A stretch of DNA of 64,000 nucleotides. Source: a virus. The stretch lies in the IMG/VR virus record IMGVR_UViG_3300048930_000991, positions 1 through 64,000 of that record; one strand, written 5' to 3'. The position numbers and the translations under genes are program-made. Positions within the stretch are counted from its first letter, which is position 1, and each line of letters opens with the position of its first letter. Below, in pieces: positions 1-64,000 of this stretch. The notes under the pieces were generated by a model. That model saw only the letters and a list, made by a program, of their open reading frames with translations. It was not told the DNA's origin and did no database searches.

Positions 1-380
1 CGCTGGGCCAGTCAACAGTTCTGCCCCAAAAACCCCAGGAAACTTGCCACTCAGCGCGGCACGCGGTCAGGCGGAGAGCACGGCCCGTATGGGAACTGGC
101 GGAGGGAGTGCACCCGGATTCGAACCGTCGCCGACCTGTTGCGTGGGAGACTGCCGGCAGGTGCCACGGTCGGGCCTCAGTGAAGCTCTGGCTCTATTGG
201 GTTAGTGAAAGGCCGGCGTACGTCCGCCTGAGCAAAAGAATACCTCCTCGACGTGGAGTTCCGCGCCATGAATGAAGGTATATCTTGCTTTTCGGATCCA
301 AAAAGCCATATGCAAAACGATAACTTCCCTAGCGGCCGAGCTTGGCCGGGCTTGGGCAAGAGATGGAACCGTAATTTAGC
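1..380. other. Gene-poor left edge with a tRNA 3'-end-like scrap
   Basis: I find no convincing coding region here; the open frames are short and have no family resemblance. On the minus strand, bases 130-97 read like the end of a tRNA: a GGTTCGAATCC T-loop followed by CTCCCTCCGCCA, which would suit the acceptor end and discriminator G of a serine tRNA. Ten bases rather than five separate the T-loop from the acceptor-like strand, and no D-arm or anticodon arm lies upstream. It is therefore not a functional tRNA as it stands. It could be a degenerate att-site remnant or chance. Confidence 0.35.
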
Positions 381-1547
381 ATGGCTTTGCGGACCGCCGA
401 CATCCTCTATAAGGACCGGCTGGCAGGCGCCCTCACAGAGACGGCCGGCCGTGGGACCCGCTTTACCTACGCCCCGGGCTGGACCGAGGACATCGCCTGC
501 TGCTTCCCGGCGGTTCGGCGGGAACATGAATGGGCACAGGGGCTCCACCCGTTCTTCGAGCATCTCGCACCAGAAGGTTGGCTGCGTGAGCAGCAGGCTA
601 GGGTCGCTCATGTCGTCGAGGAAGACGACCTCGGTCTTCTCCTGCGATATGGCGCAGACTGCATTGGTGCTGTGAGCCTGCGCCCCCCTGACGAGCTAGC
701 CCCAGCTCCTGAGATCACTGAGGCGACGGCGAGCCCCGGCAGGACGGTCTCCGGTATCCAGAAGAAGCTGCTCGTGGTGAAGGACGGGAACGGCTTCCGA
801 CCGGCAGCCTCGCAAGGGCTTGCGCCCTACATTGCCAAGTTCAACTCGGAGCGGATCAACACCCTGGTGCGCAACGAGGCTCTGAGCCTCCGCTGGACGG
901 CCGCAGTGCTCGGCGCGAACGAGGTCACGAAGTTCGAACTGGCCCATGTGTCGGTGGTCGAAGAGACAGCTCTTATCGTCAGCCGATTCGACCGGGGGGC
1001 ACGCGGCGAAAAGCTAAGGCTTGAGGACTGCGCGCAGATCCTTTGCAAACCGCGCGGGCAGGATTACGCGGGCAAGTACGATGCAGCGTATGAGGATATT
1101 GCGTCGATCATCAAACGGTACTCGGCGCGCCCGCCAATCGACCTGTTGCGCTTCTACCGCCGCCTGCTTGTCTTCGCGCTCGTCGGGAACTGCGATGCGC
1201 ACCTGAAGAACTTCTCGCTGCTCGAAACACCCGCAGGACTACGCCTGTCGCCTGCCTATGACGTGTTGAATACCGCGATCTACGATGGCTTCGATCAGAC
1301 GCTGGCGCTCACTATCGGCGGGCGCAAAGTAAATCTGGATGCAGCCGACGGTCCCCTGCTTCGCCGCTTTGGGCTGGAGATCGGCTTGCCGACGCGAGCG
1401 GTCGACCAGACCTTCTCGGATCTCAAGCGGCAGGTACGCAAGGCCGCGCCGATCATCACTCCGCCCGCGGCGGAAGGCCCGGACGGCTTCGTAACCCGTT
1501 TCGCAGAGATCGTGACAAACGCATGCCTGAGAATCCTTGGGGAATAG
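381..1547 (+). CDS. hipA: HipA-family serine/threonine kinase toxin
   Basis: This 388-residue protein has the whole HipA layout. The N-terminal lobe (about residues 8-110) carries the FFEHLAPEGW stretch, equivalent to the usual FdnLLPEG. Next comes the SGIQKKLL phosphate-binding strand near residue 123. The kinase core shows the catalytic NCDAHLKNF motif near residue 270 and LSPAYDVL near residue 291, which carries the metal-binding Asp. HipA proteins phosphorylate aminoacyl-tRNA synthetases or related targets and halt translation; the target here is unknown. The usual order is antitoxin first. Here the HTH gene is downstream and overlaps the hipA end by 25 bases, so the two are translationally linked. 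No key residue appears to be missing. Confidence 0.88.
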   Translation: MALRTADILYKDRLAGALTETAGRGTRFTYAPGWTEDIACCFPAVRREHEWAQGLHPFFEHLAPEGWLREQQARVAHVVEEDDLGLLLRYGADCIGAVSLRPPDELAPAPEITEATASPGRTVSGIQKKLLVVKDGNGFRPAASQGLAPYIAKFNSERINTLVRNEALSLRWTAAVLGANEVTKFELAHVSVVEETALIVSRFDRGARGEKLRLEDCAQILCKPRGQDYAGKYDAAYEDIASIIKRYSARPPIDLLRFYRRLLVFALVGNCDAHLKNFSLLETPAGLRLSPAYDVLNTAIYDGFDQTLALTIGGRKVNLDAADGPLLRRFGLEIGLPTRAVDQTFSDLKRQVRKAAPIITPPAAEGPDGFVTRFAEIVTNACLRILGE

Positions 1548-2536
1548 CGCCGTTGAACTGGCGAGCGCTGGTCGACGAGGCCATGCGGCGACGAAAGGCC
1601 GAGAAGCTTACTCAGCGGGAGCACGCCGCGCTGGCGAGCGTCAGCGTTCCGACAATGGCAGCCTTCGAGCGCGGAGAAACGACGCTCACCTTGTCCAAGG
1701 CGTTCGACATCTTGCGCGTCGTCGGTCTGGTAGACGAGCAGACCGAGCAGGGAGCGCAGGAAGCATTTGTGCGCGAAGCATTCGAGCGTTGGCGCAGGCT
1801 GACGGAAGGGCTGCCGAAAGACTCGCCCGGGCGGTTCCCGCATGGCTGGTATCGATTCGATTACTGCGTCGAAGGCGATTTGAAAACGCTCAGCCTCACA
1901 GCCTTCGAGGAAATCCTCGACAAGGCGGTGACGAGGCATACGGGGTGGCCAGTGTTCTGGGTTCCGCAGAGGCCCGAGATCGCGCCGCGCGAAGTGGACG
2001 GCACGATTGAGTGCTGGCTTGCCCCTGAAGGGCATGAGGGCATTGAACGTGGCTTCAGTGATGCAGCCCACAGCGATTTCTGGCGCGCGGCGCCGAGCGG
2101 CCGGCTCTTCCTTATCCGTGGATACCAAGAAGACAGCCAGGAGACGTTCTCGCCAGGCACAATCATGGATACGACGCTGCCCATATGGCGCATGGGCGAG
2201 GCACTGCTGCATGCCGAGAAATTCGGCGCGCTCATGCGGGGGAATGACCGCGCACCGCTGACGATCCGCTTCAGAGCGTTATACTCCGGGCTAGGCGGCC
2301 GCGTACTGCGCTCTTGGGCAAACCCCTTGGCCGATCTCCTGATCGAGGGGCATGCCGCTCGGAGTGATGAGGCAATGCTTGAGACTGCCATCCCTGCCCA
2401 GGGCGTCACTGCTCGTCTGGCTGAGCACCTCTTTCCACTGGTCTCCTCGCTCTACGAACGCTTCGGCGTTGTTGGTCTTTCTGAGAGCCGAGTAAAGGCC
2501 GAAGTCGATCGGCTGCTCAACAGTCGTTCTCGCTGA
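1523..2536 (+). CDS. HTH protein with large C-terminal domain, probable partner of HipA
   Basis: This 337-residue protein has an XRE-like helix-turn-helix at about residues 24-75 (the AALASVSVPTMAAFERGE segment followed by LSKAFDILRVVGL). A C-terminal domain of about 250 residues follows that I do not recognise. Its position directly after hipA, with a 25-base overlap, suggests it is the HipB-type antitoxin and autorepressor. It is about four times the length of a classical HipB. The extra domain may sense a ligand or bind the kinase, but that is inference. The first ATG, MPENPWG, is used because it lies in the hipA end and leaves the HTH intact. An unrelated regulator remains possible. Confidence 0.65.
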   Translation: MPENPWGIAPLNWRALVDEAMRRRKAEKLTQREHAALASVSVPTMAAFERGETTLTLSKAFDILRVVGLVDEQTEQGAQEAFVREAFERWRRLTEGLPKDSPGRFPHGWYRFDYCVEGDLKTLSLTAFEEILDKAVTRHTGWPVFWVPQRPEIAPREVDGTIECWLAPEGHEGIERGFSDAAHSDFWRAAPSGRLFLIRGYQEDSQETFSPGTIMDTTLPIWRMGEALLHAEKFGALMRGNDRAPLTIRFRALYSGLGGRVLRSWANPLADLLIEGHAARSDEAMLETAIPAQGVTARLAEHLFPLVSSLYERFGVVGLSESRVKAEVDRLLNSRSR

Positions 2537-2560
2537 GGCCTACTGCCGAAGGGCCGGCCA

Positions 2561-2902
2561 TCACTCGGTACTCTCTGGGCCGACATTGGAGCCCGGCTCA
2601 TCCAGCGCCGACAAGGCCTGCCGGAGATAGACCCTGACTGCGTCCAGATCCGGCGAAGGCTCAAAGCGATCACGCTGCGCGAGGCGCAGCACAGCGAGGA
2701 AGACGGCATCGGACCCGGCCATCAGGGCGATGAGGTGTTCACCGCGCGGGCCACGCTTTCCGCCGATCCATCCCTTCACAGCGCGTTCGCTGGCGCCCGT
2801 CCAGCGCATGATGGTCTTCGCTGAGGCGCCGTCCGAGGTCATTTCGCATCGCAGCGCGTCGGCGATCGCGCGCGCATAGCCGACCGGCGGCTGCGAAGCC
2901 AT
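2561..2902 (-). CDS. Small HTH regulator divergent from the recombinase
   Basis: This 113-residue protein starts at MASQPPVGYARAI. An open frame extends further upstream but would run through the palindromic control region, so I chose the ATG at 2902. The middle (about residues 28-50) reads as a helix-turn-helix, with SAKTIMRWTGASERAVKGWI, followed by an LIALM-rich helix as in phage Cro/XRE-like proteins. It is transcribed away from the serine recombinase gene at 3088. An inverted repeat group (2908-2952) lies immediately before its start, which fits an autorepressor that also controls the recombinase operon. The exact family is not identified. Confidence 0.7.
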   Translation of the reverse strand: MASQPPVGYARAIADALRCEMTSDGASAKTIMRWTGASERAVKGWIGGKRGPRGEHLIALMAGSDAVFLAVLRLAQRDRFEPSPDLDAVRVYLRQALSALDEPGSNVGPESTE

Positions 2903-2907
2903 GTCGG

Positions 2908-2952
2908 AGAAGGGCAACTTCTTGCCCTTCGAGTGCAACAAGTTGCCCTTCT
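2908..2952. promoter_or_regulatory. Operator-like repeat group upstream of the HTH gene
   Basis: The 13-mer AGAAGGGCAACTT at 2908-2920 recurs as its exact reverse complement AAGTTGCCCTTCT at 2940-2952. A third half-site, TTGCCCTTC, lies at 2922-2930. The first two elements can fold as a short palindrome, and all three are within a few bases of the HTH gene start. This is the usual architecture of an autoregulatory operator shared by divergent genes. Binding by the 113-residue HTH protein is inferred, not shown. Confidence 0.65.
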
Positions 2953-3087
2953 TCGTCCGCACAGCACATTCCACTCCCGATATCATGAGAGTGAAGGTGC
3001 AATGCGCTCGACCGCCCCGCCCGGCATGTCGCGACGTGACGATGCTGCTGCGTTCCTTCCCGAAGGACTGTGCGAAGGGGACGTACC

Positions 3088-4662
3088 GTGGTCGATGCAG
3101 CAGCAACCGGCGCAGGGGGAGGACTCGATCAGACACCCCCACGCACCAGGGCTGCCGAGTACGTGCGGATGTCCACCGACCATCAGCGCTACTCGACCGA
3201 GAACCAGGCGGATGAGATCCGCGAGTACGCGGCGCGGAACGGCATCGAGATCGTTCGCACATATGCCGATCACGGCAAGAGCGGGCTGAGCATCGCGGGG
3301 CGTGACGCGATGAAGCAAATGCTCGCCGATGTTGAGGCCGGGCAGGCCGACTTCACCCTGATCCTCGTGTACGACGTCAGCCGCTGGGGGCGTTTCCAGG
3401 ACACGGACGAAAGTGCCTACTACGAGTACAAGTGCAAGAAGGCCGGGGTCCGCGTGATCTACTGCGCGGAGCCATTCGAGAATGATGGCAGCATCGCTTC
3501 CGAGCTCCTGAAGAGCATCAAGCGTACCATGTCAGGGGAGTACAGTCGGCAACTCGGGAACAAGGTGTTCAAGGGTCAGTGCCGCCTCATCGAGTTGGGC
3601 TTTCGGCAGGGCGGCTCGGCGGGCTTCGGGCTGCGCCGATTCCTGATCGATGGCGCCGGAGCGCCGAAGGGCGAACTCACTCGCGGCCAACACAAGAGCA
3701 TCCAGACCGACCGCGTCGTACTGACGCTCGGGCCTATCGATGAGGTCGAGACCGTCCGCTGGATCTACTGCAGCTTCGTGGAGGACGGCCAGAACGAGGA
3801 GGCGATCGCGCGCCTGCTGAACGAGCGCGGGATCCTGAACGATGTCGGCAACCCCTGGTCTCGAGGGAATGTCCACCAAGTCCTGATCAACGAGAAATAC
3901 GTCGGCGACAATGTGTGGAATCGCGTCTCAGCGAAACTCACTGAGCGACGGCGCAAGAACACGCCCGATGAGTGGATCCGGCGCGATGGCGCCTTTCCTG
4001 CCGCGGTGGACCGGCTGCTCTTCGATGCGGCGCAGGTCATCATCCAGGAACGCTCGCGCAAGCTCACGGACGACGACATGCTGGAAGCCCTTCGTCGGGT
4101 GCTCGCGACGCATGGGCGTCTAACCGGAATCCTGATCGACGAGGCCGATGACACGCCGTCGAGCAGCGCTTACGCGCAGCGCTTCAAGAGCCTGCTGAGG
4201 GCGTACCAGCTGATTGGCTACACGCCAGAGCGCGATTTCGCCTTTCTGGATGCCAATCGCGCGGTGCGTGAGATGCATCCATCCGTGATGGCGGGGGTCA
4301 TGGCCGGCCTGGAGCGTGCGGGGGGCACGGTTGTGCGCGATCCCGAAACCGACCTACTCACGATCAATGACGAGTTCACGGCGGCCGTTGTGATCTCGCG
4401 ATGTCGGGTGGCTGCAAGCGGAATGCGGCGCTGGCTCATCCGGTTGGATGAGGGCCTCACCCCAGACATCACGGTGGCCGTTCGGCTGGAGCCGGGCGAG
4501 ACGACGACGCTCGATTACTACCTGCTGCCCTGGATCGACCTGCAGCTTGCGTCGCTGCGCCTGCGGCAGGCCAACGGCTTCGGCCTGGACGCCTTCCGGT
4601 TCGACACGCTGGAGCCGTTCTTCGACCTGGCAGCACGGGCTCCGATCAGGGGAGTGGGATGA
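3088..4662 (+). CDS. Large serine recombinase
   Basis: This protein of about 524 residues is a large serine recombinase. The N-terminal catalytic resolvase domain shows the nucleophile region VRMSTDHQRYSTENQ at about residues 27-41, then LILVYDVSRWGRF, where the arginines help form the active site. A recombinase DNA-binding domain follows, containing NERGILNDVGNPWSRGNVHQ. The C-terminal 200 residues are atypical and lack an obvious zinc ribbon. I prefer the GTG at 3088 because AAGGGG lies seven bases upstream; an in-frame GTG at 3070 is possible. The stop overlaps the next start by four bases, linking it to two ParB-like genes. It probably mobilises the module, with unknown target sites. Confidence 0.88.
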   Translation: MVDAAATGAGGGLDQTPPRTRAAEYVRMSTDHQRYSTENQADEIREYAARNGIEIVRTYADHGKSGLSIAGRDAMKQMLADVEAGQADFTLILVYDVSRWGRFQDTDESAYYEYKCKKAGVRVIYCAEPFENDGSIASELLKSIKRTMSGEYSRQLGNKVFKGQCRLIELGFRQGGSAGFGLRRFLIDGAGAPKGELTRGQHKSIQTDRVVLTLGPIDEVETVRWIYCSFVEDGQNEEAIARLLNERGILNDVGNPWSRGNVHQVLINEKYVGDNVWNRVSAKLTERRRKNTPDEWIRRDGAFPAAVDRLLFDAAQVIIQERSRKLTDDDMLEALRRVLATHGRLTGILIDEADDTPSSSAYAQRFKSLLRAYQLIGYTPERDFAFLDANRAVREMHPSVMAGVMAGLERAGGTVVRDPETDLLTINDEFTAAVVISRCRVAASGMRRWLIRLDEGLTPDITVAVRLEPGETTTLDYYLLPWIDLQLASLRLRQANGFGLDAFRFDTLEPFFDLAARAPIRGVG

Positions 4663-5555
4663 TGACCGAGCGAGACACCAGGAGCGAGGCGCAGGCCATC
4701 CCTGTCGACCTCATTCACATCTCCAACCCGCGGGCACGTAGCCCTCGCGCCTTCGACGAACTCGTCGCCAGCATCGCCTCAGTCGGTCTGAAGCGGCCGA
4801 TCACAGTCGCGGCGCGGTCCTCCACCGAGGGGAGTCGGTATGACCTCGTCTGCGGCCAAGGGCGTCTCGAAGCCTTCAGAGAGTTGGGCCAGACGACAAT
4901 TCCGGCGGTGATTGTCGAGGCCGACCCGGAGCAGCTGCAAATCATGAGCCTGGTGGAGAACCTGGCACGGCGCCAACACCATGCCCTTGACCTTCTCCAT
5001 GACATCCAGGGCATGCGCGAGCGCGGGCATTCCGAAGCCGACATCGCCCGGAAGACAGGATTAACCGGGGAGTATGTTCGCGGCGTCCTCCGCCTGATCA
5101 CGAAAAGCGAGACGCGCCTGCTCACCGCGGTGGAGAAGGGAACCATCCCTGTCAGCATCGCCGTCGATATTGCCCTGGCCGCCGATACCGATACCCAACG
5201 CGTGCTGCAGGAAGCCTACGAGAAGAACTTGCTGCGCGGCCACAAGCTCATGGCCGCCAAGCGCCTCGTTGAGCAGCGTCGCAGGAAGCGAGGTTACGAA
5301 GGAGAGCGCGATCGCGGGGCACGCGCACGCCCACTGTCGCTCAACGCGCTGGTACGAACCTACCAGCAGGACACCGAAAAGAAGCGCCTTCTCGTTCGCC
5401 GAGCCCAGGCGACGCGCGATCGGCTTGTCTTCGTCCTTGAGGCGCTCCGCGCCCTCATGGCTGACGCAAGCTTCGCCGGGCTGCTTGCGGCTGAGCGCAT
5501 CGACACCTTGCCACGCAGCCTGAGCGAGCGCCTCCGTGCGCGGGAGGGCGCATGA
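4659..5555 (+). CDS. ParB/RepB-like protein 1
   Basis: This 298-residue protein has an N-terminal ParB-type domain (about residues 14-110): the opening IPVDLIHISNPRAR, the CGQGRLEAFRELGQ box that corresponds to the CTP-binding GERR-like motif, and SLVENLARRQHHALD. An HTH follows near residues 125-150 (SEADIARKTGLTGEYVRGVLRL). The C-terminus is basic and helical. It overlaps the recombinase by four bases and the next ParB-like gene by four bases. No ParA ATPase is present, so ordinary plasmid partition is unlikely. A role in DNA binding or in regulating the recombinase is more plausible, by inference. Confidence 0.82.
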   Translation: MMTERDTRSEAQAIPVDLIHISNPRARSPRAFDELVASIASVGLKRPITVAARSSTEGSRYDLVCGQGRLEAFRELGQTTIPAVIVEADPEQLQIMSLVENLARRQHHALDLLHDIQGMRERGHSEADIARKTGLTGEYVRGVLRLITKSETRLLTAVEKGTIPVSIAVDIALAADTDTQRVLQEAYEKNLLRGHKLMAAKRLVEQRRRKRGYEGERDRGARARPLSLNALVRTYQQDTEKKRLLVRRAQATRDRLVFVLEALRALMADASFAGLLAAERIDTLPRSLSERLRAREGA

Positions 5556-6454
5556 TGGCGAAGTCCCCGCAAGGCCAAGCGGTTCATGCGTGCTTCGAGC
5601 AGAAGCTCGTCTCGCTCCCGATCAGCCAGATCGACTTCCTGCGACCCGTTGCGCCAAAGGTGCGCCGATCCGCGAAGTATGCGCGCATCGCGGCGTCGAT
5701 TGCCGAAGTCGGAATCATCGAGCCGCCGGTCGTTGCACGATGCTCGCCGGACAACGATCGGTACCTTCTGTTGGATGGGCACCTCCGCGTTGATGTCCTC
5801 GCATCTCGCGGAGCGGAGAACGTCGCTTGCCTGTTGGCCACTGACGATGAAGCCTTCACCTACAACAAGCGGATCAGCCGCCTCGCGGCCGTGCAGGAAC
5901 ACCGCATGATCCTGAAGGCGATCGAGGACGGCGCATCGGAGCAGCGCATCGCACGCGCACTGAACATCGACGTGCAGACGCTTCGGGCAAAGAAGCGCAT
6001 GCTGGCCGGTGTGTGTCCAGAAGCAGTAGACCTGTTGAAGGACCGCTCTATCGCGGAGGGCCTGTTTCGCGTCCTGAAACGAATGCAGCCGTTGCGCCAG
6101 ATCGAGGCAGTGGAGCTCATGATCGCGATGGACCGCTTCACGATCACCTATGCCGAAGCATTGCTGGCGGCCACACCGCAGAACCAACTCGTGGCCGACG
6201 ACCAACCAAAGCAGGTTCGCGGCCTGACGCCCGAGCAGATGGCGCTGATGGAGCGCGAAAGCAGCCAGCTCGAGCGGGAACTGCGGGTTGCTGAGCGGAG
6301 CTATGGCCCGGACCATATGCATCTCGTCGTCGCACGCGGCTATCTCGGCAGGCTGCTCGGGAACGCCCGCGTGGTTCGATACCTTGCCCAGCAGCACCCA
6401 GAGTTCCTCGCAGAGTTTCAGCGGATCATCGAGGGCGACACAGCAGCAGCATGA
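5552..6454 (+). CDS. ParB/RepB-like protein 2 with RepB C-terminal-type region
   Basis: This 300-residue protein is a second, diverged ParB-like protein. It has the SLPISQIDFLRPV opening, LLDGHLRVDVLASRG in place of the usual G-E-R-R box, and an HTH-like stretch (SEQRIARALNIDVQTLRAKK) near residues 130-150. The C-terminal half resembles the RepB C-terminal domain found beside recombinases in alphaproteobacteria. It starts inside the end of the first ParB-like gene (ATGA overlap). The module of recombinase plus two ParB-like proteins looks like one transcription unit. What the two proteins do without a ParA is unknown. Confidence 0.78.
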   Translation: MMAKSPQGQAVHACFEQKLVSLPISQIDFLRPVAPKVRRSAKYARIAASIAEVGIIEPPVVARCSPDNDRYLLLDGHLRVDVLASRGAENVACLLATDDEAFTYNKRISRLAAVQEHRMILKAIEDGASEQRIARALNIDVQTLRAKKRMLAGVCPEAVDLLKDRSIAEGLFRVLKRMQPLRQIEAVELMIAMDRFTITYAEALLAATPQNQLVADDQPKQVRGLTPEQMALMERESSQLERELRVAERSYGPDHMHLVVARGYLGRLLGNARVVRYLAQQHPEFLAEFQRIIEGDTAAA

Positions 6455-6748
6455 CACCCGGTGGGCCGGGCGGGGCTGGCCATTGAGATGGGGACCCGGA
6501 CCCGAAAGCGCGGGGACCGCCGGAGACGCCGCACGGTGAGGCGGATCGAGGGCGGTGGTGGAGATGGCGGCGAACCCGCTGGTGCCCACCAGGCCGGCCG
6601 CCATGGGACCGGCCGAACAGTGGAAGCGTGCCCGGCACAGCGACAGCGCCGGGCACGCCTTCCGCCGAGCGCGCATTGGGCCATCACCGCGCTGATGCCC
6701 CGTTCCATTGGATCATCTCCATTGGCGTTGACGCAGGAGACGACAGCG

Positions 6749-6982
6749 ATGCCTGGCATAGAAGACGATCCTCGGTTTCCTCGCGGCCCGATTGGCCCTG
6801 AAGAGCGGGAGGAATTCATTCGCCTGATGGAGGCACTTGGTGACGATGGGCGCGCAACGGTGATGGCTCTCGCCAGGCACTATGCTCGACAGAGGGGCAT
6901 GGCTTGGGTGGACGCCGTGCCCGCCATGAAGCCGCAACGCAAGCGGCTCGGTCGTGGGGGCTGCTCGCGACGCCGCACATGA
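6749..6982 (+). CDS. Small protein of unknown function
   Basis: The frame from MPGIEDDPRF gives 77 residues. An AGGAGA ribosome-binding site ends nine bases before this ATG, which is why I prefer it to the longer open frame starting at 6461. The central part is helical, with EEREEFIRLMEALGDDGRATVMALARHYARQ; the tail is basic. I do not recognise a family. It lies between the ParB-like operon and the convergent tailspike gene. The preceding 294 bases (6455-6748) contain nothing I can identify. Confidence 0.5.
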   Translation: MPGIEDDPRFPRGPIGPEEREEFIRLMEALGDDGRATVMALARHYARQRGMAWVDAVPAMKPQRKRLGRGGCSRRRT

Positions 6983-6998
6983 TCGTCGACGATGTGCG
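6974..6998. terminator. Hairpin between convergent genes
   Basis: CGCACAT (6974-6980) pairs exactly with ATGTGCG (6992-6998) around an 11-base loop that itself contains TCGTCGA. The hairpin sits between the stop of the plus-strand ORF at 6982 and the stop of the minus-strand tailspike gene at 7007. That position suits a bidirectional terminator. There is no U-run, so termination is inferred from position only. Confidence 0.35.
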
Positions 6999-7006
6999 CT
7001 GATCGG

Positions 7007-8833
7007 TCACGGTACTCTGCGCTTGCGCGCGGCCACGGAGAGTGTCACCGCCCCGAGATCGAAGGTGGCGGCGGAGATGTTCCTGGCCATGACGCGCACC
7101 GTGTTGTTGGACCACGCCGCGGCATCGAGTTCGATGAATCGCGTCGACGACGCCAGCGCCGCATGGGCAAGGTCCCCCTGCCGCGCACCGGGAACGGTGA
7201 CATCCAGCAAGCTGGTCGCCCCCGGCGCCAGTGACGGCAGGTCCCACGCAACATCTGCAGCGAACTCCCGCTGCCCGATGGGCAGGGCGGGCGTGCCGCA
7301 GAGCAGCGCCGGTGCGGCCTCTGGCAGGCCATACAGGCGCAGCGCCTCGACCTCGATCTGCCCGTCGAAGCCGACGATGCCGATCTGCGCGAAGGCAACG
7401 CCGGGTCCGAGCCGTACCGTCATGCGCTTGTTTAGTGAGGCGTCGGCCATGGCCGCACCGCCGGTCCAGGCTTGGGACGGGATGTTCCACAGCAGTGTGG
7501 TGATCGAGGCCAGCGCATCGCCGGCGACATTCTCCCGCACATTCATCGCCGCATCGAAGCAGCGCACGAAGATCCGCCCGCCGTCCGCCCCGTCGACCAG
7601 GGAGTGCACCAGGGCGAACTCCTTCGCCTGGCTGCACTCCACCACGAAAGCCAACCCCCGCTGCGCCTCAAGCAGCAGCCCGCGGGCGGTCGGCGTGATG
7701 TCGTCCAGCCCGTTGAAGGACAACCCAGCGAGCGTGGTGGCGCTGGTGGTCGAGGTGGCGACCACCGCCAGCCCCTCCACGCCGATCTCGGTCGCGCTGT
7801 GGCGGAAGGCCTGGGCCCGGACATTCGGCACGGCCCCCAGCAGCCGCAGATGTCGCGACGCCGGGGCGCGATGGCGGTTGAGCACGGTGTTGCCGCAGCG
7901 GGTGGCGGTCGCGGTGTAGTCGATGCCAACCTGATAGGTGTTGGACCAGGCCACCTCGTACTCGCAGTCCTGCGCCGCGGCGGCGTGCCGGGCGACGATC
8001 GGCGAGCAGGCTTCCATGCGCAGCGCCCGGCCGATGACCGCCGAGCCACTGGTCTCGTTGAGGAAAGGGATCGCCACATTCGGATCGAGCTGGCGCAGCT
8101 CGAAGTTCGGCGCGTCGAAGACGTGCCGGTTGTGGTTGTTGTAGGCACCCTCCGCCTTGGACAGCCGGATCCCGAAGCGATCAAGGCTGGGATTAATCCC
8201 CGTCGCGATGGCGAAGTGCCCGCCATAATAGCGGATGGAGGTGTTCCAGGCGGTGGCGGTGGCGCAGCGGATATCGAGGCCGATGCGGTTGTTGAGGATG
8301 CGGCCGAGATGGAAGGTGCTGTCCTCGACGCCGCGGCCGTCACCCAGGGTGCGCATGCCGATGGTGAAGCCGGAGACGAGGCGGATCTCGACCACCGAGG
8401 CGTCGATGTTGCGCACCAGGATGCCGATGTCGGCCTCATCGAGCCAGTCGGACTGGGTCTGCCGGATCACCTGCAGCCCGGCATAGTGCTTCTCGCCATT
8501 GCGGACGGTGCCGCCATCGCCAAGGGTCAGCACGGTGGCCGGGCCAGTGCCGGTGTAGCGGATGATGCCGTGCATGAGCAGCCCACGGGCGCCACCGCCG
8601 AGGACCACACCGGCAGAGACGTTCCAGGTGCCGGGCGGGATGACCGCGAACTTCTGGTCCGCCGCGGCGCGATCGAAGGCCGCCTGGATGGCAGCGCGAT
8701 CGTCGGCGACGCCGTCGCCCAGGCCGCCGAAGTCGGCGGGCAGCACGGTCTCGCGGTCGCGCAGGTACTTGGCGAGATCGGTCTTGCTGACCGCGGTGTC
8801 GAGCACCAGCAGGTCGTCGATGCGGGCGGGCAT
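7007..8833 (-). CDS. Tailspike / receptor-binding protein with pectate-lyase-like beta-helix
   Basis: This 608-residue protein begins at MPARIDDLLVLD. The N-terminus reads as a short attachment region, followed at about residues 32-50 by DFGGLGDGVADDRAAIQAA. That is the signature opening of pectate-lyase-superfamily beta-helix tailspikes. The middle is repetitive and Gly/Asn/Val-rich, as expected of stacked coils, and the C-terminal 120 residues resemble a separate beta-rich trimer cap. It is the last gene of the late operon, twelve bases after the hub gene. It should bind or degrade a surface polysaccharide of the host. No catalytic site can be assigned by eye. Confidence 0.8.
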   Translation of the reverse strand: MPARIDDLLVLDTAVSKTDLAKYLRDRETVLPADFGGLGDGVADDRAAIQAAFDRAAADQKFAVIPPGTWNVSAGVVLGGGARGLLMHGIIRYTGTGPATVLTLGDGGTVRNGEKHYAGLQVIRQTQSDWLDEADIGILVRNIDASVVEIRLVSGFTIGMRTLGDGRGVEDSTFHLGRILNNRIGLDIRCATATAWNTSIRYYGGHFAIATGINPSLDRFGIRLSKAEGAYNNHNRHVFDAPNFELRQLDPNVAIPFLNETSGSAVIGRALRMEACSPIVARHAAAAQDCEYEVAWSNTYQVGIDYTATATRCGNTVLNRHRAPASRHLRLLGAVPNVRAQAFRHSATEIGVEGLAVVATSTTSATTLAGLSFNGLDDITPTARGLLLEAQRGLAFVVECSQAKEFALVHSLVDGADGGRIFVRCFDAAMNVRENVAGDALASITTLLWNIPSQAWTGGAAMADASLNKRMTVRLGPGVAFAQIGIVGFDGQIEVEALRLYGLPEAAPALLCGTPALPIGQREFAADVAWDLPSLAPGATSLLDVTVPGARQGDLAHAALASSTRFIELDAAAWSNNTVRVMARNISAATFDLGAVTLSVAARKRRVP

Positions 8834-8844
8834 GATGGATTTCC

Positions 8845-10851
8845 CTACAGCGCGGTCGCTGTCACCGGCCCGACGAAGGCAGAGACGTTGCCCTCGGCCG
8901 AGACGGCGCGCAGCCAATACCAACGGGTGTCGCCGACGGTCAGGCCGGTGCGGTCCCAGAAGAGACTGGTCGGCTCCTCGGGCAGCTTGACCGCCGCGGC
9001 GAGGCTGCTGGAACTGGCCTCGAACACCTGCAGCCGGACGGCGTCGGGCGGGAAGCCGCCGGAGAGGCGGATGCCGCCGGCGATGCCGGTGGCGGTGGGC
9101 GCCGCCACCGCGGCCGGGACCAGCGCCTGCCGCCAGCCCGACACCGCCCCACTGCGCGCCACCGCGCGCACCCGGAAGCCGGTCGGCTCGGCGGTGGGGA
9201 TGGCGGCCGCGGTGGCGCCCAGGGACCCGCCGTAGCCCTGCCAGGCCGCCACCGAGGCGGGCAGGAACTCGACCTGGTAGCCAGCGAGGTGCGAGGAGCC
9301 GACCGCGGCCCAGGACAGGGAGAGCACGGCAAAGGCCGTCGTCTGCGGCGTCTCCACCGCGATGCCGGCGGGCGTGGCGATGACGCCGGGGTTGGGCAGC
9401 ACCACGGCGGGATTCGATCCGGTGGCGCGCTCATCGACCGCCGGGTTCCAGTCCCACACCGCGGCATCCTCCTCCTCCAGGGTAAGGTCGACACCGCCCT
9501 CGGCCGCCAGCGACCAGGCGGTGACCCGCGCCGGGAAGGGCGTGAGCCGGTCGAGGGCGACCGTTGCAGCCTCCCAGGGCCGCAGCCGCAGCGCCGAGAG
9601 GTTGGCGGGGAAGGCGACGGTGCGTTGGCGGCGGTTGCGCTCCAACTCGACCTTCATCAGCCGCTGCACGGTGGCGACCGAGGTGGTGAGCGGGAATTCG
9701 AGGTCGCGATAGATCATCTCGCCGCCATCCTGGGCGACGTAGTTGCTCGCCAGCAGCGGCGGGGCGTCGGTCGGCTGCCAGTTGGCGGCCGGCTCGACAT
9801 AGACGGCGCGCACCCCGTTGAAGAGGTCCCGCCGCGGCCGGGCGCCCTGGATGGTGACGTCGCCACGAAGGTCGTCCGAGGTCAGGGTGGCGGCCGGCAG
9901 CGCCGGCGCCCCGGCATGGATGAAGAACCGCCCGCCCGAGACCACCAGCGCGCCGGCCATGGCAGCGGCGAGCTTGCGGGTGATGGCGATCTTGCCCTCG
10001 GCGAGCGACAGCACCCCGTTGGCGGTGTAGCGGCGCTCGTAGACCCCGGCCCTGGTACCGACCAGCTCGTCGCAGACATTCGCAGCCGCCATCAGCGCCG
10101 GGATGTCGATGTCGGCCCAGGACGCGCGCCAGCCGAAGGGCGCGGTCAGGTACCAGGCGAGCAGCAGGGCGGGGTTGTCGGTCCATCCCACCATGCCGGT
10201 GCGCGGGTCGAGGATGGTATCGGCGCCCTCGACGAGGGCGGCGATGTTGGGCGGGCCGGCGGGGAAGGCCTCGGCGGTGAGTTTCAGCCGCACGGCGATA
10301 TAGGCGCGGCCGCGGCCGCGATGCTCAGCGGTCCATTGGCCACCGGTCTCGGCGATCAGGTTGGCGTCGGCCGCCTGGTCTGGCTCGCCCAGGTGCCGGT
10401 CGATGCGCACCAGCCCGGCGAGCGAGCCGTCGCTCTCGCCCTTGTCGCCGAGGAACACCTCGCCGATGGCGCGGACGCGATGCGCGGCCAGCACGACCAC
10501 GGAATAGAAGTAGCCGTCCGCGCGCCCCTCATCATCGGTCGCCGAGTGCAGGAAGACGATGGGGCCGGACACCTTGCAGCGGCCGAGGACGATCTGGTGC
10601 TCGGTGACTGGCTGGCGGAAGGCCTGGGTGCGGCCGGCACCGGGCTGGCCGGCATCGAAGCCGGCGATCGCCGCGGCCTGCGGGCTGAGGCTGGCCTGCT
10701 TTTTCTGCTTCTGGGGAAAGACCGACTGGCCGATGGCGGAGACGATGAAGGCGGCGCCGGCGCCGACCACGGCACCGATGATGCCACCACCGACCGCCGC
10801 CGAGGCGATGCCGGCGGCGGCGACGGCGATGAGGGGGACAGCGGCAGGCAT
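8845..10851 (-). CDS. Tail hub / host-specificity protein (lambda gpJ-like, TipJ type)
   Basis: This protein has 668 residues. The first 45 residues form a glycine/alanine-rich hydrophobic segment, common in this family. The central region carries the hub folds (EVFLGDKGESDGSL, PALLLAWYLTAPFGW). The C-terminal 200 residues contain two fibronectin type III-like repeats, with FAVLSLSWAAVGSSHLAGYQVEF as the clearest. The protein is shorter than lambda gpJ but is in the same place, after the tail-tip peptidase and before the receptor-binding spike. It forms the tip of the non-contractile tail and should contact the spike. Assignment rests on fold cues and position. Confidence 0.8.
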   Translation of the reverse strand: MPAAVPLIAVAAAGIASAAVGGGIIGAVVGAGAAFIVSAIGQSVFPQKQKKQASLSPQAAAIAGFDAGQPGAGRTQAFRQPVTEHQIVLGRCKVSGPIVFLHSATDDEGRADGYFYSVVVLAAHRVRAIGEVFLGDKGESDGSLAGLVRIDRHLGEPDQAADANLIAETGGQWTAEHRGRGRAYIAVRLKLTAEAFPAGPPNIAALVEGADTILDPRTGMVGWTDNPALLLAWYLTAPFGWRASWADIDIPALMAAANVCDELVGTRAGVYERRYTANGVLSLAEGKIAITRKLAAAMAGALVVSGGRFFIHAGAPALPAATLTSDDLRGDVTIQGARPRRDLFNGVRAVYVEPAANWQPTDAPPLLASNYVAQDGGEMIYRDLEFPLTTSVATVQRLMKVELERNRRQRTVAFPANLSALRLRPWEAATVALDRLTPFPARVTAWSLAAEGGVDLTLEEEDAAVWDWNPAVDERATGSNPAVVLPNPGVIATPAGIAVETPQTTAFAVLSLSWAAVGSSHLAGYQVEFLPASVAAWQGYGGSLGATAAAIPTAEPTGFRVRAVARSGAVSGWRQALVPAAVAAPTATGIAGGIRLSGGFPPDAVRLQVFEASSSSLAAAVKLPEEPTSLFWDRTGLTVGDTRWYWLRAVSAEGNVSAFVGPVTATAL

Positions 10852-10872
10852 CGGGCGCGGTCCTCCGAGGCG

Positions 10873-11226
10873 TCAGTCGATGCGCCAGGCAGCGGTGCAA
10901 TCGGTCAGGGAGATGCGGACGAGGCCGCGCGGTCCGACGAAGGCAGCACGTCCGCCACCCACGACCATCCCGAGGCGGGGCGGATCGCCGGCGAGGACAA
11001 CATCGCCGGCCCGCGCGAAGACCGGCGGGATCCGCGGGAAGCCCGCGCTGTCGGCGGTCGCCTCCAGCGTCGGCAGGCTGCGCCAAGCCGGCCGGCGCCC
11101 GATGGCGGCGTGGATTGCCGCGATGGCAAACCGCCCGCAGTTCCAGCGGTGGGCATGAAACGGGCGCGTCTCCGCCGCGGCCAGCAGCGCTGCCAACCGC
11201 GCGTGCCAATCCGGACACCGGGCCAT
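10873..11226 (-). CDS. NlpC/P60-like tail-tip protein (DUF6950 type)
   Basis: This 117-residue protein starts at MARCPDWHARL. The stop of the upstream gene overlaps its ATG (TGATG). The HRWNCGRFAIAAI stretch carries the Cys expected of an NlpC/P60-type fold, and the C-terminal half has GDVVLAGDPPRLGMVVGG, the strand around the partner His position, although the His itself is not evident. In related phages such a protein lies at the tail tip and helps breach peptidoglycan or organises the hub, equivalent to lambda gpK. Without a clear catalytic His it may be structural only. Confidence 0.65.
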   Translation of the reverse strand: MARCPDWHARLAALLAAAETRPFHAHRWNCGRFAIAAIHAAIGRRPAWRSLPTLEATADSAGFPRIPPVFARAGDVVLAGDPPRLGMVVGGGRAAFVGPRGLVRISLTDCTAAWRID

Positions 11227-11804
11227 CAGCTGGCGGGCAGCCGGATCTCCGCCTCCTGCAGGGCGGGAACGTATTCGAAGAAGCGATCCCCCGGATACTC
11301 GGCCTGCTGGTCGGCATCGGTGTAGCGCCGCACCTCGGCACGCTCGAGGTCGACCAGCCGGCTCTCGCAGGTGAGCGAGATGCGGGGCTCCGCCCCGTCC
11401 ACCACCTGCATGGTGTCCATCAGCCCGGCCCAGAGCGGGAATGGGTCGGCGACGAAGGCGCCCTCGGCATCGAGCAGCGCCCCCCACAGCCGCGCCGGGC
11501 GCAGGCGGAAGGACTGCTCGGCGAGCGCGATGTCGACCACCTCCTGCGGCACCGGCGAGAGGGTCAGGGTGATGCGCACGGCGCGCAGCTCGGCGGTCTC
11601 CTCGATGTCGGAGACGGCGCCGATGGTGCCCATGCCCTCGTAGGTCACCCCTGCCCAATGCAGCGGCCCCAGCCCGGTCCAGGCACGGATCGGGCCGGCG
11701 GCGAAGTCGAGCTCGACCAGGACGACGGGTGTCGCCACCGGCGCGGTCGCCGCCGCGGCAGCCTGGGGCGAGAGCCGCGGCGTGGCGGCGATGCCATCGC
11801 TCAT
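11226..11804 (-). CDS. Conserved tail-tip protein (lambda gpL-like position)
   Basis: This 192-residue protein of beta-rich character contains VVLVELDFAAGPIRAWTGLG near residue 27, a segment seen in tail-tip proteins that open a beta-barrel. WAGLMDTMQVVDG and LTCESRLVDLERA follow in the second half. It lies between two tail-tip genes, overlapping each by four or five bases (ATGA and TGATG), so translation is coupled. The function is inferred from gene order, which matches siphovirus and GTA tail modules where a DUF2163-like protein precedes the cell-wall peptidase. I cannot confirm the DUF2163 assignment by eye. Confidence 0.65.
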   Translation of the reverse strand: MSDGIAATPRLSPQAAAAATAPVATPVVLVELDFAAGPIRAWTGLGPLHWAGVTYEGMGTIGAVSDIEETAELRAVRITLTLSPVPQEVVDIALAEQSFRLRPARLWGALLDAEGAFVADPFPLWAGLMDTMQVVDGAEPRISLTCESRLVDLERAEVRRYTDADQQAEYPGDRFFEYVPALQEAEIRLPAS

Positions 11805-12490
11805 GACAAAGCCTCCTCGAGGCGGATGGTGATGGCGGTGAAGCGCCCTGGCCGGGTGGGGTTGGCGCCCTCGTCGTCAGAGGCGAGGCGCATAGCGACA
11901 GTCGGTGTGGTCAGCACCAGCGGCTCGGCGAGCGGGGCCGCGGCGCGCAGCGGCGGGGCGATCGGGATGGTCGCGGTGCCGGTGCCGGAGGCAGTGACCG
12001 TCTCGGTCGCCATATAGAGCCTCCCGGCGAGGCCGATATGATCCCCGGCGCCGACCGCCACCGCGTTGGGCCACCAGCCCTGGGTCGATAGCGACAGCGC
12101 GCCCCGCGCGGCACCGGCCGACAGCGATGGCGTGCCGCTCCCCACCACCATCCCCGTCCCATCGGTGAAGATCGTGGTGTCCGAGAAGGAGTAGGGTCCC
12201 GCGGGCACCTCGCCCTGGCTGCGCGGATCGCCGGTGCGGTACTCGCGCCGCCAGTCCCAGATGCGGACGGTGTTGGCCGAGCCGGCGAGCGCCGCCAGCA
12301 GCCCCTCCAGCACGCCGGCCTGGAGGCGGTTGAGCGGATCGAAGCTGGCCTCGGCGATCCAGCGGGCGCCGTCGCGGCGCAACACCTGGGTGGCGCGGCT
12401 GACCGGCGAGACGAAGCGCAGCGTGTTGTGCTGCAGGTAGAAGCTCAGCCGCGACGGCCGCAGCGCGACGGGCCAGGCGTATTCGGTCAT
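11801..12490 (-). CDS. Distal tail protein candidate
   Basis: This 229-residue protein directly follows the tape measure gene. The N-terminal part (WPVALRPSRLSFYLQHNTLRF, then QVLRRDGARWIAEASFDPL) resembles the region in siphophages that joins the tail tube to the tip. The middle is Gly/Thr/Ser-rich. The stop overlaps the next start (ATGA). By position it corresponds to lambda gpM or the DUF2460 protein of GTA-like clusters. I see no diagnostic motif, so the label is positional. Confidence 0.6.
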   Translation of the reverse strand: MTEYAWPVALRPSRLSFYLQHNTLRFVSPVSRATQVLRRDGARWIAEASFDPLNRLQAGVLEGLLAALAGSANTVRIWDWRREYRTGDPRSQGEVPAGPYSFSDTTIFTDGTGMVVGSGTPSLSAGAARGALSLSTQGWWPNAVAVGAGDHIGLAGRLYMATETVTASGTGTATIPIAPPLRAAAPLAEPLVLTTPTVAMRLASDDEGANPTRPGRFTAITIRLEEALS

Positions 12491-12505
12491 GCCGACCTCT
12501 CCCCG

Positions 12506-14680
12506 CTACCCCCGCACCGTGTCGTAGGCCGCCCCGCCGCGGCGGATGGCATCCAGCGTCATCGCCGAGGCCTGCCGCGCAATCTGCCCGGCGAGCAGCC
12601 GCAGCCGCGCCTCGACGCCGGCATCGGCGCCGCGGGCGTCAATGCTGATGCTGGTGTGGATGGTCGGGCCGCCGCCGCCCGGGGCGACACCATTCGGCAG
12701 CACCGTCCCCGCCTGGCGCGGCACAAACCATTCGGGGCCCCGTTCGCCCACGACATAGGGCTGGCCGGCGGCGACCGGCCCGCCCTCGGCACGGAACAGC
12801 CCGCCGAGCCAGGAGCCGACATCGGTGAACAGGCTGTCGAAGGAGATCCCGGAGAGCCCGGCCGAGACGGCATTGCCCAGCGGCTCGGTGATGACCTTGC
12901 GGGCAAGGATGCGGGTGATGTCCTGGAGCAGGCCCTCCAGCACGGAGGAGAACTTCTCGCCCTTGACGATCGCGTCCTCGAAGGCGCTGGAGAAGGTCAG
13001 GCCAAGCTCCCGCACGACGTCGGAGGTGCGTTCCGCGCCGCGCTGCACACGCTCCTCCGCCCGCTCCAGCTCCTCCATCGCCGCGACCGCCTCGCGCTGG
13101 ATGGTCTCGTCAGGCACCGCCCGGCCGGCCCGTTCAGCCCGCTCCACCAGGGTGGAGAGATTGGCGAGGCGGCGCTGGTAGCGCTCATGGGCGGTCTCGT
13201 TCTGCTGGATCAGCCGCTCGCGCTCGCGCAGCAACTCGTTCAGCTCCCGCTCGGCCTCGCGCGCCTCCCGCGCGCCCTCGTTGCTGGCACGGCGGACGGC
13301 GGCGACACGCGGCTCCAGGCGGCGCAGCGCCTCGTCGCGCTCCTGCAGGGCGAGCGTCTCGAGGCGGGTGCGCTCGACCGCGGTGACGCCACCCGCAGCC
13401 TCCGCCTCGCGCAGGCGGCGGACCCGCTCCTCGTATTCCCGGTTGATCCGGAAGCGGTCGTCGAGGTCGCGGCTGAGCTCCTGGACGTCCTGCGTCGCCC
13501 GGCGCCGACGGGCGTCGGCGGCCTGGGCGGCGGCACTCTCCTGCTCCGTCCGCTGACGCTCCCCGGCGGCCTGCTCGCCGCGAGTGATCTCGGCCTGGAG
13601 GTCCGTGTATTGCCGGCGCAACTCCTCCAGCCGGGCGGCGCGATCCACCCCGGCCTGCTGCTCGGCGGTACCGACCAGGCCAGGACGGATGCTGCCGCGC
13701 CGCACTGGGGCGGTGAGGCTGGCGCGGCCGTCCTGCTGGCTTTCCAGCCGGGCGATCTGCGCCGCCAGCGCCTCGGCCTGGCGGCGCATGCCGGCGAAGC
13801 GTTCCTCCTCGCTGAGCAGGCCCGCACCCTGGCGGACGCCGTCCACCGCGCGGGCGGCAGCCGAGAGCGCTCGGGCCAGCGCATTGGAGAGGCCGATGGC
13901 GCGATCGAGCTGGCCCAGAAAATTCTCGGTCGCCGCGGTCAGCTGCCCGAAGGCGCGGCCGAGGGAGAGCGGCGCACGGTCGAGCTCGGCGCCGAGCCGC
14001 TCGGCCGCGCGCAGCAGGGCCGGAAAGACCCGCTCGGCGGTGAGCTTGCCCTCGCTGCCAAGCTTGCGGAGCTCGCCGATGGAGACGCCGAGTTCCTTGG
14101 CCAGCCCCTCGGCCAGCAGCGGCATGGCCTCGAGGATGGAGCGCAGCTCGTCGCCCTGCAGCACGCCCGACGCGAGTGCCTGGGCGAGCTGCAGCGTAGC
14201 CGAGGAGATCTCCTGCGTGGATGCGCCGGAGACGATGGCGACGCGCTGCAGGCCGCCGACGAGGCGGACCACCTGGTCGGAGGTGGCGCCGATCTCGCGG
14301 GCGGCGATCGAGAAGCGCTGGAAGGCGTCGACACTCTCGGAGACCGCGACGCCGGTGGACAGTGCATTGTGGTACAGCGCCTCGTAGACTTGGCCGGCGC
14401 GCTCGACCGAGCCGGTGGCGTTCTGCAGGCGCGAGAGGCTCTGGGTGAGCGCGTCGCCGGCCTGGACCAGGGCACGGGCCGCCACCGCCACGCCGGCGAG
14501 CTGGATCCCCCGCACGGCGACGTCGAGCAGGTCGAGCGAGCGCGAAGCGCGTTCGGCGCCGCCCGTGATCTGGTCGAGCGAGCGCTGGCCGGTCTCGCCG
14601 ACCTCGCGCAGGCCAGCCTTGACCCGGGCGGCATCGTCCAGCGACAGGCGGACCGAGACGCGGCGGGTGGCGTCGGCCAT
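12506..14680 (-). CDS. Tail tape measure protein
   Basis: This 724-residue protein begins one base after the frameshifted chaperone ORF ends. It is rich in long alanine/arginine/glutamate helices (for example residues 380-600 with EREL, RERERL and ERAERAGRAV), predicted coiled coil. An N-terminal segment (about residues 60-260) resembles the conserved TMP core domain. A short Gly-rich hydrophobic region (NAVSAGLSGISFDSL) precedes a PYVVGERGPEWFVP motif common near tape measure C-termini. It sets tail length and enters the host envelope. Tape measure proteins of this class are usually 600-1,000 residues, so this one appears complete. Confidence 0.88.
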   Translation of the reverse strand: MADATRRVSVRLSLDDAARVKAGLREVGETGQRSLDQITGGAERASRSLDLLDVAVRGIQLAGVAVAARALVQAGDALTQSLSRLQNATGSVERAGQVYEALYHNALSTGVAVSESVDAFQRFSIAAREIGATSDQVVRLVGGLQRVAIVSGASTQEISSATLQLAQALASGVLQGDELRSILEAMPLLAEGLAKELGVSIGELRKLGSEGKLTAERVFPALLRAAERLGAELDRAPLSLGRAFGQLTAATENFLGQLDRAIGLSNALARALSAAARAVDGVRQGAGLLSEEERFAGMRRQAEALAAQIARLESQQDGRASLTAPVRRGSIRPGLVGTAEQQAGVDRAARLEELRRQYTDLQAEITRGEQAAGERQRTEQESAAAQAADARRRRATQDVQELSRDLDDRFRINREYEERVRRLREAEAAGGVTAVERTRLETLALQERDEALRRLEPRVAAVRRASNEGAREAREAERELNELLRERERLIQQNETAHERYQRRLANLSTLVERAERAGRAVPDETIQREAVAAMEELERAEERVQRGAERTSDVVRELGLTFSSAFEDAIVKGEKFSSVLEGLLQDITRILARKVITEPLGNAVSAGLSGISFDSLFTDVGSWLGGLFRAEGGPVAAGQPYVVGERGPEWFVPRQAGTVLPNGVAPGGGGPTIHTSISIDARGADAGVEARLRLLAGQIARQASAMTLDAIRRGGAAYDTVRG

Positions 14681-14681
14681 G

Positions 14682-15008
14682 TCAGGTCGTCTCCCCCTCG
14701 CGGCGGGCGGCAGCGCCCTCGGCCATGCCGCTGCGGATGGCGAGCAGCAGTTCGGCGGCGGCCCAGCCGGTGGCGCCCAGTTCCCGTGCCGCGGCGAGCG
14801 CGCCGGCGGTATCGAGCGTCAGGCCGGCCATGGTCGCCTCAGCGCAGGCCGTGCAGGCGGACCAGCAGGCATGGCCCTCGACGCTGCTGGGGGCATGGGC
14901 GGTGTAGGGGCAAGCGTCCGTGCAGTCGCGCTCGAAGGCGGCGCAGCCGCGGCAGTATTCGGGCCCGCGGCCAAAATGCCAGGCGGCGCGGACCCTTAGC
15001 CGTTTCCC
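14682..15008 (-). CDS. Cys-rich extension of the tail chaperone, expressed by -1 frameshift (GT product)
   Basis: Downstream of the chaperone stop there is a continuous open frame with no start codon of its own before 14853. It is entered from the GGGAAAC heptamer at 15008-15002 by a -1 shift. It encodes 106 residues ending GETT, one base before the tape measure ATG. The first half has seven cysteines (EYCRGC, RDCTDACPY, HACWSACTAC), suggesting bound metal; the second half is helical (ELGATGWAAAELLLAIRSG). The fusion would be about 230 residues. By analogy with lambda gpG-GT it would chaperone the tape measure. An internal ATG could give only the last 49 residues. Confidence 0.75.
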   Translation of the reverse strand, partial: GKRLRVRAAWHFGRGPEYCRGCAAFERDCTDACPYTAHAPSSVEGHACWSACTACAEATMAGLTLDTAGALAAARELGATGWAAAELLLAIRSGMAEGAAARREGETT

Positions 15009-15373
15009 TCGGCGGCCACCGCGGCGACCGGGGCGGTGGCGCGGTCCCAGAAGGCGGCCGCGATGTCGTCGAGGTCCATCAGGCGTTCGACCGCCTCGGG
15101 CGAGAGCGGCAGCGGCTTGCCCGCGGCATCACCGACGCCCTCCCAGCCAGTGACGGCGTGCCGCGCCAGCGCCTTGACGAGGAAGGCGAAGGAGAGGCCG
15201 CGCGACATGTCAGGGTCGAGGTCCGGATCGGCGAGGCGGATCGCGGCGAGACGGCGCGCGGCGGCGGCCTGCGCCGCGGCCATGACGGCGGTCGTCACCG
15301 GCCGGATCTCGACGCGCACGCCGCGCGGCAGGTCGAGCCAGTACGGCTCGGCCGGGAGGTCGAGTGTGAGCAT
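14996..15373 (-). CDS. Tail assembly chaperone (gpG-like)
   Basis: This 125-residue protein starts at MLTLDLPAEPYWLDLP. An in-frame ATG further up adds 18 poorly matching residues and is probably not used. The protein is Ala-rich and helical with an SPEAVERLMDLDDIAAAFWDRA C-terminal segment, typical of the small G-type chaperones that precede tape measure genes. The GGGAAAC slippery site lies in its last codons, so part of the product should be extended into the Cys-rich frame. The adjacent upstream DNA is the Lamassu insertion, which separates it from the tail tube gene. The operon promoter must therefore be reached across the cargo or supplied locally. Confidence 0.8.
   Translation of the reverse strand: MLTLDLPAEPYWLDLPRGVRVEIRPVTTAVMAAAQAAAARRLAAIRLADPDLDPDMSRGLSFAFLVKALARHAVTGWEGVGDAAGKPLPLSPEAVERLMDLDDIAAAFWDRATAPVAAVAAEGNG
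15002..15008 (-). other. Slippery heptamer for -1 programmed frameshift
   Basis: On the coding strand the sequence is G-GGA-AAC in the zero frame, exactly the X-XXY-YYZ pattern used for -1 slippage. It ends four bases before the zero-frame TAA stop. A 106-codon open frame continues in the -1 frame to the tape measure gene. Lambda uses GGGAAAG at the same place between G and T. The downstream G+C-rich stretch could form a stimulatory structure, but I did not fold it. Confidence 0.78.
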
Positions 15374-15669
15374 TTGCAACTCCGTCGTTGAGGCAGGATC
15401 CGCAGGCGCCTTGCGGCACTGCGGCATGACGCTTGGGCGATGATCGGCCTCGGCCAGGGGAGCCGACGCGTGGAGCGAACCGCCAGGTCTGCCCCTCAGC
15501 GGTCCGTTACCTACGGCCCATCAAGGTCTCGTTTCAGGCGCTGGTGGACATGCCTGCTGGGACTAGAGGATCAACGGCCATACGCCCATCTCAGCCACTC
15601 CAGATCCAGGTGGCTCTGACCAAAAGCGGCCGTGCTGCTGCTAAGGCGACAGGAGGTCGCAGCGCTTCG
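15374..15669. other. Intergenic junction between the tail chaperone and lmuB
   Basis: These 296 bases separate the phage tail gene from the end of the defence operon. No convincing coding frame is present on either strand. The decamer CGGCATGACG at 15422-15431 also occurs at 20473-20482 on the other side of the defence operon and might be a target-site trace, or chance. GGTCGC (15655-15660) and GCGACC (15684-15689) bracket the last codons of lmuB and could form a weak hairpin. Confidence 0.4.
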
Positions 15670-18096
15670 CTATGCAGCGACAAGCGACCTTTCCTCATGG
15701 TAGCTGTAGCGCCGCGAGAGACACCGTGTATCCTGCTGCGGCCCGCGCGTGAGCTCGAGCGTTAGTAGGCTGTCCGTCGGGAAAGCGGGGCTGAGTTCGA
15801 GGCGGAGATACTCGAACAGTTGACGATCGTGCACCGCGATAACCACCTGACGCTTGTGTTCCTTCGAAAGGGTGCGCAACAGCGCGGCGAGATGCGCGAT
15901 GTGGACGTCGTCCATCGACTGCACCGGATCATCGAGGATTAGCCAAGGCAGCGTCCGGGGCACCGAGAGGTGTAGTGCGAGGAAGAGCGTCAGGGCGGCA
16001 GTGTTGAGATTGCCGGCGCTGAGCATGGCGCCGGGCGTGCCTCCGACAGCGCCGCCGTCGCGGTGATCGGTGACGAGCCGAGGCTGGATCCGCTGGGTGC
16101 CCGCAGCAGGTATACGGAACGCGGGGATAAACGGCTCTCCGGGCGCCAGCCGGACGAAGAGGTCGCGCCATAGACGATTGAGGCGCTCGTTGAACTCCCT
16201 TCGGATTATGCCGGAGCGGATGGTGTCCACGGCGTCCCGGATCTTCGTGCCCTGCGCCCTGACCTTCTGAGCACGCTTCTGCGCGTCGTTCACCTTCTTG
16301 AGCGCCTGTTCGTTCTCGCCGAGGCCCTCGGAAATGCTGTCGCTCCGAGCCTGCAGGGTTCTGATCGTCGCCACGGCTTCCCGTCCCCTGCGACGTGCGG
16401 CGAGCCTGTCCTCCAGCCGCCTTAATTCAGTGTCGAGGAGAAGCTGAATTCTTGCACCGGCTCCCACCGGATCCTCTCCGTCCGCCACCGGGTCTCCCGC
16501 GACGGTCCGAGCGAAATCCGACAACGTCTGCCTTGCTGCGGTCAGGGCGACACTACGGGACTGCGCCTCGGTCACCGCTCGCCTAGCCACCACTTCGGCG
16601 GTGCGCAAGCGAGCCCCTTCCCTCAGCGTGTCAATCATGTTTGCGAGTTCCGTCCGGGCCGCATGCAGGTCGGCTACGGCGCGATCGAGACCAGCAAGCG
16701 TTCGGTCATCTAGCACCGCCTGTTCCAGCGCCGCGATCTCTCGATCAAGCCGGTCTACCTGCGTCTGGGCTTCTGTCCTGGTACGTCCGAGCGCGAGAAG
16801 CCGCTGAGCCGATGACGATAGGCTCCGGACCTTGGCATGGACGTGCTCGACGAGGTTGCCGTCATGAACCTCCGCATAGTCGCGGTCGCACACCGGGCAG
16901 GTGTCTCCATCTATGAACGACGTAAGTTCCGAGAGGATGGAACCCAGACCGCCCGATGAGGCCGGAATATCAGCCATTTCGGCATCGATCGTCTTCACTC
17001 GGGACCGCGCGACTTCGACCTCTCCCTGCGCAGTCCCAAGTCGCTCGGCGTCAGTCTTGGCCTTGGTGCTCCGGGCCGACGCGTGCTCGCTTCGCACGGC
17101 CAGCTGTCGCAACGCCGCGTCCGAGAACGCCGCCATGTCGCCCGGCAGGGATATATCCGAGAGCAGCGCCTCGATGCGTGCCCTGAGCGCCAAGTAGCGT
17201 TCCCCGTTCGCCGCCTCCCAGTGGCCGTAGGCGCCGGGCGCCGCAGCGGTGGGATCGGCTATTGATCCAGCGGCCGGCTGGGCCTTCGCCGCCTCCGCGA
17301 TCTCGCGGCGGATCGATGCCAGCTGGCGTCGGTGATCGGTGATCGACGCGAGCGCTTGTTCGTCCTCGTCCGGCCTGAGTTCCGCCTCGATCGCGCCGAG
17401 CGTGCGGTCGTCGAGTTCCAACGACAGATCGAGCGCAGCGGCTGCACTTCGGATCGTCACCATCTGGTGGCCGATATCCTTGGTGACCTGGAGCAGGCTG
17501 GTCCTCTGATCCTCGATCAGGGCATCGATCCGCGTCTTCTCTAACTCGTTGTCGGACCACCCATCGACGATCTTGCGAACGTTGCGGACGTCTCCAAGCG
17601 GCTTGAGGCCGGACTCGATGGCATCGAGGCGGTCGAGACGAAGGAGCTCGCCCACGAACCGCGCGAGCGGCGAGTCCGCGCCGCTGCCGGAATCCTGGTA
17701 GATCTGCAGCAGCTGACCGAGCAGCGCCTGCGGAAGGTAGCTCCGCTCGCTGAAGAAGGTGGTGAGAGGCCCGTCCAGCGGGATGGCCGACGTTACCCCC
17801 TCTGCCGACAGCGTCGCGCGGTACAGCGCCGAGGTGTTGCCTATCGTCGTCTTCACCGCCACGCTGCCCTGTGCGGCCGAGCGGTGCATGAGCTGCGTGG
17901 CAAAGTCGGGATCCGCACGCCGCAGCGACTGCACGCTTCCGGTCAGCGCCAGTTCGATAGCAAAGAGAAGGCTCGTCTTGCCGGCACCGTTCTCGCCGTG
18001 GATGAGTACGACCTGGGCATCGAGCGGGGCGTGCACGTGTCCACGGATGCTGCGGAAGTCGACGACGTCGAGTTCTTTGAGAAGAAGGTCGGTCAC
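15670..18096 (-). CDS. lmuB: Lamassu SMC-like ATPase LmuB (zinc-hook)
   Basis: This 808-residue protein is a RecF/Rad50-type ABC ATPase. Walker A GENGAGKTS is at residues 34-42. Two long helical arms flank a zinc hook, CPVC, near residues 399-402. The ABC signature region MLSAGNLNTAAL is near 690, Walker B LPWLILDDPVQSMDD near 722, and a switch histidine in VVIAVHDRQLF near 750. GTG start; its start overlaps the stop of the middle gene (GTGA). In Lamassu systems this subunit senses foreign DNA ends or structures and releases the effector. The length and architecture are normal for LmuB. Nearest alternatives are general Rad50-like repair ATPases, but the three-gene context argues against them. 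Confidence 0.85.
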   Translation of the reverse strand: MTDLLLKELDVVDFRSIRGHVHAPLDAQVVLIHGENGAGKTSLLFAIELALTGSVQSLRRADPDFATQLMHRSAAQGSVAVKTTIGNTSALYRATLSAEGVTSAIPLDGPLTTFFSERSYLPQALLGQLLQIYQDSGSGADSPLARFVGELLRLDRLDAIESGLKPLGDVRNVRKIVDGWSDNELEKTRIDALIEDQRTSLLQVTKDIGHQMVTIRSAAAALDLSLELDDRTLGAIEAELRPDEDEQALASITDHRRQLASIRREIAEAAKAQPAAGSIADPTAAAPGAYGHWEAANGERYLALRARIEALLSDISLPGDMAAFSDAALRQLAVRSEHASARSTKAKTDAERLGTAQGEVEVARSRVKTIDAEMADIPASSGGLGSILSELTSFIDGDTCPVCDRDYAEVHDGNLVEHVHAKVRSLSSSAQRLLALGRTRTEAQTQVDRLDREIAALEQAVLDDRTLAGLDRAVADLHAARTELANMIDTLREGARLRTAEVVARRAVTEAQSRSVALTAARQTLSDFARTVAGDPVADGEDPVGAGARIQLLLDTELRRLEDRLAARRRGREAVATIRTLQARSDSISEGLGENEQALKKVNDAQKRAQKVRAQGTKIRDAVDTIRSGIIRREFNERLNRLWRDLFVRLAPGEPFIPAFRIPAAGTQRIQPRLVTDHRDGGAVGGTPGAMLSAGNLNTAALTLFLALHLSVPRTLPWLILDDPVQSMDDVHIAHLAALLRTLSKEHKRQVVIAVHDRQLFEYLRLELSPAFPTDSLLTLELTRGPQQDTRCLSRRYSYHEERSLVAA

Positions 18097-18704
18097 GCTT
18101 TCTCCTCCTTATCCCGTAAAGCGGCATCGATCAGTCGGGCGATCGCGGTGGTCACGGCCTCCTCGCCGTGCTCCGCCGCCGCCATGATCGCCTCGATGGT
18201 ACCGCTGTCCACAGTATTCGCCAGCGCAGCCCGCAGCTGTTCCTGCGCCGATCCGGCTTGGTCCTCCGGACCCGACTGCGGGATCGAGAGTGGCAACAGC
18301 ACCCGGATGCTATCTTCCAGCCGGCGGAGGTCCGGCGTGCCGTCGTCACAGAGGGGAAGCGTGTCGACGTGCAGGACGCGGGCCGTTTCTGCGAGCGATT
18401 CCATGTCGCTCGAGAGCGCAGCGCCGGCCAGCACCACGGTCAGGACATATCTGGATGCGGTTACATCGAGAGCACGGCTCATCGCTTGAACGCGGTGACG
18501 GACGCGAGCGCCGTCGCTGTCTCCGAAGTCTCCTGCCGTTGTGTCGATCAAAAGTACAAGATCCAGCGCGCGCCCGCGCCTGCCACGCAGCGCTCCCGTG
18601 AACTGGAACTCGACGCCGGCGATCCTGAATGGAGTCGGAAGATCGTCATACTCAGCCTCGTGGAGGCGCTGCCTTATTGCGGCTATCAGCGGGGAGTCGA
18701 TCAT
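18093..18704 (-). CDS. lmuC: Lamassu middle component LmuC-like
   Basis: This 203-residue protein has no motif I can name. The N-terminal half is a mixed alpha/beta fold (LDLVLLIDTTAGDF, SRYVLTVVLAGAAL) and the C-terminal half is helical and acidic (EQLRAALANTVDSGTIEAIMAAAEHGEEAV). It is locked between the SIR2 gene (ATGA overlap) and the ATPase gene (GTGA overlap). Small, poorly conserved middle proteins with exactly this position are typical of Lamassu (DdmB in Vibrio) and of ABC-three-component systems. There they bridge the effector and the SMC dimer. The name is inferred from position and size. Confidence 0.7.
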   Translation of the reverse strand: MIDSPLIAAIRQRLHEAEYDDLPTPFRIAGVEFQFTGALRGRRGRALDLVLLIDTTAGDFGDSDGARVRHRVQAMSRALDVTASRYVLTVVLAGAALSSDMESLAETARVLHVDTLPLCDDGTPDLRRLEDSIRVLLPLSIPQSGPEDQAGSAQEQLRAALANTVDSGTIEAIMAAAEHGEEAVTTAIARLIDAALRDKEEKA

Positions 18705-20455
18705 AGCAGCACCTCCGCCACGAACGTCGCGCGCAGCCCATCGATGTCGCCGGATACGCGCAGCATCTCGCCGACGCTGACATGGGATGGCTCCAGCGTT
18801 CCCGTCCTACCAGGTGCGCTGCCGGGCGACCTGCCTGATCGAACCGCCATCGTTCGATGCCACGTGTCGTCCGAATGAATCACGAGGGCGTTGTCGTTTG
18901 CGTACGCTCCATCCGACTGGAGACGGATTGCCTCCGACACCGACTTCACGAGGAAGACGGGACGGATCGGCGCGCCGGGACGATCGGCCTGAAGCGATGC
19001 CACGCCAGCGGTCAGCTCATCACCGGTCGGCGGCTTGACGGACCATTTGCCTGAAGATCGACCATGCTCCAGTAGGGCCAACGTGACGGCGAGATGGCCG
19101 AGGTTCGAGCTTCGGGCGTTCTGATCGGCGGCTAGAATCGCGGCAGTCGACTGGCTGACTTGCTCGTATGCGGTGGGATCACGCTGAAGGGTACCGCCGC
19201 GGAAGACCGACAGAAGTCGCGACCAGTATGCGATTCCCTGGTTCACCGCGGGCGTACGGTCTTCGGCGACGGCGTCGACGGTCGCGCCAGCAGCGAAGAG
19301 GTCACGCAGATCGTTCAGCGATTCAGTCAGCTCGGCGCAGAGCGCGGCCTTGCCGATGGCCGCTAGCGCGAGTTCCATGAGGCAGGCTAGCTTGTCGGTT
19401 ATTGTCTTGAGCACCAACGCGATCAAGACCTGTTCGCCCCAGGCCCGCATGTGACAGGCACGGTGTATGTCGACAATGTTGCCGTTGTAGGCGCCACCGT
19501 AGACCAGGCGCAGGACATCGACCTGCCCCTGCTTGATCTCGTCCTCGCAGAAGACGTGTCCCGGGGCGTCCGGTTCGCAAGGCCATGGCCAGGGATTTAT
19601 GGCCGTTGCCTCGGTGAAGACGGCCTGAAGGTTCATGTCCTGGATCGACAGGCCTAGCACCAGCGACTTCTTGTTCGTTGCCACGTCGCGGACCGCGTTC
19701 CGCATCGCCGCGAAGTCCTGATTGTAGGGCCACCTGCCTATTTGCGTGTGACTACCGGTAAGGAATCGTCGATATTTTGCCTCGTCCTGCTGCGCATGCT
19801 CGACGCACCCGTGGAATTTGAGCAGCGTGGCCTTGCCAGGCGGATCGCGAAGCTGACCAGGATCGACGACGATCTGCAGCAGTCCGGGCACGCTGCCGCC
19901 GAGACGCCGGACGGCGGCCTCGATGAAGCCGTCCCAGTTCGCGGAGGCGATCGTCTGAACCGCGCCCTCAAGCACCAGGATCGCGATGCACAGGTGCGCG
20001 GCTGCCGGCGGGGCCGGGTGCGCGAACTGCCGTCGGATGTCAATCGCGTTCCAAAGGATGAAGTCTGAAGGCTCGTCCGGAATGCGGATATCAAGGATAC
20101 GGGAGTAGCTGTTCCAGAGCGTGTCGACGATCTGCTTGCGGAGCGCCCATTCGTCGAACGGCCGGTGCAGGTCGGATCCGATCGTGGCGCGATCCAGACC
20201 AGCAAACCTGAGTGCCTCGTCCAGCGCCGGCAGGTAATCCGCGGCAATCGCCGGATTTGAGGTGCATGCCCGAATATACTCCATCGCTGCAGCGATCAGC
20301 CCGCCAAGGCTTGGCGCCCGTCTCGAGATGCCGGAGCCGATCCACAGCGCGAACTCGCCGTTCTCGACCGCCTTCGCGGTCGATGCGAATTCCCCGTCGA
20401 GCTTCGCCAGTACCTGGCGCACAGTTATGTCAGTCGCGCTGGGCACAAGACCCAC
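18701..20455 (-). CDS. lmuA: SIR2-domain effector, Lamassu LmuA (Sir2 type)
   Basis: This 584-residue protein has an N-terminal SIR2-like fold: GSGIS at residues 40-44 for the dinucleotide loop, SANWDGFIE at 171-179 with the Asn and Asp that hold NAD, KFHG at 213-216 with the catalytic His215, and VLGLSIQDMNL near 266-276. The remaining 300 residues are helical and not recognised. Defence SIR2 proteins deplete NAD+ once activated, causing abortive infection. GTG start, with GGGGAGG placed well upstream. It is the first gene of a three-gene coupled operon with the middle protein and SMC ATPase, which matches the Lamassu-Sir2 subtype. Confidence 0.82.
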   Translation of the reverse strand: MGLVPSATDITVRQVLAKLDGEFASTAKAVENGEFALWIGSGISRRAPSLGGLIAAAMEYIRACTSNPAIAADYLPALDEALRFAGLDRATIGSDLHRPFDEWALRKQIVDTLWNSYSRILDIRIPDEPSDFILWNAIDIRRQFAHPAPPAAAHLCIAILVLEGAVQTIASANWDGFIEAAVRRLGGSVPGLLQIVVDPGQLRDPPGKATLLKFHGCVEHAQQDEAKYRRFLTGSHTQIGRWPYNQDFAAMRNAVRDVATNKKSLVLGLSIQDMNLQAVFTEATAINPWPWPCEPDAPGHVFCEDEIKQGQVDVLRLVYGGAYNGNIVDIHRACHMRAWGEQVLIALVLKTITDKLACLMELALAAIGKAALCAELTESLNDLRDLFAAGATVDAVAEDRTPAVNQGIAYWSRLLSVFRGGTLQRDPTAYEQVSQSTAAILAADQNARSSNLGHLAVTLALLEHGRSSGKWSVKPPTGDELTAGVASLQADRPGAPIRPVFLVKSVSEAIRLQSDGAYANDNALVIHSDDTWHRTMAVRSGRSPGSAPGRTGTLEPSHVSVGEMLRVSGDIDGLRATFVAEVLL

Positions 20456-20688
20456 GGTATGCCTCCCCGATCGGCATGACGTGCGTCACCCGTAACCGCT
20501 GAAAGGCTATGTACATTCCAGTAGCAAGGCAACGGGATGTCGCAAACCGCGAACTGCTGACGGCCTCGCTGGCCGGAGCCCGGCGGTTTTGCTCAGCCGC
20601 TGCGGATAGAGGTTGGAGTGGAAATCTACATGCCCGGCCCTATACAGCCACTTTCGCCCAAGGCAGCCCTCAGACATCGCGATAGCCG
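20456..20688. other. Upstream region of the defence operon / tail tube junction
   Basis: These 233 bases lie between the start of the SIR2 gene and the end of the tail tube gene on the same strand. They must hold any dedicated promoter of the defence operon. The ribosome-binding site for the SIR2 GTG is at its left edge. The base composition is less G+C-rich than in the phage genes. CGGCATGACG at 20473-20482 matches a decamer at 15422-15431. I see no gene. Confidence 0.4.
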
Positions 20689-21645
20689 TCACGCATACTC
20701 GGTCCCGGCTTGCTGGTTCTTGAGCACCGCCGTCATCATTCGGGTGGCGGTCGCGTTGTAGGCGGCCCGGAACTCGAACGCCGCCTCGACGCCGCCCGGC
20801 CCTTCGACCGGCGTCTTCGCCAGCGCCAAATAGACCTCGTGCAGCGTGAAGGTCAGGCTGCGGTTGGCGTCGATCGTGTAGCTGAAGGCGAACTCTGCAG
20901 CGGCGTTGTTCTGCGCCTGCGTCAGCAGCGTGGTGTCCGCGAAACGCGCGGTGATCTGCCCGGTGGCGCGCGCGATGCCGGGATCCACGCCCTCGACCTT
21001 CCGGTCGGCGCGGATGGTGCGCACCATCTCCATGCCGTTGGCGTAGGTGAGCCGTGCCCCGGTCACCTGCGCGAGCGCCGAGCCGTTCCGACTGATCGTC
21101 CCCTGCGCCTTGTGGAAGGCCGTGTAGGCGGCGCTGGTCGGCGTGCCGCCTGAACTCGAGGCGCCGCGCGTCGAGCCCTGCCCCATCAGCCCGAAGGTCG
21201 CGGTGGCGGGCCCGGTCGGCGAGAAGTCGATCTCCAGCGTGTCGGCGCGCACCCCGGTGCAGAGATCGTAGTTCGGCACGTCCGGATAGCCGATCTCGAC
21301 GCTGTTCGAGGGCAGCGCCGCGGCGCCCGAGCCGAAGCTGTGGATGAAGTTTGGGCTGGTGCCGGTGGTGGCAGGCGGGCCGAGCAACAGGCGCAGCCAG
21401 TGCCCTATGTTGATCAGGTCCACCGGCACCACCGCCTGGCCCTGCACGGTGACGGTATCGAGGAAGGGTGCCGCCGGATCGCGGCTGCTGCCGACGCCGA
21501 TGACGTCGGCATCGAGCAACGGCTGCTCGGCACCGAGGTCGCAGGAGAGGAAGGGCATACGCAGCCAGTCGCCCGCGGGCGCGGTGCCGTAGGTCGCCTC
21601 GGGGATCATGAGCAGACGGCAATTGGCGCCGATGGCACGGGGCAT
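20689..21645 (-). CDS. Major tail tube protein
   Basis: This 318-residue protein starts MPRAIGANCRLLMIPEATYG, a common opening of siphovirus tail tube proteins of this type. It is beta-rich, with alternating hydrophobic strands (TLEIDFSPTGPATATFGLMG, NRSLTFTLHEVYLALAKTP) and a C-terminal EFRAAYNATATRMMTAVLKN segment. It is preceded by tail completion genes and followed, after the inserted defence operon, by the tail chaperone. Phage tube genes are normally adjacent to the chaperone. The gene itself looks intact. Confidence 0.8.
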   Translation of the reverse strand: MPRAIGANCRLLMIPEATYGTAPAGDWLRMPFLSCDLGAEQPLLDADVIGVGSSRDPAAPFLDTVTVQGQAVVPVDLINIGHWLRLLLGPPATTGTSPNFIHSFGSGAAALPSNSVEIGYPDVPNYDLCTGVRADTLEIDFSPTGPATATFGLMGQGSTRGASSSGGTPTSAAYTAFHKAQGTISRNGSALAQVTGARLTYANGMEMVRTIRADRKVEGVDPGIARATGQITARFADTTLLTQAQNNAAAEFAFSYTIDANRSLTFTLHEVYLALAKTPVEGPGGVEAAFEFRAAYNATATRMMTAVLKNQQAGTEYA

Positions 21646-21679
21646 CGGAGGTCTCCGGGATCAGCGGGAGGAAGAGGCG

Positions 21680-22126
21680 TCAGGCCAGCGGCGAGCCGGC
21701 GACGGTGAAGAACAGCGTGACGGGGACCGACGCAGCGCGCGCGGCGGCAGCGCCCTCGAACTCGACATCCTCGAAGTCAGGCGCACCGGGCTGTGCCCAC
21801 TCCACCGCGCCGCCGAGCGTGCGGTCAGCGGTGATGGCGGCAGCGAGGTCCACCAGCAGCGCGTCGAGCAGCACGGCACGGGCCGCCGGCGTCGCCCCGG
21901 CCACGGTGACTTCGACCTCGGCGCGATGCTCGATGGCCCAGGCGAGCGGCGACAGGATCGCCGTCTCCTCCACGGTCTCGCCGTCGCGGATGACGACCAG
22001 CCCGCCCGGCGGCAGACGCTGCGGCACGGTCTCGCCGCGCAGCACCAGCGGGGCGGGATTGCGGGTGGCAAGCGCGGTCTGCAGCCGGCCATGCAGCGCC
22101 GCGATGGCGGCCTCGCGCATGCTCAC
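21680..22126 (-). CDS. Tail terminator / minor tail protein candidate
   Basis: This 148-residue protein starts at the GTG whose last bases form the stop of the upstream gene (GTGA overlap); an ATG two codons later is also possible. The start MREAAIAALHGRLQTAL and a later LLDALLVDLAAAITAD match the general pattern of tail terminator proteins (lambda gpU-like), which cap the tube and join it to the head. It lies just before the tail tube gene as expected. The family was assigned from pattern and order rather than a sharp motif. Confidence 0.62.
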   Translation of the reverse strand: MSMREAAIAALHGRLQTALATRNPAPLVLRGETVPQRLPPGGLVVIRDGETVEETAILSPLAWAIEHRAEVEVTVAGATPAARAVLLDALLVDLAAAITADRTLGGAVEWAQPGAPDFEDVEFEGAAAARAASVPVTLFFTVAGSPLA

Positions 22127-22851
22127 GGCGCCGCCCTCCCGCTCTCGCGCTCCCAGGCCGCCACGAAGCGCCCCGGCAGCCGACGCAGGCCGCGCTCGGC
22201 GGCGCCCTTCACGTCCAGCCGTTTGGCCAGTTTCACCTGCGGCAGCAGCAGGAACATCGGCACCATGCCGCGGGCGAGCATGCCGCGCGCCCAGGCCTCG
22301 CGACCCTTGCGGTTGCCGGTGCCGATCTCGGCGAGGCCGCCGGCGACGAGGCGGGTGCGACGACGCCGGCCGGCCTGCTCGCCCTGGCGCAGCGGCAGGC
22401 ACCACACGAAGCCCCGGTTGGACTTGAAGGGGCGCAGGAATGCCTGCCCGGAGGCGACCATCTGCGCCGGGGTAACGCGCATCCCCTTCTCGCCGCGTCC
22501 CCGGCGCCCGCGCGCCGCGTTGAAGCCGGTCGGGATGGCGAGGAACTTCCGCCCGCCTTTCGCCCGGATCAGTGCACCGCGCTCGAAGGCGTCGATCACG
22601 TTCGGCACCTTGGTCCAGACAAGGCCGGCGGGGCGGAGCGACTGCCCCGCGCGGGGAAACACCTGAGACCGCCAGGCATTGGCGATCCCCCGCGCATTGC
22701 CGCCGAAGCTGCTGGTCACCTGCCGCCGCAGCTCCGCCTTGACCTGCTCCGTCTCGGCGCGGATCGCCGTCATCGCCGCACGCTCGCCGGCCCGCACCTC
22801 GGCCGCGAGCACCTGCCGCAGGTCGCCGACGATGCGGGTGCCGACCCTCAC
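22123..22851 (-). CDS. Phage DUF6441-type protein, neck/tail completion
   Basis: This 242-residue, very basic protein (GTG start overlapping the holin-like gene stop) has an N-terminal helix (DLRQVLAAEVRAGERAAMTAIRAE) and a segment SSFGGNARGIANAWRSQVFP, typical of DUF6441 or HK97 gp10-like tail completion proteins. The middle is Arg/Gly-rich. These proteins occur between head joiner and tail terminator genes and complete the neck. The exact role is not established here. Confidence 0.68.
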   Translation of the reverse strand: MRVGTRIVGDLRQVLAAEVRAGERAAMTAIRAETEQVKAELRRQVTSSFGGNARGIANAWRSQVFPRAGQSLRPAGLVWTKVPNVIDAFERGALIRAKGGRKFLAIPTGFNAARGRRGRGEKGMRVTPAQMVASGQAFLRPFKSNRGFVWCLPLRQGEQAGRRRRTRLVAGGLAEIGTGNRKGREAWARGMLARGMVPMFLLLPQVKLAKRLDVKGAAERGLRRLPGRFVAAWERESGRAAP

Positions 22852-23168
22852 GATCCGCCGCCGCCGGGCGGCAGGCCGGTGCGATGGCGGATGATGGCGA
22901 CGGCGAGGTCATGCAGCGCCGCCTGGCCGAGGTAGCCGAACACGAAGGCGAACAGGAACCGGCCATACTCGTTGAACTCGAGGAAGCCGCCGAGCGCGTA
23001 GCCGGCGCTGCCGACCAGGGCGGCGGAGGGAACCTCCCAGGCCAGGCACCAGCCGAAGCGCCGGCGCTCCGGGTTGTTCCAGCGCACGAACCCGCCGGCG
23101 AGGCCGGCCACGGCGCCGAGCAGCAGGTCGCGCAGGATCTCCAACAGGGTGAGAGCATTCTGCGGCAT
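22848..23168 (-). CDS. Small membrane protein, holin candidate
   Basis: This 106-residue protein starts at MPQNALTLLEIL. Three hydrophobic segments can be seen: about residues 8-27 (LLEILRDLLLGAVAGLAGGF), 44-62 (AWEVPSAALVGSAGYALGG) and 70-85. The tail is charged and glycine-rich. A short multi-spanning protein in a lysis neighbourhood is consistent with a holin. It is separated from the endolysin-spanin genes by the head-tail joining gene. Another membrane function remains possible. Confidence 0.6.
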   Translation of the reverse strand: MPQNALTLLEILRDLLLGAVAGLAGGFVRWNNPERRRFGWCLAWEVPSAALVGSAGYALGGFLEFNEYGRFLFAFVFGYLGQAALHDLAVAIIRHRTGLPPGGGGS

Positions 23169-23181
23169 GGGGTGGGGGCTC

Positions 23182-23490
23182 CTATCGCTGGCAGAGCACG
23201 CGCCAGGCGGTGCCCGAGGCGTCGCGCTCGGCATGGGTGACGGTGAGCAGGTCGGCGCCGAGGGCGAAGGTGTCGCCGGCGGCGAGGCCGGGGAGGACGG
23301 CGATGGCGACCGAGAGGATGTCGGTGGCCGAGAGGATCTCGGTGCCGAAGGCATCGGCCACGCGGTCTGGCGAGGAGCGCAGCACCCTGACCGCAATGGG
23401 CGCGCCGGTGCCGCCCTGTCGGTAGACAGCGTCGGCCCCGAGGTTCGGATCGGCGACCAGGGCCGCCATAGCATCGACGAAGGCGTTCAT
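23182..23490 (-). CDS. Head-tail joining protein
   Basis: This 102-residue protein has the typical opening FVDAMAALVADPNLGADAVYR, followed by PIAVRVLRSSPDRVADAFG and a C-terminal LLTVTHAERDASGTAWRVLC. This is the small beta-barrel joiner of the lambda gpFII kind. The ATG overlaps the stop of the Rz1-like gene. It lies inside the lysis genes rather than directly after the capsid genes, a mixed arrangement also found in some alphaproteobacterial prophages. Confidence 0.75.
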   Translation of the reverse strand: MNAFVDAMAALVADPNLGADAVYRQGGTGAPIAVRVLRSSPDRVADAFGTEILSATDILSVAIAVLPGLAAGDTFALGADLLTVTHAERDASGTAWRVLCQR

Positions 23491-23750
23491 CGCTCGCCCC
23501 CGTCGGCCGGGTTCAGCCGCCGCACGGCGGTGAGCCGCCCGGCGCAGTCGGCATGGGCGGCGTCGTAGGCCAGCAGCAGCTCCGCCACCTGCCCTTGGGT
23601 CAGACTGTCCGAGGCCGGCAGCGCCGGCGCCGCTGCGCAGATAAGCAGCGCATCAGGGAGGCGGAGCGGCAGCAGCCGGATCTCCGGCGGAGCGGCTGGC
23701 GCGCAGGCGCTCGACAGCATCGCGCAGCACAGGGGCAGCGCCGGCAGCAT
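23487..23750 (-). CDS. Rz1-like outer-membrane spanin lipoprotein
   Basis: This 87-residue protein starts MLPALPLCCAMLSSACAP. It has a short hydrophobic signal ending in SSAC, a relaxed lipobox, then a Pro-rich stretch (APAAPPEIRLLPLRLP). The first 98 bases overlap the end of the Rz-like gene in another frame, the hallmark arrangement of spanin pairs. A lipid-anchored spanin would link with the inner-membrane partner and disrupt the outer membrane at lysis. The lipobox is not ideal, so confidence is moderate. Confidence 0.58.
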   Translation of the reverse strand: MLPALPLCCAMLSSACAPAAPPEIRLLPLRLPDALLICAAAPALPASDSLTQGQVAELLLAYDAAHADCAGRLTAVRRLNPADGGER

Positions 23751-24042
23751 GGCTCGGGTCACGGCGGAGGGCCTCCAGGTTGGCGCCAAGGCGCGTGGCC
23801 TGGGCGCGGGCGCGCTCGGCCTCGCCAGTCAGCGCGGCGATGTGGCGGGCGTGCTCGGCGGTGGCGCGGGCGAGCGCCGCGGCATTCGCCTCGGCGGTGC
23901 GGCTGGCCATTGCGGCATCCAGGCGGGCGGCGTCGCGCTGCGACCGGAAGTGCCAGGCGACGGTCACCGAGAGCAGCAGCGCGCCGCCCAGCGCGATCGG
24001 CACGGCGTGCCGGCCGAGCAGCGTGAGGATCGCGGCGCCCAT
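23653..24042 (-). CDS. Rz-like inner-membrane spanin
   Basis: This 129-residue protein has one N-terminal membrane segment (about residues 11-30, AVPIALGGALLLSVTVAW), then a long helical periplasmic domain (residues 34-110) rich in Ala, Glu and Arg, with a Pro-rich tail. It starts directly after the endolysin gene and its end overlaps the Rz1-like gene. The arrangement endolysin-Rz-Rz1 is conserved in phages of Gram-negative hosts. It should span the periplasm together with the lipoprotein. Confidence 0.72.
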   Translation of the reverse strand: MGAAILTLLGRHAVPIALGGALLLSVTVAWHFRSQRDAARLDAAMASRTAEANAAALARATAEHARHIAALTGEAERARAQATRLGANLEALRRDPSHAAGAAPVLRDAVERLRASRSAGDPAAAAPPP

Positions 24043-24440
24043 CAGGGATAAGCCGTGCGGTCGAGCTCGAAATGCGGCCCATCACGGAAGGAGGCCCAGT
24101 CTCCGCCCCAGACGATCGGCACGCCGAGATCCTTCGCCGCGGCCTTCATCGCCGCGCCGATCTGCTCGTACAGCGGCCAGTCCCAGCGGATCTCGCCCTG
24201 CTCCACCGAGCCGTCGCCATCATCCAGCCAGTAGGCGAGATCGACAGCATGGCCGGTGAGGTGACGGCTGTTCATGGTGCGCGAGGCGCCGATCGCGACC
24301 AGCCGGGCCTGGCGCTCGCGTGAGCGCAGCCCCTCCGTGACGATGAAAGGCACCGCCAGGCGGGCCCGTTCGACGACGCGCACCAGGTCGCGGTGCACGC
24401 CCTCGAGGCGTGCACGGTCACGCGGCAACAGCGCGCTCAT
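24042..24440 (-). CDS. Endolysin, M15-type peptidase
   Basis: This 132-residue protein starts at MSALLPRDRARL. The zinc-binding motifs of peptidase family M15 are present: SRHLTGHAVDLA near residues 65-76 (His and Asp) and GPHFEL near the C-terminus (His). Glu and Asp residues of the active site lie in WASFRDGPHF. It should cleave the peptide cross-links of peptidoglycan. No signal peptide is seen, so it would need the holin. Its ATG overlaps the stop of the decoration protein gene. Confidence 0.85.
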   Translation of the reverse strand: MSALLPRDRARLEGVHRDLVRVVERARLAVPFIVTEGLRSRERQARLVAIGASRTMNSRHLTGHAVDLAYWLDDGDGSVEQGEIRWDWPLYEQIGAAMKAAAKDLGVPIVWGGDWASFRDGPHFELDRTAYP

Positions 24441-24790
24441 CACGCCCCCGAGGCCGGCACGCGGGCCAGCATCACGCGGACCGTGGTATCGGCGGCCAGC
24501 GCGGCGACAGTGCAGAGCCCGACCTGGAAATTGCCTGTCGCAGTGGTGGTGATGCGCCGGTTGGTGTTGTCCCAGAACACCCGCGCGCCCTGGCTGATGG
24601 CCAGAGCGGGCTCCTTGGTGAGCTCGAACTCGCCGCGGGTCTCGCAGTCGACGCTGGCATTCTGCGCGGCGTCGGACGCCGCCACGCCGAAGAAGGCGCC
24701 GACCAGCATGCCCTGGCCGGAGAGGATGCCGCCCGCGTAGGGCACCACCATCGGAATGGAGCGCGCATCGGGACGGATGCAGTTGCGCAT
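24440..24790 (-). CDS. Capsid decoration protein (DUF2190-like)
   Basis: This 116-residue protein begins MRNCIRPDARSIPMVVPYAGG and contains GMLVGAFFGVAASDAAQ and TGNFQVGLCTVAALAAD. This is the pattern of DUF2190 proteins, small beta-rich proteins encoded next to major capsid genes. They stabilise the capsid surface or form head fibres. The gene follows the capsid gene after 90 bases. The C-terminal ARVPASGA tail is short. Confidence 0.75.
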   Translation of the reverse strand: MRNCIRPDARSIPMVVPYAGGILSGQGMLVGAFFGVAASDAAQNASVDCETRGEFELTKEPALAISQGARVFWDNTNRRITTTATGNFQVGLCTVAALAADTTVRVMLARVPASGA

Positions 24791-24880
24791 GGAAGGGTCT
24801 CCTGAAAGCGCGCAGGGCGCCGACCGGCGTTCCGGCGGCGTCCTGGCGTGATGCGGATGGGAAGGTGGAAAGCGGCGGGA

Positions 24881-27013
24881 TCAGGTCCCCGGGTTGAACC
24901 AGGCGCCGCGCCAGTCGATGGCACCGACGCCGAAGTCGAAGATCACGCTGACCTCGACGCCGTCCGCCCCCTGCACCGGCCCGGTGGTGACCTGCGGCCC
25001 CTCCGCCCCGTTCAGGTAGCCGTAGACATAGACGGGTGCAGCGACCGGGTCGGAGAACAGGTACCAGCGGTTCGCCTGGATCAGCGGCTCGATCACCGGC
25101 TGCACGAAGCCGGCAAACACATTCGCCTTGCCGATCTCGCTCGCCTGCACGACCACCGTCGCCTGGCGGGCGGCGAGCTCGAGGTTCGGCCCGACCAGGA
25201 GGCGCATGGTCTGGCCCATGGAGATCGGCAGGCCGTCCAGCGTGCGCTGCTTCATGATGGCGGTGCGGCCGGCGCCGATGGTCGAGGTGTCGAGCACCGT
25301 GCCGGTGCTGGCCTTGTTGGCCCGCGCGGCGCCGGTGGCGAACACCGCCGCGCTGCCGGTGGTCAGCGTCGGGCCGTCGCCATTGGCGCTGTTCAGCAGG
25401 TTGTAGGCGGTGGCGTTCTCGAACTCGGCGACGCGGCGGCCGATCGCGGCGGCGAAGTCGGTGAAGGCGCCGAGGTCGTCGTTGACCAGCATCGGCCGCG
25501 TGACGCGGATGCGCCGCGCGAAGGTCTGCAGCAGGACGATCTCCTGGCTCTCGGACATGGTGCCGACCTGGATCTCGCCGTTCTCGGCGAGCGGCAGCAG
25601 GGTCGGGAAGTCGCCGATGCGCAGATGCCGGTGCGGCTTGAAGTCGCGAAAGTCGCGGCGGAGGAAGATCTGCCGGTAGGTCGGCTGCGCCGGCTGGTAG
25701 GCGGCGAGCAGCATCTTGTTGGCGGCGGCGGCCAGCAGCAGCGGGAAGTCGGAGCTGGTGTGGAAGGCGCGCTCGGCGAGCAGGGACGGGTTGCGGGGCA
25801 CGCTCCGCTCGCCGCGGGCGCGCAGCAGTTCGCCGATCATGTCGGAGGGACGCCAGCCCATGAACTCGGCATGGCGGCCGGAGCCTTGGGCCTGGTAGCC
25901 GGGCATGGCACGAGCGGCGAGCGCCTCGGCCATGGCGTCGAGGATCTGCGCCGGGTCGTCGTGGCTGGGGGCGGTCTCGGGGCGGGCGGGGATGGACGGC
26001 CGCGGGCCCTGCGCGACGAGAGCGTCGAACAGGGCGCGGCGGGCCTGGTCGCCGGTCCAACCCTGGGCGATGGCGTCGGCACGGACCGGGGTGATGCGGT
26101 CCGCCGGCAGCAGGGCGCGGGCCGCCTCGACGGCGGCATCGATGCCAGCGATGCGCTCGCGCTCGGCGCGCTGGGCCTCGGCACGGACCGCATCGAGGTC
26201 GGGCGCCGGCACGGCCGGTGCGGGCGCGGCGCGGGTGGGTTCCGGCGCCGGGGCGTTGGGCGCGGGGCTGGGCGTGGTGGTCACCGTGGTCTCCTGGGGC
26301 GGGGTGGTGGACGGCGCGGCAAGCGGCGGCGCCGACGGGGCAGCAACCGGCTCGGCCGGCGTCGTCTCGGGCATGGGCGGGTCCTCGTCAGGCAGGGCAG
26401 GTTCGATGGCGATGGCGGGCGCGCTCTGCGGCGCCTCACCGCGCACCGCCGCATCGCGGTCCACCGGGACCGGCACGACCGAGATCTCGAAGGGCTCCCA
26501 ATCCACCGCGCGGTGGACGGTCTCGCCGGAGGCAGCGTCGGGTCGCGGCTCGTAGCGGTGCACGCGATAGCCGACGCTCACTGCCCGCAGCGTGCCGTCG
26601 GCGATGCGCTGCCAGACGGGCTCCACGTCGGCGGCACTGCTGAACTGCAGCGTCGCGTAGCCGCGGCCTCGATCGAGCCGGGCGGCGGTGACGCGGCCGA
26701 GCACGTCGCGCGCCCCGCCGCGGCGATGGGTGTCGAGCACCGGGGCGCGGCCGGAGCGCAGCGCGTCCATGCGCACCGCGTTGGGCAGCATCTCCAGCTC
26801 CTCGGTGATCAGGCCGAGGGCTGGGACGAAGTTGCGGGCGCGGGCGCCGGTGCTCCACACCACCTCGACGGTGCGGGCGGCCCGGTCGACGGTAGCCGGC
26901 GCGGTGATGGCGCGCTGCGCCACGATCGACTGCCCGGCGGCGGGAAGTCGATCCGGCGCAGCAGCAGGCTCCGGCGCGGGGTCGCCCCCGCCCGGCTCGA
27001 TGATGTCCGTCAT
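24881..27013 (-). CDS. Prohead protease-major capsid fusion protein
   Basis: This protein has 710 residues. The N-terminal domain (about 30-200) is a prohead protease: a His in APVLDTHRRGG and a Ser in RAVSVGYRVHRY fit the S78/HK97-type catalytic pair. A Pro/Ala/Thr-rich linker (about 205-290) follows. The C-terminal 400 residues form the capsid protein, with RNPSLLAERAFHTSSDF and the conserved VNDDLGAFTDFAAAIGRRVAEFE region. Fusions of this type are known in alphaproteobacterial prophages. The protease should remove itself and the linker (delta region) during capsid maturation. The portal gene ends two bases upstream. Confidence 0.85.
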   Translation of the reverse strand: MTDIIEPGGGDPAPEPAAAPDRLPAAGQSIVAQRAITAPATVDRAARTVEVVWSTGARARNFVPALGLITEELEMLPNAVRMDALRSGRAPVLDTHRRGGARDVLGRVTAARLDRGRGYATLQFSSAADVEPVWQRIADGTLRAVSVGYRVHRYEPRPDAASGETVHRAVDWEPFEISVVPVPVDRDAAVRGEAPQSAPAIAIEPALPDEDPPMPETTPAEPVAAPSAPPLAAPSTTPPQETTVTTTPSPAPNAPAPEPTRAAPAPAVPAPDLDAVRAEAQRAERERIAGIDAAVEAARALLPADRITPVRADAIAQGWTGDQARRALFDALVAQGPRPSIPARPETAPSHDDPAQILDAMAEALAARAMPGYQAQGSGRHAEFMGWRPSDMIGELLRARGERSVPRNPSLLAERAFHTSSDFPLLLAAAANKMLLAAYQPAQPTYRQIFLRRDFRDFKPHRHLRIGDFPTLLPLAENGEIQVGTMSESQEIVLLQTFARRIRVTRPMLVNDDLGAFTDFAAAIGRRVAEFENATAYNLLNSANGDGPTLTTGSAAVFATGAARANKASTGTVLDTSTIGAGRTAIMKQRTLDGLPISMGQTMRLLVGPNLELAARQATVVVQASEIGKANVFAGFVQPVIEPLIQANRWYLFSDPVAAPVYVYGYLNGAEGPQVTTGPVQGADGVEVSVIFDFGVGAIDWRGAWFNPGT

Positions 27014-27015
27014 GG

Positions 27016-28491
27016 TTAGCCCTCTGCTGGGGTCTCGCGCGGTGGTGCCGCAGCGCCGGTGGCGGCGATCTCGACAGCGGCCATTTGCGCCGCGTCCTGC
27101 GCCGCGCCGGACTTCGCGACGCGGCGCGGATCGGTGTCGAGCGCGAGCCCGGCCTCGTCGAGCAGGGCGTTGGCCTCGCGGATCATCTCCACGGCGGCGC
27201 GGAAGTCGTAGCCGAACGCCCCCGCCGCCTCGGGCTGCGGCACGAAGCCAGCGCGTACCTGCGCGATGAGGGCCGTGGTGTCCTTGAGCGGGTCGATCAT
27301 CTCATGTGCAGGCGGGACGTGGCTGACGCCGTCCGGCATCTCCGCCCGCCATTGTCCCAACAGCGCGCCCTGCGCATGGAAGCGCTCGGCGATCGGCCGC
27401 ACCAGCATCGGGATGAGCATGCCGTACTGGACCTGCTCGCAGAGCCGGCGGAACTCGATCTTGCCGGCGCGAAGCGAGGAGTAGTTCGCCTGGGTCAAGT
27501 CGCCCGAGACCTGGTCGTAGGTCAGGCCGGCGCCGACCGCGGCGGCCTCGAGCGCACGGCGAGCGAAGGCAGCGTGGCTGCCGCCGCCGGAAGGGTTCAC
27601 CACTTCGACCGAGCCCATGCCGCGGCGATACAGGATCATCCCCGGCTCGAAGCTCTCGACGGTGCGGCCTTGCGCATCGCGGAGCAGGCCGGCGGCGGCT
27701 CCGGTCAGCGCCTCGTCGCCCTCCTCCGTGACCACCGCGGCGAGACAGGCCTCGATCTTGGCCTTCATCAGCAGGGCGGCCTCGTAGTCGCCGAGGTCGC
27801 GCAGGCGAAGGAGGATGGGCGCGAGCCACGAGACGTCGCGCAACTGGCCAGGCCGGCGCTTGCGGTAGACATGCAGCACTTCGCTGGCGGGGATGCGCTG
27901 GCTGCTCTGCCAGGTGGCGCCCGGCAGGAGCCAGGCGGCACCCGGATGCACCCGGTGCAGCCAGTAGCCGATCGGCGCGCCCGCCTCGCCGAGGGCGATG
28001 CCCTGGATGGTCGGCGCGCCGTCGACCATCCCGTTCCGCGCGGTGTCGAGGTGGTCGCTCTCCAGCACTTGCAGCCGCAGTCCGATCGGATTGGCGGGCG
28101 ATGGCGGCACCATCAGGAACCGGACGAAGCACTCGCCGCTCTCGACCACCGCCCGCATCACCAGCGCTTGCAGGCCGTAGAGGTCGAGCCGCCCCTCGGC
28201 GTCGCAGGCGGTGCTCTCCGCCCAGCGCTGCCAGGCGCGACCATGCGCGTCCTCGGGCCAGCGGGTGGTGATGCCGGCGCCTATCGCATTCCCGGTCCAG
28301 AGGTCGACGATGCGGCTGGCATAGGGATCATTGCGGACGGCGTCGCGGGCGCGCCGCGCCACCGTGGCCGCAGCCAGGCCGACCTCGGCATTGGCGCTGC
28401 CGCCGGACGGCGCCCAGGCTGAGGCTCGCTGCTCCTGCGCAGCGGCATAGCCGCGCAGCACCTGCCAGGCTGCGCGCAGGCGCTCGATCAT
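27016..28491 (-). CDS. Portal protein (lambda gpB-like)
   Basis: This 491-residue protein starts at MIERLRAAWQVL. A GGAGAG ribosome-binding site lies upstream; an earlier in-frame start adds eleven residues and is less likely. Typical portal segments are DPYASRIVDLWTGNAIGAGI, LRLQVLESDHLDT and the conserved ANYSSLRAGKIEFRRLCEQ. The portal ring is the gate for DNA entry and the base of the tail. It lies in the usual place between gpW and the protease-capsid gene, but an AbrB-family antitoxin remnant is inserted on the opposite strand just upstream. Confidence 0.88.
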   Translation of the reverse strand: MIERLRAAWQVLRGYAAAQEQRASAWAPSGGSANAEVGLAAATVARRARDAVRNDPYASRIVDLWTGNAIGAGITTRWPEDAHGRAWQRWAESTACDAEGRLDLYGLQALVMRAVVESGECFVRFLMVPPSPANPIGLRLQVLESDHLDTARNGMVDGAPTIQGIALGEAGAPIGYWLHRVHPGAAWLLPGATWQSSQRIPASEVLHVYRKRRPGQLRDVSWLAPILLRLRDLGDYEAALLMKAKIEACLAAVVTEEGDEALTGAAAGLLRDAQGRTVESFEPGMILYRRGMGSVEVVNPSGGGSHAAFARRALEAAAVGAGLTYDQVSGDLTQANYSSLRAGKIEFRRLCEQVQYGMLIPMLVRPIAERFHAQGALLGQWRAEMPDGVSHVPPAHEMIDPLKDTTALIAQVRAGFVPQPEAAGAFGYDFRAAVEMIREANALLDEAGLALDTDPRRVAKSGAAQDAAQMAAVEIAATGAAAPPRETPAEG

Positions 28492-28571
28492 CCCATACTC
28501 TCCGCTGGAAGCCGGGCGTGCCATGTCCCCGGTAACGACTGTCGATCGATCCGGTATTGGAGGAGTGCCTC

Positions 28572-28817
28572 ATGGCCACGAGGGTCACGGCCAAGGCTCA
28601 GGTCACCATCCCCAAGGAGGTCCGCGACCTGCTCGGCATCACGCCGGGCAGCGTGGTCACCTTCGAAGTGACTGCGGACGGGCGGGTGGTTCTCAGCAGG
28701 GTGGGCAGCCTGGGGCCTGCGACGCGCCCGCCAAGCCGCTTTGCAAAGCTGCGCGGCCGCGCAAGCGCCGGAATGACCACCGAGGAGATCATGGCGCTGA
28801 TGCGAGGCGATGGGTGA
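28572..28817 (+). CDS. AbrB/VapB-type antitoxin
   Basis: This 81-residue protein begins MATRVTAKAQVTIPKEVRDLLGI. The SpoVT-AbrB swapped-hairpin DNA-binding domain spans residues 3-45, and the C-terminal MTTEEIMALMRGDG is the helix that normally plugs the toxin. A GGAGG site precedes the ATG. The start of a PIN-domain toxin overlaps the last codons, but the toxin is cut short. The gene is on the plus strand, opposite to all late genes, between portal and gpW. It may now act as a stand-alone antitoxin or regulator. Confidence 0.82.
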   Translation: MATRVTAKAQVTIPKEVRDLLGITPGSVVTFEVTADGRVVLSRVGSLGPATRPPSRFAKLRGRASAGMTTEEIMALMRGDG

Positions 28818-28893
28818 GGCCGTCGTCGTCGACCCCAATGTCCTGCTAAACCCGCTCACCGCAGAACGTCGCGCCCAAAGCGTGCGAGCGTGA
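28810..28893 (+). pseudogene. Truncated PIN-domain (VapC-like) toxin
   Basis: The frame starts eight bases before the antitoxin gene ends and gives MGEAVVVDPNVLLNPL, the first strand of a PIN domain with its catalytic Asp. Only about fifteen residues match: at 28856 the sequence becomes the end of the phage gpW gene, and the frame stops after 27 residues. A whole PIN toxin is about 130 residues, so the toxin cannot be active. The break coincides with the gpW stop codon, which marks the edge of the insertion. Confidence 0.75.
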
Positions 28894-29092
28894 CAGAGGG
28901 TCGGCGCGCCGCACTGTTCTCCGCACCATGCAACGCCGCGAGCGCCCGGCCGAGTTCGTCAAGGCCGCGGTACTCCACGGTGCGCCCATCGAAGGACACG
29001 CGCGTGGTGCCGCCGGTGTAGGCCGCCGCGAGAGTGGCGGCGCGACTGCCCGCTGGCTGCGCCAACGCCCAGGCGAGGACAGTCGGATCCAT
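28856..29092 (-). CDS. gpW-like head-tail connector
   Basis: This 78-residue protein is mostly helical with a central beta hairpin (TTRVSFDGRTVEYRGLDELGRAL), as in lambda gpW. It begins MDPTVLAWALAQP and ends GRDVLR. Its ATG overlaps the upstream stop (TGATG). gpW binds the portal complex after packaging. In lambda it lies directly before the portal gene; here the inserted antitoxin fragment (28572-28855) separates the two without damaging either. Confidence 0.75.
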   Translation of the reverse strand: MDPTVLAWALAQPAGSRAATLAAAYTGGTTRVSFDGRTVEYRGLDELGRALAALHGAENSAARRPSVTLARFGRDVLR

Positions 29093-29700
29093 CAGGCCGC
29101 CCGCAGCGTCGGCAGCGGCGCCGCCGCGTTGACCAGATAGGACAGCCCGCTTGGCGGGTTCGGCATGATCGGCACGCCGGCCTGATAGGTCAGCGCCGCG
29201 AAGAAGCCATTCTCGCTGCCGGTGGTGCCGCCACCGGCGCCGCCATCCGCCGCGGCCGAGCCGAGCAGCAGCGTGTTCCCGCCGCTGAAGGCCTGGGTGC
29301 TGGTGCCACGCACCGATGGCGCGCCGGAAAAGCAGAACAGCAGCCACCAGGTGCCGGCCGGGATCCAGCGCGGCTGCACGAAGGGGCAGAGCGCGTTGCC
29401 GGCGGAAGTGGTGTCGGCGTCTGCGACCGGCTCTTCGATGAGGCGCCCCGGATGCCCAGTGCCATCGTCGGCAGTCAAGGCCATGCGCAGCAGGCCGGCG
29501 GCGCCAGTCGTCACGCTCACAGCCATGGCCGAGAACAGCCCGGGACGCGCCAGCACGTAGGGCACGCAATACAGTCGGTTCGCCGGCATCGCGACGGCGC
29601 CACCCACCGCACGCGCATGCTGCGAGGCGTAGAACCGCCCCGAGACGTAGGGCAGCATCGCCGGCGCTGGCGGCAGGTAGTGCTGGAACAGCGCGGTCAT
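29092..29700 (-). CDS. Phage structural protein of unknown role
   Basis: This 202-residue protein is rich in Gly, Ala and Ser, with beta-strand-like stretches (GTWWLLFCFSGAPSV, NRLYCVPYVLARPGLFSAMAVSV). The composition and small size suggest a capsid fibre or other virion surface protein. It overlaps both neighbours by four or five bases (ATGA and TGATG), so it is in the late operon between terminase and portal genes. I do not recognise a family. Confidence 0.6.
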   Translation of the reverse strand: MTALFQHYLPPAPAMLPYVSGRFYASQHARAVGGAVAMPANRLYCVPYVLARPGLFSAMAVSVTTGAAGLLRMALTADDGTGHPGRLIEEPVADADTTSAGNALCPFVQPRWIPAGTWWLLFCFSGAPSVRGTSTQAFSGGNTLLLGSAAADGGAGGGTTGSENGFFAALTYQAGVPIMPNPPSGLSYLVNAAAPLPTLRAA

Positions 29701-30050
29701 GCGAGCGGCCGGATACCGAGGACGAGCAGCCGCTCCGCGGTCTGGTTCACCGGCGCGGCGGCGAGGCCGGAGCGCAGCCTGAGCCAGCGCCAGCCGAGCA
29801 GAAGCGTGGGCGGCAGGGTGAGTGCCCGGCCGGCGGCGACGGTCAGCACCACCTCGTTGCCGAGATGGTCGTAGAGGTCAGCCCAGGCAGCAGGCTCGCC
29901 CTCGTCGAGCGAGCCCTGCAGGGTGAGTGGCGCGTCGGTCCAGGCGGCCGGCAGCAGCAGCAGGCAGACGCCGTAGCCGACGCTGGCGACGGGTCCGCTC
30001 AGCGCCTGGCCGGCGGCGATGCTGGTGCGCACGGGCACGATTGCGGTCAT
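29697..30050 (-). CDS. Small phage protein of unknown function
   Basis: This 117-residue protein begins MTAIVPVRTSIAAGQALS, with a good GGAGAT site upstream. The sequence reads as one beta domain (GYGVCLLLLPAAW, TLQGSLDEGEPAAWADLYDHLGNEVVLTV). It resembles small head-completion or decoration proteins found beside terminase genes, but there is no firm match. It follows the large terminase gene in the late operon. Confidence 0.58.
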   Translation of the reverse strand: MTAIVPVRTSIAAGQALSGPVASVGYGVCLLLLPAAWTDAPLTLQGSLDEGEPAAWADLYDHLGNEVVLTVAAGRALTLPPTLLLGWRWLRLRSGLAAAPVNQTAERLLVLGIRPLA

Positions 30051-30064
30051 GGAGATCTCCAGGT

Positions 30065-31975
30065 TCAGCGCAGCCAGCCGTGGCGCGGCGCGAGCCAGCC
30101 ACGCGGACGATGGGCGTCGGACGCGGCCGGCGGCGGAGCGACATGCCCGCCGATGGGAAGCTCGCTCGGTTGGAGCGGGGCGTTGGCGACCTGCTCGCGC
30201 AGCTGCGCCCAAAACCGCTCGCCATAGCGGTCGGCGCCGAGCAGCCAGAGCGCCGCGCGGGCCAGCACGGCGCAGTCCAGCGCTTCGTTCCGTTCCCTGA
30301 GCTTCGCCCATTCCTGCCGGGCGAAGCCGCGACGATCGTTGGTGGTGCGCAGCTGCTCGGCGACCAGCTGCTTGACCCACTCCGCCTCGATGCCCCGCGG
30401 CAGATGCACCCAGCCGGGCGGGAATTCCTCGGCGTCGCCGCGGCCGAGCCAGAGCCGGCGGTACAGGTCGGCCTTCCAGGTCGAGACCGAGACCGTCCAG
30501 AGCTTCAGGCCCCGCCGGAGCTTGCGACCATCGACCAGCGCATCCACCGGCGTCGGCCCCTGGACAGGTTGCGCTCGGTTCCAGCCATCCACGCCCTTGG
30601 TCGGGGCGATGCGTGGATCCCGCAGGCGACGGAGATGGCCATAGACGGCGGCGGTGTCGCGCCCGCCGGTATCCACGCAGAGCCGGGCGATGCGCATCGC
30701 GCCGCCGCCATGGCGTGGCCAGTCGCGCGCCAGCAGTTTGGCGAGTTCGTCCCAGGGCTCGCGGTCCCGCGGGCTGCCCGGGATCACCACGTGATCGACG
30801 AGCCACGACGAGAAGCCCTCCGCCCAGCCCCAGACGTCGCATTCCAGGCGATCGTCCTGAACGTCCACGCCGGCGGTCAGCACCAGCGCGCCCGCAGGCA
30901 CGACGCCCATGGCGAAATCCTCGCGGCGCTCGACGAGCCGCTCCCAATCCGGCGCCTCGCCCTGCTCCTGCCAGGTCTCGCCCAGCACGGTGTTCTTGAA
31001 GGTCTTGATGTCCTCGGGCTTGCCCTGCGCTGCCTCCCAATCCCGAGCGATCTGCGCCCAGGACAGCCAGCCCACCGGCGAGTAGAGCGCCGAGATGTGG
31101 AAGCCGATCGTGTGCGGATCCTGGCCCTCGGCCGTCGCGCGCCATTCCCCACCGCCGAGCATGGCGGTCTTATCGTGCTCCTGCATCGGGTGGTCGCAGG
31201 CCGAGCAGTGATACCGTGCCGTCTCCGGCGCGCCCTTCTCCCAGAGCAAACGCTCGAAGCGCAGCCACTGCATCTCGCCGCATTCCGGGCACGGCACGAA
31301 GAAGCGCCGCTGGTCGCTGGCCAGATACTCCCGCTCGATGCGGCTGCGGCCGGCGATGGTCGGCGTGCTGACCAAGAAAGCCTTGCGGCGCCAGCCGAAG
31401 GTGCGGGCGCGCGCCTCGGCCAGGGCAATCGGATCGCCCTCGCCGGCGACATCGCCGGGATAGGCGTCCACCTCGTCGAGGAACAGGAACCGCGCCGTCA
31501 TCGAGCGCAGCCCGACCGCGCTGTTCGCACCCGTCAGCACCAGGATGCCGCCGGGGAATTCCTTCGACAGCATCGTGTTGCCGCTGTCGCGCGCCCGTGC
31601 CGGCGTAACCCTCTCCCGCAGCGCGGGCGTTTCCTCCAGCAGGGGATCGATGCGCTGCCGCGAGAAGCGCTTGGCCAGCTCCACGGTCGGCTGCACCGCC
31701 AGCGCGGGCGCCGGCACGTGGTGCATGATGTAGCCGAGCCAGTTGTTGCCGCTTTCGGTGGCGCCGACCTGCGCGCCCTTCATGAACACGACGCGCCGGG
31801 CCGGATGCACCGCCGACAGCGCGTCCATCACGTCCTTCAAATAGGGCGTGCGGCTGGTGCGCCACGGCCCTGGCTCGGCCGAGGCGCGGCTGCCGAGCAT
31901 GCGGTGCAGCTCGGCCCATTCCGACACCGTGAGCTGCGGCGGGGGCCGGAGCATGGCGCCGACACGCCGGCGCAC
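30065..31975 (-). CDS. Terminase large subunit (GpA family)
   Basis: This 636-residue protein is a lambda gpA-type packaging motor. The ATPase has FMKGAQVGATESGNN near residue 65 as Walker A and FLFLDEVDAYPGD near 165 as Walker B. Two CxxC pairs (CPECG and CSACD, about residues 230-260) form a zinc site seen in GpA proteins. The nuclease domain has LVLTAGVDVQDDRLE near 355 and LCVDTGGRDT near 445 with the acidic metal ligands. An alternative start at MLRPPPQL is seven codons in. It cuts and packages phage DNA at the portal. Confidence 0.92.
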   Translation of the reverse strand: MRRRVGAMLRPPPQLTVSEWAELHRMLGSRASAEPGPWRTSRTPYLKDVMDALSAVHPARRVVFMKGAQVGATESGNNWLGYIMHHVPAPALAVQPTVELAKRFSRQRIDPLLEETPALRERVTPARARDSGNTMLSKEFPGGILVLTGANSAVGLRSMTARFLFLDEVDAYPGDVAGEGDPIALAEARARTFGWRRKAFLVSTPTIAGRSRIEREYLASDQRRFFVPCPECGEMQWLRFERLLWEKGAPETARYHCSACDHPMQEHDKTAMLGGGEWRATAEGQDPHTIGFHISALYSPVGWLSWAQIARDWEAAQGKPEDIKTFKNTVLGETWQEQGEAPDWERLVERREDFAMGVVPAGALVLTAGVDVQDDRLECDVWGWAEGFSSWLVDHVVIPGSPRDREPWDELAKLLARDWPRHGGGAMRIARLCVDTGGRDTAAVYGHLRRLRDPRIAPTKGVDGWNRAQPVQGPTPVDALVDGRKLRRGLKLWTVSVSTWKADLYRRLWLGRGDAEEFPPGWVHLPRGIEAEWVKQLVAEQLRTTNDRRGFARQEWAKLRERNEALDCAVLARAALWLLGADRYGERFWAQLREQVANAPLQPSELPIGGHVAPPPAASDAHRPRGWLAPRHGWLR

Positions 31976-31979
31976 ATGC

Positions 31980-32495
31980 TCACGGCTGCGGAGCCCGATC
32001 CCCTCCGAGGCCTGCTGGATCGAAGCGATCGGCCGCCTCCGTCAGCAGGTCGGTGATGTGGCTCTGCAGGATGGTCTGCAGCAGATGCGGATCGACGCTG
32101 ATCTCGGCAGCGATCAGGCCCGACACGCGGGCCGGCCAGTTCAGCAGCGCGTCACGCATCGTGCTGCCGATCTCGTCGAGCGCGGCATTCGCCTCGGTGA
32201 CATCGACCAGGCGGCGCTTGGTCTCATCCAGCGAGAGGCGCTGCGCCTCCACCTTCAGCGCGAGCTGCGCGACCTTCAGCCGGGCGAAGGGCGTGCCATC
32301 CGCACCGGCACCGCTGGCCAGGGGCGAGCGGGCGGGGTCGGCGGTCTCGGTCAGGCGGCGTCGGGTCTTGTCGATATCCCACTGGCCGTCCGGCTCGCGG
32401 GCGATGCGGTTGGTCTGCTCGGCCTTGCGCAGCGCGGTCTCGGTGATGCCGATGCGGCGGGCGGCCTCGCGGGTCGAAGGCGTGAGTTCTGGCAC
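31980..32495 (-). CDS. Terminase small subunit (Nu1-like)
   Basis: This 171-residue protein starts with a GTG. The N-terminus (STREAARRIGITETALRKAEQTNRI) is a winged-helix/HTH like that of lambda gpNu1. A long helical segment, FARLKVAQLALKVEAQRLSLDETKRRLVDV, suits oligomerisation, and the C-terminus should contact the large subunit. The large terminase gene begins four bases after its stop. The DNA just upstream carries a broken mazF gene. Confidence 0.78.
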   Translation of the reverse strand: MPELTPSTREAARRIGITETALRKAEQTNRIAREPDGQWDIDKTRRRLTETADPARSPLASGAGADGTPFARLKVAQLALKVEAQRLSLDETKRRLVDVTEANAALDEIGSTMRDALLNWPARVSGLIAAEISVDPHLLQTILQSHITDLLTEAADRFDPAGLGGDRAPQP

Positions 32496-32519
32496 GGCGG
32501 CATGTCTCCCGCCGCGGCG

Positions 32520-32624
32520 ATGGTGACGAGCGTGGGAAAGGGCCCGGACTGCTCATGCCCGGCCTGGGGGTCGAACCGCAGCCAGATGATGCGGCCCGAG
32601 TCCGGGACGTAAGGCGCGTATCAC
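32520..32624 (-). pseudogene. Truncated and frameshifted MazF toxin
   Basis: A GTG overlaps the mazE stop (GTGA), the usual mazEF linkage. After about four codons a one-base shift leads into a frame reading YVPDSGRIIWLRFDP and QAGHEQSGPFPTLV. This matches the first 35 or so residues of MazF (compare the conserved YVPD, FDP and EQ-G features). At about 32520 the similarity ends and the sequence runs into the small terminase start. With both a frameshift and loss of most of the protein, no active endoribonuclease can be made. Confidence 0.72.
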
Positions 32625-32863
32625 CACACCTCACGGCCCTTCGGCGGGCCAAAGTGGACCGCATCGTGGCAGTTCTCATCGGTGATGCCGTCGAGCAGCG
32701 CGGCCAGGTCGTAGGCCGCTTCGTGGACGGGCTCGATGATGATCCGCCCCGCCTCCTCGCGGATCTCGACCGCCTGGTCCACCGAGAGGCGCGCGGCCGC
32801 CATGACCGGCGCGGGGATGCGCACGGAGGCACTGTTGCCCCACTTCTTCACGATCACGCGCAT
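32621..32863 (-). CDS. mazE: MazE/ChpAI-type antitoxin
   Basis: This 80-residue protein begins MRVIVKKWGNSASVRIPAPV, the MazE/AbrB DNA-binding hairpin, and continues with the toxin-binding tail (PVHEAAYDLAALLDGITDENCHDAVHFGPP). It is the normal length and appears intact. The start at 32863 has an AGAGGG site; a longer frame would add seventeen residues. The cognate mazF immediately downstream is broken, so this is the second toxin-less antitoxin in the prophage. It lies directly upstream of the terminase genes. Confidence 0.85.
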   Translation of the reverse strand: MRVIVKKWGNSASVRIPAPVMAAARLSVDQAVEIREEAGRIIIEPVHEAAYDLAALLDGITDENCHDAVHFGPPKGREVW

Positions 32864-33000
32864 GACACCCTCTGCCTGCTCCTCGCGCAGAGGAGGAAGG
32901 GAGGACGGCGGCATGTGTCAACGATACTGATACAAACCCGCCGGGGATCCCGATGATCCCCGGCGGCGGCGATAAGCGCTGGAGTTGCGGTTGGCCGTCG

Positions 33001-33792
33001 TCACTCGGCGATGCGGTAGATGCTGTAGGACCCGCGGGCGCCCTCCTTGTTCGGGCCGACCTGCCGGACGCGCTCCAGCACCTGCACCTCGATCCCCTGG
33101 CGCTTCTTCAGGCCCGCAAAGAAGCCGCGGACCGTGTGCTGCTGCCAGCCGGTGGACTCGCAGATCTGCGCGATGGTCGCGCCCTCCTCGCGGCGGAGCA
33201 GGGCCAGCACCGCCTCCTGCTTCGTGCCCTCGCGCGGCTTCCGCGAGGCGCCGGGCTCGCGCTGCGCGCGGGGCGGCTTGCCTGCCAGGGCGGCGCGGAG
33301 GGCGGCCATCGGGCCGTCGAGGGCGGCGATGATATCCGTCTCGCGGTTGGCCTCGTCGTACCAGGCGGCCAGCACCGCGACGGCGGCGTCGCGCAGGCTC
33401 GCACGCCGGGTGGGCGTGGGCGCGCCCTGGGCGGGTTCGGCTTCCTCCGCGCGGGCGTCTCCCTCAGCGGCGTCCTCCCCGCCCGTGGGCGCCGTGTCGG
33501 CGAACGGGGCGGCGCCCTTCGCGTCGTCCTCGTTCGGGTCAATGCCGATGGCGCGCAGCCCCTCGTCGGTGATGCGCGCCACGATCCAGGTCCCGTCCTC
33601 ATCCTGCCGCCAGCCGAGGCCGACATGCTCGCGCGGGGCGTTGATCTCGGTGAGCAGGTTGGTCTTGATCAGGCTGCGGAACACCGCGTTGCGGGCAGCG
33701 GCCGGCAGGGTCTTCGGCGCGCGGGCGAGGCCCATCTCGTGCTGCGCGGCGGCGCTCAGGATCACGCGCTGGGAGTCGGAAAGCTTCGTCAT
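33001..33792 (-). CDS. DUF3489-domain protein
   Basis: This protein has 263 residues. The C-terminal domain (about residues 190-260) is a winged-helix-like DUF3489: TKQEAVLALLRREEGATIAQICESTGWQQHTVRGFF. The N-terminal part (KLSDSQRVILSAAAQ) resembles a second small helical domain. The centre is acidic and disordered. Such proteins are common in alphaproteobacterial prophages and islands and are thought to bind DNA; the function is not known. It lies upstream of the mazE remnant. Confidence 0.8.
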   Translation of the reverse strand: MTKLSDSQRVILSAAAQHEMGLARAPKTLPAAARNAVFRSLIKTNLLTEINAPREHVGLGWRQDEDGTWIVARITDEGLRAIGIDPNEDDAKGAAPFADTAPTGGEDAAEGDARAEEAEPAQGAPTPTRRASLRDAAVAVLAAWYDEANRETDIIAALDGPMAALRAALAGKPPRAQREPGASRKPREGTKQEAVLALLRREEGATIAQICESTGWQQHTVRGFFAGLKKRQGIEVQVLERVRQVGPNKEGARGSYSIYRIAE

Positions 33793-33889
33793 CGTGGTGG
33801 TCTCCGGTGTCGGGTGCCGACCATCGGCCCCTACTGCCGGGAGCCCCGCCGGCGCTGCCGGTCGGGGCCGCGGCGGGGTGTGCCGCGCG

Positions 33890-34117
33890 CTACTCGGCGA
33901 ATTCGCCGCGCTTGAAGTAGCAATCCGTCACGCTCGCGAGCCGGCTGTTCCAGTGTTCGAGAGTCGCGGCCTTGCCCCAGAGGACCTCGTCGGGATCCGC
34001 CCCGAAGTGATCCGCGCTCATCTGCTGCAGTTCCGAGACCATCGCGTCGAAGCGGGCCTTCTGCTGGAGGAAGGCCTCGAGGCTCTTCTGCTGATTGCGG
34101 GCGGCGCGGTCGGTCAT
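33890..34117 (-). CDS. Small conserved-looking protein of unknown function
   Basis: This 75-residue protein starts MTDRAARNQQKSLEAFLQQK. An appropriate GGAG site lies upstream of this ATG; the longer frame to 34201 lacks one. The sequence is helical, with EVLWGKAATLEHWNSRLASV in the centre. It is upstream of the DUF3489 gene, and the divergent parDE operon begins about 190 bases away. No family is recognised. Confidence 0.6.
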   Translation of the reverse strand: MTDRAARNQQKSLEAFLQQKARFDAMVSELQQMSADHFGADPDEVLWGKAATLEHWNSRLASVTDCYFKRGEFAE

Positions 34118-34302
34118 GCTGGTCTCCGTCGTGGTGCAGGGCATCCCCTGCGCGTGACGGAGCATTCGCGCTGTGCCGCGCGTGAGCCAAGCATCTACCA
34201 CGCTGCAATCATTGCTTTCTTTCGGCGTTCCGGATCACATCCGCCTCCGTTTGTCCCGAGGCTGATCTTGCCAATTTTTGTCAAACGGACCATGCTCCGG
34301 GC

Positions 34303-34542
34303 ATGGGCACGATGAACGTCTCCCTTCCCGACGCGCTGAAGGCCTTCGTCGACCAGCAGGTCGAAAGCGGCGGCTACAGCACGAGCAGCGAATACGTCCG
34401 CGAGCTGATCCGGAAGGATCAGGACCGCCAGCGCCTGCGCGGCCTGCTGCTGGCCGGAGCGGCGTCCCGCCCGGGCACCGTGGCTGACGACGCTTATTTC
34501 GACGGGCTGCGCCAACGTCTGCGCGGCGCCGATCGGGCGTGA
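34303..34542 (+). CDS. parD: ParD antitoxin
   Basis: This 79-residue protein is a ribbon-helix-helix antitoxin of the ParD/CC2985 type: MNVSLPDALKAFVDQQV forms the DNA-contacting strand and SGGYSTSSEYVRELIRKDQ is the classical segment. The C-terminal helix should neutralise the toxin. Its end overlaps the parE start. The gene probably starts at the first or fourth codon. The preceding intergenic region (34118-34302) separates it from the divergent small gene and should contain its self-regulated promoter. Confidence 0.88.
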   Translation: MGTMNVSLPDALKAFVDQQVESGGYSTSSEYVRELIRKDQDRQRLRGLLLAGAASRPGTVADDAYFDGLRQRLRGADRA

Positions 34543-34880
34543 CCGCGCGGCAGGTCATCCCGCGGGAGCTTGCGCTACAGGACGTCGACGAGGCGATCGC
34601 CCATTACCAGGCGGAGGGCGGCGATCCCCTCGCTCTGCGCTTCATCGACGCCCTACAGCAGGCGTTCCGCCGCCTGGGCGCGCATCCGGGCGTCGGCTCC
34701 CTCCGCTACGCCTACGAGTTGGGCCTAGACGGGCTGCGCGCCTGGCCACTGCGGCGCTTTCCGTTCGTCGTATTCTACCGCGAGCAGCCCGACCACATCG
34801 ACGTCTGGCGCGTGCTGCACGCCCAGCGCGACATCCCGGCCTGGATGGAGGACCCCGAGGCGCCGCCGGACGCGCCGTGA
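34539..34880 (+). CDS. parE: ParE toxin
   Basis: This 113-residue protein of the RelE/ParE superfamily begins with a GTG overlapping the parD stop. The expected features are a two-helix N-terminus (LALQDVDEAIAHYQAEGG and ALRFIDALQQAFRRLGAHPGVGS), then strands around LRAWPLRRFPFVVFYREQPD and VWRVLHAQRDIPAW. ParE toxins poison DNA gyrase. All parts of the fold are present, so unlike the other two toxin genes this one looks intact. It ends one base before the end of the convergent methyltransferase gene. Confidence 0.88.
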   Translation: MTARQVIPRELALQDVDEAIAHYQAEGGDPLALRFIDALQQAFRRLGAHPGVGSLRYAYELGLDGLRAWPLRRFPFVVFYREQPDHIDVWRVLHAQRDIPAWMEDPEAPPDAP

Positions 34881-36125
34881 TCACCCGGGTTGCCGGCCAC
34901 GCGCCTCGGCGATGTCGTCGAAGGTGCGATCTTCGGCATCGAGCACAGCCGTCCCGCCCGTCGACTCCTGCCAGCGACGCACGATCACATCGGCGTAGGC
35001 GGGGTCGATCTCCAGCAGCACGGCGCGCCGCCCAGTCCGCTCCGCCGCGATCATCGTCGTGCCGGAGCCGCCGAACGGATCCAGCACCGTGTCGCGCTGC
35101 TTGCTGCTGTTGCGGATCGCCCGCTCCACCAGCGCGACGGGCTTCATCGTCGGGTGAAGGTCGTTCCTGGCCGGCTTGTCGAAATGCCAGACGTTCCCCT
35201 GGTCGCGGGCGCCACACCAGTAATGCTGCGCGCCGGCCTTCCAGCCATAGAGCATCGCCTCGAATTGCTGGTGGTAGTCGGCGCGGCCGAGCGCGAAGGT
35301 GTTCTTCGCCCAGATGATCGTGCTCGACCACTTCCCGCCGGCCTCCTGCCAGGCGCGGTGCAGCGTCGGCCATTCCGACGACGACATGCAGACGTAGCAG
35401 GCGCCCTTCGTCACCGAGAGCAGGTTGGCCAGCGCCGGGCGGAGGAAGTCCAGGAAGCCCTGGCCCAGCGCGTCGTTGGCGATGGTCATCCTGGCCGCGG
35501 TGCCGCCCTGGTAGGCGACGTTGTAGGGCGGATCCGTGAGGGCCATGTCGGCCAGCCGATCAGCGCCGAGGGCGCGCTGCACGTCGTCGAGCTTCGTGGC
35601 GTCGCCGCAAAGCAGGCGGTGGTCGCCGCAGCGCCAGAGGTCGCCGGTGCGCGTGACGGGAGTGACCGGCAGTGGCGGCGCCTCGTCGGCATCATCCGCA
35701 AGGCCGGCATCGGCAGCTGCCAGCAGCCGGTCCAACTCCATGCCGGAGAAGCCCAGCAAGTCCAGGTCGACCACCGCCTCGCCGCGGATCCGCGCAATCT
35801 CGGTGGCCAGCAGCGCCTCGTCCCACCCGGAGTTCAGCGCGATCTGGTTGTCGGCCAGCCGCAGCGCCCGCGCCTGCGCCTTGGTCAGGTGCGCGAGTCG
35901 GATCGCCGGCACCGCCGCCATACCAAGGCGCTTCGCGGCCATCACACGGCCATGGCCCGCGACCAGCACGCCAGCGGCATCCACGAGGACCGGGTTCACG
36001 AAGCCGAACTCGGCGATGGAGGCGGCGATCTGCGCCAGCTGGTCCTCGGAATGCGTTCGCGCGTTCTCCGCGTATGGAACCAGCGCGGCGACGGGGATGG
36101 TGGCGACCGCGAGATCAGGCAGCAT
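34881..36125 (-). CDS. ParB-domain DNA methyltransferase (DPPY type)
   Basis: This 414-residue protein starts at MLPDLAVATIPVAALVPYAENART, a ParB-type N-terminal domain with AGHGRVMAAKRLG near residue 55. The methyltransferase domain has the catalytic DPPY in MALTDPPYNVAY near residue 195, then the SAM-binding VLDPFGGSGTTM near 345, a beta-class order. DPPY suggests N6-adenine methylation. Phage enzymes like this can protect phage DNA from restriction or modify gene control. An upstream in-frame start would overlap the neighbour more; I used the ATG at 36125, which overlaps by 11 bases. Confidence 0.85.
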   Translation of the reverse strand: MLPDLAVATIPVAALVPYAENARTHSEDQLAQIAASIAEFGFVNPVLVDAAGVLVAGHGRVMAAKRLGMAAVPAIRLAHLTKAQARALRLADNQIALNSGWDEALLATEIARIRGEAVVDLDLLGFSGMELDRLLAAADAGLADDADEAPPLPVTPVTRTGDLWRCGDHRLLCGDATKLDDVQRALGADRLADMALTDPPYNVAYQGGTAARMTIANDALGQGFLDFLRPALANLLSVTKGACYVCMSSSEWPTLHRAWQEAGGKWSSTIIWAKNTFALGRADYHQQFEAMLYGWKAGAQHYWCGARDQGNVWHFDKPARNDLHPTMKPVALVERAIRNSSKQRDTVLDPFGGSGTTMIAAERTGRRAVLLEIDPAYADVIVRRWQESTGGTAVLDAEDRTFDDIAEARGRQPG

Positions 36126-37584
36126 CGACCAACGCCTCCGCCCGCTCTGCAGCCACGGCATCGTAACCTCGGCCGTCGCCATCCAGCGTGACGTTCAGCT
36201 CGGGGAACAGCATGCGGTAGCGAGCGATGGCGAGATCGACATAGGTCGGCGCGAGCTCGATCGCCCAGACCTTCCGCCCCGTGCGCTGTCCGGCGAGAAT
36301 GGTGGTGCCGGAGCCCGCGAAGGGCTCGAAAACGGCATCGCCGAGATTGGCGTAGGCCTGCACGAGCAGCTCTGGCAGCGCGACGGGGAACACCGCCGGG
36401 TGCTCGGTCTCGATGCCGCGGCCCTTGTGGCGGGTGATGCGCAGCACGCTGTCCGGGATGCGCATCTCCTGCACGGGCAGGCCGATATGGGTGTAGGCCT
36501 TCACCTCGCCGTCCGCCGCCCGTAGCCCGCTGCCCTTGTTCGGCGTGCCGGCCCATTTGCAGGGCACGATCTTGTTCGGGGCGCGGGCCTCGCGGTTGAA
36601 GTGAAACACCAGCTCGAAGGCGGGTGCGAGGCGGCCGTTCCAGTCGCCCGGCAGGCCGGGCCCCTGGTCCCAGGCGTAGAGCCCGAAGCGCCGCCAGCCT
36701 TGGGCGCGCATCCAGTCCAGCCAGCCCTGCCAATAGGGCTGCCACTCGCCCTCGCGGTGGATCAGGCCCAGGTTCACGAGCACCTGGCCATTCCCGGTGA
36801 GGACTGTTGGTAGATGCTGGAACACGCCCTGCATCAGCGCGTCCCAATCCGAGACGCCGCCGGTGGTATAGGCGCGCTGGTTCCCGTACGGCGGGGAGGT
36901 GAAGAGCAGCGCCGCGCGGTCCGCGCCCATGACGCGGGCGACCGACGCGGCATCGGTGCTGTCGCCGCAGAGCAGGCGGTGCTCGCCGAGCAGCCAGAGG
37001 TCGCCGGGTCGGGTGACGGCCTGGCGCGGCGGGTTCGGCTCGGCGTCGGCGGGATCATCCTCCGCCGCTGCCTCATCCGTCCCCGCCGCGCCGTCCCCGC
37101 CCCCCTGGACCGCGGGCGCCGACAGGGCCTCGGGCGCATCGCCGTCGGACACGGCATTTCCAGCCGCCGCGAGGATGTCGTCGAGCTCCGCGGCCGAGAA
37201 GCCGAGCGCCGCCAAGTCGAGGTCAGGCGCCGTCTGCGCCGCGGCGAGCGCATCGCGCAGGAGCGCCTGGTCCCAGGTCGCGTTCTCCGCGATGCGGTTG
37301 TCAGCAAGCCGCAGCGCCTCCTTCTGCGCCGCGGACAGATGCCGCAGCACGATCGTCGGCACCTTCTCGATGTCGAGTGCGACGGCGGCCGCGAGCCGGC
37401 CATGGCCGGCGATCAGCGCGCCGTCCTCGTCCACCAGCAGCGGGTTGGTGAAGCCGAAGGCCAGCATGCTGACCTTGATCTGCTCGATCTGCGCGGCGCC
37501 GTGCACGCGCGCATTGCCGGGATGCGCACGCAGCTCCGCCACCGGGCGCAGCAGGATCTTCGCTGCCATCCAGGGGAGCGTCAT
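36115..37584 (-). CDS. ParB-domain DNA methyltransferase (SPPY type)
   Basis: This protein has 489 residues. The N-terminal ParB-like domain begins AKILLRPVAELRAHPGNARVHG and has AGHGRLAAAVALD. A Pro/Asp-rich linker lies near residues 165-205. The catalytic motif is SPPY in LLFTSPPYGNQRAY near residue 235, and the SAM motif VFEPFAGSGTTILAG is near 425. SPPY is usual in N4-cytosine enzymes, so the two adjacent methyltransferases probably have different specificity. I chose the ATG at 37584; a longer frame to 37848 would read through the repeat-rich leader. The end overlaps the start of the DPPY enzyme gene. Confidence 0.83.
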   Translation of the reverse strand: MTLPWMAAKILLRPVAELRAHPGNARVHGAAQIEQIKVSMLAFGFTNPLLVDEDGALIAGHGRLAAAVALDIEKVPTIVLRHLSAAQKEALRLADNRIAENATWDQALLRDALAAAQTAPDLDLAALGFSAAELDDILAAAGNAVSDGDAPEALSAPAVQGGGDGAAGTDEAAAEDDPADAEPNPPRQAVTRPGDLWLLGEHRLLCGDSTDAASVARVMGADRAALLFTSPPYGNQRAYTTGGVSDWDALMQGVFQHLPTVLTGNGQVLVNLGLIHREGEWQPYWQGWLDWMRAQGWRRFGLYAWDQGPGLPGDWNGRLAPAFELVFHFNREARAPNKIVPCKWAGTPNKGSGLRAADGEVKAYTHIGLPVQEMRIPDSVLRITRHKGRGIETEHPAVFPVALPELLVQAYANLGDAVFEPFAGSGTTILAGQRTGRKVWAIELAPTYVDLAIARYRMLFPELNVTLDGDGRGYDAVAAERAEALVDAA

Positions 37585-37608
37585 CGGGCCATCCGGAATG
37601 AGGGTGGG

Positions 37609-37701
37609 TGCGAACCGTGCGAACCGCGGCTGCGAACCGACGCGGCCATGGTTCGCAGCTAAGCGATTGAGATCAGGGCCGAAGGGTGCGAACTGCGAAC
37701 C
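37609..37701. repeat. TGCGAACC repeat cluster upstream of the methyltransferase operon
   Basis: The octamer TGCGAACC occurs at 37609-37616, 37618-37625, 37631-37638 and 37694-37701, with an inverted copy (GGTTCGCA) at 37650-37657. A copy with one mismatch is at 37687-37694. The cluster lies just upstream of the methyltransferase start within a 354-base gene-free stretch (37585-37938). It looks like a multi-site operator or an iteron array. The rest of this gap, to the end of the HU gene, shows nothing else I can name. Confidence 0.65.
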
Positions 37702-37938
37702 ATTTTTCGGGCCAGGCGCTAGCGATGTTGCGCGCTTCCGCCCCCCGCATACGCCTGGCCCAGGAAGGACCCTGCGGCTCGTGAGCCACTGTCTCGATTG
37801 AGCGACGCTGTGGTTGGCGAGCCGCGGTGCAGACGGCTGCACCCGCAATTCATCATCGTGGGGAGAGTCTACGAGATGCGGATTCCGCTTCGCCAGCGGG
37901 TGAATTGTAACAGCGCGGAGCGGCCGTCGCGCGCTGTC

Positions 37939-38313
37939 TCAGCCCTTCGCAGCCTTGCGCTTGGCCTTCTTGAGGCCGCCCAGCGCCGCCATCTTCAGGG
38001 CCGGGCTCGCCTTGAACTTCACCGTCGCACCCGCCTTCACGGGCACCTTCTCACCCGTGCGCGGATTCAGCGCCGTGCGCTTCGGCGTCTCGCGCACGAC
38101 GAAGGCGCCGAAGTCGGGGATCGTGAAACGGCCGCTCGCGACGATCTCACCCTTGATCGCCTCGATGATGTCGCCAGCCAGCTTGGTCGCCGCGACGCCG
38201 GACAAGTCGGTGGAATTTGCGATGACGTCGGTCAGGAACTTCTTCGACACAGACTGGATCTCCGTTGCAGAGCGCGTGCCATAGCGAAGCCAAGGCAGAC
38301 TGTCAGCAACCAT
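37939..38313 (-). CDS. HU-family DNA-binding protein
   Basis: This 124-residue protein is longer than the usual 90 residues at both ends. The core is clear: KKFLTDVIANSTDLSG, then GDIIEAIKGEIVASGRFTIPDFGAFVVRE, and the DNA-intercalating arm TALNPRTGEKVPVKAG. The C-terminus is basic (KKAKRKAAKG), a feature of several alphaproteobacterial phage HU proteins. It should bend DNA in recombination, replication or packaging. It lies upstream of the TGCGAACC cluster and may be cotranscribed with the gene at 38342. Confidence 0.85.
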   Translation of the reverse strand: MVADSLPWLRYGTRSATEIQSVSKKFLTDVIANSTDLSGVAATKLAGDIIEAIKGEIVASGRFTIPDFGAFVVRETPKRTALNPRTGEKVPVKAGATVKFKASPALKMAALGGLKKAKRKAAKG

Positions 38314-38341
38314 CGCGGCATGGCTGTGCAGGCCACGCTGA

Positions 38342-38677
38342 CTACAGCGCGTTGCGTGCGCGCTCCACGGCGTCCCGTGTCGCGACCAACGCCGCCAAGG
38401 TGACGCCCGCCTGCTTCACCGCAGCCGCCTCGTCGGGATCGACATAGGAGACCTGCTCCTCGGCATCGACGACGCCGGAGGCCAGTTGCTCGTGCAGTTC
38501 GTCCAGCCTGGTCTTCACGTCAGCCGGATCGGCATCGGCCTCGCCTAGCCATTCACCGACGATTAGCTCGACCTCGCGCGCCATGCGCGTCGGCTGAACC
38601 CCACGCGTCGCCATCGTCTGCAGACGCACCAGCGCTGCATCAAGCGGGCGTGTCGCCGCCCGACGACGTGCTGCCAT
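38342..38677 (-). CDS. Unknown protein downstream of a LexA box
   Basis: This 111-residue protein starts at MAARRRAATRPLDAAL with a GGAGG site ending nine bases before the ATG. The sequence is helical throughout, with acidic segments (GEWLGEADADPADVKTRLDELHEQLASG) and a C-terminal TRDAVERARNAL helix. No family is recognised. Its start is 37 bases from a perfect LexA box (38714-38728), so it may be induced by DNA damage together with HU and the downstream genes on the same strand. Confidence 0.62.
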   Translation of the reverse strand: MAARRRAATRPLDAALVRLQTMATRGVQPTRMAREVELIVGEWLGEADADPADVKTRLDELHEQLASGVVDAEEQVSYVDPDEAAAVKQAGVTLAALVATRDAVERARNAL

Positions 38678-38713
38678 GACCGTCCTCCGTTGTGAGCACG
38701 GCCTTTCTATCAT

Positions 38714-38728
38714 GTTCTTGTATTGTTC
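38714..38728. promoter_or_regulatory. LexA box (GTTC-N7-GTTC)
   Basis: GTTC at 38714-38717 and GTTC at 38725-38728 are separated by exactly seven bases (TTGTATT). This is the direct-repeat SOS box described for LexA of many Alphaproteobacteria. It sits in the short divergent gap between the minus-strand gene starting at 38677 and the plus-strand gene starting at 38752, in a patch much richer in A+T than its surroundings. It therefore probably overlaps one or both promoters. Confidence 0.7.
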
Positions 38729-38751
38729 TCATAGGGGCGATATGGGTCCGC

Positions 38752-38958
38752 ATGCCCGATGGCGAGCTGCCCCGCCTCCCTCCGCCGTGGCTGAGCGTCT
38801 CAACGCTGGCCGCCGCGCGGGCTGCGCGGCGACCTCCCGATCCCTTCACCAGGGTCGACACCAGCAGGGCGGTGCACAATGCCATCCTGGCCCATCATCC
38901 AGCCCTGCCGTTCACGCTGATCAACGAGGCCGCCGCCTTCGTGCTCGGCATGGAGTGA
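38752..38958 (+). CDS. Small unknown protein, possibly SOS-controlled
   Basis: The frame from MPDGELPRLPPPWLS gives 68 residues. The C-terminal half (SRAVHNAILAHHPALPFTLINEAAAFVLGME) has a convincing mix of helical residues. It is the only plus-strand ORF in this stretch of the early region and begins 24 bases after a perfect LexA box. An earlier in-frame ATG (38692) would place the start inside the operator, so I reject it. No family is recognised, and the ribosome-binding site is weak. Confidence 0.48.
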   Translation: MPDGELPRLPPPWLSVSTLAAARAARRPPDPFTRVDTSRAVHNAILAHHPALPFTLINEAAAFVLGME

Positions 38959-38962
38959 CCGT

Positions 38963-39517
38963 TCAGGCTGCCCGCTGCCGCGGCACGAGGCCGTAGACCA
39001 CCGCCAGCACGCCGAGTCCGGCGACCAGCATGCCCTGCGCCTGAGCGTGGCCGACGCTGCGTCCACCCCAGCCCTGCCGCAGCGCCCATTCGCGCACGGA
39101 GCACTCCAACCCGACAACGTGCCAGACGCAGGAGCCAGCTGCGCTCTCGAAGCCGCCCAGCGCCACCATGGCATGCGCGACCTGCTCGCGTGCTGCGACC
39201 TGGCGATCGGTGAGGGAATCGCCAGAACCGCCGGGAATGCGGATCAGTGGCATGGCACGCAGCTGATCCAGAGCGGCGACGCGGAACTGCCGGCGGAACA
39301 CGGCGCCGGCGTCGTGCATCTCCTGCGTGATGGTGCCATTGGCGAGCATCTGGCCGAGGGTGTCGACCGTGCGACGGTGCACGACCGGCAGGCCAGTCTC
39401 GGGATCGGCCTCGCGCATCGGCTCCCCCACCGGCCCATGCTGCAGCCGCCACTTCGACGGCATTGCCAGATCCTCGCCCTTGGGCTTCGCGGCCCTGGTC
39501 CTGCGCTTACCGGCCAT
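38963..39517 (-). CDS. Phage protein, possibly DUF6456-like
   Basis: This 184-residue protein starts at MAGKRRTRAAKPKGEDLA. The N-terminal 15 residues are basic. The core (TVDTLGQMLANGTITQEMHDAGAVFRRQFRVAAL) and the later SCVWHVVGLECSVREWAL recall the DUF6456 region of alphaproteobacterial phage proteins, which often contain an HTH. It overlaps the small gene upstream by 11 bases. A role in regulation or DNA transactions is plausible, but no direct evidence is visible. Confidence 0.6.
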   Translation of the reverse strand: MAGKRRTRAAKPKGEDLAMPSKWRLQHGPVGEPMREADPETGLPVVHRRTVDTLGQMLANGTITQEMHDAGAVFRRQFRVAALDQLRAMPLIRIPGGSGDSLTDRQVAAREQVAHAMVALGGFESAAGSCVWHVVGLECSVREWALRQGWGGRSVGHAQAQGMLVAGLGVLAVVYGLVPRQRAA

Positions 39518-39737
39518 CGTGGCTCTCCCCGTTGCGTCGGCCCCAGCGCCGGTTGGCCTCGTTGGTGATCGCCTGGCGCAGCCAGGGATCCAGGACATCG
39601 TCCACCGGAATGGCGGCGACGCCCTGCCGATGCCACGCGGCGGCGCGCATGGCATTGACCTCGGCGTCGGTGGCCGGGCTGCGCGTCCCGCGATCGAGGC
39701 ATGAGCGAGGCAGCAGCGGTGCACCTGGCATCGTCAT
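39507..39737 (-). CDS. Small phage protein of unknown function
   Basis: This 76-residue protein overlaps the RuvC-like gene (ATGA) at its start and the next gene by 11 bases at its end, so it is firmly in the operon. MTMPGAPLLPRSC leads into a helical segment (ATDAEVNAMRAAAWHRQGVAAIPV) and DPWLRQAITNEANRRWG. Genes of this kind are often found next to RuvC-like nucleases in prophages. I do not recognise a named family. Confidence 0.6.
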   Translation of the reverse strand: MTMPGAPLLPRSCLDRGTRSPATDAEVNAMRAAAWHRQGVAAIPVDDVLDPWLRQAITNEANRRWGRRNGESHDGR

Positions 39738-40279
39738 GCCCGGCCTCCCTGCGCATCCGTCGCCCAGAGCAGCAGAGCAAGCGCGTCCGCCTCATTGTCG
39801 TCCGCCGGGGCGAAGCCGCGGGCCTGCATGGCCGCAATCATTGCGCCCTTGTCGGCATTCCCGCGGCCCGTGGCGAAGCGCTTGATCGTCCCAACGGGAA
39901 CGCCCTCGTAGGGCACCTCATGCTCTTCGCACCAGGCGGTCAGCGTGCCGAGGAAGCCGCCGTAGACGTGGGCCGCGTCGGTGCCAGCGTGGCGGCGCAC
40001 TTCCTCGAAGACGAGGCGGCGAATGCCGTGGGCGCGCATGGCGATCTCGACCAGCCAGTCGGTGAAGCGGAGATAGCGCATGCCGCCTCCCTCGAAGCGG
40101 CCGGGGCGGAAGGTCTGGGTGCCCGAGAGGATCGTGCTGTCGCCCATGCGCAGTGCCCAGCCCACGGTCGTGCCGAGATCGATGGCGAGGACGGTGTTCC
40201 CGGTCTGCCGCAGCGGCGGATCGATGCCGGGCGGCAGGCTTGCATTGGCGGTGGGCGCGGCGAGAGTCGTGAAAGCCAT
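39734..40279 (-). CDS. RuvC-like Holliday junction nuclease
   Basis: This 181-residue protein starts at MAFTTLAAPTANA with a CGGAG site. The RNase H fold is seen in NTVLAIDLGTTVGWALRMG (catalytic Asp near residue 34), RRLVFEEVRRH (Glu near 92) and the C-terminal DDNEADALALLLWA (two Asp ligands near 167-171). This is the usual acidic set of RuvC-type phage resolvases. It should resolve recombination intermediates before packaging. The preceding gene-free region contains the AGGAGTTAGG repeats. Confidence 0.83.
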   Translation of the reverse strand: MAFTTLAAPTANASLPPGIDPPLRQTGNTVLAIDLGTTVGWALRMGDSTILSGTQTFRPGRFEGGGMRYLRFTDWLVEIAMRAHGIRRLVFEEVRRHAGTDAAHVYGGFLGTLTAWCEEHEVPYEGVPVGTIKRFATGRGNADKGAMIAAMQARGFAPADDNEADALALLLWATDAQGGRA

Positions 40280-40477
40280 GATGGTCTCCGAGAGGGGATG
40301 ATCGTGGTGAGGGCGGCGGCGGCGCGGTTCTTGGCGGAGCTCGCCGTCGCTGCCCGGCTGGGATGGATGGGATCGATCCAGGGGGGTGGATCGCGGCCCC
40401 GTGTCCTCCGGACGAGGTGTGGTGTGCGCGCGCCGTTGAGGCGCGCACGCACACCCCCGTAGGGGGTGGATGAAGCA

Positions 40478-40647
40478 CCTAACTCCTCCCACTGCGCCAA
40501 CCCTCTGAATTTGCTCGCAAAAACAGGAGTTAGGAGGAGTGAGGGAGGAGTTGGGGACCTAACTCCTCCGCGGCGCCAAGACATTGATTTCATGGCGAAG
40601 TTTTCCGGGAGGAGTGAGGAGTTAGGCCTAACTCCTCAGGAGTTAGG
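40478..40647. repeat. AGGAGTTAGG repeat array, candidate replication origin or operator
   Basis: The decamer AGGAGTTAGG or its complement CCTAACTCCT occurs at 40478-40487, 40525-40534, 40558-40567, 40617-40626, 40627-40636 and 40638-40647, with one imperfect copy at 40546-40555. Bases 40617-40636 form a perfect 20-base palindrome. A+T-richer patches lie between the copies (about 40505-40525 and 40580-40605). The array covers the end of the primase-helicase gene and the gap (40280-40589) before the RuvC-like gene. The remaining left part of the gap shows nothing else. Confidence 0.7.
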
Positions 40648-42917
40648 TCGTCCAAGACCCCGTCCGGGTAGACCCAGACCTCGGGGTTTTCGACGTCCAG
40701 CGCGTTGCCGGTCTGGGCGCATTTGAAGTGGCTGGGCAGCACCGACTGCGCCGTGTTGGTGATCTCGCCGGTGGTCGGATCGATGCTCTCGACGCCGCCC
40801 CCGAGGGTCATGCCCTCGACGCAGAGGTAGCCGAAGCGCGAGCGCACGGCGGGGAAGCCGAATGCGCTGCCGTCGCGGCGGAACTTCACGAATCCCTTGG
40901 TGGCGAGCACGCTCAAGCGTTCGCGGATGGTGTGCTTGCTGCCGAGGCCCGCCTTATTCTCGAATGCCTCGGCGAACTGCATCATCGGGTACAGGCGCCC
41001 CTCGCTGGCCTCGTCCAGCAGGATCCCGAGGATGACGTCGTGTTTGCGCAGACGCTCCGCATCGAGCTTGCGGCCGATCTCCTTGCGCACGAGCCGCTCG
41101 TCGCGGCGGTTGAGCTCGACCCAACGCCCGGCGGCCTTGTCGATCAGCAGTGGTGAGAGCGCAGGCCCATTGCGCAGTTCGAGATGCAGCTCGCGCGGCG
41201 TCTGTTCCTCGTCCGGCCGGAACAGGATCATCCCCGAGGTGTAGAAGCCGCGCAGCGCGCTGGCGCCGGAGAGCGACAGGAAGGGATCGTCCTTCACTTG
41301 CTGCTTGCTGAGCTTCTTGGTGTGGTGGGCGAGGATGATGCCCGCCTCGGGGGCGACCTGGTCGCGCAGGGCCTCCACCCGGCTCTGCAGGAAGAACATC
41401 ATCGCCGCGTTGTCGTTCTCTCCTTCGCCTGCGGGCCCGCCATCGAAGAGGTTGCGGATCGGGTCGATGCAGATCACGTCCGGCGGTGCGTCGGGGAAGG
41501 CCTGGCGGATGGCCGCGGCGACGAGGGGCACACCCTGTTCGTCGAGCAGCATGCGCAGCTTCGAGGTGACGACGAGGGTGTCGCGCGCGCGGGCGACGAT
41601 CGTGGGATCGAGTCGGAGCTGCTGCAGGCGTTCGCGCAGGTAGTGGTACTGGATCTCGGCCTGCAGATAGAACACGCGCAGCGGCCGCGGCGCGGTGAAG
41701 CGCAGGAAGGGCGCGCCGGCGGCGGCGTGCACCAGCAGGCTGATCAGGAAGTCGGATTTGCCGACCTTCGGCGCGCCGCCAAGGACCAGCATGCCGCCCG
41801 GCGTGAGCACGCGCGGCCCGATCAGGTCGTCGGGCATCGGCGAGGTGTCGTCGAGCAACGCGCCGAGGGTGTGGGCCGGGACTGAAGTGGGCGATGCGCC
41901 GTCGGCGCGCAGTAGCGGCGGCCCGTTGCGATCGACGTGCAGCGCCCAGAGCGCGTCGGCCTCGACCTTCAGCCGATCGAGCGGCCAGGCCGGGCGGAGG
42001 CAGGCGGCGTTGTAGCCGCAGATGGCCTCCCAGCCCTGGTCGGGGGTCAGCCGCCCTTCATGCACCTGGCGGATGAAGTGCCCGATTGCCGCACTCGCCC
42101 CCTGGAAGCGCGTCCAGCCATCCTGCGCACCCTCGCGCACGGGGGTGGTGAGCATAGCATTGAGCCCCGGCCGATCGCCCTGGGTGGCGGCCTGGGCGCG
42201 CTCCTGCCCGGGCAGATAGGGCATGACGGCGACCGTCTCGGCGAACTCGGCGAGGTCCACCTCGCACTGCGGATGATGCTGGCGGATGGCGACGACGCGC
42301 TCCACACCGCCCTTGCGATACACGGTGCCGGGCACGCGGATCGGCTGGTGCGCGGAGCGGAAGTGCGAATCGCCGCCGACCTTGTCGGCCATCTCGCCGC
42401 GAAGGGCGCAGAGCCGGACGAGATGCTGCCCCTCCGCCGGCTCGGTCAGCCGCCACCAGGCGTGCAGCTTGGCGGCACCCTCGGCCGTGCGACCTCCGCT
42501 CTCCACCAGCAAGGTGGGTGCGCCGACATGCTGGATAAGATGTGCGAGCTTCGCCTCGACGTCGCCGGTATCGAGATCCACCACGACAGCCTGCATCTGC
42601 CGGACATGCTCGGCGCGGGCCTGGCCGTGCTCGGCCACCGTGCCGGGGATGACATAGACTGCCGTGCCCTCGCGCGCCGCCCAGGCAGCGTAGGTGCCGA
42701 GGGACTCCGCCGCGTGCCGGTCAGCGGGGATCCAGATGTTGTGCGGGCGGGTGTCGAGCCCCTGGCCCTGGTCGACGAAGCCGCGGACCGGGATCAGCCC
42801 ATCGCAATAGCCGAACACGACCTCGAGGAAGGTTGCGATGGCGCCGTGATTGATCGCCGGGCCGTCTTCCTCCCAGGGCAGGATGGGCGCGTCGTTGAAA
42901 TCGCCCCACGGATTCAT
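40590..42917 (-). CDS. Phage primase-helicase (RepB-like primase plus RepA-like ATPase)
   Basis: This protein has 775 residues. The first half resembles a RepB-type primase: AVVVDLDTGDVEAKLAHLIQHVG near residue 110 holds the acidic pair, and SHFRSAHQPIRVPGTVY follows near 180. The second half is a RecA-like helicase with Walker A LGGAPKVGKSDF near 365 and Walker B DVICIDPIRNLFDGG near 460. A winged-helix-like domain (RERLSVLATKGFVKF) is near 665. Start at MNPWGDF overlaps the exonuclease gene (ATGA). The last residues (LTPEELGLTPHSS) are encoded by the repeat array, so the origin-like DNA lies within the gene, as in lambda O. Confidence 0.83.
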   Translation of the reverse strand: MNPWGDFNDAPILPWEEDGPAINHGAIATFLEVVFGYCDGLIPVRGFVDQGQGLDTRPHNIWIPADRHAAESLGTYAAWAAREGTAVYVIPGTVAEHGQARAEHVRQMQAVVVDLDTGDVEAKLAHLIQHVGAPTLLVESGGRTAEGAAKLHAWWRLTEPAEGQHLVRLCALRGEMADKVGGDSHFRSAHQPIRVPGTVYRKGGVERVVAIRQHHPQCEVDLAEFAETVAVMPYLPGQERAQAATQGDRPGLNAMLTTPVREGAQDGWTRFQGASAAIGHFIRQVHEGRLTPDQGWEAICGYNAACLRPAWPLDRLKVEADALWALHVDRNGPPLLRADGASPTSVPAHTLGALLDDTSPMPDDLIGPRVLTPGGMLVLGGAPKVGKSDFLISLLVHAAAGAPFLRFTAPRPLRVFYLQAEIQYHYLRERLQQLRLDPTIVARARDTLVVTSKLRMLLDEQGVPLVAAAIRQAFPDAPPDVICIDPIRNLFDGGPAGEGENDNAAMMFFLQSRVEALRDQVAPEAGIILAHHTKKLSKQQVKDDPFLSLSGASALRGFYTSGMILFRPDEEQTPRELHLELRNGPALSPLLIDKAAGRWVELNRRDERLVRKEIGRKLDAERLRKHDVILGILLDEASEGRLYPMMQFAEAFENKAGLGSKHTIRERLSVLATKGFVKFRRDGSAFGFPAVRSRFGYLCVEGMTLGGGVESIDPTTGEITNTAQSVLPSHFKCAQTGNALDVENPEVWVYPDGVLDDLTPEELGLTPHSSRKTSP

Positions 42918-43681
42918 GCCGGCAGGCTCCAGCAGCGCTTGGCCCAGGGGCAGAAGCGGCACTCATGGAAATCCGGGCTGGTCGCAATCCGCGGGAGGAG
43001 GTCGCCGCCATCGCAGGCCCTCAGCACGCGCACCGCGCGGTCCGACATGCGCTGGGCCAGGTCGGCGTTGAACGGCACCAACTCGTGGTGCAACTCCGCC
43101 GTGTCCTTGTTGATGGCAGTGAACAGCGCCGGATTTTCCGCCACGCCCGGGACGCTGGCATCCATGTAGGCCTGATAGATCGCGATCTGTGCCGCATAGA
43201 TCGGCTTGGCCGCGGCGACGCCCTTGCTCGACGTCTCGCGCCAGGCTTTGGCGTTCATGGTTTTGCATTCCCACAGCGCGGGGAACGCGATGCCGGGGAT
43301 CTCGGGCCCGCTGGCGAGGATGCCGTCGACATGGCCGCGAAGGCGCCCGCCAGCCACGGCGAAGCCGAACTGCTCGCCATCGGGGCGGTTGCCCTTGCGG
43401 GTGTAGAGATCGAAGCCGGCGGCGCGCAGCCAGTCGACGGCGACATCCTCCAGCGCGTGGCCGATCCCGAAGATGCGCAGGATCCGTCCGTCGAAACCCG
43501 CACCTTCATCCTTTGGGGCCTGCAAGAACTCGAACTGCAGGGCGCGCTCGCAGACGTGCCCGAGCCGTGACCCGCCGAGATAAGTGCGTGGCGGGGTGGC
43601 GCCATTCCTCGCTACCAGCGCCGCGTCGATCGCGGCATTGACGTGTAGGGCGGTCTGCCCGCGGCTGTTGAAGTCGAGCAT
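42914..43681 (-). CDS. RecB-like PD-(D/E)XK exonuclease with Fe-S motif
   Basis: This 255-residue protein shows the catalytic set in GHVDGIL (Asp near residue 118) and ALWECKTMN (Glu and Lys near 137-139). Four cysteines fit an iron-sulphur site: one in GHVCERALQFEF near residue 48, then CRFCPWAKRC near the end. This is the AddB/Cas4-like arrangement of phage exonucleases. It probably produces single strands for the recombination proteins. It overlaps both neighbours, so it is in a coupled operon with the primase-helicase. Confidence 0.82.
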   Translation of the reverse strand: MLDFNSRGQTALHVNAAIDAALVARNGATPPRTYLGGSRLGHVCERALQFEFLQAPKDEGAGFDGRILRIFGIGHALEDVAVDWLRAAGFDLYTRKGNRPDGEQFGFAVAGGRLRGHVDGILASGPEIPGIAFPALWECKTMNAKAWRETSSKGVAAAKPIYAAQIAIYQAYMDASVPGVAENPALFTAINKDTAELHHELVPFNADLAQRMSDRAVRVLRACDGGDLLPRIATSPDFHECRFCPWAKRCWSLPA

Positions 43682-44049
43682 CAGAGGGGCAGCTCCTCGA
43701 TGGTCTGGCCGCGGGCAATCGCCTGCATGGCCTCCTGGAAGGCGCCGACCGCAACCTCGATCAGCGTCAGCACCTGCGGCCCGGTGAGGTCCTGGAGCCG
43801 CGTGCCCCAGCCGATCTCAGCCATGATTTCGCCCAGGGGGCGCAGCGCGGCCCGCATGGCGGCCTGCTCCTGCTCGGTGAGGTCAACCACGGCGAGCGAC
43901 CTCCCCGCCAAGCGCGACCAGAAAGTCTGGCAGGCGATGCAGCAGAAACAGGCCGAGGGCCGCGGCTTGCTCCGCGGCGCCGGATCGAACCAGCCAAAGC
44001 CACGCGACGGCCGCGCGCAGACGGCGCAGGGGAATTCGGCGTGCATCAC
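43681..44049 (-). CDS. DUF6511-like zinc protein
   Basis: This 122-residue protein has two CxxC-type pairs in its first 40 residues (FPCAVCARPSRGFGWFDP and ACFCCIACQTFW), a treble-clef-like metal site typical of DUF6511. The C-terminal 70 residues are helical and acidic (LTEQEQAAMRAALRPLGEI). Such proteins are found in phages of Alphaproteobacteria next to replication genes; the role is unknown. The ATG could be either of the first two codons. Confidence 0.72.
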   Translation of the reverse strand: MMHAEFPCAVCARPSRGFGWFDPAPRSKPRPSACFCCIACQTFWSRLAGRSLAVVDLTEQEQAAMRAALRPLGEIMAEIGWGTRLQDLTGPQVLTLIEVAVGAFQEAMQAIARGQTIEELPL

Positions 44050-44052
44050 GCG

Positions 44053-45729
44053 TCATGCCGCCACCGGCAGGTTGTTGGGCTGCGCGCTCATCACCAGCCG
44101 GCGGATGGCCTGGCGGTTGAACTTGAAGCTCAGCAGCGCCGAGGCCTGGTACCGGGTCATGCCGAGATCGGCCCGTGCCGCCGGCGGCAGATGGATCAGC
44201 TGGCGCTCGGTCGGCGGCTCGCGCAGCCAGCGCCGGCTCTTGTGGGCGCTCTCGTCCGTTTCATAGGTGTTCAACCAGTCATCCGCCGCGGCCAGCGCCA
44301 CCAGCCTCTCGCCGATGGACAACAGGCGCGGCAGCTCCTCCTTGGCGCCGCCGACCGCGTGCCAGGCTCCGTTCAGGAAGAAGATACCGGCCCAGCCGTT
44401 GAACCCGTTGGCCAGCAGCGCGGCGTCATCGCCGAACAGGTCGCACCACTGGAAGGCGGAGCGGCGGAGGAGATCGATCTCCGTCATGATGAAGTCGGTG
44501 AGCGGCGCCGTCTCGCGCCCGCGGGGCTCGAAGGCGTGGCCGCAGATCGGGCACTCCATCACAGCGATCGGCACCTCCGCCTCGCAGGAGGGGCAGGTTT
44601 TGGTGGGCGGCTCGCCCTCGCCGGGTTGGCTGTCGAGATCGACATCCTGCTCCAGGCAGCCGTGGATCTGCGAGGAGGTGCCGAAGTCGAGCACGATGCA
44701 GTCGCGCTTGACGATGCCGGGATGCTCGGTGGGATCCACGGTTCGCAGCCCGCGGCCCACCATCTGGATCATCGTGCACTTGAACGAGCTGGGCCGCAGC
44801 AGCACGACGCAGGAGGTGGGCGGGTGGTCCCAGCCCTCGGTGAGGACGGCGACGTTGACCACGATGCGCGCCTCGCCCCGGGCATAGGCGGCCAGGACGG
44901 AACGGCGCTCCCCCTCCGGCATGTCGCCGGTCACCACGACAGTGGGAACGCCAGCCGCGTTGAAGGCGGCGGCGACGTGTTCGGCATGGGCGACCGTGGA
45001 GCAGAAAGCCACGGTCTGGCGGTCGCCGGCCTTCTCCTGCCAGTGATGCACCACCGCGTCGGTGACCGGCACCGTGTCCATGACGCGGGCGACTTCGCCC
45101 ATGTTGAAGTCGTCGCCGCTGCGCCGCACCGCGCGGAGCTCGTCCTGGACGCCGACATCGATGATGAAGGTGCGCGGCGGCACCAGGTGGCCGGAGGCGA
45201 TCAGCTCCCCGAGCCGTATCTGGTCGGCGACGTTGGAAAAGACCTGCCGCAGCCCGACCTTGTCGCCGCGGTTCGGTGTGGCGGTGACGCCGTAGATGCG
45301 GCAGCCGGGATTGCGCTGCAGCGCCCGATCGATGATGCGGCGATAGCTGTCGGCGACGGCGTGATGCGCCTCGTCGATCACCAGCAGGTCCAGCGCCGGC
45401 ATCGCCTCGAGGTTCGCCTGGCGCGTCAGCGTCGGCACCATGGCGAAGGTGACCTGGCCGGCCCAGGACTTCTGGCCGGCATCCACCACCGAGGTGGAGA
45501 CGCCCGGGTTCACGCGGCGGAACTTCGCCAGGTTCTGCGCCGTCAGCTCATCCCGATGCGCGAGGACCGCGGCCTTGGCGGCGCTGCCATCGATGTGCTC
45601 GCCCACCGCCGCCGACAGCATGATCGTCTTGCCGGCGCCGGTCGGGGCGACGCCGAGCGTGTTGCCGTGGGTGTCGAGCGCACGGAGGCTGCGCTCGACG
45701 AACTGCTTCTGGCGGGGGCGGAGCATCAT
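44053..45729 (-). CDS. DEAD/DEAH-box helicase
   Basis: This 558-residue superfamily 2 helicase has LRPRQKQFVERSLRAL (Q-like motif), Walker A APTGAGKTIM near residue 28, LVIDEAHHAV near 115, YGVTATPNRGD near 148, and motif VI MIQMVGRGLRT near 315. After the two RecA domains there is a zinc motif, CPSC and CPIC (about residues 365-390). The C-terminus is phage-specific and may bind the replisome. Such enzymes aid phage replication or recombination. The SSB-like gene begins 17 bases upstream. Confidence 0.88.
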   Translation of the reverse strand: MMLRPRQKQFVERSLRALDTHGNTLGVAPTGAGKTIMLSAAVGEHIDGSAAKAAVLAHRDELTAQNLAKFRRVNPGVSTSVVDAGQKSWAGQVTFAMVPTLTRQANLEAMPALDLLVIDEAHHAVADSYRRIIDRALQRNPGCRIYGVTATPNRGDKVGLRQVFSNVADQIRLGELIASGHLVPPRTFIIDVGVQDELRAVRRSGDDFNMGEVARVMDTVPVTDAVVHHWQEKAGDRQTVAFCSTVAHAEHVAAAFNAAGVPTVVVTGDMPEGERRSVLAAYARGEARIVVNVAVLTEGWDHPPTSCVVLLRPSSFKCTMIQMVGRGLRTVDPTEHPGIVKRDCIVLDFGTSSQIHGCLEQDVDLDSQPGEGEPPTKTCPSCEAEVPIAVMECPICGHAFEPRGRETAPLTDFIMTEIDLLRRSAFQWCDLFGDDAALLANGFNGWAGIFFLNGAWHAVGGAKEELPRLLSIGERLVALAAADDWLNTYETDESAHKSRRWLREPPTERQLIHLPPAARADLGMTRYQASALLSFKFNRQAIRRLVMSAQPNNLPVAA

Positions 45730-45746
45730 GCTGGTGCGGCCCTCCC

Positions 45747-46394
45747 TCAGCGCGCCCAGGCCGGGCGCGGATCGGCGGAGGCGGCCGGCTGCTGCGGGGG
45801 CGCAGGGAAGGCCCCCTGGTGCATGGCGGGGGGCGCGCTGGGCGGCTGGGGCGCCGCGAAGCCCTGCGGCGGTCCGGCGTAGGCCGCCGGCGCGGCGTGT
45901 TGCCCCATCGCCTGGGCATAGCCCCGGTGATCCGGCGTCACCGCCCCGCGGATTTCGTTCTTGGCCTCGCCGTTGGTGTCGGTGCCGAGATCAACGCGGG
46001 CGATGAATTCCAGCCCATCGAGATCCGCGAAGCCACCAATGCGCCGCGCCGCCTGCGCCTGGGGCGAGACATCCTTGTCGGCGATGCCGCGCGCGGAGTT
46101 CAGCATGCTGCGCACGAAGCTGCGGCCCATGTTGCCCCAGTCCGGGCCCTTCGGGCTGTAGAGGCCGATCAGCGTGAAGATCTTGCGCTTGGCGTAGGGC
46201 CCCTCCAGCACGGTGAACTCGCCATTGAGATAGACGGCGCCGGTGCTGCCGCGGGTGGCGAAGCCGCCGGTCCAGCCCTGGCTCGGATCATCGAAACCGC
46301 CAGGGCGGATGTTGAGGCGGACCTTCGCCAGCGTCCCCTTGGGGATCAGGTTCGGGTTCGACTGGGCGTCGTTGTAGTCGTTCCAGGAAGCCAT
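45747..46394 (-). CDS. Probable single-strand-binding protein
   Basis: This 215-residue protein begins MASWNDYNDAQSNPNLIPKG. The first 140 residues have beta-rich character (KVRLNIRPGGFDD, GAVYLNGEFTVLEGPYAKRKIFTLIGLYSP), as in an OB-fold. The last 60 residues are Pro/Gln/Ala-rich, similar to the flexible tail of SSB. It lies between the helicase and the Sak4-like ATPase, the place expected for a ssDNA-binding partner. Homology to a known SSB family is not certain. Confidence 0.6.
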   Translation of the reverse strand: MASWNDYNDAQSNPNLIPKGTLAKVRLNIRPGGFDDPSQGWTGGFATRGSTGAVYLNGEFTVLEGPYAKRKIFTLIGLYSPKGPDWGNMGRSFVRSMLNSARGIADKDVSPQAQAARRIGGFADLDGLEFIARVDLGTDTNGEAKNEIRGAVTPDHRGYAQAMGQHAAPAAYAGPPQGFAAPQPPSAPPAMHQGAFPAPPQQPAASADPRPAWAR

Positions 46395-46411
46395 GCAGCG
46401 ATCTCCTCGGA

Positions 46412-47284
46412 TCAGGCGGTCGGGGTGTTGGCAGGCGCGGGCAGCGCGGGCGTCGGCGCCGGCAGTGCCAGGCGCTCAGCGATCGGGCGAGCGGGGCCGC
46501 GGATCTTCGCGAAGAGCCGGCCAAGATGCGGCTCCTCGACCATGTCGAGCCGGCCGCTGCGGTCCTTTGCGGGGTATCCCCAAGGATTGAGCGTCTGGCA
46601 CACGAGTGCGCGGCGGAGCTGGCCGTCCTCGCCCTTGATGGCGGCGAGCGTCAGCACCTCGTCGACGATGCCGGGCAGTTCGAGACCGGTCTTGCTGCCG
46701 TCGATCTGCGGCACGAAGAGCTTACGATTGAAGTCGTCGACCTTCTCGTCGAGGATGCCCACGAAGATCACGTTCTTGCCGCGGGTGTGCTGGAGCTGCG
46801 TGAGCCACGCGATCATCTCGCGGCCATGCAGCCCATAGGCGCCGCGCAGATCGGGCTTGCCGGTGCGTTCGGCGAAGGCCTCGGGCTGGCCGCGGCACCA
46901 TTGCAGGCAGAGACGGCCGGCCACGGTGATGCTGTCGATGAACAGCGTCTCGTAGCGATCGAGCGATGCGGGATCGCCGAACTTCGCGCAGACGCTGGTG
47001 TAGTGCGCCTGCGAGTATGGCTGCTCGTCGCGCAGCGCCGGGTTCGGCCCGCCGAAGAAGGCCGCGAGGTCGCGGCATTCCTCCCAGGTGCGCGGGCGCA
47101 CCGTGTCGCCCGGCCATCCCTCGACGGCGAGGTCACCGGCCTCGAGGTCCCAGAAGAGCGTCGTCGTCGCCAGCAGCGTCCACAGCAGGCTGGTCTTGCC
47201 TTCGCCGCTGCGGCCGAAGATCGCCACCTTGATCATTCGCTCGATGGCGAGCCGCTCATCGGCGGTGATGATGCGCAGCGCCAT
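46412..47284 (-). CDS. Sak4-like recombination ATPase
   Basis: This 290-residue protein is a single-domain RecA-like ATPase with Walker A IFGRSGEGKTSLLW near residue 22 and Walker B ETLFIDSITVAGRL near 113. HTRGKNVIFVGILDEKVDDF follows near 168. The tail is Pro/Ala-rich. Phage Sak4-type proteins pair single strands and work with SSB, which fits its neighbours. It overlaps the upstream gene (TGATGG). Confidence 0.78.
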   Translation of the reverse strand: MALRIITADERLAIERMIKVAIFGRSGEGKTSLLWTLLATTTLFWDLEAGDLAVEGWPGDTVRPRTWEECRDLAAFFGGPNPALRDEQPYSQAHYTSVCAKFGDPASLDRYETLFIDSITVAGRLCLQWCRGQPEAFAERTGKPDLRGAYGLHGREMIAWLTQLQHTRGKNVIFVGILDEKVDDFNRKLFVPQIDGSKTGLELPGIVDEVLTLAAIKGEDGQLRRALVCQTLNPWGYPAKDRSGRLDMVEEPHLGRLFAKIRGPARPIAERLALPAPTPALPAPANTPTA

Positions 47285-47823
47285 CAGGAGATCCCTCCGG
47301 TGAAGGGGATGGCGACGCCACCGTCGCGCAGCTCACGCTCGGTGCAGATCGTCAGCCGGTAGCTCGGCTTGCCCGTGCGCACCGTGCGCGCCGGCTCGAA
47401 GGCGCTGCGGATGCGCTCGGGCCAGGCGGCATAGGCGCGCTCGGCCACCTTGAAGCTGACCTCGACATACTCGCCGGGATCCTCGCCGCCCGCGCGGATC
47501 TGCTCTGCGAGCGCGGCAAGCCGGCGCTGATCCCATTCGACCTTCTTCGGCAGATCAGCGGTGACCTCGACGGTCCCGTCCTGGAAGCGGACGGTGCCGG
47601 TGTCCTTGCCGGCCGCCGCACGGGCGCCGATGGCGCGCTGCTCGTAGCGCATGGCGATGGCGCCCTCGATCCAGTCAAGCGCGCGCTTGGCGATATCGAG
47701 GCGGGAGCGCGCCTCCTCCTGCAGCAGGGCGAGATGCTCGGCCGGCAGATCGATCACCTGCCCGATCGGCAGCAGGCGCATGTCGTCGATCGTCGGGTGG
47801 TTGCGGCGGGCGGCCTCCATCAC
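47284..47823 (-). CDS. Phage protein of unknown function, recombination operon
   Basis: This protein has 179 residues. The first 75 are helical (LPAEHLALLQEEARSRLDIAKRALDW), resembling a coiled coil; the next part is mixed (TVEVTADLPKKVEWDQRRLAAL). EYVEVSFKVAERAYAAWPERI is typical of phage proteins that accompany Sak4-like ATPases. It overlaps both neighbours. A nuclease-inhibitor or recombination accessory role is possible; I cannot identify it. Confidence 0.6.
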   Translation of the reverse strand: MMEAARRNHPTIDDMRLLPIGQVIDLPAEHLALLQEEARSRLDIAKRALDWIEGAIAMRYEQRAIGARAAAGKDTGTVRFQDGTVEVTADLPKKVEWDQRRLAALAEQIRAGGEDPGEYVEVSFKVAERAYAAWPERIRSAFEPARTVRTGKPSYRLTICTERELRDGGVAIPFTGGIS

Positions 47824-48203
47824 GCCGCCTCCCGGCCGAACAGCTCGGCCAGCACGTAGCCGGCGGCGCTGCGGGCGCTCAGGGGCCGTGGCCGGACGAC
47901 CAGCAGGTAGGCGCAGCGCCCTTCGGCGACGCGGCGCTGCACGAGATGACCGAGGCCGGCTTCCGCCATCGCCCAGACGCGCCGCGCGACGGCTTCGAGA
48001 TCATCGCGGCGCTCGGCCGACAATTCGGACGCGGCCTTGTCACGATCACGAGCGAGCAGGCCGATGTGGTAGACGATGGCATCGCCGGGCGACGCATCGG
48101 CAAAGCGATCGCACAGGCCGTTCTCCGTCATCACGACATCGAGCAGATCCTCGATGCTCGACATGAGTGCGGTCGACAGCAGTTCAGGGGATGTGAAGCG
48201 CAT
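47820..48203 (-). CDS. Unknown early phage protein
   Basis: This 127-residue protein starts at MRFTSPELLSTALMSS with GGGAG upstream. It is all-helical and mildly acidic (SSIEDLLDVVMTENGLCDRFADAS, then HIGLLARDRDKAASELSAERRDDLEAVARRVWAM). A short Arg-rich end follows. It overlaps the next gene (ATGA). No family is recognised; it belongs to the early operon by position. Confidence 0.58.
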   Translation of the reverse strand: MRFTSPELLSTALMSSIEDLLDVVMTENGLCDRFADASPGDAIVYHIGLLARDRDKAASELSAERRDDLEAVARRVWAMAEAGLGHLVQRRVAEGRCAYLLVVRPRPLSARSAAGYVLAELFGREAA

Positions 48204-48268
48204 CGTGTGGGGCTCCCTTCGACGCGTGGTGCTCACTTTGTTATTTACGGATCTGCGTGAAATCCTTC

Positions 48269-48853
48269 TCACGGCCGCGACGGCATCGGCGTCGCCGCGC
48301 GTGCGGATGCCGCAGGCTCGGGGCGCACACCGAGCGTGCGCAGCCAGCAGCGCAGGTCGTGCAGCTCGCGATAGAAGGTGGCGGGGGAGACAGCGCCGGC
48401 GTCGCGCGCGGCCACGACATCACGGTGCAGGATGATCCGCCCCAGCAGCGCTCGCGGTGCCGGCGGCAGATCCTCGCCGACGCGCCCGAATGCGATGCCG
48501 ATGTCGGGATCTGCCTGCGGCACCACGAGGGAACTGCGGATGTCAGCAGCGAACTCGCCATCGAGGGACACGCACGCCGGCGGCGATGGCTGCCGCGCGC
48601 GATCGATGACGGCACGCCGCGCGAGCACGGCGACGAAGGTGGTCCAGGACGCCCGCGTAACGTCGAAGCGCTGGCCCGCTTCAAGGATGACCAGCAGGAT
48701 GTCCTGGGTCAGGTCCTCTCGGTCCTCCCGGGCCAGGCGACGCTGCCGGGCGAAACGCGCGGCGTGGCAGCGGGCCGCCGCCAGAGCCACACGGACCTGA
48801 CGTTCATCCCATTTTTCAGGAAGATGCGCCTGCGATTTCTGTTTCTCTCTCAT
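48269..48853 (-). CDS. Sigma-70-like regulator
   Basis: This 194-residue protein starts at MREKQKSQAHLPEK. The middle resembles sigma region 2: REDLTQDILLVILEAGQRFDVTRASWTTFVAVLARRAVID, including the LTQD-IL helix and W-T positions. The C-terminal half is a second helical domain (PPAPRALLGRIIL, SPATFYRELHDLRCWL) resembling region 4. It is the first gene of the early minus-strand operon, next to the GGGTGCG repeats. It may direct polymerase to later phage promoters. An anti-sigma gene is not seen. Confidence 0.7.
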   Translation of the reverse strand: MREKQKSQAHLPEKWDERQVRVALAAARCHAARFARQRRLAREDREDLTQDILLVILEAGQRFDVTRASWTTFVAVLARRAVIDRARQPSPPACVSLDGEFAADIRSSLVVPQADPDIGIAFGRVGEDLPPAPRALLGRIILHRDVVAARDAGAVSPATFYRELHDLRCWLRTLGVRPEPAASARAATPMPSRP

Positions 48854-48910
48854 CCCACGGCCCTTCCGGCTCGGTTGATTGCGATGAGCCGAGATCAGCG
48901 GCGCGGTCGG

Positions 48911-49054
48911 GGGTGCGGCTAGGGCACGGGGGTGCGCAGGGGTGCGCTGAACGCCCCCGCTCATCATCGCACCCCATAACAACTCAATGCGTTAGCGCTC
49001 CCCATCAATCACTTACGCACCAGGGGGTGCGTGATAGCCGCGATCACCGCACCC
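48911..49054. repeat. GGGTGCG operator-like repeat cluster
   Basis: GGGTGCG occurs at 48911-48917, 48930-48936, 48940-48946 and 49025-49031, with inverted copies (CGCACCC) at 48968-48974 and 49048-49054 and a partial one near 49016. They fill the gap between the early operon start (48853) and the divergent repressor operon (49148), where a lambda-like repressor would bind. The intervening DNA contains a more A+T-rich patch (48975-49014) suited to a promoter. Confidence 0.68.
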
Positions 49055-49090
49055 CCTCCCGTCGCGACCGCTGGACTCCTCCACGGATGG

Positions 49091-49105
49091 GAACATAAAG
49101 TGAAC
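49091..49105. promoter_or_regulatory. LexA box (GAAC-N7-GAAC)
   Basis: GAAC at 49091-49094 and GAAC at 49102-49105 are separated by exactly seven bases (ATAAAGT). Read on the minus strand this is the alphaproteobacterial SOS box GTTC-N7-GTTC. It lies 42 bases before the ATG of the ImmA-like protease gene, a position where LexA would block its promoter. It is outside the GGGTGCG cluster. Together with the box at 38714 this links the prophage to the SOS response. Confidence 0.7.
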
Positions 49106-49147
49106 TTACCGTTGCCCAATCATCTCTAAGCCGGGGACTTGGTTCCT

Positions 49148-49876
49148 ATGTCCATCGCGATCGCCTATCCCGCAGCCGCAGCGCTCAGCCCGCGCCAGGA
49201 CGCAGCTGTCCCAGCCATTCGTACCGTCGCCGCCCAGGTCCGGCGCCAGATCCCGCGCGAGCCCGACAGCCTCTCGCTGACCCTCCCGGCACTGATCGAC
49301 GCCTGTCGCGCGGTCGAGGTGAACGAACAGCGCCTGTCCGTGTCCTGGGAGCTGGGCCGCGCGCTGCGCGATGAGTTCGGCCAGTCCGTGCTCGGCCTCT
49401 GCGACATCGATGCGCACGAACCGGGCTGGGCCTACATCGCGGTCAATGGACCAATGACAGCCAATCGCCCTGATCTGGCGCTGAGCACAGCGGCGCATGA
49501 GCTCGGCCATCTGCTGTTCGACGTGCCGGCCGCGCTGGCCAGGGGAGACCACCGCTATCACGCGGTGGCCAGTTCCCCGCGGGCGCTCGAACGCCAGGGT
49601 CGTGGCGCTGAAGCCCGAGCCAACGAGTTCATGGGCGCCCTGCTGGCGCCGCCGGTGCAGCTGCACACGCGGCTGCTGGCCTATGCGCGCAGCGAGGGGC
49701 TGCGGCTCTGCCGCGGGCCGCACCAGGGCCGGCCGGCCAGCCCGATCGTCGCGGCCGGCAATCCGCCGGATGTCCTGGCGGGCGTGCTGGCGGCGCTGGC
49801 CGGCGATTTCGGTGTGTCCGAGCGGTTCATCGCCGTGCGCCTATCTCGCTACGGCCTGGTGGAAGGAGGCGTGTGA
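49148..49876 (+). CDS. ImmA/IrrE-family metalloprotease
   Basis: This 242-residue protein carries the zinc motif HELGH at about residues 118-122 (STAAHELGHLLFDVP), with the third ligand in the EARANEFMGALLAP helix near 165. The N-terminal 60 residues are helical. ImmA-type proteases cleave XRE repressors such as ImmR and thereby induce mobile elements. The XRE gene directly follows with an ATGA-like overlap. I chose the ATG at 49148, with GGGGA ten bases upstream; a TTG at 49139 is possible. The LexA box just upstream would make the protease SOS-inducible. Confidence 0.85.
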   Translation: MSIAIAYPAAAALSPRQDAAVPAIRTVAAQVRRQIPREPDSLSLTLPALIDACRAVEVNEQRLSVSWELGRALRDEFGQSVLGLCDIDAHEPGWAYIAVNGPMTANRPDLALSTAAHELGHLLFDVPAALARGDHRYHAVASSPRALERQGRGAEARANEFMGALLAPPVQLHTRLLAYARSEGLRLCRGPHQGRPASPIVAAGNPPDVLAGVLAALAGDFGVSERFIAVRLSRYGLVEGGV

Positions 49877-50157
49877 TGGCGTTCGGCGATGTGGTGCGCG
49901 CCCGGCGCACGGAGCTCGCGATCGGGCTCAACGATTTGGCCGAGCGGATGGGGATCTCCCCCGGCTATTGGTCACGGATCGAGCGCAATCTCGACAAGCC
50001 ACCGAGCGATGAGGTGGTCCAGCGCGCCGCGGCGATCCTCGGCATTCCGCTCGACGCGCTGTTTGTCGAGGCGGAGCGCCTGCCGCCCGATATGCGCAAG
50101 GACATGGGTCGCGTCGTGCTGGCCTATCGGCGCCTGCGCAGCATGCGTGCTGGCTGA
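49873..50157 (+). CDS. XRE-family repressor (ImmR/Cro-like)
   Basis: This 94-residue protein has a classic XRE domain: VVRARRTELAIGLNDLAERMGISPGYWSRIER covers helices 1-4 with the recognition helix near residues 29-37. The C-terminus is short and has no S24 peptidase domain, so RecA-stimulated self-cleavage cannot occur. Induction would then need the protease encoded immediately upstream. The likely operators are the GGGTGCG repeats. The start overlaps the protease stop. Confidence 0.83.
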   Translation: MMAFGDVVRARRTELAIGLNDLAERMGISPGYWSRIERNLDKPPSDEVVQRAAAILGIPLDALFVEAERLPPDMRKDMGRVVLAYRRLRSMRAG

Positions 50158-50168
50158 GGGAGGAGGCG

Positions 50169-50840
50169 ATGGCAAACCCTCCAAAGAAGAAGGTCTTCTA
50201 CCAGATCGACGAAGTGTGCGAGCGGCTCGGGCTGTCGCTACTCGATATGTCGGTGCTGGTATCCGAGCGGAAGATCCAGCTCTGCACCGCAGTGGCTGGC
50301 TTACTGGTGGAGGACGGCCACTACGAGGTCGCGCTCGATGGCGATGATGCGCCGGTCCCTGATGACCGCTCGCGTGTGCAGGGCCTCGTCGACCTGAAGC
50401 CAGACGATGCGTGGTTCGTTCTGCGGCATGGATCGCAGACGATCTTCTGGCTGGCTGCCGAGCCGGGTTGCTACCGGCGCCTGGTCAGCACGAGCGAGGA
50501 AGACCGCGGCTACACCGTCATCCGTGACGAGGTCGGCGTGCGCCACGAGGAGTTCGCGCGCTACGCGGTCACCGAGGAAGCGCTGGATAACATCGCGCTT
50601 GGACCGAAGGCCAGAGGACGCGGCTCGCAGCCGATTTATGACTGGGATGCGGCTCGGCTCGAGGCGTGTCGGCTGATCTACTTCGAGGGTGTGCCGGGGT
50701 CCTTCGGCGCCCTGATCCGGCATGTGCAGGGCTGGTTTGCCGAGAAGGGCGGCAGGGTGCCCGACGAGAGCACGATGAAGCGTCGGCTACGCGATGTCTG
50801 GGCCATGTTTGGATCGGAGGCAAAGCCGAAGGCGGCGTGA
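50169..50840 (+). CDS. Unknown protein of the immunity operon
   Basis: This 223-residue protein begins MANPPKKKVFYQIDEVCERLGLSLLDMSVLV, where the start reads like a MerR/excisionase-type helix-turn-helix. The middle is beta-rich (DAWFVLRHGSQTIFWLAAEPGCYRRLV). The C-terminus (DESTMKRRLRDVWAMFG) is helical and resembles a segment found in many alphaproteobacterial phage proteins of unknown role. It follows the repressor gene by 11 bases and ends at a strong hairpin. A regulatory role is inferred. Confidence 0.65.
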   Translation: MANPPKKKVFYQIDEVCERLGLSLLDMSVLVSERKIQLCTAVAGLLVEDGHYEVALDGDDAPVPDDRSRVQGLVDLKPDDAWFVLRHGSQTIFWLAAEPGCYRRLVSTSEEDRGYTVIRDEVGVRHEEFARYAVTEEALDNIALGPKARGRGSQPIYDWDAARLEACRLIYFEGVPGSFGALIRHVQGWFAEKGGRVPDESTMKRRLRDVWAMFGSEAKPKAA

Positions 50841-50854
50841 TCGGGGTTCTTCGC

Positions 50855-50878
50855 GTGGTGCCGTGAGAACGGCACCAC
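50855..50878 (+). terminator. Strong hairpin after the immunity operon
   Basis: GTGGTGCCGT (50855-50864) pairs perfectly with ACGGCACCAC (50869-50878) around a GAGA tetraloop. It begins 15 bases after the stop of the preceding gene and is the strongest hairpin I noticed in an intergenic position. There is no long U-run after it, so it may need Rho or act as an RNA end stabiliser. It separates the immunity operon from the recombinase cassette. Confidence 0.6.
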
Positions 50879-50923
50879 CGCAAATCCGTACATAACAGGC
50901 AGGACCATGCGTGTTGGATCGCG

Positions 50924-51127
50924 ATGCCCCTGCCGACCCCGACCAATCACCACCACCCGCCCCACCTCCGCGAGGTGTGCGACCTTCTCGCGCGCGGCCT
51001 GCTGCGGCTCCGCAGCCGCGCTGCCGAGGAAGCGGCGCGGGGTGCGGCGGACCGGGGAGAGCGGTTGCTACACTTCCCGGCCGCCCAGCGCCTGCATGCG
51101 AACCGGACCACCCGGAGAGACGCATGA
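50924..51127 (+). CDS. Small protein upstream of DUF2924 gene
   Basis: This 67-residue protein starts MPLPTPTNHHHPPHLREVCDLL. The centre is helical (LLARGLLRLRSRAAEEAARG), and the ending HFPAAQRLHANRT is a pattern I associate with small proteins preceding DUF2924 genes. The stop overlaps the DUF2924 start (ATGA), which supports translation. Function unknown; it belongs to the recombinase cassette. Confidence 0.62.
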   Translation: MPLPTPTNHHHPPHLREVCDLLARGLLRLRSRAAEEAARGAADRGERLLHFPAAQRLHANRTTRRDA

Positions 51128-51630
51128 CGCGCACCACGAAGCCCAAGCCCGCCACCCCGCCGGCGTTCGCCGCCCCCGCCATCCCCCCTGCCGACGTGCT
51201 GGGCCGGCTCGCCGCCCTGAAGACCGCCGCCACACCCGCGCTGAAGCAGCAGTGGCGCGACCTCTTCGGCACCGAGCCGCCGCCCTACAACCGGCGCTTC
51301 CTGGAGAGCCGGCTCGCCTACCGAATCCAAGAGCTTGCCTATGGCGGCCTGAAGCCGGAGACGCTGGCGCGGCTCGAGGCGCTCGGCGAGCAGCTCGACG
51401 GCGGCAAGGTCACCGTCCGCCGCATGCGCGGCGATGATAAGCCGCTCGCCGGCACGCAGCTGATCCGCGAGTACCGGGGCGTCGAGCACGTCGTGACCGT
51501 GACGCGCGCCGGCTACGAGTACGGGGGCCGCCCCTACCAATCGCTCTCTGCCATCGCCCGCGCCATCACTGGCACGCGGTGGAACGGCCGCGTGTTCTTC
51601 GGCCTGCGCCCGAGTCGGGGCGCGGCATGA
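51124..51630 (+). CDS. DUF2924-domain protein
   Basis: This 168-residue protein has the DUF2924 core: LKQQWRDLFGTEPPPYNRRFLESRLAYRIQ, then LIREYRGVEHVVTVTRAGYEYGGRPYQSLSAIARAITGT. The final part resembles a small DNA-binding fold with the YxSLSAIA-A-TG pattern. It always appears before a serine recombinase in many alphaproteobacterial islands and may be a directionality or accessory factor. It overlaps both neighbours by four bases. Confidence 0.85.
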   Translation: MTRTTKPKPATPPAFAAPAIPPADVLGRLAALKTAATPALKQQWRDLFGTEPPPYNRRFLESRLAYRIQELAYGGLKPETLARLEALGEQLDGGKVTVRRMRGDDKPLAGTQLIREYRGVEHVVTVTRAGYEYGGRPYQSLSAIARAITGTRWNGRVFFGLRPSRGAA

Positions 51631-52979
51631 AGCGCGACGCGAAGGCGACCGGCATCATGCCGGGCACCGTGAAGAAGCTCCGCTGCGCGGTCTACACCCG
51701 GAAGTCGAGCGAGGAAGGCCTCGACATGGAGTTCAACTCCCTCGATGCGCAGCGCGAAGCGTGTGAGGCGTTTATCGCCAGCCAGCGCGCCGAGGGCTGG
51801 GTGCTGGTGCGCGAGCGCTACGACGATGGCGGCATCTCCGGCGGGACGCTGGAACGCCCCGCCCTGAAGCGCCTCGTCGCCGACATCCAGGAGGGGCTGG
51901 TCGACGTGGTGGTGGTGTACAAGATCGACCGCCTGAGCCGCTCGCTGGTCGACTTCACCAAGCTGGTCGAGGTGTTCGACGCGAACCAGGTCACCTTCGT
52001 CTCGGTGACGCAGTCATTCAACACCACCACCAGCATGGGGCGGCTGACGCTGAACATCCTCCTGTCTTTCGCGCAGTTCGAGCGGGAGGTCATCGGCGAG
52101 CGGATCCGCGACAAGGTCGCGGCGTCGCGCAAGCGGGGCATGTGGATGGGCGGCTTCGTGCCGCTGGGCTACGACGTGCGCGAGCGAAAGCTGTTGGTGA
52201 ACGACGCAGAGGCCGCATTGGTGCGGCGGATCTTCCAGGGCTTCGTCGAGATGGAATCGTGCACGAGGCTGGTGCAGGTGCTGCGCGCCGAGGGCGCCAC
52301 GACGAAGCGGGGCCGCCCACTGACCAAGAGCGACGTCTACCGCATCCTCAGCAACCGCGTGTACCTCGGCGAGGCGGTGCACAAGGGCACGGCCTATCCC
52401 GGCGAGCACGACGCCATCGTCACCCAGGCGCAGTGGGACGCGGTGCATGCCATCCTGCAGGTCAGCCCGCGGGTGCGGGTCAACCGGACACGGAACACCA
52501 CCGCGCCGCTGCTGCGCGGGCTGATCTTCGATAGCGACGGCCGCGCCATGTCGCCGAGCCATAGCCGCGGCCGAGGCGGGCAGATGTACCGCTACTATGT
52601 CAGCCAGGCGGTGCTGAAGGGCGGCGCGACGGAACGGCCGGCGATCGCGCGTCTGCCGGCCGGCGAGATCGAAGCGGCGGTGGTCGCGCAGGTCCGCGGG
52701 CTTCTGCGGCAGCCAGAGATGGTGGTCGGCACCTGGCGGGCCGCGCGCAGCACAGCGCCGGACGTCACCGAGCAGGAGGTACTGCTGGCGCTGGAGCGGA
52801 TCGAACCGCTGTGGGACGAGCTGTTCCCGGCCGAGCGGGCGCGCATCGTGCGGCTGCTGGTGGACCGCGTCGACGTCCGGGCCGAGGGCGCCGCGGTGCG
52901 GCTGCGGCTGGACGGGCTCGGCAGCCTGGTGCGCGACCTCGCTGCGCAGGCGCCCGAGGCCGGGAGGGTCGCAGCATGA
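51627..52979 (+). CDS. Serine recombinase, likely prophage integrase
   Basis: This protein has 450 residues. The resolvase domain includes CAVYTRKSSEEGLDMEFNSLDAQREA (nucleophile Ser in RKSS near residue 29) and VVYKIDRLSRSLVDF. The recombinase domain follows, with VPLGYDVRERKLLVND and an RGLIFDSDGRAMSPSHSRG stretch. That last part takes the place of the zinc ribbon but has no cysteines. The C-terminus has a coiled-coil-like segment. The start (MKRDAKATG) overlaps the DUF2924 stop. It is the probable integrase of the prophage by position, and the right att site should lie close by. Confidence 0.87.
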   Translation: MKRDAKATGIMPGTVKKLRCAVYTRKSSEEGLDMEFNSLDAQREACEAFIASQRAEGWVLVRERYDDGGISGGTLERPALKRLVADIQEGLVDVVVVYKIDRLSRSLVDFTKLVEVFDANQVTFVSVTQSFNTTTSMGRLTLNILLSFAQFEREVIGERIRDKVAASRKRGMWMGGFVPLGYDVRERKLLVNDAEAALVRRIFQGFVEMESCTRLVQVLRAEGATTKRGRPLTKSDVYRILSNRVYLGEAVHKGTAYPGEHDAIVTQAQWDAVHAILQVSPRVRVNRTRNTTAPLLRGLIFDSDGRAMSPSHSRGRGGQMYRYYVSQAVLKGGATERPAIARLPAGEIEAAVVAQVRGLLRQPEMVVGTWRAARSTAPDVTEQEVLLALERIEPLWDELFPAERARIVRLLVDRVDVRAEGAAVRLRLDGLGSLVRDLAAQAPEAGRVAA

Positions 52980-53407
52980 GCGAGGCGGCACAGACCCTCA
53001 CCGTGGTCATCCCGCTCTCGGTGAAGTCGCGCGGCGGGCGGAAGGCGATGGTGACGCCCGGCGTGCTGGCGCTGGAGGGCCGGCAGGACATCACGCTCAT
53101 CAAGGCGGTCGCACGCGCCTTCCGGTGGCGGCGGATGCTGGAAGCCGGCCGCTTCGCGACCATCAACGAACTGGCCGCGGCCGAGAAGATCAACTCTTCC
53201 TATGTCTCGCGGGTGCTGCGGCTGACGCTGCTGGCGCCGGACATCGTCGAGGCGATCCTGGATGGGCGGCAGCCCGAGGGGATGGCGCTGCCAGCGCTGA
53301 TGGAGGGGTTTCAGGTAGAGTGGGACCGGCAGCCGCCGCGATGGGCGCTGGTAGTCGGTGCACCGCCAAATGCTTCTCCAAACCTGACCGGATCGGCTAT
53401 CAGCTAG
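52976..53407 (+). CDS. HTH-containing protein of the recombinase cassette
   Basis: This 143-residue protein starts MSEAAQTLTVVIPLSVK, overlapping the recombinase stop. A likely helix-turn-helix is at about residues 60-85 (FATINELAAAEKINSSYVSRVLRLTLL), resembling the ParB/Spo0J HTH. LAPDIVEAILDGRQPEGMAL follows and is a common signature of the third protein in DUF2924-recombinase cassettes. It may regulate or assist recombination. The defence operon begins 65 bases downstream. Confidence 0.75.
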   Translation: MSEAAQTLTVVIPLSVKSRGGRKAMVTPGVLALEGRQDITLIKAVARAFRWRRMLEAGRFATINELAAAEKINSSYVSRVLRLTLLAPDIVEAILDGRQPEGMALPALMEGFQVEWDRQPPRWALVVGAPPNASPNLTGSAIS

Positions 53408-53471
53408 GTGCCGGGGGACGGGAATCGGTTTAGCCTGGCACAGTCTGAAAAATCTGGGTGAATACAGGCTC

Positions 53472-56400
53472 ATGGCTATCGCAACGATCAAGCAGCTTTG
53501 CACGCCCAATGCTGTCGTCACCGGCGACAGCCTCGTTGAGCAAGTTGCGCAGATTGATGATCTCGCCAAAGGCAAGGTCGATGGCCGTGAATTCTTCCGA
53601 CGAAATCACTTCACCTCCGGCCTAGACTTGCTCGTGAAGCGCGGGTTCGATCGGCTCGCGGGCAAGTCAGAAGATGGCGCCTTCTACCTCACCCAGGCCA
53701 TGGGAGGAGGAAAAACCCACAGCCTCATCGCATTCGGGCTTTTGGCTTCAGACCCCGCCCTCAGGCGGGAAATCGTGCCGCGCATCGTCACGGGCTCGGA
53801 ATTCGGCGCGGCCAAGGTGGTCATCTTCAACGGCCACCAGAACCCGGAGACCCTCCTCTGGGGCTACATCGCCGAACAGCTCGGCCGGCCTGATGTGATG
53901 GCGCCGTTCTGGCGTAGTGGTGCGAAGACACCCGGCGTCGATGAATGGGTGCAGGCCCTCGGCACCGAACCCGTTCTCATCCTTTTGGACGAGCTGCCCA
54001 GCTACCTCCAGATGGCCCAGGGCGAGCCGGTGGGCGCCACAACCCTCGGCGACCTGACGATCGGCGCCTTGGAGCGGCTGTTCAACGCGCTGCCGCGATG
54101 CCCGCGTGCCTGCGTCGTCGTCACCAATCTGAAGGACGACGTGTACCTGGAGGGCTCAGGCCAGCTCCGCACGCTGATTGAGAGCCTGACCAAGCACTAC
54201 GATCGCAACGCCCAGGCCATCACGCCCGTCCAGCAAAACTCGGGCGAGGTCTTCGCCATTGTCCGAAAGCGCCTCTTCGACGGCTTGCCCAGCGCGGACC
54301 GGATCGACGAGATCGCGCAGGCCTACGTTGCCGCTCTCCAGAAGGCCAAACGGGTCGACACGATCCCCACCACGCCGGAGACCTTTGTCGAGCGCATCCG
54401 GGAAACCTACCCGTTCCATCCGTCGATCCGCGACATCGTCGCCCGTTTCGCCGAGAATCGCGGCTACCAGAAGACGCGCGCCCTAATCCGTTTGCTTCGC
54501 CTCGCCGTCCGGGGCGCGATGGCGAGCAATGGCAACGCATTCCTGGTCGGCCTCCAGCACCTCGATTTCAACGACCAGGCCACGATCGAGGAAATCCGGA
54601 AGATCAACCCGGCCTATAGCAACGCAATCTCGCGCGACGTCTCCGACCGCGGCAACGCCCTCGCCGAGAAGATCGACGCGATCGACGGCAACACGACCGC
54701 ATCGGGTGTTGCGAAGCAGCTGCTGATGTCCTCGCTCTCCAACGCTGAGTCCCCCCTGCGCGGCCTCACAGACGGCGAGCTGATCGAGACCCTGGTTGAT
54801 CCCCTGCTCGAAGTCTCCGAGATCAAGACCGCGCTCAGCCGCATTCAGGGCCAGGCTTGGTATCTCTTTCAGGGCATCGATCAGCGCGTATTCTTTGGCC
54901 AGACGGCCAACGTCACCGCTGAGATCACCGAGATCGCGGCCAACATCGCCGAGGAACAGGTCGACCAGACCCTGCGTGAGAAGCTGCGCGAGGTCTTCAA
55001 GCCGCGGGCCGGGGCGCTGTACTCGGACAAGATGGCCATCCTGCCGGCGCTGGATGAGATCCAGCTCGACGACGAACGCCCCACGCTGGTGATCCTGGAA
55101 CGGCCCGCCGACAAGCTGCCGCAGGACTTCGTCGACTGGTGGAACAAGCAGGACCTGCAGAACCGCGTCCTCGTCCTCACCGCCGACCCCAATGCCGTCA
55201 CCACGCTGCGGCTCAGCGCGCGACGCATGAGAGCCATCGGCAAAGTGGAGGAGCGCATCAAGGCGCAGCACGGCCAGGGCTCGCCGCAGATGGCCGAACT
55301 CGATGGCGTGCGCGACCGTGAAGCGGCCAACTTCACCAGCGCCCTGCGCGAGACCTTTAAGACCATCGTGTTCCCGATGACGAAGGCGCTGCGTCGCGTG
55401 GACGACTTCCGCATGGAGTTCGACCGCAACGACTACTCCGGCGAGCAGCAGATCATCGACACGCTGACGAAGCGTGGCAAATTCATCCCGAGCGATCAGT
55501 TCGACGGCAAGTTCGAGAACATCCGGCTCGATGCTGAGGACATGCTGTTCGACGCCGACGCAGTGCAGGCATCGTCGTTGCGCCGCAATGCTGCTGTCCG
55601 CTCCGGCTGGTTCTGGCTGCCGAAGGGCGGGCTGGAGCAGTTGGTCCGCACCGCCGTGCAGCGAGGCTTCTGGCGCGAGAAGGAGGGCCTGGTCGCCAAG
55701 AAGTGGGAACGCCTGACGAAGGTCACCGCCCGGCAGGATGACTTCGCCCAGGACCCGATGGTCACCGGCCGCTTCCAGATCAACGTCACCCCCGAGGATG
55801 CCGACATCGTCTATGTGTCGGAGAGCGGCCCTCCCGACCCCGCAAAGGCCACCAGGCTGGATGGGCGCGTCTATGAGACGGCGGCACCGGCGGTCTGGTT
55901 CCTCGGCGTCGATTCCAAGGGCGTGGCGAAGACCGGCGCTGCCTGCGAGTGGCGCGCGACCCTGCGCGTGAAGCCCGACGTGCGGCGCCTGGCCACCGGC
56001 TATCGCGTGGCGCTCCTGGCCATCCCGCGGGCTGCAACGATTCGCGCGACCTTTGACGACACCGACCCCCGGACCGGGCCGGAGGTGCCGCACGCTGAGA
56101 TCGATGCGCCGCCCAACGCCCGCAAGCTGCGCGTGGTCGCGGAACTGCATGGACAGTTCAGCCAGGAGGAAACCGCTCCGCTGGCGACCGGCATGGATGA
56201 AGGCCCCTTCAACCCAAGCAAGCCGAAGCTGAAGCCCGACGCCCCTGTCACCATGATCTCCAAGTTCGAGCCGAAGGACACCGCGGCGGCTTTCTCCGCG
56301 CTCGACCGCTTGGCGAAGCTGCCGGAAGCAAAGGTGCTTGGCGGCACGATCGACTTGAACGGCATGCGGTCGGAGGCGGATTTCCTCACGCTCCGTCTGG

Positions 56401-56591
56401 GGCGTGACGTGCCCATTCCCGCTTCGGCACTCGATCAGAAAGTGAAGGATTTGCTGGCCTTGCTCTCCGCCGAGGCGCCCACGGTGAAGCTCCGGCTCGA
56501 CGGTATTGCCTTTCCGTCCGGACGGGACCTCATGGCCTTCTGCGACGCGGCAGGTGAGGATTTCGACCGCGTCGCCTGGAAGCAGGACTGA
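53472..56591 (+). CDS. DUF499 AAA+ ATPase, anti-phage-associated
   Basis: This 1039-residue protein has Walker A QAMGGGKTHS near residue 77 and a Walker B/sensor stretch EPVLILLDELPSYLQ near 155. VVVTNLKDDVYLEG follows. The N-terminal start IKQLCTPNAVVTGDSLVEQVAQIDDL is typical of the family. The C-terminal third is beta-rich and may bind partners. In known loci DUF499 proteins are encoded with DUF3780, DUF1156 methyltransferase and PLD-helicase genes, as here. The ATPase probably drives DNA inspection or remodelling. It starts the operon with only 64 bases of leader after the recombinase cassette. Confidence 0.85.
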   Translation: MAIATIKQLCTPNAVVTGDSLVEQVAQIDDLAKGKVDGREFFRRNHFTSGLDLLVKRGFDRLAGKSEDGAFYLTQAMGGGKTHSLIAFGLLASDPALRREIVPRIVTGSEFGAAKVVIFNGHQNPETLLWGYIAEQLGRPDVMAPFWRSGAKTPGVDEWVQALGTEPVLILLDELPSYLQMAQGEPVGATTLGDLTIGALERLFNALPRCPRACVVVTNLKDDVYLEGSGQLRTLIESLTKHYDRNAQAITPVQQNSGEVFAIVRKRLFDGLPSADRIDEIAQAYVAALQKAKRVDTIPTTPETFVERIRETYPFHPSIRDIVARFAENRGYQKTRALIRLLRLAVRGAMASNGNAFLVGLQHLDFNDQATIEEIRKINPAYSNAISRDVSDRGNALAEKIDAIDGNTTASGVAKQLLMSSLSNAESPLRGLTDGELIETLVDPLLEVSEIKTALSRIQGQAWYLFQGIDQRVFFGQTANVTAEITEIAANIAEEQVDQTLREKLREVFKPRAGALYSDKMAILPALDEIQLDDERPTLVILERPADKLPQDFVDWWNKQDLQNRVLVLTADPNAVTTLRLSARRMRAIGKVEERIKAQHGQGSPQMAELDGVRDREAANFTSALRETFKTIVFPMTKALRRVDDFRMEFDRNDYSGEQQIIDTLTKRGKFIPSDQFDGKFENIRLDAEDMLFDADAVQASSLRRNAAVRSGWFWLPKGGLEQLVRTAVQRGFWREKEGLVAKKWERLTKVTARQDDFAQDPMVTGRFQINVTPEDADIVYVSESGPPDPAKATRLDGRVYETAAPAVWFLGVDSKGVAKTGAACEWRATLRVKPDVRRLATGYRVALLAIPRAATIRATFDDTDPRTGPEVPHAEIDAPPNARKLRVVAELHGQFSQEETAPLATGMDEGPFNPSKPKLKPDAPVTMISKFEPKDTAAAFSALDRLAKLPEAKVLGGTIDLNGMRSEADFLTLRLGRDVPIPASALDQKVKDLLALLSAEAPTVKLRLDGIAFPSGRDLMAFCDAAGEDFDRVAWKQD

Positions 56592-56596
56592 CGATC

Positions 56597-57268
56597 ATGG
56601 CCCACGCCCCCGCCGCACCCGCACCCGCCAGCTTCGACTGCGCCGACATCTATCAGGAGCACGGCTTTCTCGTGCGCCTCACCAAGGGCCGCGACGCGAA
56701 GGTGCAGGTGTTCGAGGTCTTCGGCCGCCCGCCGACGGAACGCGAACCGCAATGGGCGCCCGAGACCATTCTGCGCTGCGAGGCCGCGCGCGAGGTCTGG
56801 GACGTCGTCTCGCCCGAGGCGCGCGCCGAGTTCAACCGGCGCCTGAAGACAGAGAACCGTCCGGCGGGGCGCTGGGGTGCGGATGAGACGGCCGTGCAGC
56901 GCCTGTTCGGCAAGGAATTGCTGGTGCTGCTCTGGGCCATCGAGCTGCCTGACGTGAAGCCGGAGGAGGTCGGCGTCGCGATCCGCAACTGGCTGGGGCT
57001 GAAGCCCGAGGAGCGCTGGTGGCTCTACACCATGACCGCTGCCGGCACCGGGCTGGCGCACCAGGCTGGCATGGGGTGGCGCGGCGCCCTGCGGCAGGCG
57101 CTGTGCTTCGGCACCCGCCACGACGCCTTCCACCTGGGGGCGGTGACCGGCCGCGGCACGCTGGAGCCGCGGTTGAATGCCCAGTACGTGCAGCCGAAGC
57201 GCAAGCCAAGCCGCAAGAAGAGTGATGACCCTGGCTTCTTTTTCGCTCCGGCGCTGCCGGCCGAATGA
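56597..57268 (+). CDS. DUF3780 protein, anti-phage-associated
   Basis: This 223-residue protein starts MAHAPAAPAPASFDCADIYQ. The sequence is largely helical with conserved aromatic clusters (LLWAIELPDVKPEEVGVAIRNWLGLKPEERWWLY). A basic tail (KRKPSRKKSDD) could bind nucleic acid. It is between the DUF499 and DUF1156 genes, the typical place for DUF3780. The last four bases overlap the next start. Its biochemical role is unknown. Confidence 0.8.
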   Translation: MAHAPAAPAPASFDCADIYQEHGFLVRLTKGRDAKVQVFEVFGRPPTEREPQWAPETILRCEAAREVWDVVSPEARAEFNRRLKTENRPAGRWGADETAVQRLFGKELLVLLWAIELPDVKPEEVGVAIRNWLGLKPEERWWLYTMTAAGTGLAHQAGMGWRGALRQALCFGTRHDAFHLGAVTGRGTLEPRLNAQYVQPKRKPSRKKSDDPGFFFAPALPAE

Positions 57269-60216
57269 CGGAGAGTGCTGTGAGTGCTGCTGCGCGTGCT
57301 GAGACGGCCCCGGGCCTTGCGCCCTTTTCGCTCAAGGATGCGCCGGCTTTCATCGAGCGGCAGTTTCCTGTCGGACGGCTTTCGGCGGAGGCCTACAAGG
57401 AGCGTAAGGCGAACCTTGGACAAACGTTGACGGGGCTCGGCTCGTATTGGAAGGGGCGCAAGCCCCTCATTATGGTGCGGGCTGTCGTGCTGGGCTGCCT
57501 CTTGCCCTCAACGAATGATGCCGCAGAAGACCTCGATGTCTTCCTCAAGCTCATGGCGATGGACGATATGGCCTTCGGTCGCCGGTTCAACGGAAGCGCC
57601 GCCGAATTCGCAAAGCTCTTTCCGGCCTACGCGAGCCTAGCAACGGAGGCCAAAGGCAAACGCAGCGTCTGGAGAGAAGATCTATCCACAGCGCAGCGAC
57701 AAATCCGCGTCGCTGAGGCCTTTACCAGCCTCCCCTACGCAGAGCGGCTGAAGCACGTGCGCCGGCCTGAAGAATGCGACGAGGCTGAACTCTTGGGCAC
57801 AGTATGGCCGTCCGTGAATCAGCATCTTGGTACAAGCGCCGGAAGTCTGCCTCAGTTGGTTGAGCAGCTCGGCCTGCTCCGCTTTGGACGTCGTCCGCAG
57901 GTAGCTGACACATTCTGCGGTGGAGGATCTATCCCGTTCGAAGCGGCACGGATCGGATGCGACGTCTATGCTTCAGACCTCAACCCGATCGCGTGCATGC
58001 TGACCTGGGGCGCCTTCAACATCATCGGGGCAAAACCCGATAGGCGCGTGGAGATTGAGAAGGCGCAGAAGAGCGTTGCGCAAGCGGTAGATGCAGAGAT
58101 CACGCGCCTCGGCATCGAGCATGACGCAGCCGGCAATCGTGCGAAAGCGTACCTCTATTGCCTTGAGACGCGATGCCCCAAGACTGGTTGGATGGTGCCC
58201 ATGGCGCCATCCTGGGTTGTTTCGAGGCTCCGCAATGTGGTTGCAAAGCTGGTGCCCGATCACGCTGCGAAGCGCTACAAAATCGAGATTGTCGCGAATG
58301 CGTCCCCTGAAGAAATGAAGACTGCGGAGCAGGGCACCGTTCGAGATGGCCGGTTGGTTCACCCCATGAATCCTGAACGGTCTGGCGTCGAGATCAAGAC
58401 CATCCGTGGAGACTACAGGGACGCCGACGGAGCCACGCGTAACCGTCTCCGCCAATGGGAGATCGCCGATTTCGTACCAAGATCGGACGATATCTTCCAA
58501 GAACGCCTTTACTGCGTTCAATGGATCGCAAAAGACTCGTTTGGGAAATCCAGACAGGAGACGTTCCTCGCCGCGGTGACTGATGAAGACATGGAGCGCG
58601 AGCGTCGTGTTGAGGAAATTGTTCGTGACAACCTAGCACGCTGGCAAGAATGCGGCGTGGTGCCGGACATGGCTATCGCGCCTGGTGAGAAGACTGATGA
58701 GCCAATCCGCACGCGCGGTTGGACTTACTGGCACCATCTATTCGGAGCCCGGCAGATACTGCTTTTTTCGCTGTATTTTTCTAATAGATCGGCAGAAGAA
58801 AGTATATTTAGCGCAAAAATGCTCGACTGGAACTCTAGAATTTCTGGATGGATGAATCACTGGGAGAAGACAAATCAGGTTTTTTATAATCAGGCATTGA
58901 ATCCTCATTTAGACTACGCCGCACGCGCCTTCGTAAGTCACGATGCTGGTCGTGTTTTTGGATTTAGTGATGTTGCGATCCCACCTGGTTTAGTGAAAAT
59001 AAAAACTAAAAATGCAAAGGATTACAATGAAGATTGCGAAATAATTGTCACCGATCCGCCGTATGCTGATGCTGTTAATTATCATGAGATAACAGAATTT
59101 TTTATAGCTTGGCTGCGGAAAAATCCCCCGGCTCCATTTGATAATTGGGCATGGGACTCACGGCGAGATTTAGCCATTAAAGGAAAAGATGAGCAATTTC
59201 GGCGCGATATGGTGTCCGCGTATAGCGCAATCTCACAACATATGCCTGAGATTGGCCAGCAAGTTGTTATGTTCACACATCAGGACGCTGGTGTGTGGGC
59301 TGATCTCGCCAGCATCTTATGGGCTGCCGGACTGCGCGTTACCGCGGCTTGGAACATCGTCACCGAGACTGAAAGCGCACTGAAGGCGGGCAATTACGTC
59401 CAAGGAACGGTTTGCCTCGTGCTTCGTAAGCGCCTGGGCGCAGTCAATGCTCGGCGCATGGAGATTGAGGCGGAGATTGAGGAGGCGGTGGCGGCCCAAC
59501 TCGCCCACCTCAACGCCCTCGATGACGCCTGGCACGAGCGCACCAATGCGGAGACGCTCTACACCGATGGCGACCTGACGCTCGCCGCCTATGCTGCGGC
59601 CCTGCAGGTCGTCACCGCCTATTCCAGCATTGATCGCCAGCCGCTCGACCGCGACCTCTACCGCAAGCTCGGCAAGGGCGAGACCACCATGCTGCGTGAC
59701 TTGGTGGACTACGCCGCGCAGGTGGCGAACAGCCTGCTGGTGCCGGAGGGCTTCCCCCGCGACATGTGGCGGGACCTGCTGGCCGCCGAGCGCTTCTATG
59801 TCCGCATGCTCGACATGGAGGCGAAGGGCTCCGCCAAGGTCGCCGACTTCCAGAATTTCGCGAAGAGCTTCGCCTTCGGCGGCTATGCCGACCTGATGGC
59901 CTCCACCACCGCGAACGCGGCGTCGCTCGCCGGCGCCGCCGATCTCAAGGGCCGCATGCTGGAAGGCGAGGGCTTCGGTGGCACCCAGCTCCGACAGGTG
60001 CTCTTCGCCATCTGGAAGACGATGGAAGGCAAGGAGCTCGACCCCAAGCGCGGCGTCATTCTGCTGAAATCAGAATACAACACAGACTACTGGCAGCGCC
60101 GGCAGAAGCTGATCGCCCTGGCCCGCTATGTCGCCGGCAAAACGGCGCGTACTCGCCCCGACGAAAGCGCGGCCGCGCATGAGCTGGCCGAGGCGCTGAC
60201 GCTCGACAGGGTCTAG
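57265..60216 (+). CDS. DUF1156 DNA methyltransferase, anti-phage-associated
   Basis: This 983-residue protein starts within the DUF3780 stop. The DUF1156 N-terminus is clear (AFIERQFPVGRLSAEAYKERK, GRKPLIMVRAV). The SAM site is ADTFCGGGSIPFEAARIGCDVYASDLNP near residue 213, and the catalytic motif is VTDPPYADAVNYHEITEFF near 595. It should modify host DNA, marking self for the defence system. The DNA between about 58740 and 59320, which encodes the catalytic region, is far richer in A+T than the rest of the window, while the C-terminal 300 codons return to high G+C. The reading frame is intact. Confidence 0.87.
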   Translation: MTESAVSAAARAETAPGLAPFSLKDAPAFIERQFPVGRLSAEAYKERKANLGQTLTGLGSYWKGRKPLIMVRAVVLGCLLPSTNDAAEDLDVFLKLMAMDDMAFGRRFNGSAAEFAKLFPAYASLATEAKGKRSVWREDLSTAQRQIRVAEAFTSLPYAERLKHVRRPEECDEAELLGTVWPSVNQHLGTSAGSLPQLVEQLGLLRFGRRPQVADTFCGGGSIPFEAARIGCDVYASDLNPIACMLTWGAFNIIGAKPDRRVEIEKAQKSVAQAVDAEITRLGIEHDAAGNRAKAYLYCLETRCPKTGWMVPMAPSWVVSRLRNVVAKLVPDHAAKRYKIEIVANASPEEMKTAEQGTVRDGRLVHPMNPERSGVEIKTIRGDYRDADGATRNRLRQWEIADFVPRSDDIFQERLYCVQWIAKDSFGKSRQETFLAAVTDEDMERERRVEEIVRDNLARWQECGVVPDMAIAPGEKTDEPIRTRGWTYWHHLFGARQILLFSLYFSNRSAEESIFSAKMLDWNSRISGWMNHWEKTNQVFYNQALNPHLDYAARAFVSHDAGRVFGFSDVAIPPGLVKIKTKNAKDYNEDCEIIVTDPPYADAVNYHEITEFFIAWLRKNPPAPFDNWAWDSRRDLAIKGKDEQFRRDMVSAYSAISQHMPEIGQQVVMFTHQDAGVWADLASILWAAGLRVTAAWNIVTETESALKAGNYVQGTVCLVLRKRLGAVNARRMEIEAEIEEAVAAQLAHLNALDDAWHERTNAETLYTDGDLTLAAYAAALQVVTAYSSIDRQPLDRDLYRKLGKGETTMLRDLVDYAAQVANSLLVPEGFPRDMWRDLLAAERFYVRMLDMEAKGSAKVADFQNFAKSFAFGGYADLMASTTANAASLAGAADLKGRMLEGEGFGGTQLRQVLFAIWKTMEGKELDPKRGVILLKSEYNTDYWQRRQKLIALARYVAGKTARTRPDESAAAHELAEALTLDRV
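58740..59320. other. A+T-rich patch inside the DUF1156 methyltransferase gene
   Basis: Within the gene at 57265-60216 the composition changes abruptly. For example, bases 58981-59040 have 19 G or C out of 60, whereas neighbouring genes run near two thirds G+C. Codons ending in A or T dominate (AAA, TTT, ATT, GAT), and the change is visible at both edges. The frame runs through without a break. The patch covers the DPPY catalytic segment and the residues around it. Confidence 0.75.
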
Positions 60217-60219
60217 CCC

Positions 60220-62967
60220 ATGGCGATCGAGCGCTTCTCCTCCCGCCGCGAAGCGCTGGGCCCTGTCCTGACCGCACGGCTCGCGGGCGCCAAACGGTAC
60301 CTTCGCATCGCCGGCTATTTCCGCTCTTCCCTGCTCGAGGTGGTGGGCGAGGCGCTGGAGACGGTCGGTGAGATCAGAGTGATCTGCAACGGCGACCTCG
60401 ACCCGCATGATGTGAAGGTGGCGAAGGCCGCCCGCGACGGCCAGGCAGCGCTGGCACGCACCCTGGTCTCTTCCTGGCAGGCGACGGAAGACGGGCTGGA
60501 CGTGCTGCTCGCCCGAGAACGCTATCGGCGGCTGCACGACCTTCTGGCCTCGGGCCGCATGAAGGTGCGCGTGGTGCCACGGGATGCCGACAATGTCTTC
60601 GTGCACGGCAAGGCTGGCGTGATCGAGCATGGCGACGGCCGCGTCTATTCCTTCGTCGGCAGCGTGAATGATTCCGCCTCCGGCTTCCGGCATGCCTACG
60701 AAATTCTGTGGGGCGACGAAGATCCGATTGCCGCGACCTGGGTGCGCGAGGAGTTCGAGCATTTCTGGCAGCAGGGCGTCGACCTGCCCGATGCGGTGGT
60801 GAAGCACGTCGCCGCCATGGCAGGCCGGATCGAATATCGCTCGATCGAGGCGGCGCGTGACACGGGCGGCGATGTCGCGACCGATGCCATCCTGGCCGAG
60901 CGCCCGATCTACAAGGGCGGGCAGATCCTGCGGTCCTGGCAGAAGCGCTTCGTGCAGAGCTGCGTCGAGGATCGCCGGCTGCATGGTCGCGCGCGCTATC
61001 TGATCGCAGACGATGTCGGCCTCGGCAAGACGCTCTCCATGGCGGCCGCGGCCCTGGTGCTGTCGATGCTCGACGACAAGCCGGTTCTGATCCTGGCCCC
61101 TGCAACGCTGATCTGGCAGTGGCAGGAGGAGTTGGAAGACAAGCTCGGCGTGCCCGCGGCGGTGTGGTCAACCCAGAAGAAGTGCTGGCTCGATGGCGAG
61201 CGGCGCCCGCTGACGCAAAAGGGTGATCCGACGCTGGTGGCGAAGTGCCCCTGGCGGATCGGGATCATGTCCACAGGGCTGATCGTGAACGGCGATGACG
61301 CCGGTGAACGAGGGGCACTGGCGAAGAAGTCCTTTGGCGTGGTCATCCTGGATGAGGCGCACAAAGCACGCGCCTCCCGCGGCCAGAACGGCCGCGGCGC
61401 GGCGGAACCAAATCAGTTACTGCGATTCCTGCGTGGCGCCGCTGGCAAGGCCACCAACGTGATCATTGGCACAGCGACGCCGATCCAGCTCGACGCGGTC
61501 GAACTCTGGGATCTGCTGAGTGCGCTTGGCCAGGGTGCGCCGCAGGTCCTTGGGCAGCCCTTCGACGGCGGCGAGTGGGTGCGTGAGGAGTCGATCCGCT
61601 ACCTGACCGGGGCCAAGGCCTGGCCGATGAACGACACGAACCGCTGGGGCCTGTTCCGCAACCCGCTGCCACCTGCCGCTGAACACTCGGTGTTCCGCGA
61701 CATCCGCAATGATGCGGGCCTCCTCCCGCGCGACGTGCTGGGGCCGCGGTTCGACGATCTTGGCTCAGATATCCGTACCGATTTCCTGAACGACTTCCAG
61801 GCGCTCGCCGAGCGGCACAACCCGATCGTGCGTCGGGTTGTTCGGCGCACCAGGCCGATGCTCGAAGCGCGTGGGCTGCTCAAGCGCATTGGCGTGCTGA
61901 CGCACCCGAAGCCTGACGACGGCCTGCCAGCCTCGCTGTTCAGCGGTGAGGGCCTGGAGATGAGCATCGCCTTCAGGGCCGCCTATGAGGCCGCGGAGGC
62001 CTTCAGCCGCCTGTACGCGCAACGCTTTCCCGGCGCTGGCTTTCTAAAGACCATCCTGCTGCGCCGCATCGGTTCTTCGGCGCGCGCTGGGCTTGAGACG
62101 GCACGGCATCTGCTCGGTCGGCTGGACGGTCCGCTCGTCCCCGAAGACGAGACGAGCGATGAAGGCGTCCCCGACAATGCCCTGCCGCCCGATCCCCAGG
62201 AGCTCCAGTACCTACGCGATGTGGAGCGGAACCTGGCCGCCGTCGTCTCGGGCAGTGACACGGATCCGAAGGTTCAGGTGGTGCTGCACTATCTGCGTGA
62301 GCGGCGCTGGCTTGAGACGAACGGCGCCATCATCTTCAGCCAGTACCGGACGACGGCGGAGTGGGTCCTGGAGGCCCTTTGTGCCGCGTTTCCGGACGAG
62401 CCGGTGGCTCTCTACGCCGGCGGCGCCGCGTCCTTCGTGCAACGCGGCCAGGATCGCCGCACGGCTGCCCGCGAGCAGATCAAGCGACGCATCCAAGATG
62501 GGGAGATCAGGCTGGTCTGCGCCACGGACGCTGCTTGCGAGGGGCTGAATCTGCAGCGCCTTGGTGCGCAGGTGAACATCGACTTGCCGTGGAACCCATC
62601 GCGGCTGGAGCAGCGGAAGGGGCGCGTGCAGCGCATCGGCCAGGCGCGAGACGACATTCACGTGCTGAGCCTGCGCTATGCCGGCACCGTGGAGGATCAG
62701 GTCTACGCGGCGCTGTCCCAGCGCTTTGGCGACATCTTCTCGGTCCTTGGCCAGCTTCCGGACGCCTTCGAGGACGATTGGATCTCAGCCGTGCTCAAGG
62801 ATCGCACGGCGCTGCAGAACTTCTCACAGCGCGTCGAGACGGCGAAGCCACCAATGGAGCTGCGCTACTCTCTGGACATTGCCGACGATCAGGGCCTGGA
62901 CTGGGAGTACGCAGAAAAGGTCCTCTCCTCGCGCGATATCGATGAGTGGATGCGACAGGGATGGTGA
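60220..62967 (+). CDS. PLD-SNF2 helicase/nuclease, anti-phage-associated
   Basis: This protein has 915 residues. The N-terminal phospholipase D-like domain carries a single HxK motif (VHGKAGVIEHGDGRVYSFVGSVND, near residue 127), suggesting a dimeric nuclease or DNA-binding module. A full SNF2-type helicase follows: ADDVGLGKTLSM near 265, VVILDEAHKARAS near 375, GTATPIQLD near 420 and QRKGRVQRIGQARD near 808. It begins three bases after the methyltransferase stop. It is the probable DNA translocase and possible nuclease of the system. Confidence 0.87.
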   Translation: MAIERFSSRREALGPVLTARLAGAKRYLRIAGYFRSSLLEVVGEALETVGEIRVICNGDLDPHDVKVAKAARDGQAALARTLVSSWQATEDGLDVLLARERYRRLHDLLASGRMKVRVVPRDADNVFVHGKAGVIEHGDGRVYSFVGSVNDSASGFRHAYEILWGDEDPIAATWVREEFEHFWQQGVDLPDAVVKHVAAMAGRIEYRSIEAARDTGGDVATDAILAERPIYKGGQILRSWQKRFVQSCVEDRRLHGRARYLIADDVGLGKTLSMAAAALVLSMLDDKPVLILAPATLIWQWQEELEDKLGVPAAVWSTQKKCWLDGERRPLTQKGDPTLVAKCPWRIGIMSTGLIVNGDDAGERGALAKKSFGVVILDEAHKARASRGQNGRGAAEPNQLLRFLRGAAGKATNVIIGTATPIQLDAVELWDLLSALGQGAPQVLGQPFDGGEWVREESIRYLTGAKAWPMNDTNRWGLFRNPLPPAAEHSVFRDIRNDAGLLPRDVLGPRFDDLGSDIRTDFLNDFQALAERHNPIVRRVVRRTRPMLEARGLLKRIGVLTHPKPDDGLPASLFSGEGLEMSIAFRAAYEAAEAFSRLYAQRFPGAGFLKTILLRRIGSSARAGLETARHLLGRLDGPLVPEDETSDEGVPDNALPPDPQELQYLRDVERNLAAVVSGSDTDPKVQVVLHYLRERRWLETNGAIIFSQYRTTAEWVLEALCAAFPDEPVALYAGGAASFVQRGQDRRTAAREQIKRRIQDGEIRLVCATDAACEGLNLQRLGAQVNIDLPWNPSRLEQRKGRVQRIGQARDDIHVLSLRYAGTVEDQVYAALSQRFGDIFSVLGQLPDAFEDDWISAVLKDRTALQNFSQRVETAKPPMELRYSLDIADDQGLDWEYAEKVLSSRDIDEWMRQGW

Positions 62968-63078
62968 CGGTTAACGCTTCCCCACCCTGGTGATGAGCAT
63001 CGCGTCGATTTACTGTTTCATCTCGGGAACGTAGGCCAGAATATTGAGGGCCACCCGAATGGCGGCGGGAGAGCGAGT

Positions 63079-63996
63079 ATGGCGATGCCTGATTACCAAT
63101 CCCTCATGCTCCCCGTTCTCGAGATCGGCGCGAGGGGCGAGTCCTCGGTTCCGCTGGCTGCTGACGACATTGCCTTGCGCTTTGGGCTCACCAACGATGA
63201 GCGCGAGCAGATGCTGCCGAGCGGGAAGCAGCGTGTGCTCCACAATCGGCTGCACTGGGCCAAGTTTTATCTAACCAAGGCAGGATTGCTCGAAAGCCCA
63301 AAGCGTGGCCGCTTCGTGATCAGCGACGCTGGCAGGAAGGTGCTTGCCAGCCCGCCGACAGAGCTCAACACGAAATACCTCCTGGCAATCCCGGCCTTCC
63401 GCGACTTCTACCGCGGCGAGGAGGAAGCCGGTGCCGCCGGTCCGGTCATCGAGGTGGAGCCACCGGTCGCGACGCCCGAAGAGGTCGTTGACGCTGCCTA
63501 TAAGGCTCTTCAGGCGGCACTACGCGATGAACTCCTGGGGCGGATCCTGCAGAATAGCCCGGCCTTCTTTGAGCAGTTGATAGTCGAACTCCTGGTGGCG
63601 ATGGGCTACGGGGGATCACGTCTGAATGCCGCGGAGCAGCTCGGCAAGTCCGGTGACGGCGGCGTCGATGGCGTGATCAATGAGGACGTCCTCGGCCTCG
63701 ATCGGGTCTATGTGCAGGCCAAGCGGCACGCGCCTGGCAGCACCATCGGGCGGCCGGAGATCCAGGCGTTTACCGGCAGCCTCGTCGGACTCGGCGCCTC
63801 GAAAGGCGTCTTCGTGACGACCTCCGCGTTCTCGGCCCAGGCCATCGACTTCGCATCGCGGATCCCGCAGCGCGTGGTGCTGATCAACGGGAAGCGCTTG
63901 ACCGAACTGATGGTCGAGCACGGTGTCGGGGTGCGAATCAGCCGAACCGTTGAGTTCAAACGTCTCGACGAGGATTTTTTCTCGGAGGAGGAGTGA
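63079..63996 (+). CDS. Mrr-type restriction endonuclease
   Basis: This 305-residue protein has a winged-helix Mrr N-terminal domain (residues 3-95: DYQSLMLPVLEIGARG, HNRLHWAKFYLTKAGLLESPKRGRF) and a C-terminal Mrr catalytic domain. The latter shows FFEQLIVELLVAMGYGG, then GDGGVDGVI with the catalytic Asp near residue 197 and VYVQAKRH near 215, the PD-(D/E)XK lysine element. Mrr enzymes cut modified or foreign DNA. It follows the helicase after 111 bases, so it may have its own promoter but belongs to the same locus. The gene ends four bases before the window edge. Confidence 0.87.
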   Translation: MAMPDYQSLMLPVLEIGARGESSVPLAADDIALRFGLTNDEREQMLPSGKQRVLHNRLHWAKFYLTKAGLLESPKRGRFVISDAGRKVLASPPTELNTKYLLAIPAFRDFYRGEEEAGAAGPVIEVEPPVATPEEVVDAAYKALQAALRDELLGRILQNSPAFFEQLIVELLVAMGYGGSRLNAAEQLGKSGDGGVDGVINEDVLGLDRVYVQAKRHAPGSTIGRPEIQAFTGSLVGLGASKGVFVTTSAFSAQAIDFASRIPQRVVLINGKRLTELMVEHGVGVRISRTVEFKRLDEDFFSEEE

Positions 63997-64000
63997 TCTG

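Follow-up and report, generated by a model that had tools for sequence, protein, structure and literature searches.

In phage lambda, the tail genes follow the order tail tube, G, T (reached by a −1 frameshift) and tape measure, where G attaches to the tape measure protein and GT, through its T part, to the tail tube protein, the two products being made at a G:GT ratio of about 30:1 (PMC5009743). HK97 possesses a comparable pair, as gp13/gp14 stand in its GenBank record as a tail assembly chaperone with a −1 frameshift. A third system is gp16/gp17 of RcFrancesLouise and kin (11 Rhodobacter phage records), in which a GGGAAAC heptamer is followed by an extension of the pattern WHFG-x-G-YCxxC…C…C and then by the tape measure gene. 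In RcFrancesLouise, gp17 carries the annotation tail assembly chaperone and is a CDS joined from two pieces, again at GGGAAAC, and in both Rhodobacter phage records examined the chaperone consists of a short CDS plus such a joined CDS.

The locus described here lies on the minus strand of a viral DNA stretch of 64 kb (hereafter, the window), and its features are collected in the table below. The chaperone gene lies downstream of the tail tube gene and immediately ahead of the tape measure gene, as assigned by PHROG 313, PF18906 and PF20155, respectively, and its 3' end reads GAG-GGA-AAC-GGC-TAA, thus carrying an in-phase slippery heptamer as an earlier note on this DNA had claimed, with three bases (GGC) rather than the four counted there before the stop. 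Since the 64 kb contain three copies of GGGAAAC, counting both strands, an in-phase copy at this place is not expected by chance (approximately 1e-4 for the last chaperone codons, as an estimate). The −1 frame stays open for 106 codons after GGG AAA (108 counted from the heptamer) and a single base separates its stop from the tape measure ATG (TGACATG), while no ATG, GTG or TTG is found in this frame from 20 codons before to 24 after the heptamer; on all these points the earlier reading stood. Furthermore, the frame indicated by GC content at the three codon positions is at first that of the chaperone, changes to −1 at about 14970-14790 and then to the tape measure phase past 14680, and this change after the heptamer provides independent evidence that the −1 frame is coding.

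Features of the chaperone locus in the window (all positions on the minus strand unless the cell is empty)
Feature	Position	Strand	Details and basis
Tail assembly chaperone (gpG-like)	14996..15373	-	125 aa, ATG 15373, stop TAA 14998-14996; PHROG 313 'Tail assembly chaperone' E=1.2e-16; relatives annotated alike
Slippery heptamer G-GGA-AAC	15002..15008	-	GGGAAAC in phase with the chaperone frame
6-nt spacer GGCTAA, zero-frame stop inside	14996..15001	-	window sequence
Predicted stimulatory hairpin	14961..14995	-	9-bp GC stem, 14995-14987 with 14969-14961
Predicted inner stem of the hairpin	14984-14982 with 14972-14970	-	folding prediction
−1 frame extension (T-like domain)	14682..15008	-	108 codons from GGG AAA, TGA 14684-14682; pN/pS, relatives
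Cys4 motif C-x2-C-x6-C-x3-C	14910..14954	-	extension residues 19, 22, 29, 33; invariant, 94/94 sequences
Predicted frame junction in the fusion protein			…EGKRLRV…
Tape measure protein	12506..14680	-	PF20155 E=5.9e-51; TIGR02675
Tail tube protein	20689..21645	-	PF18906 E=9e-53; inferred partner of the T-like domain

Taken with the conservation of the heptamer, the frame-specific selection, the downstream hairpin and the GenBank precedents described below, this arrangement strongly supports a programmed −1 ribosomal frameshift, a reading that is firm on computational grounds, and we consider it nearly certain that it is of the lambda G/GT type, yielding a short G-like protein and a fusion with a Cys4 T-like domain. 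The majority of ribosomes would end at the TAA and release the 125-residue G-like protein, whereas a minority, paused at the GC-rich hairpin 6 nt downstream, would move back by one base at GGGAAAC and so produce a fusion protein of about 230 residues, the last 106 of which would form the T-like domain with the Cys4 motif. If lambda is a guide, the G part may coat the tape measure protein and the T part may bring in tail tube subunits.

The likeness to lambda, which the earlier note had pointed out, is right in kind, as a GGGAAA-type heptamer lies near the end of G and T runs up to or into the tape measure gene. However, the lambda heptamer is GGGAAAG and lies farther from the G stop (22 nt), its T extension lacks cysteines, and no sequence match to lambda was found for the window extension. 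Likewise, HK97 gp14 has no cysteine past the shift site. In fold, the chaperone model of the window bears a weak resemblance to HK97 gp13 (2ob9), which ranks third with E 0.76 and probability 0.41. The Rhodobacter phages also differ in several respects: their proteins share approximately 30-47% identity with those of the window, their zero-frame stop follows 97 nt past the heptamer instead of 10, the hairpin has another sequence, and the tube and chaperone genes are adjacent. A fourth relation is to Pfam DUF7697 (PF24752), which matches divergent members of the extension family (L243, L245, L067, L066 and L242) in their C-terminal half, with up to E 1.5e-23 and 82.9 bits, but not the window extension itself (gathering score 27 bits). 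This 52-residue model, to which Pfam assigns no function, is devoid of the Cys4 half, probably since gene callers start at internal codons.

The earlier note had drawn attention to seven cysteines in the first half of the extension, and there are indeed seven in its first 55 residues. Only four of them (C19, C22, C29, C33) are conserved throughout the 94 aligned extensions, together with K2, R3, W10, H11, F12, G15, Y18 and W49, whereas C48 occurs in 72%, C55 in 87% and C52 in 2% of the sequences; the conserved unit is the Cys4, rather than a seven-cysteine domain. The Cys4 and W10-H11-F12 are constant across hosts spanning Acetobacteraceae, Rhodobacter and cyanobacteria. An AlphaFold model, for which a smaller alignment was used with the rows from named records left out, folds the extension into a compact helical domain that includes a short hairpin (mean pLDDT 89.8), suggesting that it can fold on its own. 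Searched alone against Pfam, NCBIfam and PHROGs, the window extension had no accepted family match; a Foldseek comparison of its model with the PDB and viral models gave no significant match, and PDB sequence profiles for the chaperone and the extension returned nothing credible. Judging by the hit lists and titles among open-licence papers, there was no report of a cysteine or zinc domain in tail assembly chaperones, nor one for DUF7697.

The four cysteines likely form a metal site, and judging from their invariance and spacing the ion they hold would most likely be a structural zinc. A rival to this assignment is that the cysteines might instead act through disulfides, through Fe-S binding or without any metal, as could be proposed from the Fer4-type Pfam models, which match the extension weakly (E 0.014-0.054, below cut-off), and from the additional cysteines 48 and 55 in most close relatives. 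However, no Fer4 model passes its curated threshold, the invariant cysteines are only four and come as CxxC and Cx3C pairs, and an assembly factor should act in the reducing cytoplasm, so that we regard these options together as rather unlikely, though worth keeping in mind beside the zinc site.

Relatives of the extension were found by tblastn among phage records in 11 Rhodobacter capsulatus phages, one Synechococcus phage, one Nostoc phage and one gut phage. Many more loci came from viral and genome collections, where the named genome matches are mostly Acetobacteraceae, for instance Roseomonas, Falsiroseomonas, Neoroseomonas and Siccirubricoccus. After removal of duplicates, the distance from the heptamer (GGGAAAC, AAAAAAC or AAAAAAA) to the W of WHF is exactly 27 nt in 168 of 168 distinct intact loci, a set retrieved mainly via the extension. 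The heptamer is GGGAAAC in the two Rhodobacter records examined, AAAAAAC in the gut phage and an A run at the same place in the Nostoc record, and is missing only from L056 and L145, which represent one and the same contig edge.

Chaperone-bearing relatives that had lost the heptamer, or had accumulated stops in the −1 frame, would argue against a programmed shift, as the earlier note had set out, but the relatives do not bear such a refutation out. Among 80 loci fetched with the chaperone alone, and hence less biased, 79 keep GGGAAAC 10 nt (from its start to the stop codon) ahead of the zero-frame stop with the −1 frame open, and the Cys4 extension follows in all 76 with enough sequence. The sole exception, L299 from a metagenome contig, carries GTGAAAC, a one-base change behind which the −1 frame is still open (junction GGAGTGAAACGGAT), and this may be either a natural mutant or a sequencing error.

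Selection acts on the codons of the shift site as well as on the frames. The heptamer uses GGA and AAA in 149 of 149 close relatives, as opposed to 3.6% of the glycine and 4.3% of the lysine codons in these genes, and the GAG codon just ahead of it is likewise invariant in the 149. In the extension, pN/pS amounts to 0.29 in the −1 frame and to 1.5-1.6 in the other two, and in the chaperone to 0.25 in its own frame and to 1.5-2.2 in the others, so for the extension the −1 frame alone shows purifying selection. In principle, the −1 ORF might be a gene of its own that ribosomes enter without any frameshift, by coupled translation or re-initiation where it overlaps the chaperone stop, as 95 of 150 relatives end the zero frame with TGA inside CTGA and the overlapping CTG recalls coupled ATGA junctions. 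However, in the other 55, including the window, the stop is TAA, which leaves CTA (once ATA) and hence no start codon, and the invariant GGA and AAA are not needed for re-initiation. Independent initiation is unlikely, furthermore, because ATG, GTG and TTG are absent near the junction in 160 of the 168 loci and because in 8 loci a −1 frame stop lies at most 15 nt upstream of the heptamer; altogether, we give re-initiation hardly any credence against the programmed frameshift.

Downstream of the heptamer, a 48-nt segment starting 6 nt from its first base exceeds synonymous shuffles in stability by an average of 5.1 kcal/mol, with excess stability in 98% of 133 loci, and it is the most extreme of 40 segments along the gene (runner-up −3.65). 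RNA folding, which had been suggested as a check on the frameshift, supports it across these loci, but for the window alone the hairpin, which is GC-rich and starts 6 nt past the heptamer, is of ordinary stability (z −0.4 to −0.6 versus composition shuffles and −0.85 versus synonymous shuffles). Close relatives display two hairpin registers, one base apart, which make an RNAalifold consensus unusable, and base pairs were therefore counted at a fixed register. On 23 distinct divergent sequences this gave a covariation score of 0.184 versus 0.134 ± 0.014 for shuffles, none of 500 being as high, and the true position exceeded every slid version; one pair, for instance, is GC in 10 and CG in 8 of these sequences. 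The second register gave a similar covariation result. Individually, 8 of 15 divergent loci fold at p<0.05, while the L245-L248 group and L053 have no hairpin folding signal. Spacer and stem match a standard −1 frameshift stimulator.

The place of the hairpin also bears on whether the frame changes on the ribosome at all. Transcriptional slippage could be imagined for the distant relatives with AAAAAAC or AAAAAAA, whose runs of six, seven or more A might let RNA polymerase slip, but in the GGGAAAC of the window and its 149 close relatives the longest homopolymer is three bases, and a hairpin at a conserved position past a 6-7 nt spacer is what ribosomal slippage leads one to expect; slippage of the polymerase accordingly seems a very remote prospect. 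Sequencing error or a decayed gene was rejected in view of selection and conservation.

As a mechanism, the ribosomal frameshift joins a well-known class, and Rhodobacter phage records already show it as a joined gene. The Cys4 T domain appears to be undescribed in the sources searched, but it varies one part and does not amount to a new mechanism. It adds a conserved and probably metal-binding version of T, a domain whose function is poorly understood, and mutants of the cysteines would offer a direct route to the role of T in tail assembly. In addition, Pfam, NCBIfam and most annotation lack the first half of the extension family, as the extension has no start codon ahead of it, and the hairpin adds a covariation-backed stimulatory element in GC-rich hosts. 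Going one step further, we incline, by a modest degree, to regard the extension as the founding member of a metal-binding (Cys4, WHFG) T-domain superfamily that would be shared by Acetobacteraceae prophages and by phages of Rhodobacter, of cyanobacteria and of the gut and would always be reached via −1 frameshifting, such that the start of tail-tube assembly would depend on a zinc site missing in lambda and HK97.

Two observations stand apart from the above. In one relative (L135, 3474 onward), the −1 frame stays open for 245 codons, past the usual stop, compared with the usual approximately 110. The second concerns the space between the tail tube and chaperone genes, which in the window is occupied by a 5.3 kb cargo insert. 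Inside this gap lies a minus-strand cassette of about 4.8 kb (15670-20455) with three genes, encoding a SIR2_2 protein of 584 aa, a 203-aa protein and an SMC/RecF-like ATPase of 808 aa that matches LmuB in PADLOC (E 1.9e-33), and the cassette resembles a SIR2-type Lamassu defence system on a prophage. Across 220 fetched loci with both genes, some of them redundant, the gap ranges from none to over 3 kb (for instance L143:1349-2833, L149:431-2860 and L122:524-3007), and 175 distinct gap regions hold about 195 mostly unrelated ORF clusters in an ORF-level survey in which some spurious ORFs are to be expected. Among 88 gap representatives, PADLOC found LmuB in five, plus a retron-type reverse transcriptase, PtuA and others, and Pfam found GmrSD; the gap looks like a hypervariable cargo and defence hotspot within the tail operon of Acetobacteraceae prophages.

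What the first reader, a model, noticed from the sequence alone, without database searches (positions are those of the whole stretch)
15374..20688. Lamassu-Sir2-type defence operon inside a prophage tail operon
The three genes SIR2 effector, 203-residue middle protein and zinc-hook SMC ATPase are coupled by four-base overlaps. They lie between the tail tube gene and the tail chaperone gene, which are normally adjacent. The cargo therefore sits where it might be read along with late phage transcription, or it may insulate itself with its own promoter. A resident phage defending its host from competitors is the natural reading. Seen: motifs and order. Known: Lamassu architecture. Inferred: function and timing.
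Basis: partly seen in the sequence, partly recalled or inferred. Interest (0 to 1): 0.85.

Follow-up and report, generated by a model that had tools for sequence, protein, structure and literature searches.

The report
Swappable defence cassette in prophage tail
A three-gene, probably cell-suicide anti-virus operon sits exactly between two normally touching tail genes of a prophage, at a spot where almost every related prophage examined carries other genes, a good share of them defence-like, which makes the spot a useful place to look for new bacterial immune systems.

Summary

(1) The junction is a near-saturated exchange port. Of 69 bridging relatives (tube 82-97% identical) 67 carry 0.6-7.0 kb there, 2 are empty; with the window, 68 loads form 50 DNA clusters, while two neighbouring junctions are never enlarged (0/75, 0/78). 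Conservation stops at the tube stop and resumes at the chaperone ATG. 17 of 50 load types are defence- or toxin-like, including two PADLOC-recognised Lamassu operons.

(2) The operon works like Lamassu but is not filed there: MID shows no relation to LmuC (profile probability 0.1-0.4%) and has a PD-(D/E)XK-like predicted fold without a conserved lysine; Walker B reads D-D, against D-Q in the four best-scoring LmuBs, though the two load Lamassus lack D-Q too. The triple occurs in 20 genome-assembly loci, five plasmid loci read (three beside Hachiman, restriction or DNA-methylase genes) and one other viral contig. Its upstream region came with it, so its own promoter is likely.

Best reading: an autonomous NAD-depleting abortive-infection cassette in a phage cargo port. 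Activity is untested.

The parts
20689..21645 (-). tail tube gene, left border of the port
   Evidence: Pfam Phage_tube_2 9e-53; conservation ends at its stop codon in 50 cluster representatives
15374..20688 (-). whole cargo (5315 bp) in the tube/chaperone port
   Evidence: exact interval between tube stop and chaperone ATG; blastn homology to 12 related prophage loci stops at 20689 in 6 and at 15373 in 8, the rest within about 110 bases; GC 64.3% against 69.6%
20507..20532 (-). promoter-like pair TTGCCT-N15-CATAG upstream of SIR2
   Evidence: same arrangement 76-77 nt upstream in two Sphingomonas copies; pattern chosen after viewing the alignment; the generic scan does not list it
20477..20488 (-). 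palindrome TGACGNNCGTCA between promoter-like pair and ribosome-binding site, possible operator
   Evidence: present in the window, L002 and L003 only (3 of 25 upstream regions); single copy in the window, 0.07 expected
18701..20455 (-). SIR2-domain protein, predicted NADase effector (584 aa)
   Evidence: SIR2_2 1.4e-6; model pLDDT 85.6, closest ThsA/SPARSA/KomC/DSR2, VIA Z 17-19 over about 250 residues; G40, S41, G42, N173, D175, H215 invariant in 20 sequences
18093..18704 (-). middle protein MID (203 aa), PD-(D/E)XK-like predicted fold, probably non-catalytic adaptor
   Evidence: no meaningful family hit; model pLDDT 76.5, pTM 0.58; Foldseek XisH 7.6e-4, VIA best Z 8.9 to a Pyrococcus repair endonuclease; no lysine among invariant or 90% conserved columns in 21 sequences
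15670..18096 (-). Rad50/LmuB-like zinc-hook SMC ATPase (808 aa), predicted sensor
   Evidence: PADLOC LmuB 1.9e-33; Walker A GENGAGKTS, CPVC hook C400/C403, LSAGN signature, LDDPVQSMD Walker B, HD loop, invariant or nearly so in 21 sequences; Rad50 hook structures found by profile
14996..15373 (-). tail assembly chaperone, right border of the port (likely start ATG 15373)
   Evidence: phrog_313 1.1e-16; relatives and RcKvothe chaperone align from 15373
12506..14680 (-). tape measure gene, next tail gene
   Evidence: Pfam TMP_3 5.9e-51

Best explanation
A resident prophage carries an autonomous three-gene abortive-infection cassette in a fixed exchange port of its late tail operon. Proposed working: a dimer of the Rad50-like SMC protein, joined at its zinc hook, senses foreign DNA ends or replication structures; the small middle protein, a PD-(D/E)XK-fold adaptor that has probably lost nuclease activity, couples SMC to SIR2; the SIR2 protein then destroys NAD+ and stops the infected cell. 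In the lysogen the operon is expressed from a promoter it brought with it. Shown: gene order, conserved motifs, purifying selection, co-occurrence, defence-gene company on three of five plasmids read, exact insertion between tube stop and chaperone start, and near-saturated turnover of unrelated cargo there. Inferred: NADase activity, DNA sensing, abortive infection, the adaptor role, and timing of expression. How cargo is swapped is unknown; homologous recombination through the conserved tube and chaperone genes is the simplest guess.
For: Triple kept together: SIR2, MID and SMC in 20 of 20 full genome-assembly loci, SMC 36-73% identical, plus one cut by its contig end; the same 2 of 385 genomes ring for MID and for SMC in separate searches, one of the 2 being the seed genome. 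Plasmid copies beside Hachiman hamA and an N-6 methylase, a type I restriction gene and an N-6 methylase. SIR2 model matches ThsA, SPARSA, KomC, DSR2, with invariant N173 and H215. LmuB is the top PADLOC family of the SMC. Port: 67 of 69 loaded against 0/75 and 0/78 at two neighbouring junctions and 5/61 at the next; 50 clusters; step-like loss of conservation. Own upstream region. Orientation of the 27 load types with an identified gene: 12 with, 14 against, 1 both relative to the tail operon, so loads as a class do not depend on late transcription.
Against: No activity was measured and no experiment on this family was found. Two of five plasmid neighbourhoods read are not defence-rich (metabolic; integrase and a toxin-antitoxin pair). 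The simple promoter scan found no sigma-70 site upstream of SIR2 (1 site in the region, elsewhere, 0.7 expected), and no terminator-like site on the coding strand; flank RNA is not unusually folded. The SIR2 C-terminal half has no assigned role. MID's fold match rests on a middling model and Z of 7-9, a level the tool calls common. 10 of 50 load types have recognisable non-defence genes, 18 have no domain in the proteins scanned and 5 were not Pfam-scanned, so the port is not purely a defence port.
Confidence: 0.72

Rival explanations
1. It is a true Lamassu (LmuABC) operon with a Sir2 LmuA whose LmuC has diverged past recognition.
For: Same order and 4-bp overlaps as two alphaproteobacterial operons with top-scoring LmuBs, L146 and L149; LmuB top hit; profile comparison of SMC with six LmuB-type proteins 96.7% over residues 27-460, including the hook; a review lists SIR2 among LmuA domains (PMC10586767, passages). 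A DefenseFinder subtype called Lamassu-Sir2 is recalled, not tested.
Against: MID has no LmuC match and a different-looking predicted fold; Walker B D-D in 21 of 21 against D-Q in 4 of 4 top-scoring LmuBs, a weak point since the Lamassu loads L079 and L089 have D-T and D-E; HMMs of the three proteins match none of the ORFs kept from four top-scoring LmuB loci at E 0.1.
Confidence: 0.2
2. The cassette is transcribed mainly with the late tail operon and acts during the phage's own lytic phase, for example against co-infecting phages.
For: It is co-oriented with the tail genes and sits between two late genes; no terminator-like site was found on the coding strand.
Against: Upstream region shared with genome-assembly copies; load types at the same site point either way, 12 with and 14 against.
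Confidence: 0.12
3. The SIR2 protein senses incoming tail proteins, like DSR2, rather than being triggered by the SMC.
For: DSR2 is among the closest folds of the SIR2 domain and several PDB entries show it with a tail tube protein; the gene lies beside a tube gene.
Against: The listed similarity lies mainly in the common SIR2 domain; the triple occurs in genome assemblies and plasmids without such tail genes beside it; MID and SMC are kept in all 20 full loci.
Confidence: 0.04
4. A DNA-repair or recombination module of the host, carried by chance.
For: The ATPase is Rad50-like; the plasmid annotations attach a double-strand-break-repair term to it.
Against: Rare (2 of 385 genomes), found on plasmids and a prophage, kept with a SIR2 protein, beside defence genes on three plasmids.
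Confidence: 0.03

Closest known systems
Lamassu (LmuABC / ABC-3C / DdmABC)
   Same: effector - small middle protein - Rad50-like zinc-hook ATPase, 4-bp overlaps; SIR2 is a listed LmuA domain (PMC10586767, passages)
   Different: middle protein not recognisably LmuC and PD-(D/E)XK-like; ATPase 808 aa against about 650; D-D instead of the general D-Q in Walker B; weak LmuB score
SIR2 NADase effectors (ThsA, DSR2, SPARSA, KomC, SIR2-HerA)
   Same: SIR2 domain fold (VIA Z 17-19 for the best) and conserved N and H
   Different: own C-terminal half, partnered with MID and an SMC
P2/P4 defence hotspots (PMC9122126, passages)
   Same: high-turnover locus of about 1-5 kb between two conserved phage genes, stocked with anti-phage systems
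   Different: other phage lineage and gene pair: inside the tail morphogenesis operon, at a stop/start junction; up to 7 kb
Tab moron of Pseudomonas phage JBD26 (PMC10884400, passages)
   Same: defence gene in the late operon; Tab points against it and has its own promoter; about half of the identified loads here point against the operon too
   Different: single 83-residue gene between terminase genes; here multi-gene systems at tube/chaperone
Regions of genomic plasticity of P. aeruginosa Mu-like phages (PMC4378225, passages)
   Same: accessory genes at fixed positions between core genes
   Different: those are mainly 34-100 codon ORFs; here also whole operons up to 7 kb

Membership tests
Lamassu (LmuABC) | three overlapping genes in order effector, middle, SMC-like | tested here: met
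   operons L146 and L149 laid out alike
Lamassu (LmuABC) | SMC/Rad50-like LmuB with zinc hook | tested here: met
   PADLOC LmuB 1.9e-33, 114.5 bits; hook CPVC invariant, Rad50 hook structures by profile. In one search 14 of 385 genomes ring for that model: four at 340-452 bits, one of ours (G298) at 112, nine others at 90-148; the seed genome's copy did not pass 1e-25
Lamassu (LmuABC) | Walker B Glu-to-Gln change, said to be general in LmuB | tested here: not met
   D-D-P in 21 of 21; D-Q in 4 of 4 top-scoring LmuBs. Weak criterion: the PADLOC-recognised Lamassu loads have D-T (L079) and D-E (L089)
Lamassu (LmuABC) | middle protein homologous to LmuC | tested here: not met
   no PADLOC hit; hhalign 0.4% and 0.1% against LmuC-type sets of 5 and 2 sequences. 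The review says LmuC is lacking in some systems
Lamassu (LmuABC) | LmuA C-terminal docking domain | not tested
   the C-terminal half was not folded or searched apart; no LmuA model matched the protein
Lamassu (LmuABC) | anti-phage or anti-plasmid abortive activity | not testable with these tools
   needs expression assays
SIR2 NADase defence effector | SIR2 fold with catalytic Asn and His | tested here: met
   the catalytic role of N173 and H215 is inferred from homologues (recalled)
PD-(D/E)XK nuclease (for MID) | fold | tested here: inconclusive
   Foldseek 7.6e-4 to XisH, VIA Z 7-9 to several nuclease-type proteins; model pLDDT 76.5, so suggestive only; that these proteins share the PD-(D/E)XK fold is recalled
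PD-(D/E)XK nuclease (for MID) | conserved D-(D/E)xK active site | tested here: not met
   no lysine among invariant or 90% conserved columns of 21 sequences
Phage defence hotspot / moron site | variable load between two conserved phage genes | tested here: met
   67 of 69 loaded, 50 clusters with the window, neighbouring junctions 0/75 and 0/78
Phage defence hotspot / moron site | foreign composition | tested here: met
   load GC below tube GC in 60 of 67 loads, not below in 7; L053 lacks a full tube
Phage defence hotspot / moron site | own transcription | tested here: inconclusive
   shared upstream region and promoter-like pair, pattern chosen after viewing; consensus scan negative there

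The most novel reading that the evidence does not exclude
The tube/chaperone junction of this prophage lineage is a dedicated, nearly always loaded cargo port with a very large pool of unrelated immune and fitness cassettes. Many of the loads that match no known family are undiscovered defence systems, and the SIR2-MID-SMC cassette is a separate kind of SMC-based immunity in which an inactivated nuclease-fold adaptor, not LmuC, gates a NADase.
Probability: 0.4. Interest if true: 0.82.

Novelty: new variant of a known kind. Interest (0 to 1): 0.68.

Why it matters
A single gene junction, recognisable by the tail tube and chaperone genes on either side, marks a place where one phage lineage keeps exchanging whole operons, many of them defence-like, inside its tail module. 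That gives a direct way to mine unknown immune systems (18 of 50 load types showed no recognisable domain in the proteins scanned), a system for asking how phages avoid harming themselves with their own cargo, and a natural experiment on how loads are swapped without conserved flanking sequence outside the two genes. The SIR2-MID-SMC operon may be a second way of wiring an SMC sensor to a toxic effector.

Tried and rejected
Tail-factor idea: rejected, since 69 bridging relatives lack the three genes at that place and the triple lives without such tail genes elsewhere. Housekeeping RecF/RecN/SbcC: rejected as identity; against E. coli SbcC only residues 7-59 around the P-loop align. Terminators or RNA structure insulating the load: five terminator-like sites (2.7 expected) are all on the other strand; fold z-scores -0.67 and +0.52. 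Site-specific insertion motif or target duplication: no conserved bases outside a ribosome-binding-site-like bias before the chaperone. Palindrome TGACGNNCGTCA as a general operator of the family: only 3 of 25 upstream regions. MID relatives in viral contigs by single-sequence search and in phage records: none; SIR2 profile in viral contigs: none. L116 does carry all three genes (SIR2 31%, MID 29%, SMC 35-41% identity) but was reached only through the SMC profile; L117 is a weak SMC hit only. PDB by sequence: nothing for MID, one meaningless 0.39 match for SIR2. No chain described as Lamassu stands among the listed fold matches of MID; that excludes nothing. Family searches of the window's neighbouring genes gave tail, connector, holin and DUF6441 annotations. 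Host not identified.

Limits: ORFs in the loads were called by a greedy longest-ORF script, so antisense shadows are possible; only the first 25 of 101 PADLOC families were shown for the 95-protein scan, and L079 and L089 were matched to its Lamassu tallies through; one of 49 non-window load types (L048) had no ORF of 95 aa and was left out of that scan; Pfam was run on one or two proteins of 44 of the 50 load types, window included; L037 was only PADLOC-scanned and L048, L059, L081, L097, L100 had no Pfam scan. Clusters are DNA clusters (blastn E 1e-10, 40% of the shorter), so some share a protein type (L078 and L080 both TctC; two ParE groups), and a few loci may be near-duplicates from related samples. 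The search for related loci kept the best 80 of 190 stretches; 11 of the 80 did not bridge the junction and were dropped. The minimum of -445 in the DUF6441-terminator control probably comes from partial alignments. In one search the MID gene of L151 was lost by the greedy ORF picker, although the same genome rings for MID; two of the four top-scoring LmuB loci (L147, L148) show no middle gene in that picker, so only L146 and L149 show the full order. The genome-assembly loci may be chromosomal or plasmid; L021 and L022 have equal identities to the window proteins and are close kin. L022 was left out of the alignments.
Full report
What is there. On the minus strand of the window the tail tube gene (20689-21645) ends, 233 bp follow, then SIR2 (18701-20455), a 203-residue middle protein MID (18093-18704) and an 808-residue SMC ATPase (15670-18096), each overlapping the next by four bases, then 296 bp to the tail-chaperone ATG at 15373, and later the tape measure gene. 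The record is a 65413-base IMG/VR virus record. Nine RcKvothe structural genes, from terminase to chaperone, have homologues in the same order on the minus strand. Host was not identified; GC in 500-bp windows is mostly 70-79% in the flanks and 62-69% across the insert.

The three genes are one unit. A scan of one genome per species found 22 loci; one (L023) was a partial SMC match. Of the other 21, 20 carry SIR2, MID and SMC side by side and one is cut by its contig end; 19 of 20 keep both 4-bp overlaps. Two of the 20, L021 and L022, are close kin. Searches of 385 alphaproteobacterial genomes with MID and, separately, with SMC ring in the same two genomes, one of them the seed: rare and together. 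dN/dS against five relatives is 0.12-0.36 for all three genes. None of the 21 contigs shows homologues of the window's tube, chaperone, tape-measure or two other head-tail genes in the DNA held. The SMC also matches 16 plasmid records, 15 of them Rhizobium, Agrobacterium or Ensifer. I read five neighbourhoods: pMOC1 has the triple beside Hachiman hamA and an N-6 methylase, an A. fabrum plasmid near a type I restriction gene, an R. rosettiformans plasmid near an N-6 methylase, an A. tumefaciens plasmid near an integrase and a toxin-antitoxin pair, and an R. ruizarguesonis plasmid among metabolic genes. The annotation there names them SIR2 family protein (four of five; hypothetical in the A. tumefaciens plasmid), hypothetical protein and AAA family ATPase. 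In viral contigs only L116 was found to carry the whole triple.

What each part looks like. SIR2: Pfam SIR2_2; the model (pLDDT 85.6, pTM 0.88) matches ThsA, SPARSA, KomC and DSR2 at VIA Z 17-19 over about 250 residues, and G40-S41-G42, N173-W-D175 and H215 are invariant in 20 sequences. NADase activity is inferred from these homologues. SMC: Walker A, hook CPVC, signature, Walker B and H-loop are conserved in 21 sequences; its profile finds Rad50 hook structures; the top PADLOC family is LmuB; profile comparison with six LmuB-type proteins gives 96.7% over residues 27-460, while E. coli SbcC aligns only around the P-loop. MID: no meaningful family hit; model pLDDT 76.5; Foldseek finds XisH (7.6e-4) and VIA finds a Pyrococcus repair endonuclease (Z 8.9), AF1548 (8.8), EndoMS (8.5) and others at Z 7-9, a level the tool warns may be only a common arrangement. 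No lysine is conserved in 21 sequences, so a working PD-(D/E)XK site is unlikely.

Lamassu or not. A review describes Lamassu as LmuA effector, small LmuC middle component (lacking in some systems) and LmuB, often with a zinc hook and generally with a Glu-to-Gln change in Walker B, and lists SIR2 among LmuA domains (PMC10586767, passages). Order and overlaps agree, and operons L146 and L149 look alike in layout. But MID shows no relation to two LmuC-type sets (0.4% and 0.1%); Walker B reads D-D in 21 of 21 against D-Q in the four top-scoring LmuBs, although the Lamassu loads L079 and L089 have D-T and D-E, so this point is weak; the LmuB score is 114.5 bits for the window and 112 for a relative, against 340-452 for the four best, with nine other alphaproteobacterial proteins at 90-148; and HMMs of the three proteins match none of the ORFs kept from the four top-scoring LmuB loci. 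I therefore do not file it as Lamassu; it works like one.

The port. Scanning viral contigs with the tube protein gave 80 loci (82-97% identity; 190 stretches matched). In 69 of them both tube and chaperone are present. Two are empty: in L101 the tube stop overlaps the chaperone ATG, in L052 13 bp separate them. The other 67 hold 595-6992 bp. None of the 80 carries the window's three genes. With the window, 68 loads fall into 50 DNA clusters. In the same loci the DUF6441-terminator junction is never enlarged beyond 400 bp (0 of 75), nor is terminator-tube (0 of 78), while chaperone-tape measure is in 5 of 61. Across 50 cluster representatives conservation falls from about 2 bits at the last base of the tube stop to 0.07 at the next base, and returns at the chaperone ATG, preceded only by a ribosome-binding-site-like bias. 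Of 12 related loci compared by blastn, most match the window at 82-90% nucleotide identity and L052 and L101 at 72-84%; homology ends at 20689 in 6 of 12 and at 15373 in 8 of 12, the rest within about 110 bases. The same load type occurs with tubes only 81% identical, and tubes 93% identical carry unrelated loads: loads move independently of the backbone. Load GC is below tube GC in 60 of 67.

What the loads are. Of 50 types, 17 look like defence or toxin genes. By PADLOC: the window, Lamassu in L079 and L089, IetA with a subtilase in L073, GmrSD in L082, BilD and RmrA in L037, PDC-S64 in L090, TIR-NLR in L055 and a caspase in L063. By Pfam domain: inactive sirtuin-STAND in L060, SIR2-STAND in L099, Mrr in L066, HEPN/Toprim in L030, NERD in L076, ParE in two groups (one member of each scanned) and NYN in L088. 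Ten have other recognisable genes (L027, L029 below cut-off, L045, L054, L058, L062, L071, L078, L080, L085), 18 have none in the proteins scanned and 5 were not Pfam-scanned. Among the 27 with an identified gene 12 point with the tail operon, 14 against it and one has both.

Age of the site. In distant relatives the junction is mostly closed: 12 bp in RcKvothe, a 1-base overlap in a Synechococcus phage, a few bases in Shinella and Paracoccus prophages, and a 1-base overlap in L153, L154 and L155 counting the stop codon. It is loaded in L127, a human-faecal phage with a 39.5%-identical tube, where 2.7 kb encode an ArsR-like regulator, two membrane proteins and thioredoxin-like proteins by eye; the Methylobacterium prophage L124 has about 230 bp. 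In L126 and L159 no chaperone was found.

Expression. The cargo brought its upstream region: homology to the Sphingomonas copies reaches 37-80 bp before SIR2, and the last 80 bp contain a promoter-like pair at the same distance in the window, L002 and L003. A different pair of the same type stands 65-77 nt upstream in 8 further loci; so 11 of 25 have one. The patterns were chosen after viewing; shuffles gave at most 2 of 25 for either pattern and the inside of the gene 0 of 24. The generic scan found no site there.

Mechanism proposed. SMC dimer as DNA sensor, MID as adaptor, SIR2 as NAD-depleting effector, abortive infection against competing phages. Only anatomy and association are shown; every biochemical step is inferred. 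Precedents for defence loads in phages are the P2/P4 hotspots (PMC9122126, passages), the Tab gene in a late operon, reversed and with its own promoter (PMC10884400, passages), and plasticity regions of Mu-like phages (PMC4378225, passages). Searches of the held open-access library listed no paper, as far as titles and abstract starts of the rows shown tell, on a tube/chaperone port; most subscription papers are not held.

Noticed in passing
L027, L028, L034, L054, L078 (chaperone to tape measure): A second, rarer load site: 1.6-3.2 kb between chaperone and tape measure in 5 of 61 loci.
   Followed up: partly
L153 8925-10388; L154 6891-8261: In a distant lineage the tube/chaperone junction is closed but a large ORF, not the tape measure by eye, follows the chaperone, suggesting that loads can sit on its other side.
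   Followed up: no
L123, L124, L125 (DUF6441 to tail terminator): Prophages on Shinella, Methylobacterium and Paracoccus plasmids show 0.7-2.2 kb between the DUF6441 gene and the terminator gene, a junction not enlarged in 75 loci of the window's lineage.
   Followed up: no
L127 6261-8829: Load of a human-faecal phage at the same junction: thioredoxin-like, membrane, ArsR-like and permease genes by eye.
   Followed up: no
L034, L036, L038, L040, L049, L067, L102: One load type recurs in 7 loci across tubes as little as 81% identical; L040 has a reversed ParE-type toxin gene. The palindrome CATGTCAGACTTTGACATG lies in 5 of the 7 loads, with near copies in the other two: a likely operator.
   Followed up: partly
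L122 6001-6939 (OP858991.1): The tail tube homologue of this Synechococcus phage is annotated as a XerD recombinase, apparently a misannotation.
   Followed up: no
window 53472-62967: Three long plus-strand ORFs (1039, 983, 915 aa) outside the minus-strand structural module; one region has a weak match (0.001) to an RcKvothe minor tail protein.
   Followed up: no

Follow-up and report, generated by a model that had tools for sequence, protein, structure and literature searches.

Orphan (solo) antitoxins are reported to be abundant in genomes (PMC2701414, PMC10790755) and, on plasmids, to be frequent in leading regions, with a suggested part in anti-defence (PMC11541004). Among phages, cyanophage S-CREM1 is described as carrying MazE, YefM, and TacA genes, with a MazE reported to lack homology to that of its host (PMC9964418), and prophages of Acetobacter are described as carrying mazEF among other modules (PMC9379143). 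For Bacillus phage phi3T, AimX and YosL are reported to bind and inactivate MazF and to favour lysis; these proteins resemble MazE in the MazF-binding region, and such MazF inhibition would be the activity proposed for the MazE considered here (PMC10769878). On the cellular side, the chromosomal ccd toxin-antitoxin system of Erwinia chrysanthemi has been discussed as an anti-addiction system, i.e., one in which an antitoxin copy may protect in trans against a homologous toxin (PMC2654758). With the orphan antitoxins of phages, prophages, and plasmids, the locus described here has in common a partnerless antitoxin on a mobile element. Phage orphan antitoxin-like enzymes directed against DarTG1 have reportedly been the subject of study as well.

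The locus described herein is of this already known kind, to which it adds the detail of a slot with graded states. Compared to other orphan antitoxins, it retains a visible toxin remnant, and relatives carry open pairs in the same slot; its history is thus readable. It differs from AimX and YosL in encoding a whole MazE complete with DNA-binding domain, and from the ccd system of E. chrysanthemi in being a lone antitoxin. No description of this slot or of the decayed pair was found in the titles and abstract openings listed by literature searches, a result which does not by itself prove absence.

The DNA analysed (hereafter, the window) is a 64,000-nucleotide stretch comprising bases 1-64000 of virus record IMGVR_UViG_3300048930_000991 (record length 65,413 bases). 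The element is a tailed phage with a serine integrase, probably with hosts among the Acetobacterales. Reading along the minus strand, the DUF3489 gene is followed by a hairpin, mazE, the mazF stub, and the genes for the small and large terminase subunits (Table 1).

Table 1. Coordinates, strand, and supporting evidence for features of the mazE region and of the neighbouring toxin-antitoxin loci
Feature	Position in window	Strand	Evidence
mazE, intact antitoxin gene, 80 aa	32621..32863	-	PF04014 E 2.1e-9; match to E. coli MazE 1mvf/1ub4
mazF stub, ~25 codons, 5' frame change, cut at CGGGC junction	32542..32624	-	PF02452 positions 2-26 of 109; DNA alignment to L088 and L090
Terminase leader, empty-slot type, right side of junction	32496..32546	-	Best match L037 among 21 loci
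Operator-like element of mazE, partly degenerate	32915..32933	-	5/19 mismatches to word of L002 and others
Intrinsic-terminator-like hairpin between DUF3489 gene and mazE	32938..32966	-	Similar hairpins by eye in L002, L090, L094, L207
DUF3489 gene, left neighbour of slot	33001..33792	-	PF11994 E 1.9e-23
Terminase small subunit, right neighbour of slot	31980..32495	-	phrog_57 E 1.3e-22
Terminase large subunit (gpA)	30065..31975	-	PF05876 E 3.1e-97; PF20454 E 5.6e-95
abrB, second toxin-less antitoxin, AbrB/MazE fold (VapB-like), adjoins portal gene	28572..28817	+	PF04014 E 4.6e-12; 12 related contigs
VapC-like stub, 12-14 codons	28810..28861	+	Toxin open in 11/12 related contigs
ParD and ParE, both open, near region	34303..34880	+	PF03693 E 1.4e-5; PF05016 E 3.3e-14

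Elsewhere in the window, the serine integrase is encoded at 51579-52979, and beyond it lies a defence-like island (53472-63996, plus strand) in which PADLOC models place, in order, a DUF499 ATPase, DUF3780, a DUF1156 methyltransferase, a PLD-helicase, and a type IV methyl-directed restriction enzyme. Behind a second serine recombinase lie two genes of RepB type, of which the first has a ParB_N match in addition (3070-6454, plus strand); together with the integrase at 51579, this recombinase may mark two joined elements. Near the left end, the tRNA T-arm-like word GGATTCGAACC occurs once in the window, at 116-126, and may mark an attachment site within a tRNA gene; no whole tRNA was found by ARAGORN. 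An open HipA-like kinase gene and then an HTH_3 protein of 337 aa occupy 381-2536 (plus strand), an order and a size that are unusual for a HipB partner. On the minus strand, an SMC/AAA protein with LmuB (Lamassu) matches is encoded beside a SIR2_2-domain protein (15670-20455), the pair possibly representing a Lamassu-type defence carried by the element. A further minus-strand gene product (48269-48982), which may direct phage transcription, has a sigma-70 region 2 domain.

An earlier note on this DNA, made from the sequence alone, had described the mazE gene as full length, and this proved to be so: the PF04014 match exceeds the family cut-off, and residues 4-80, tail included, align with E. 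coli MazE 1mvf and 1ub4 (phmmer, E 1.6e-18 and 1.8e-18, respectively), with the AbrB-type domain and the C-terminal toxin-binding tail both intact by sequence. The protein is thus like the MazE of E. coli (1ub4) from residue 4 to its end, the closest known system being the MazEF type II module (ChpA, PemIK superfamily). Relatives share the order of mazE followed by an overlapping mazF, with the MazF of L002 matching E. coli MazF 1ub4_A at 1.9e-40; the window, in contrast, is without a working mazF. Searches for closer relatives of mazE returned none above 78% identity in genome_contigs, 76% in viral_contigs, or 78% in 397 genomes of the Rubritepida flocculans family (NCBI: Roseomonadaceae, order Acetobacterales). 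The nearest relatives come from Humitalea, Rubritepida, and other Acetobacterales. Annotated phage records gave three mazE matches, all below 60%, and 378 plasmid records gave a match, with mazF adjoining mazE in all five of those examined.

Where relatives have an overlapping intact mazF downstream of mazE, the window has only a stub of ~25 codons with a frame change. When the entire 65,413-base record was searched in all six frames, PF02452 gave a single match at E <= 0.001 (32525-32596, minus strand; E 5.9e-4), namely this stub, leaving mazE with no adjacent working toxin, i.e., an orphan antitoxin. The stub peptide scores 19.9 bits, below the cut-off of 23.1, and reads YVPDSGRIIWLRFDPQAGHEQSG, the start of MazF up to HEQSG, behind the MazE stop and in the frame of MazE itself. 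A chance match can be ruled out, as this is the sole PF02452 place in the record at that threshold and its position and neighbours are those of mazF in relatives. The MazF N-terminal features that the earlier note had read here, EQSG among them, are thus genuine. The one-base shift it had seen corresponds, in DNA alignment, to a deficit of 2 nt in the stub relative to L088 and L090, close to the mazE overlap; a start that overlaps the stop codon of mazE is thereby put out of frame.

MazF homology fades at ~32542, where terminase-leader sequence takes over (just as the earlier note had placed the end of this frame), and no MazF sequence follows after approximately codon 25. Ahead of the terminase gene, the window has CGGGCCCTTTCC ... 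ACCATC ... GCGGCGGGAG; its best fit among the 21 loci compared is the empty-slot phage L037, with the flanks of L002, L090, and L094 scoring low. MazF homology and leader sequence meet on the same CGGGC. Both sides of this junction can be read directly, and what joined them was probably a deletion, or illegitimate recombination with an empty-slot phage, as the simplest reading of the two flanks.

The slot between the DUF3489 gene and the gene for the terminase small subunit was surveyed across 80 terminase-small loci from IMG/VR. The DUF3489 gene was found at a measurable distance in 73 of these, with a spacing of 82-93 bp (empty) in 24 loci and of 415-3029 bp (filled) in 49. Other small genes occupy filled slots among those listed (27 of the 49 filled slots were examined). 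By eye, two small cargo proteins recur among the slots listed (e.g., L015: 4677-4958, L031: 4641-4922, L052: 4233-4526), one of ~93 aa (ERRWIILAQDGRHVTMGRA...) and one encoded on the minus strand (APKDIEKMVEATAKAMA...). In this set, mazE was found once, in L002, 65% identical to that of the window and with an open 111-aa MazF. Searches by mazE added 12 contigs in which an open mazEF immediately precedes the terminase small-subunit gene (L090, L095, L096, L097, L099, L105, L170-L174, and L207). The distance from the DUF3489 match to the mazE start is 141 bp in L002 and L090, and 499-715 bp in nine others (L095, L097, L099, L105, and L170-L174), which thus hold more DNA in between. In this slot, mazEF is thus open in 13 contigs, L002 included, and broken in two, the window and L094; in the latter, which lies in a degraded prophage remnant, mazE is open and mazF carries both a stop and a change of frame.

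An open mazEF occupies this slot in 13 other contigs, so that the window holds a decayed copy; that it arose through decay of such a cassette is nearly certain. The full reading, which we hold to be probable, is of a cargo cassette (moron) that lost its toxin first and was left with MazE, with the present retention of MazE being about an even bet. Related phages carry the cassette open between the DUF3489 gene and the terminase small-subunit gene; in the window, mazF has a small frame-changing indel near its start, and deletion or recombination at the CGGGC match would account for the loss of the remainder. The toxin would have been lost before the antitoxin, most likely in that order, since losing MazE beside a live MazF would be harmful. 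MazE would still be producible and able to bind MazF of its subfamily in trans.

A second intact antitoxin with a dead toxin had been claimed near gpW, and this too is borne out. Here, abrB lies between the portal start (28524) and the gene at 28856-29092, to which the earlier note gave the name gpW and for which Pfam gives no match, with the VapC-like codons directly behind it. Searching with the window abrB yielded 12 contigs, with the portal gene adjoining; in 11 of these, VapC is open over 134-138 aa, and the toxin of L232 matches a PIN domain (PF01850, E 3.1e-12). In L240, VapC is internally deleted to 58 aa (3251-3427) beside an open antitoxin in the portal-side slot. Searching by VapC gave 17 contigs, all 17 with an antitoxin frame; in L242, the codon at the usual antitoxin start is ATC, beside an open vapC, and this antitoxin may be without a start codon. 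Both modules are whole in one contig, IMGVR 3300044940_000526. Judged against these contigs, the abrB gene and VapC stub of the window read as a decayed copy of a module that is whole elsewhere. The two cases lie 3.7 kb apart on opposite strands, both terminase genes are open between them, and their junctions differ; the losses were thus separate events, as the earlier note had held, and a single recent deletion that removed both toxins is ruled out.

Loss of the toxin first is the default decay order of a type II module, and the state of the window therefore needs no benefit. The reason for expecting this order is that a cell with a working toxin cannot do without the antitoxin (PMC2654758). 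Surveys disagree as to which orphan is in excess: E. coli is reported to have 73,201 occurrences of orphan antitoxins vs. 40,506 of orphan toxins (PMC10790755), and marine genomes the reverse, with 3,099 orphan antitoxins vs. 4,386 orphan toxins (PMC12654330). In our antitoxin-ascertained set of 112 mazE loci (L087-L198, repeats of one contig counted), mazF is broken in four (L094, L104, L165, and L182, where the frame changes late in the gene), truncated by the contig end in two (L111, L187), and open in 106; L209, from a separate search, has a mazF with a stop. Among 38 toxin-ascertained viral loci, a MazE-like frame lies upstream in 37 (some of them among the 14 loci verified by tblastn, the rest judged by eye from their ends), with L261 cut by the contig end. 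A dead toxin beside a live antitoxin thus occurs now and then in these sets.

The asymmetry between toxin and antitoxin loss is not strict. Genome G115 presents the reverse of the window case (L326, G115:C24:3600-5900), in that mazF is open, although a few residues are inserted in frame within a conserved stretch, and mazE is reduced to its tail. In eight further genomes (G140, G194, G227, G259, G307, G344, G358, and G383), mazE matches from residue 20 or 22 only and mazF is split over two frames, i.e., both genes decay; L242, above, likewise departs from the rule.

MazE drew notice for being intact, and the openness of its frame on its own therefore carries no weight as evidence. Selection was assessed in a joint codon model with shared branch lengths across 16 sequences (mazE, 80 codons; mazF stub, 23 codons). 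Omega for the stub was 0.356 on the window branch vs. 0.030 elsewhere (2dlnL 12.7), and for mazE 0.149 vs. 0.089 (2dlnL 0.77); an omega of 1 for mazE over the whole window branch was rejected (6.45). The mazF stub is relaxed, and relaxation of mazE is undetectable. Single-gene fits gave, for the window branch vs. the others, 0.087 vs. 0.083 for mazE (p 0.88), 0.049 vs. 0.039 for the terminase small-subunit gene (p 0.75), and 0.102 vs. 0.107 for the DUF3489 gene (p 0.91). In the comparison with neighbouring genes that the earlier note had called for, mazE is thus not detectably relaxed, while the adjoining stub is; on the window branch, however, a shared omega for mazE and stub was not rejected (2dlnL 2.46, with only 23 stub codons). 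On the L094 branch, mazE omega was 0.164 vs. 0.081 (p 0.36), and an omega of 1 was not rejected either (p 0.16). Several branch tests were run, with nominal p values, and the window branch is long (nearest mazE 78% identical; grouping with L088/L167 at support 44).

By pure drift, MazE would be a not-yet-decayed leftover of toxin loss with no present use, an explanation to which we give a nearly even chance. It draws on the expected toxin-first order, on the rarity of broken mazF beside open mazE (4/112), as for a transient state, on a partly degenerate operator, on relaxation of the second antitoxin, and on the equal omega that still stands, but it has to contend with the pattern of substitution. 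Columns invariant in relatives (for mazE, over 14 of them) have changed in the window at 0 of 28 positions in mazE and at 4 of 16 in the stub, with L094 left out of both (Fisher p 0.013), compared to 5 of 47 in abrB (mazE vs. abrB, p 0.15). A model with mazE neutral since the death of mazF (reduced fits, background parameters fixed) also fits poorly, with lnL -2709.22 vs. -2707.71 for constrained mazE; the observed difference was reached in 4 of 150 neutral simulations, and 44 of 150 constrained simulations were at or below it. Neutrality of mazE since toxin loss is thus disfavoured, and the codon data lean, as modest evidence, to continued constraint.

Selective retention, under which the phage gains from MazE alone neutralising host, plasmid, or rival-phage MazF (anti-addiction or counter-defence) and has discarded a costly toxin, is in our estimation somewhat short of even. 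The constraint on mazE beside a relaxed stub speaks for it, as does the supply of targets: among the 397 genomes of the candidate host family, MazE is matched in 86 and MazF in 103 (E <= 0.001), with MazF at least 62% identical over most of its length in 51, including two (G213 and G233) with an internal stop. The broken-toxin state recurs in L094 and, in the second slot, in L240; moreover, MazF-inactivating phage proteins are known in phi3T (PMC10769878), and a cyanophage is reported to have MazE and two other antitoxin genes (PMC9964418). Set against this is the failure to find a closer relative sharing the truncated state, by which post-loss constraint would be directly measurable.

The earlier note had gone further, viewing the two cases together as making selective retention of antitoxins more interesting, but retention as a repeated pattern is unsupported. 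An unrelaxed mazE and the 4/150 simulations are in keeping with it, but the second antitoxin is relaxed or undecided: omega for abrB was 0.134 on the window branch vs. 0.043 (p 0.038, nominal, one of several branch tests), with an omega of 1 also rejected (p 0.0049), and the same neutral-since-loss test gave lnL -1439.25 vs. -1439.76, with 14 of 150 and 7 of 150 simulations. Two-case selective retention is thus unsupported for abrB. The open ParDE nearby counts against it as well and shows that toxins are not generally purged; with the HipA-like gene also open at the left end, general purging of toxins is ruled out. Related ParE stretches are present in 7 of the 80 terminase-small loci (the L010 copy is cut by the contig end). 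For the decayed cassette itself, present selection for a MazE that neutralises the MazF of a host, a plasmid, or a rival phage would be about an even bet, with its continued use possible and mildly favoured by the codon comparisons.

It is improbable that MazE is kept instead as a DNA-binding regulator of a promoter ahead of the terminase genes. Its conserved DNA-binding N-terminus, the terminator-like hairpin that parts mazE from the DUF3489 gene, and the operator-like element upstream are compatible with such a role. Upstream of mazE, GTATCTACAATGTTGACAC is common to L002, L090, L095, L097, L105, L167, and L207, with variants differing at one base in L087 and L091, two in L094, and three in L088. 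The window counterpart, GTATCAGTATCGTTGACAC, has five mismatches over 19 positions to the L002 word, a count reached in 3 of 2000 shuffles, with best matches to the word across 90 other loci ranging from 0 to 10 mismatches. As mazEF modules are autoregulated, this element may, by analogy, act as an operator; nonetheless, its core ACA reads GTA in the window, and mazE is present in only 1 of the 80 terminase-small relatives. The partial degeneracy of this element and the finding of no sigma-70-like promoter in a consensus scan of 32450-33050 also weigh against the main reading, under which MazE could still be made. Lastly, an assembly or sequencing artefact, conceivable for a virus record, is very improbable, as the junction joins mazF to sequence present in other phages and the stub is substituted at columns invariant in relatives.

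Extended to the lineage, these observations might suggest that a phage lineage of Acetobacterales loads toxin-antitoxin modules into fixed slots beside its packaging genes and repeatedly turns them into toxin-less antitoxins acting as counter-toxins against MazF and VapC, whether from hosts or from rival elements, a proposal that we regard as rather doubtful. Ultimately, orphan antitoxins are common and their history is usually erased, whereas this slot presents empty, full-module, and two broken-toxin states side by side, the coexistence of which makes it possible to measure in what order the genes are lost and how selection acts on the one that survives. An active MazE would allow a simple test of the idea that phages retain antitoxins in order to blunt MazF; an inactive one would provide a clean case of an antitoxin that outlasts its toxin without bringing any benefit.
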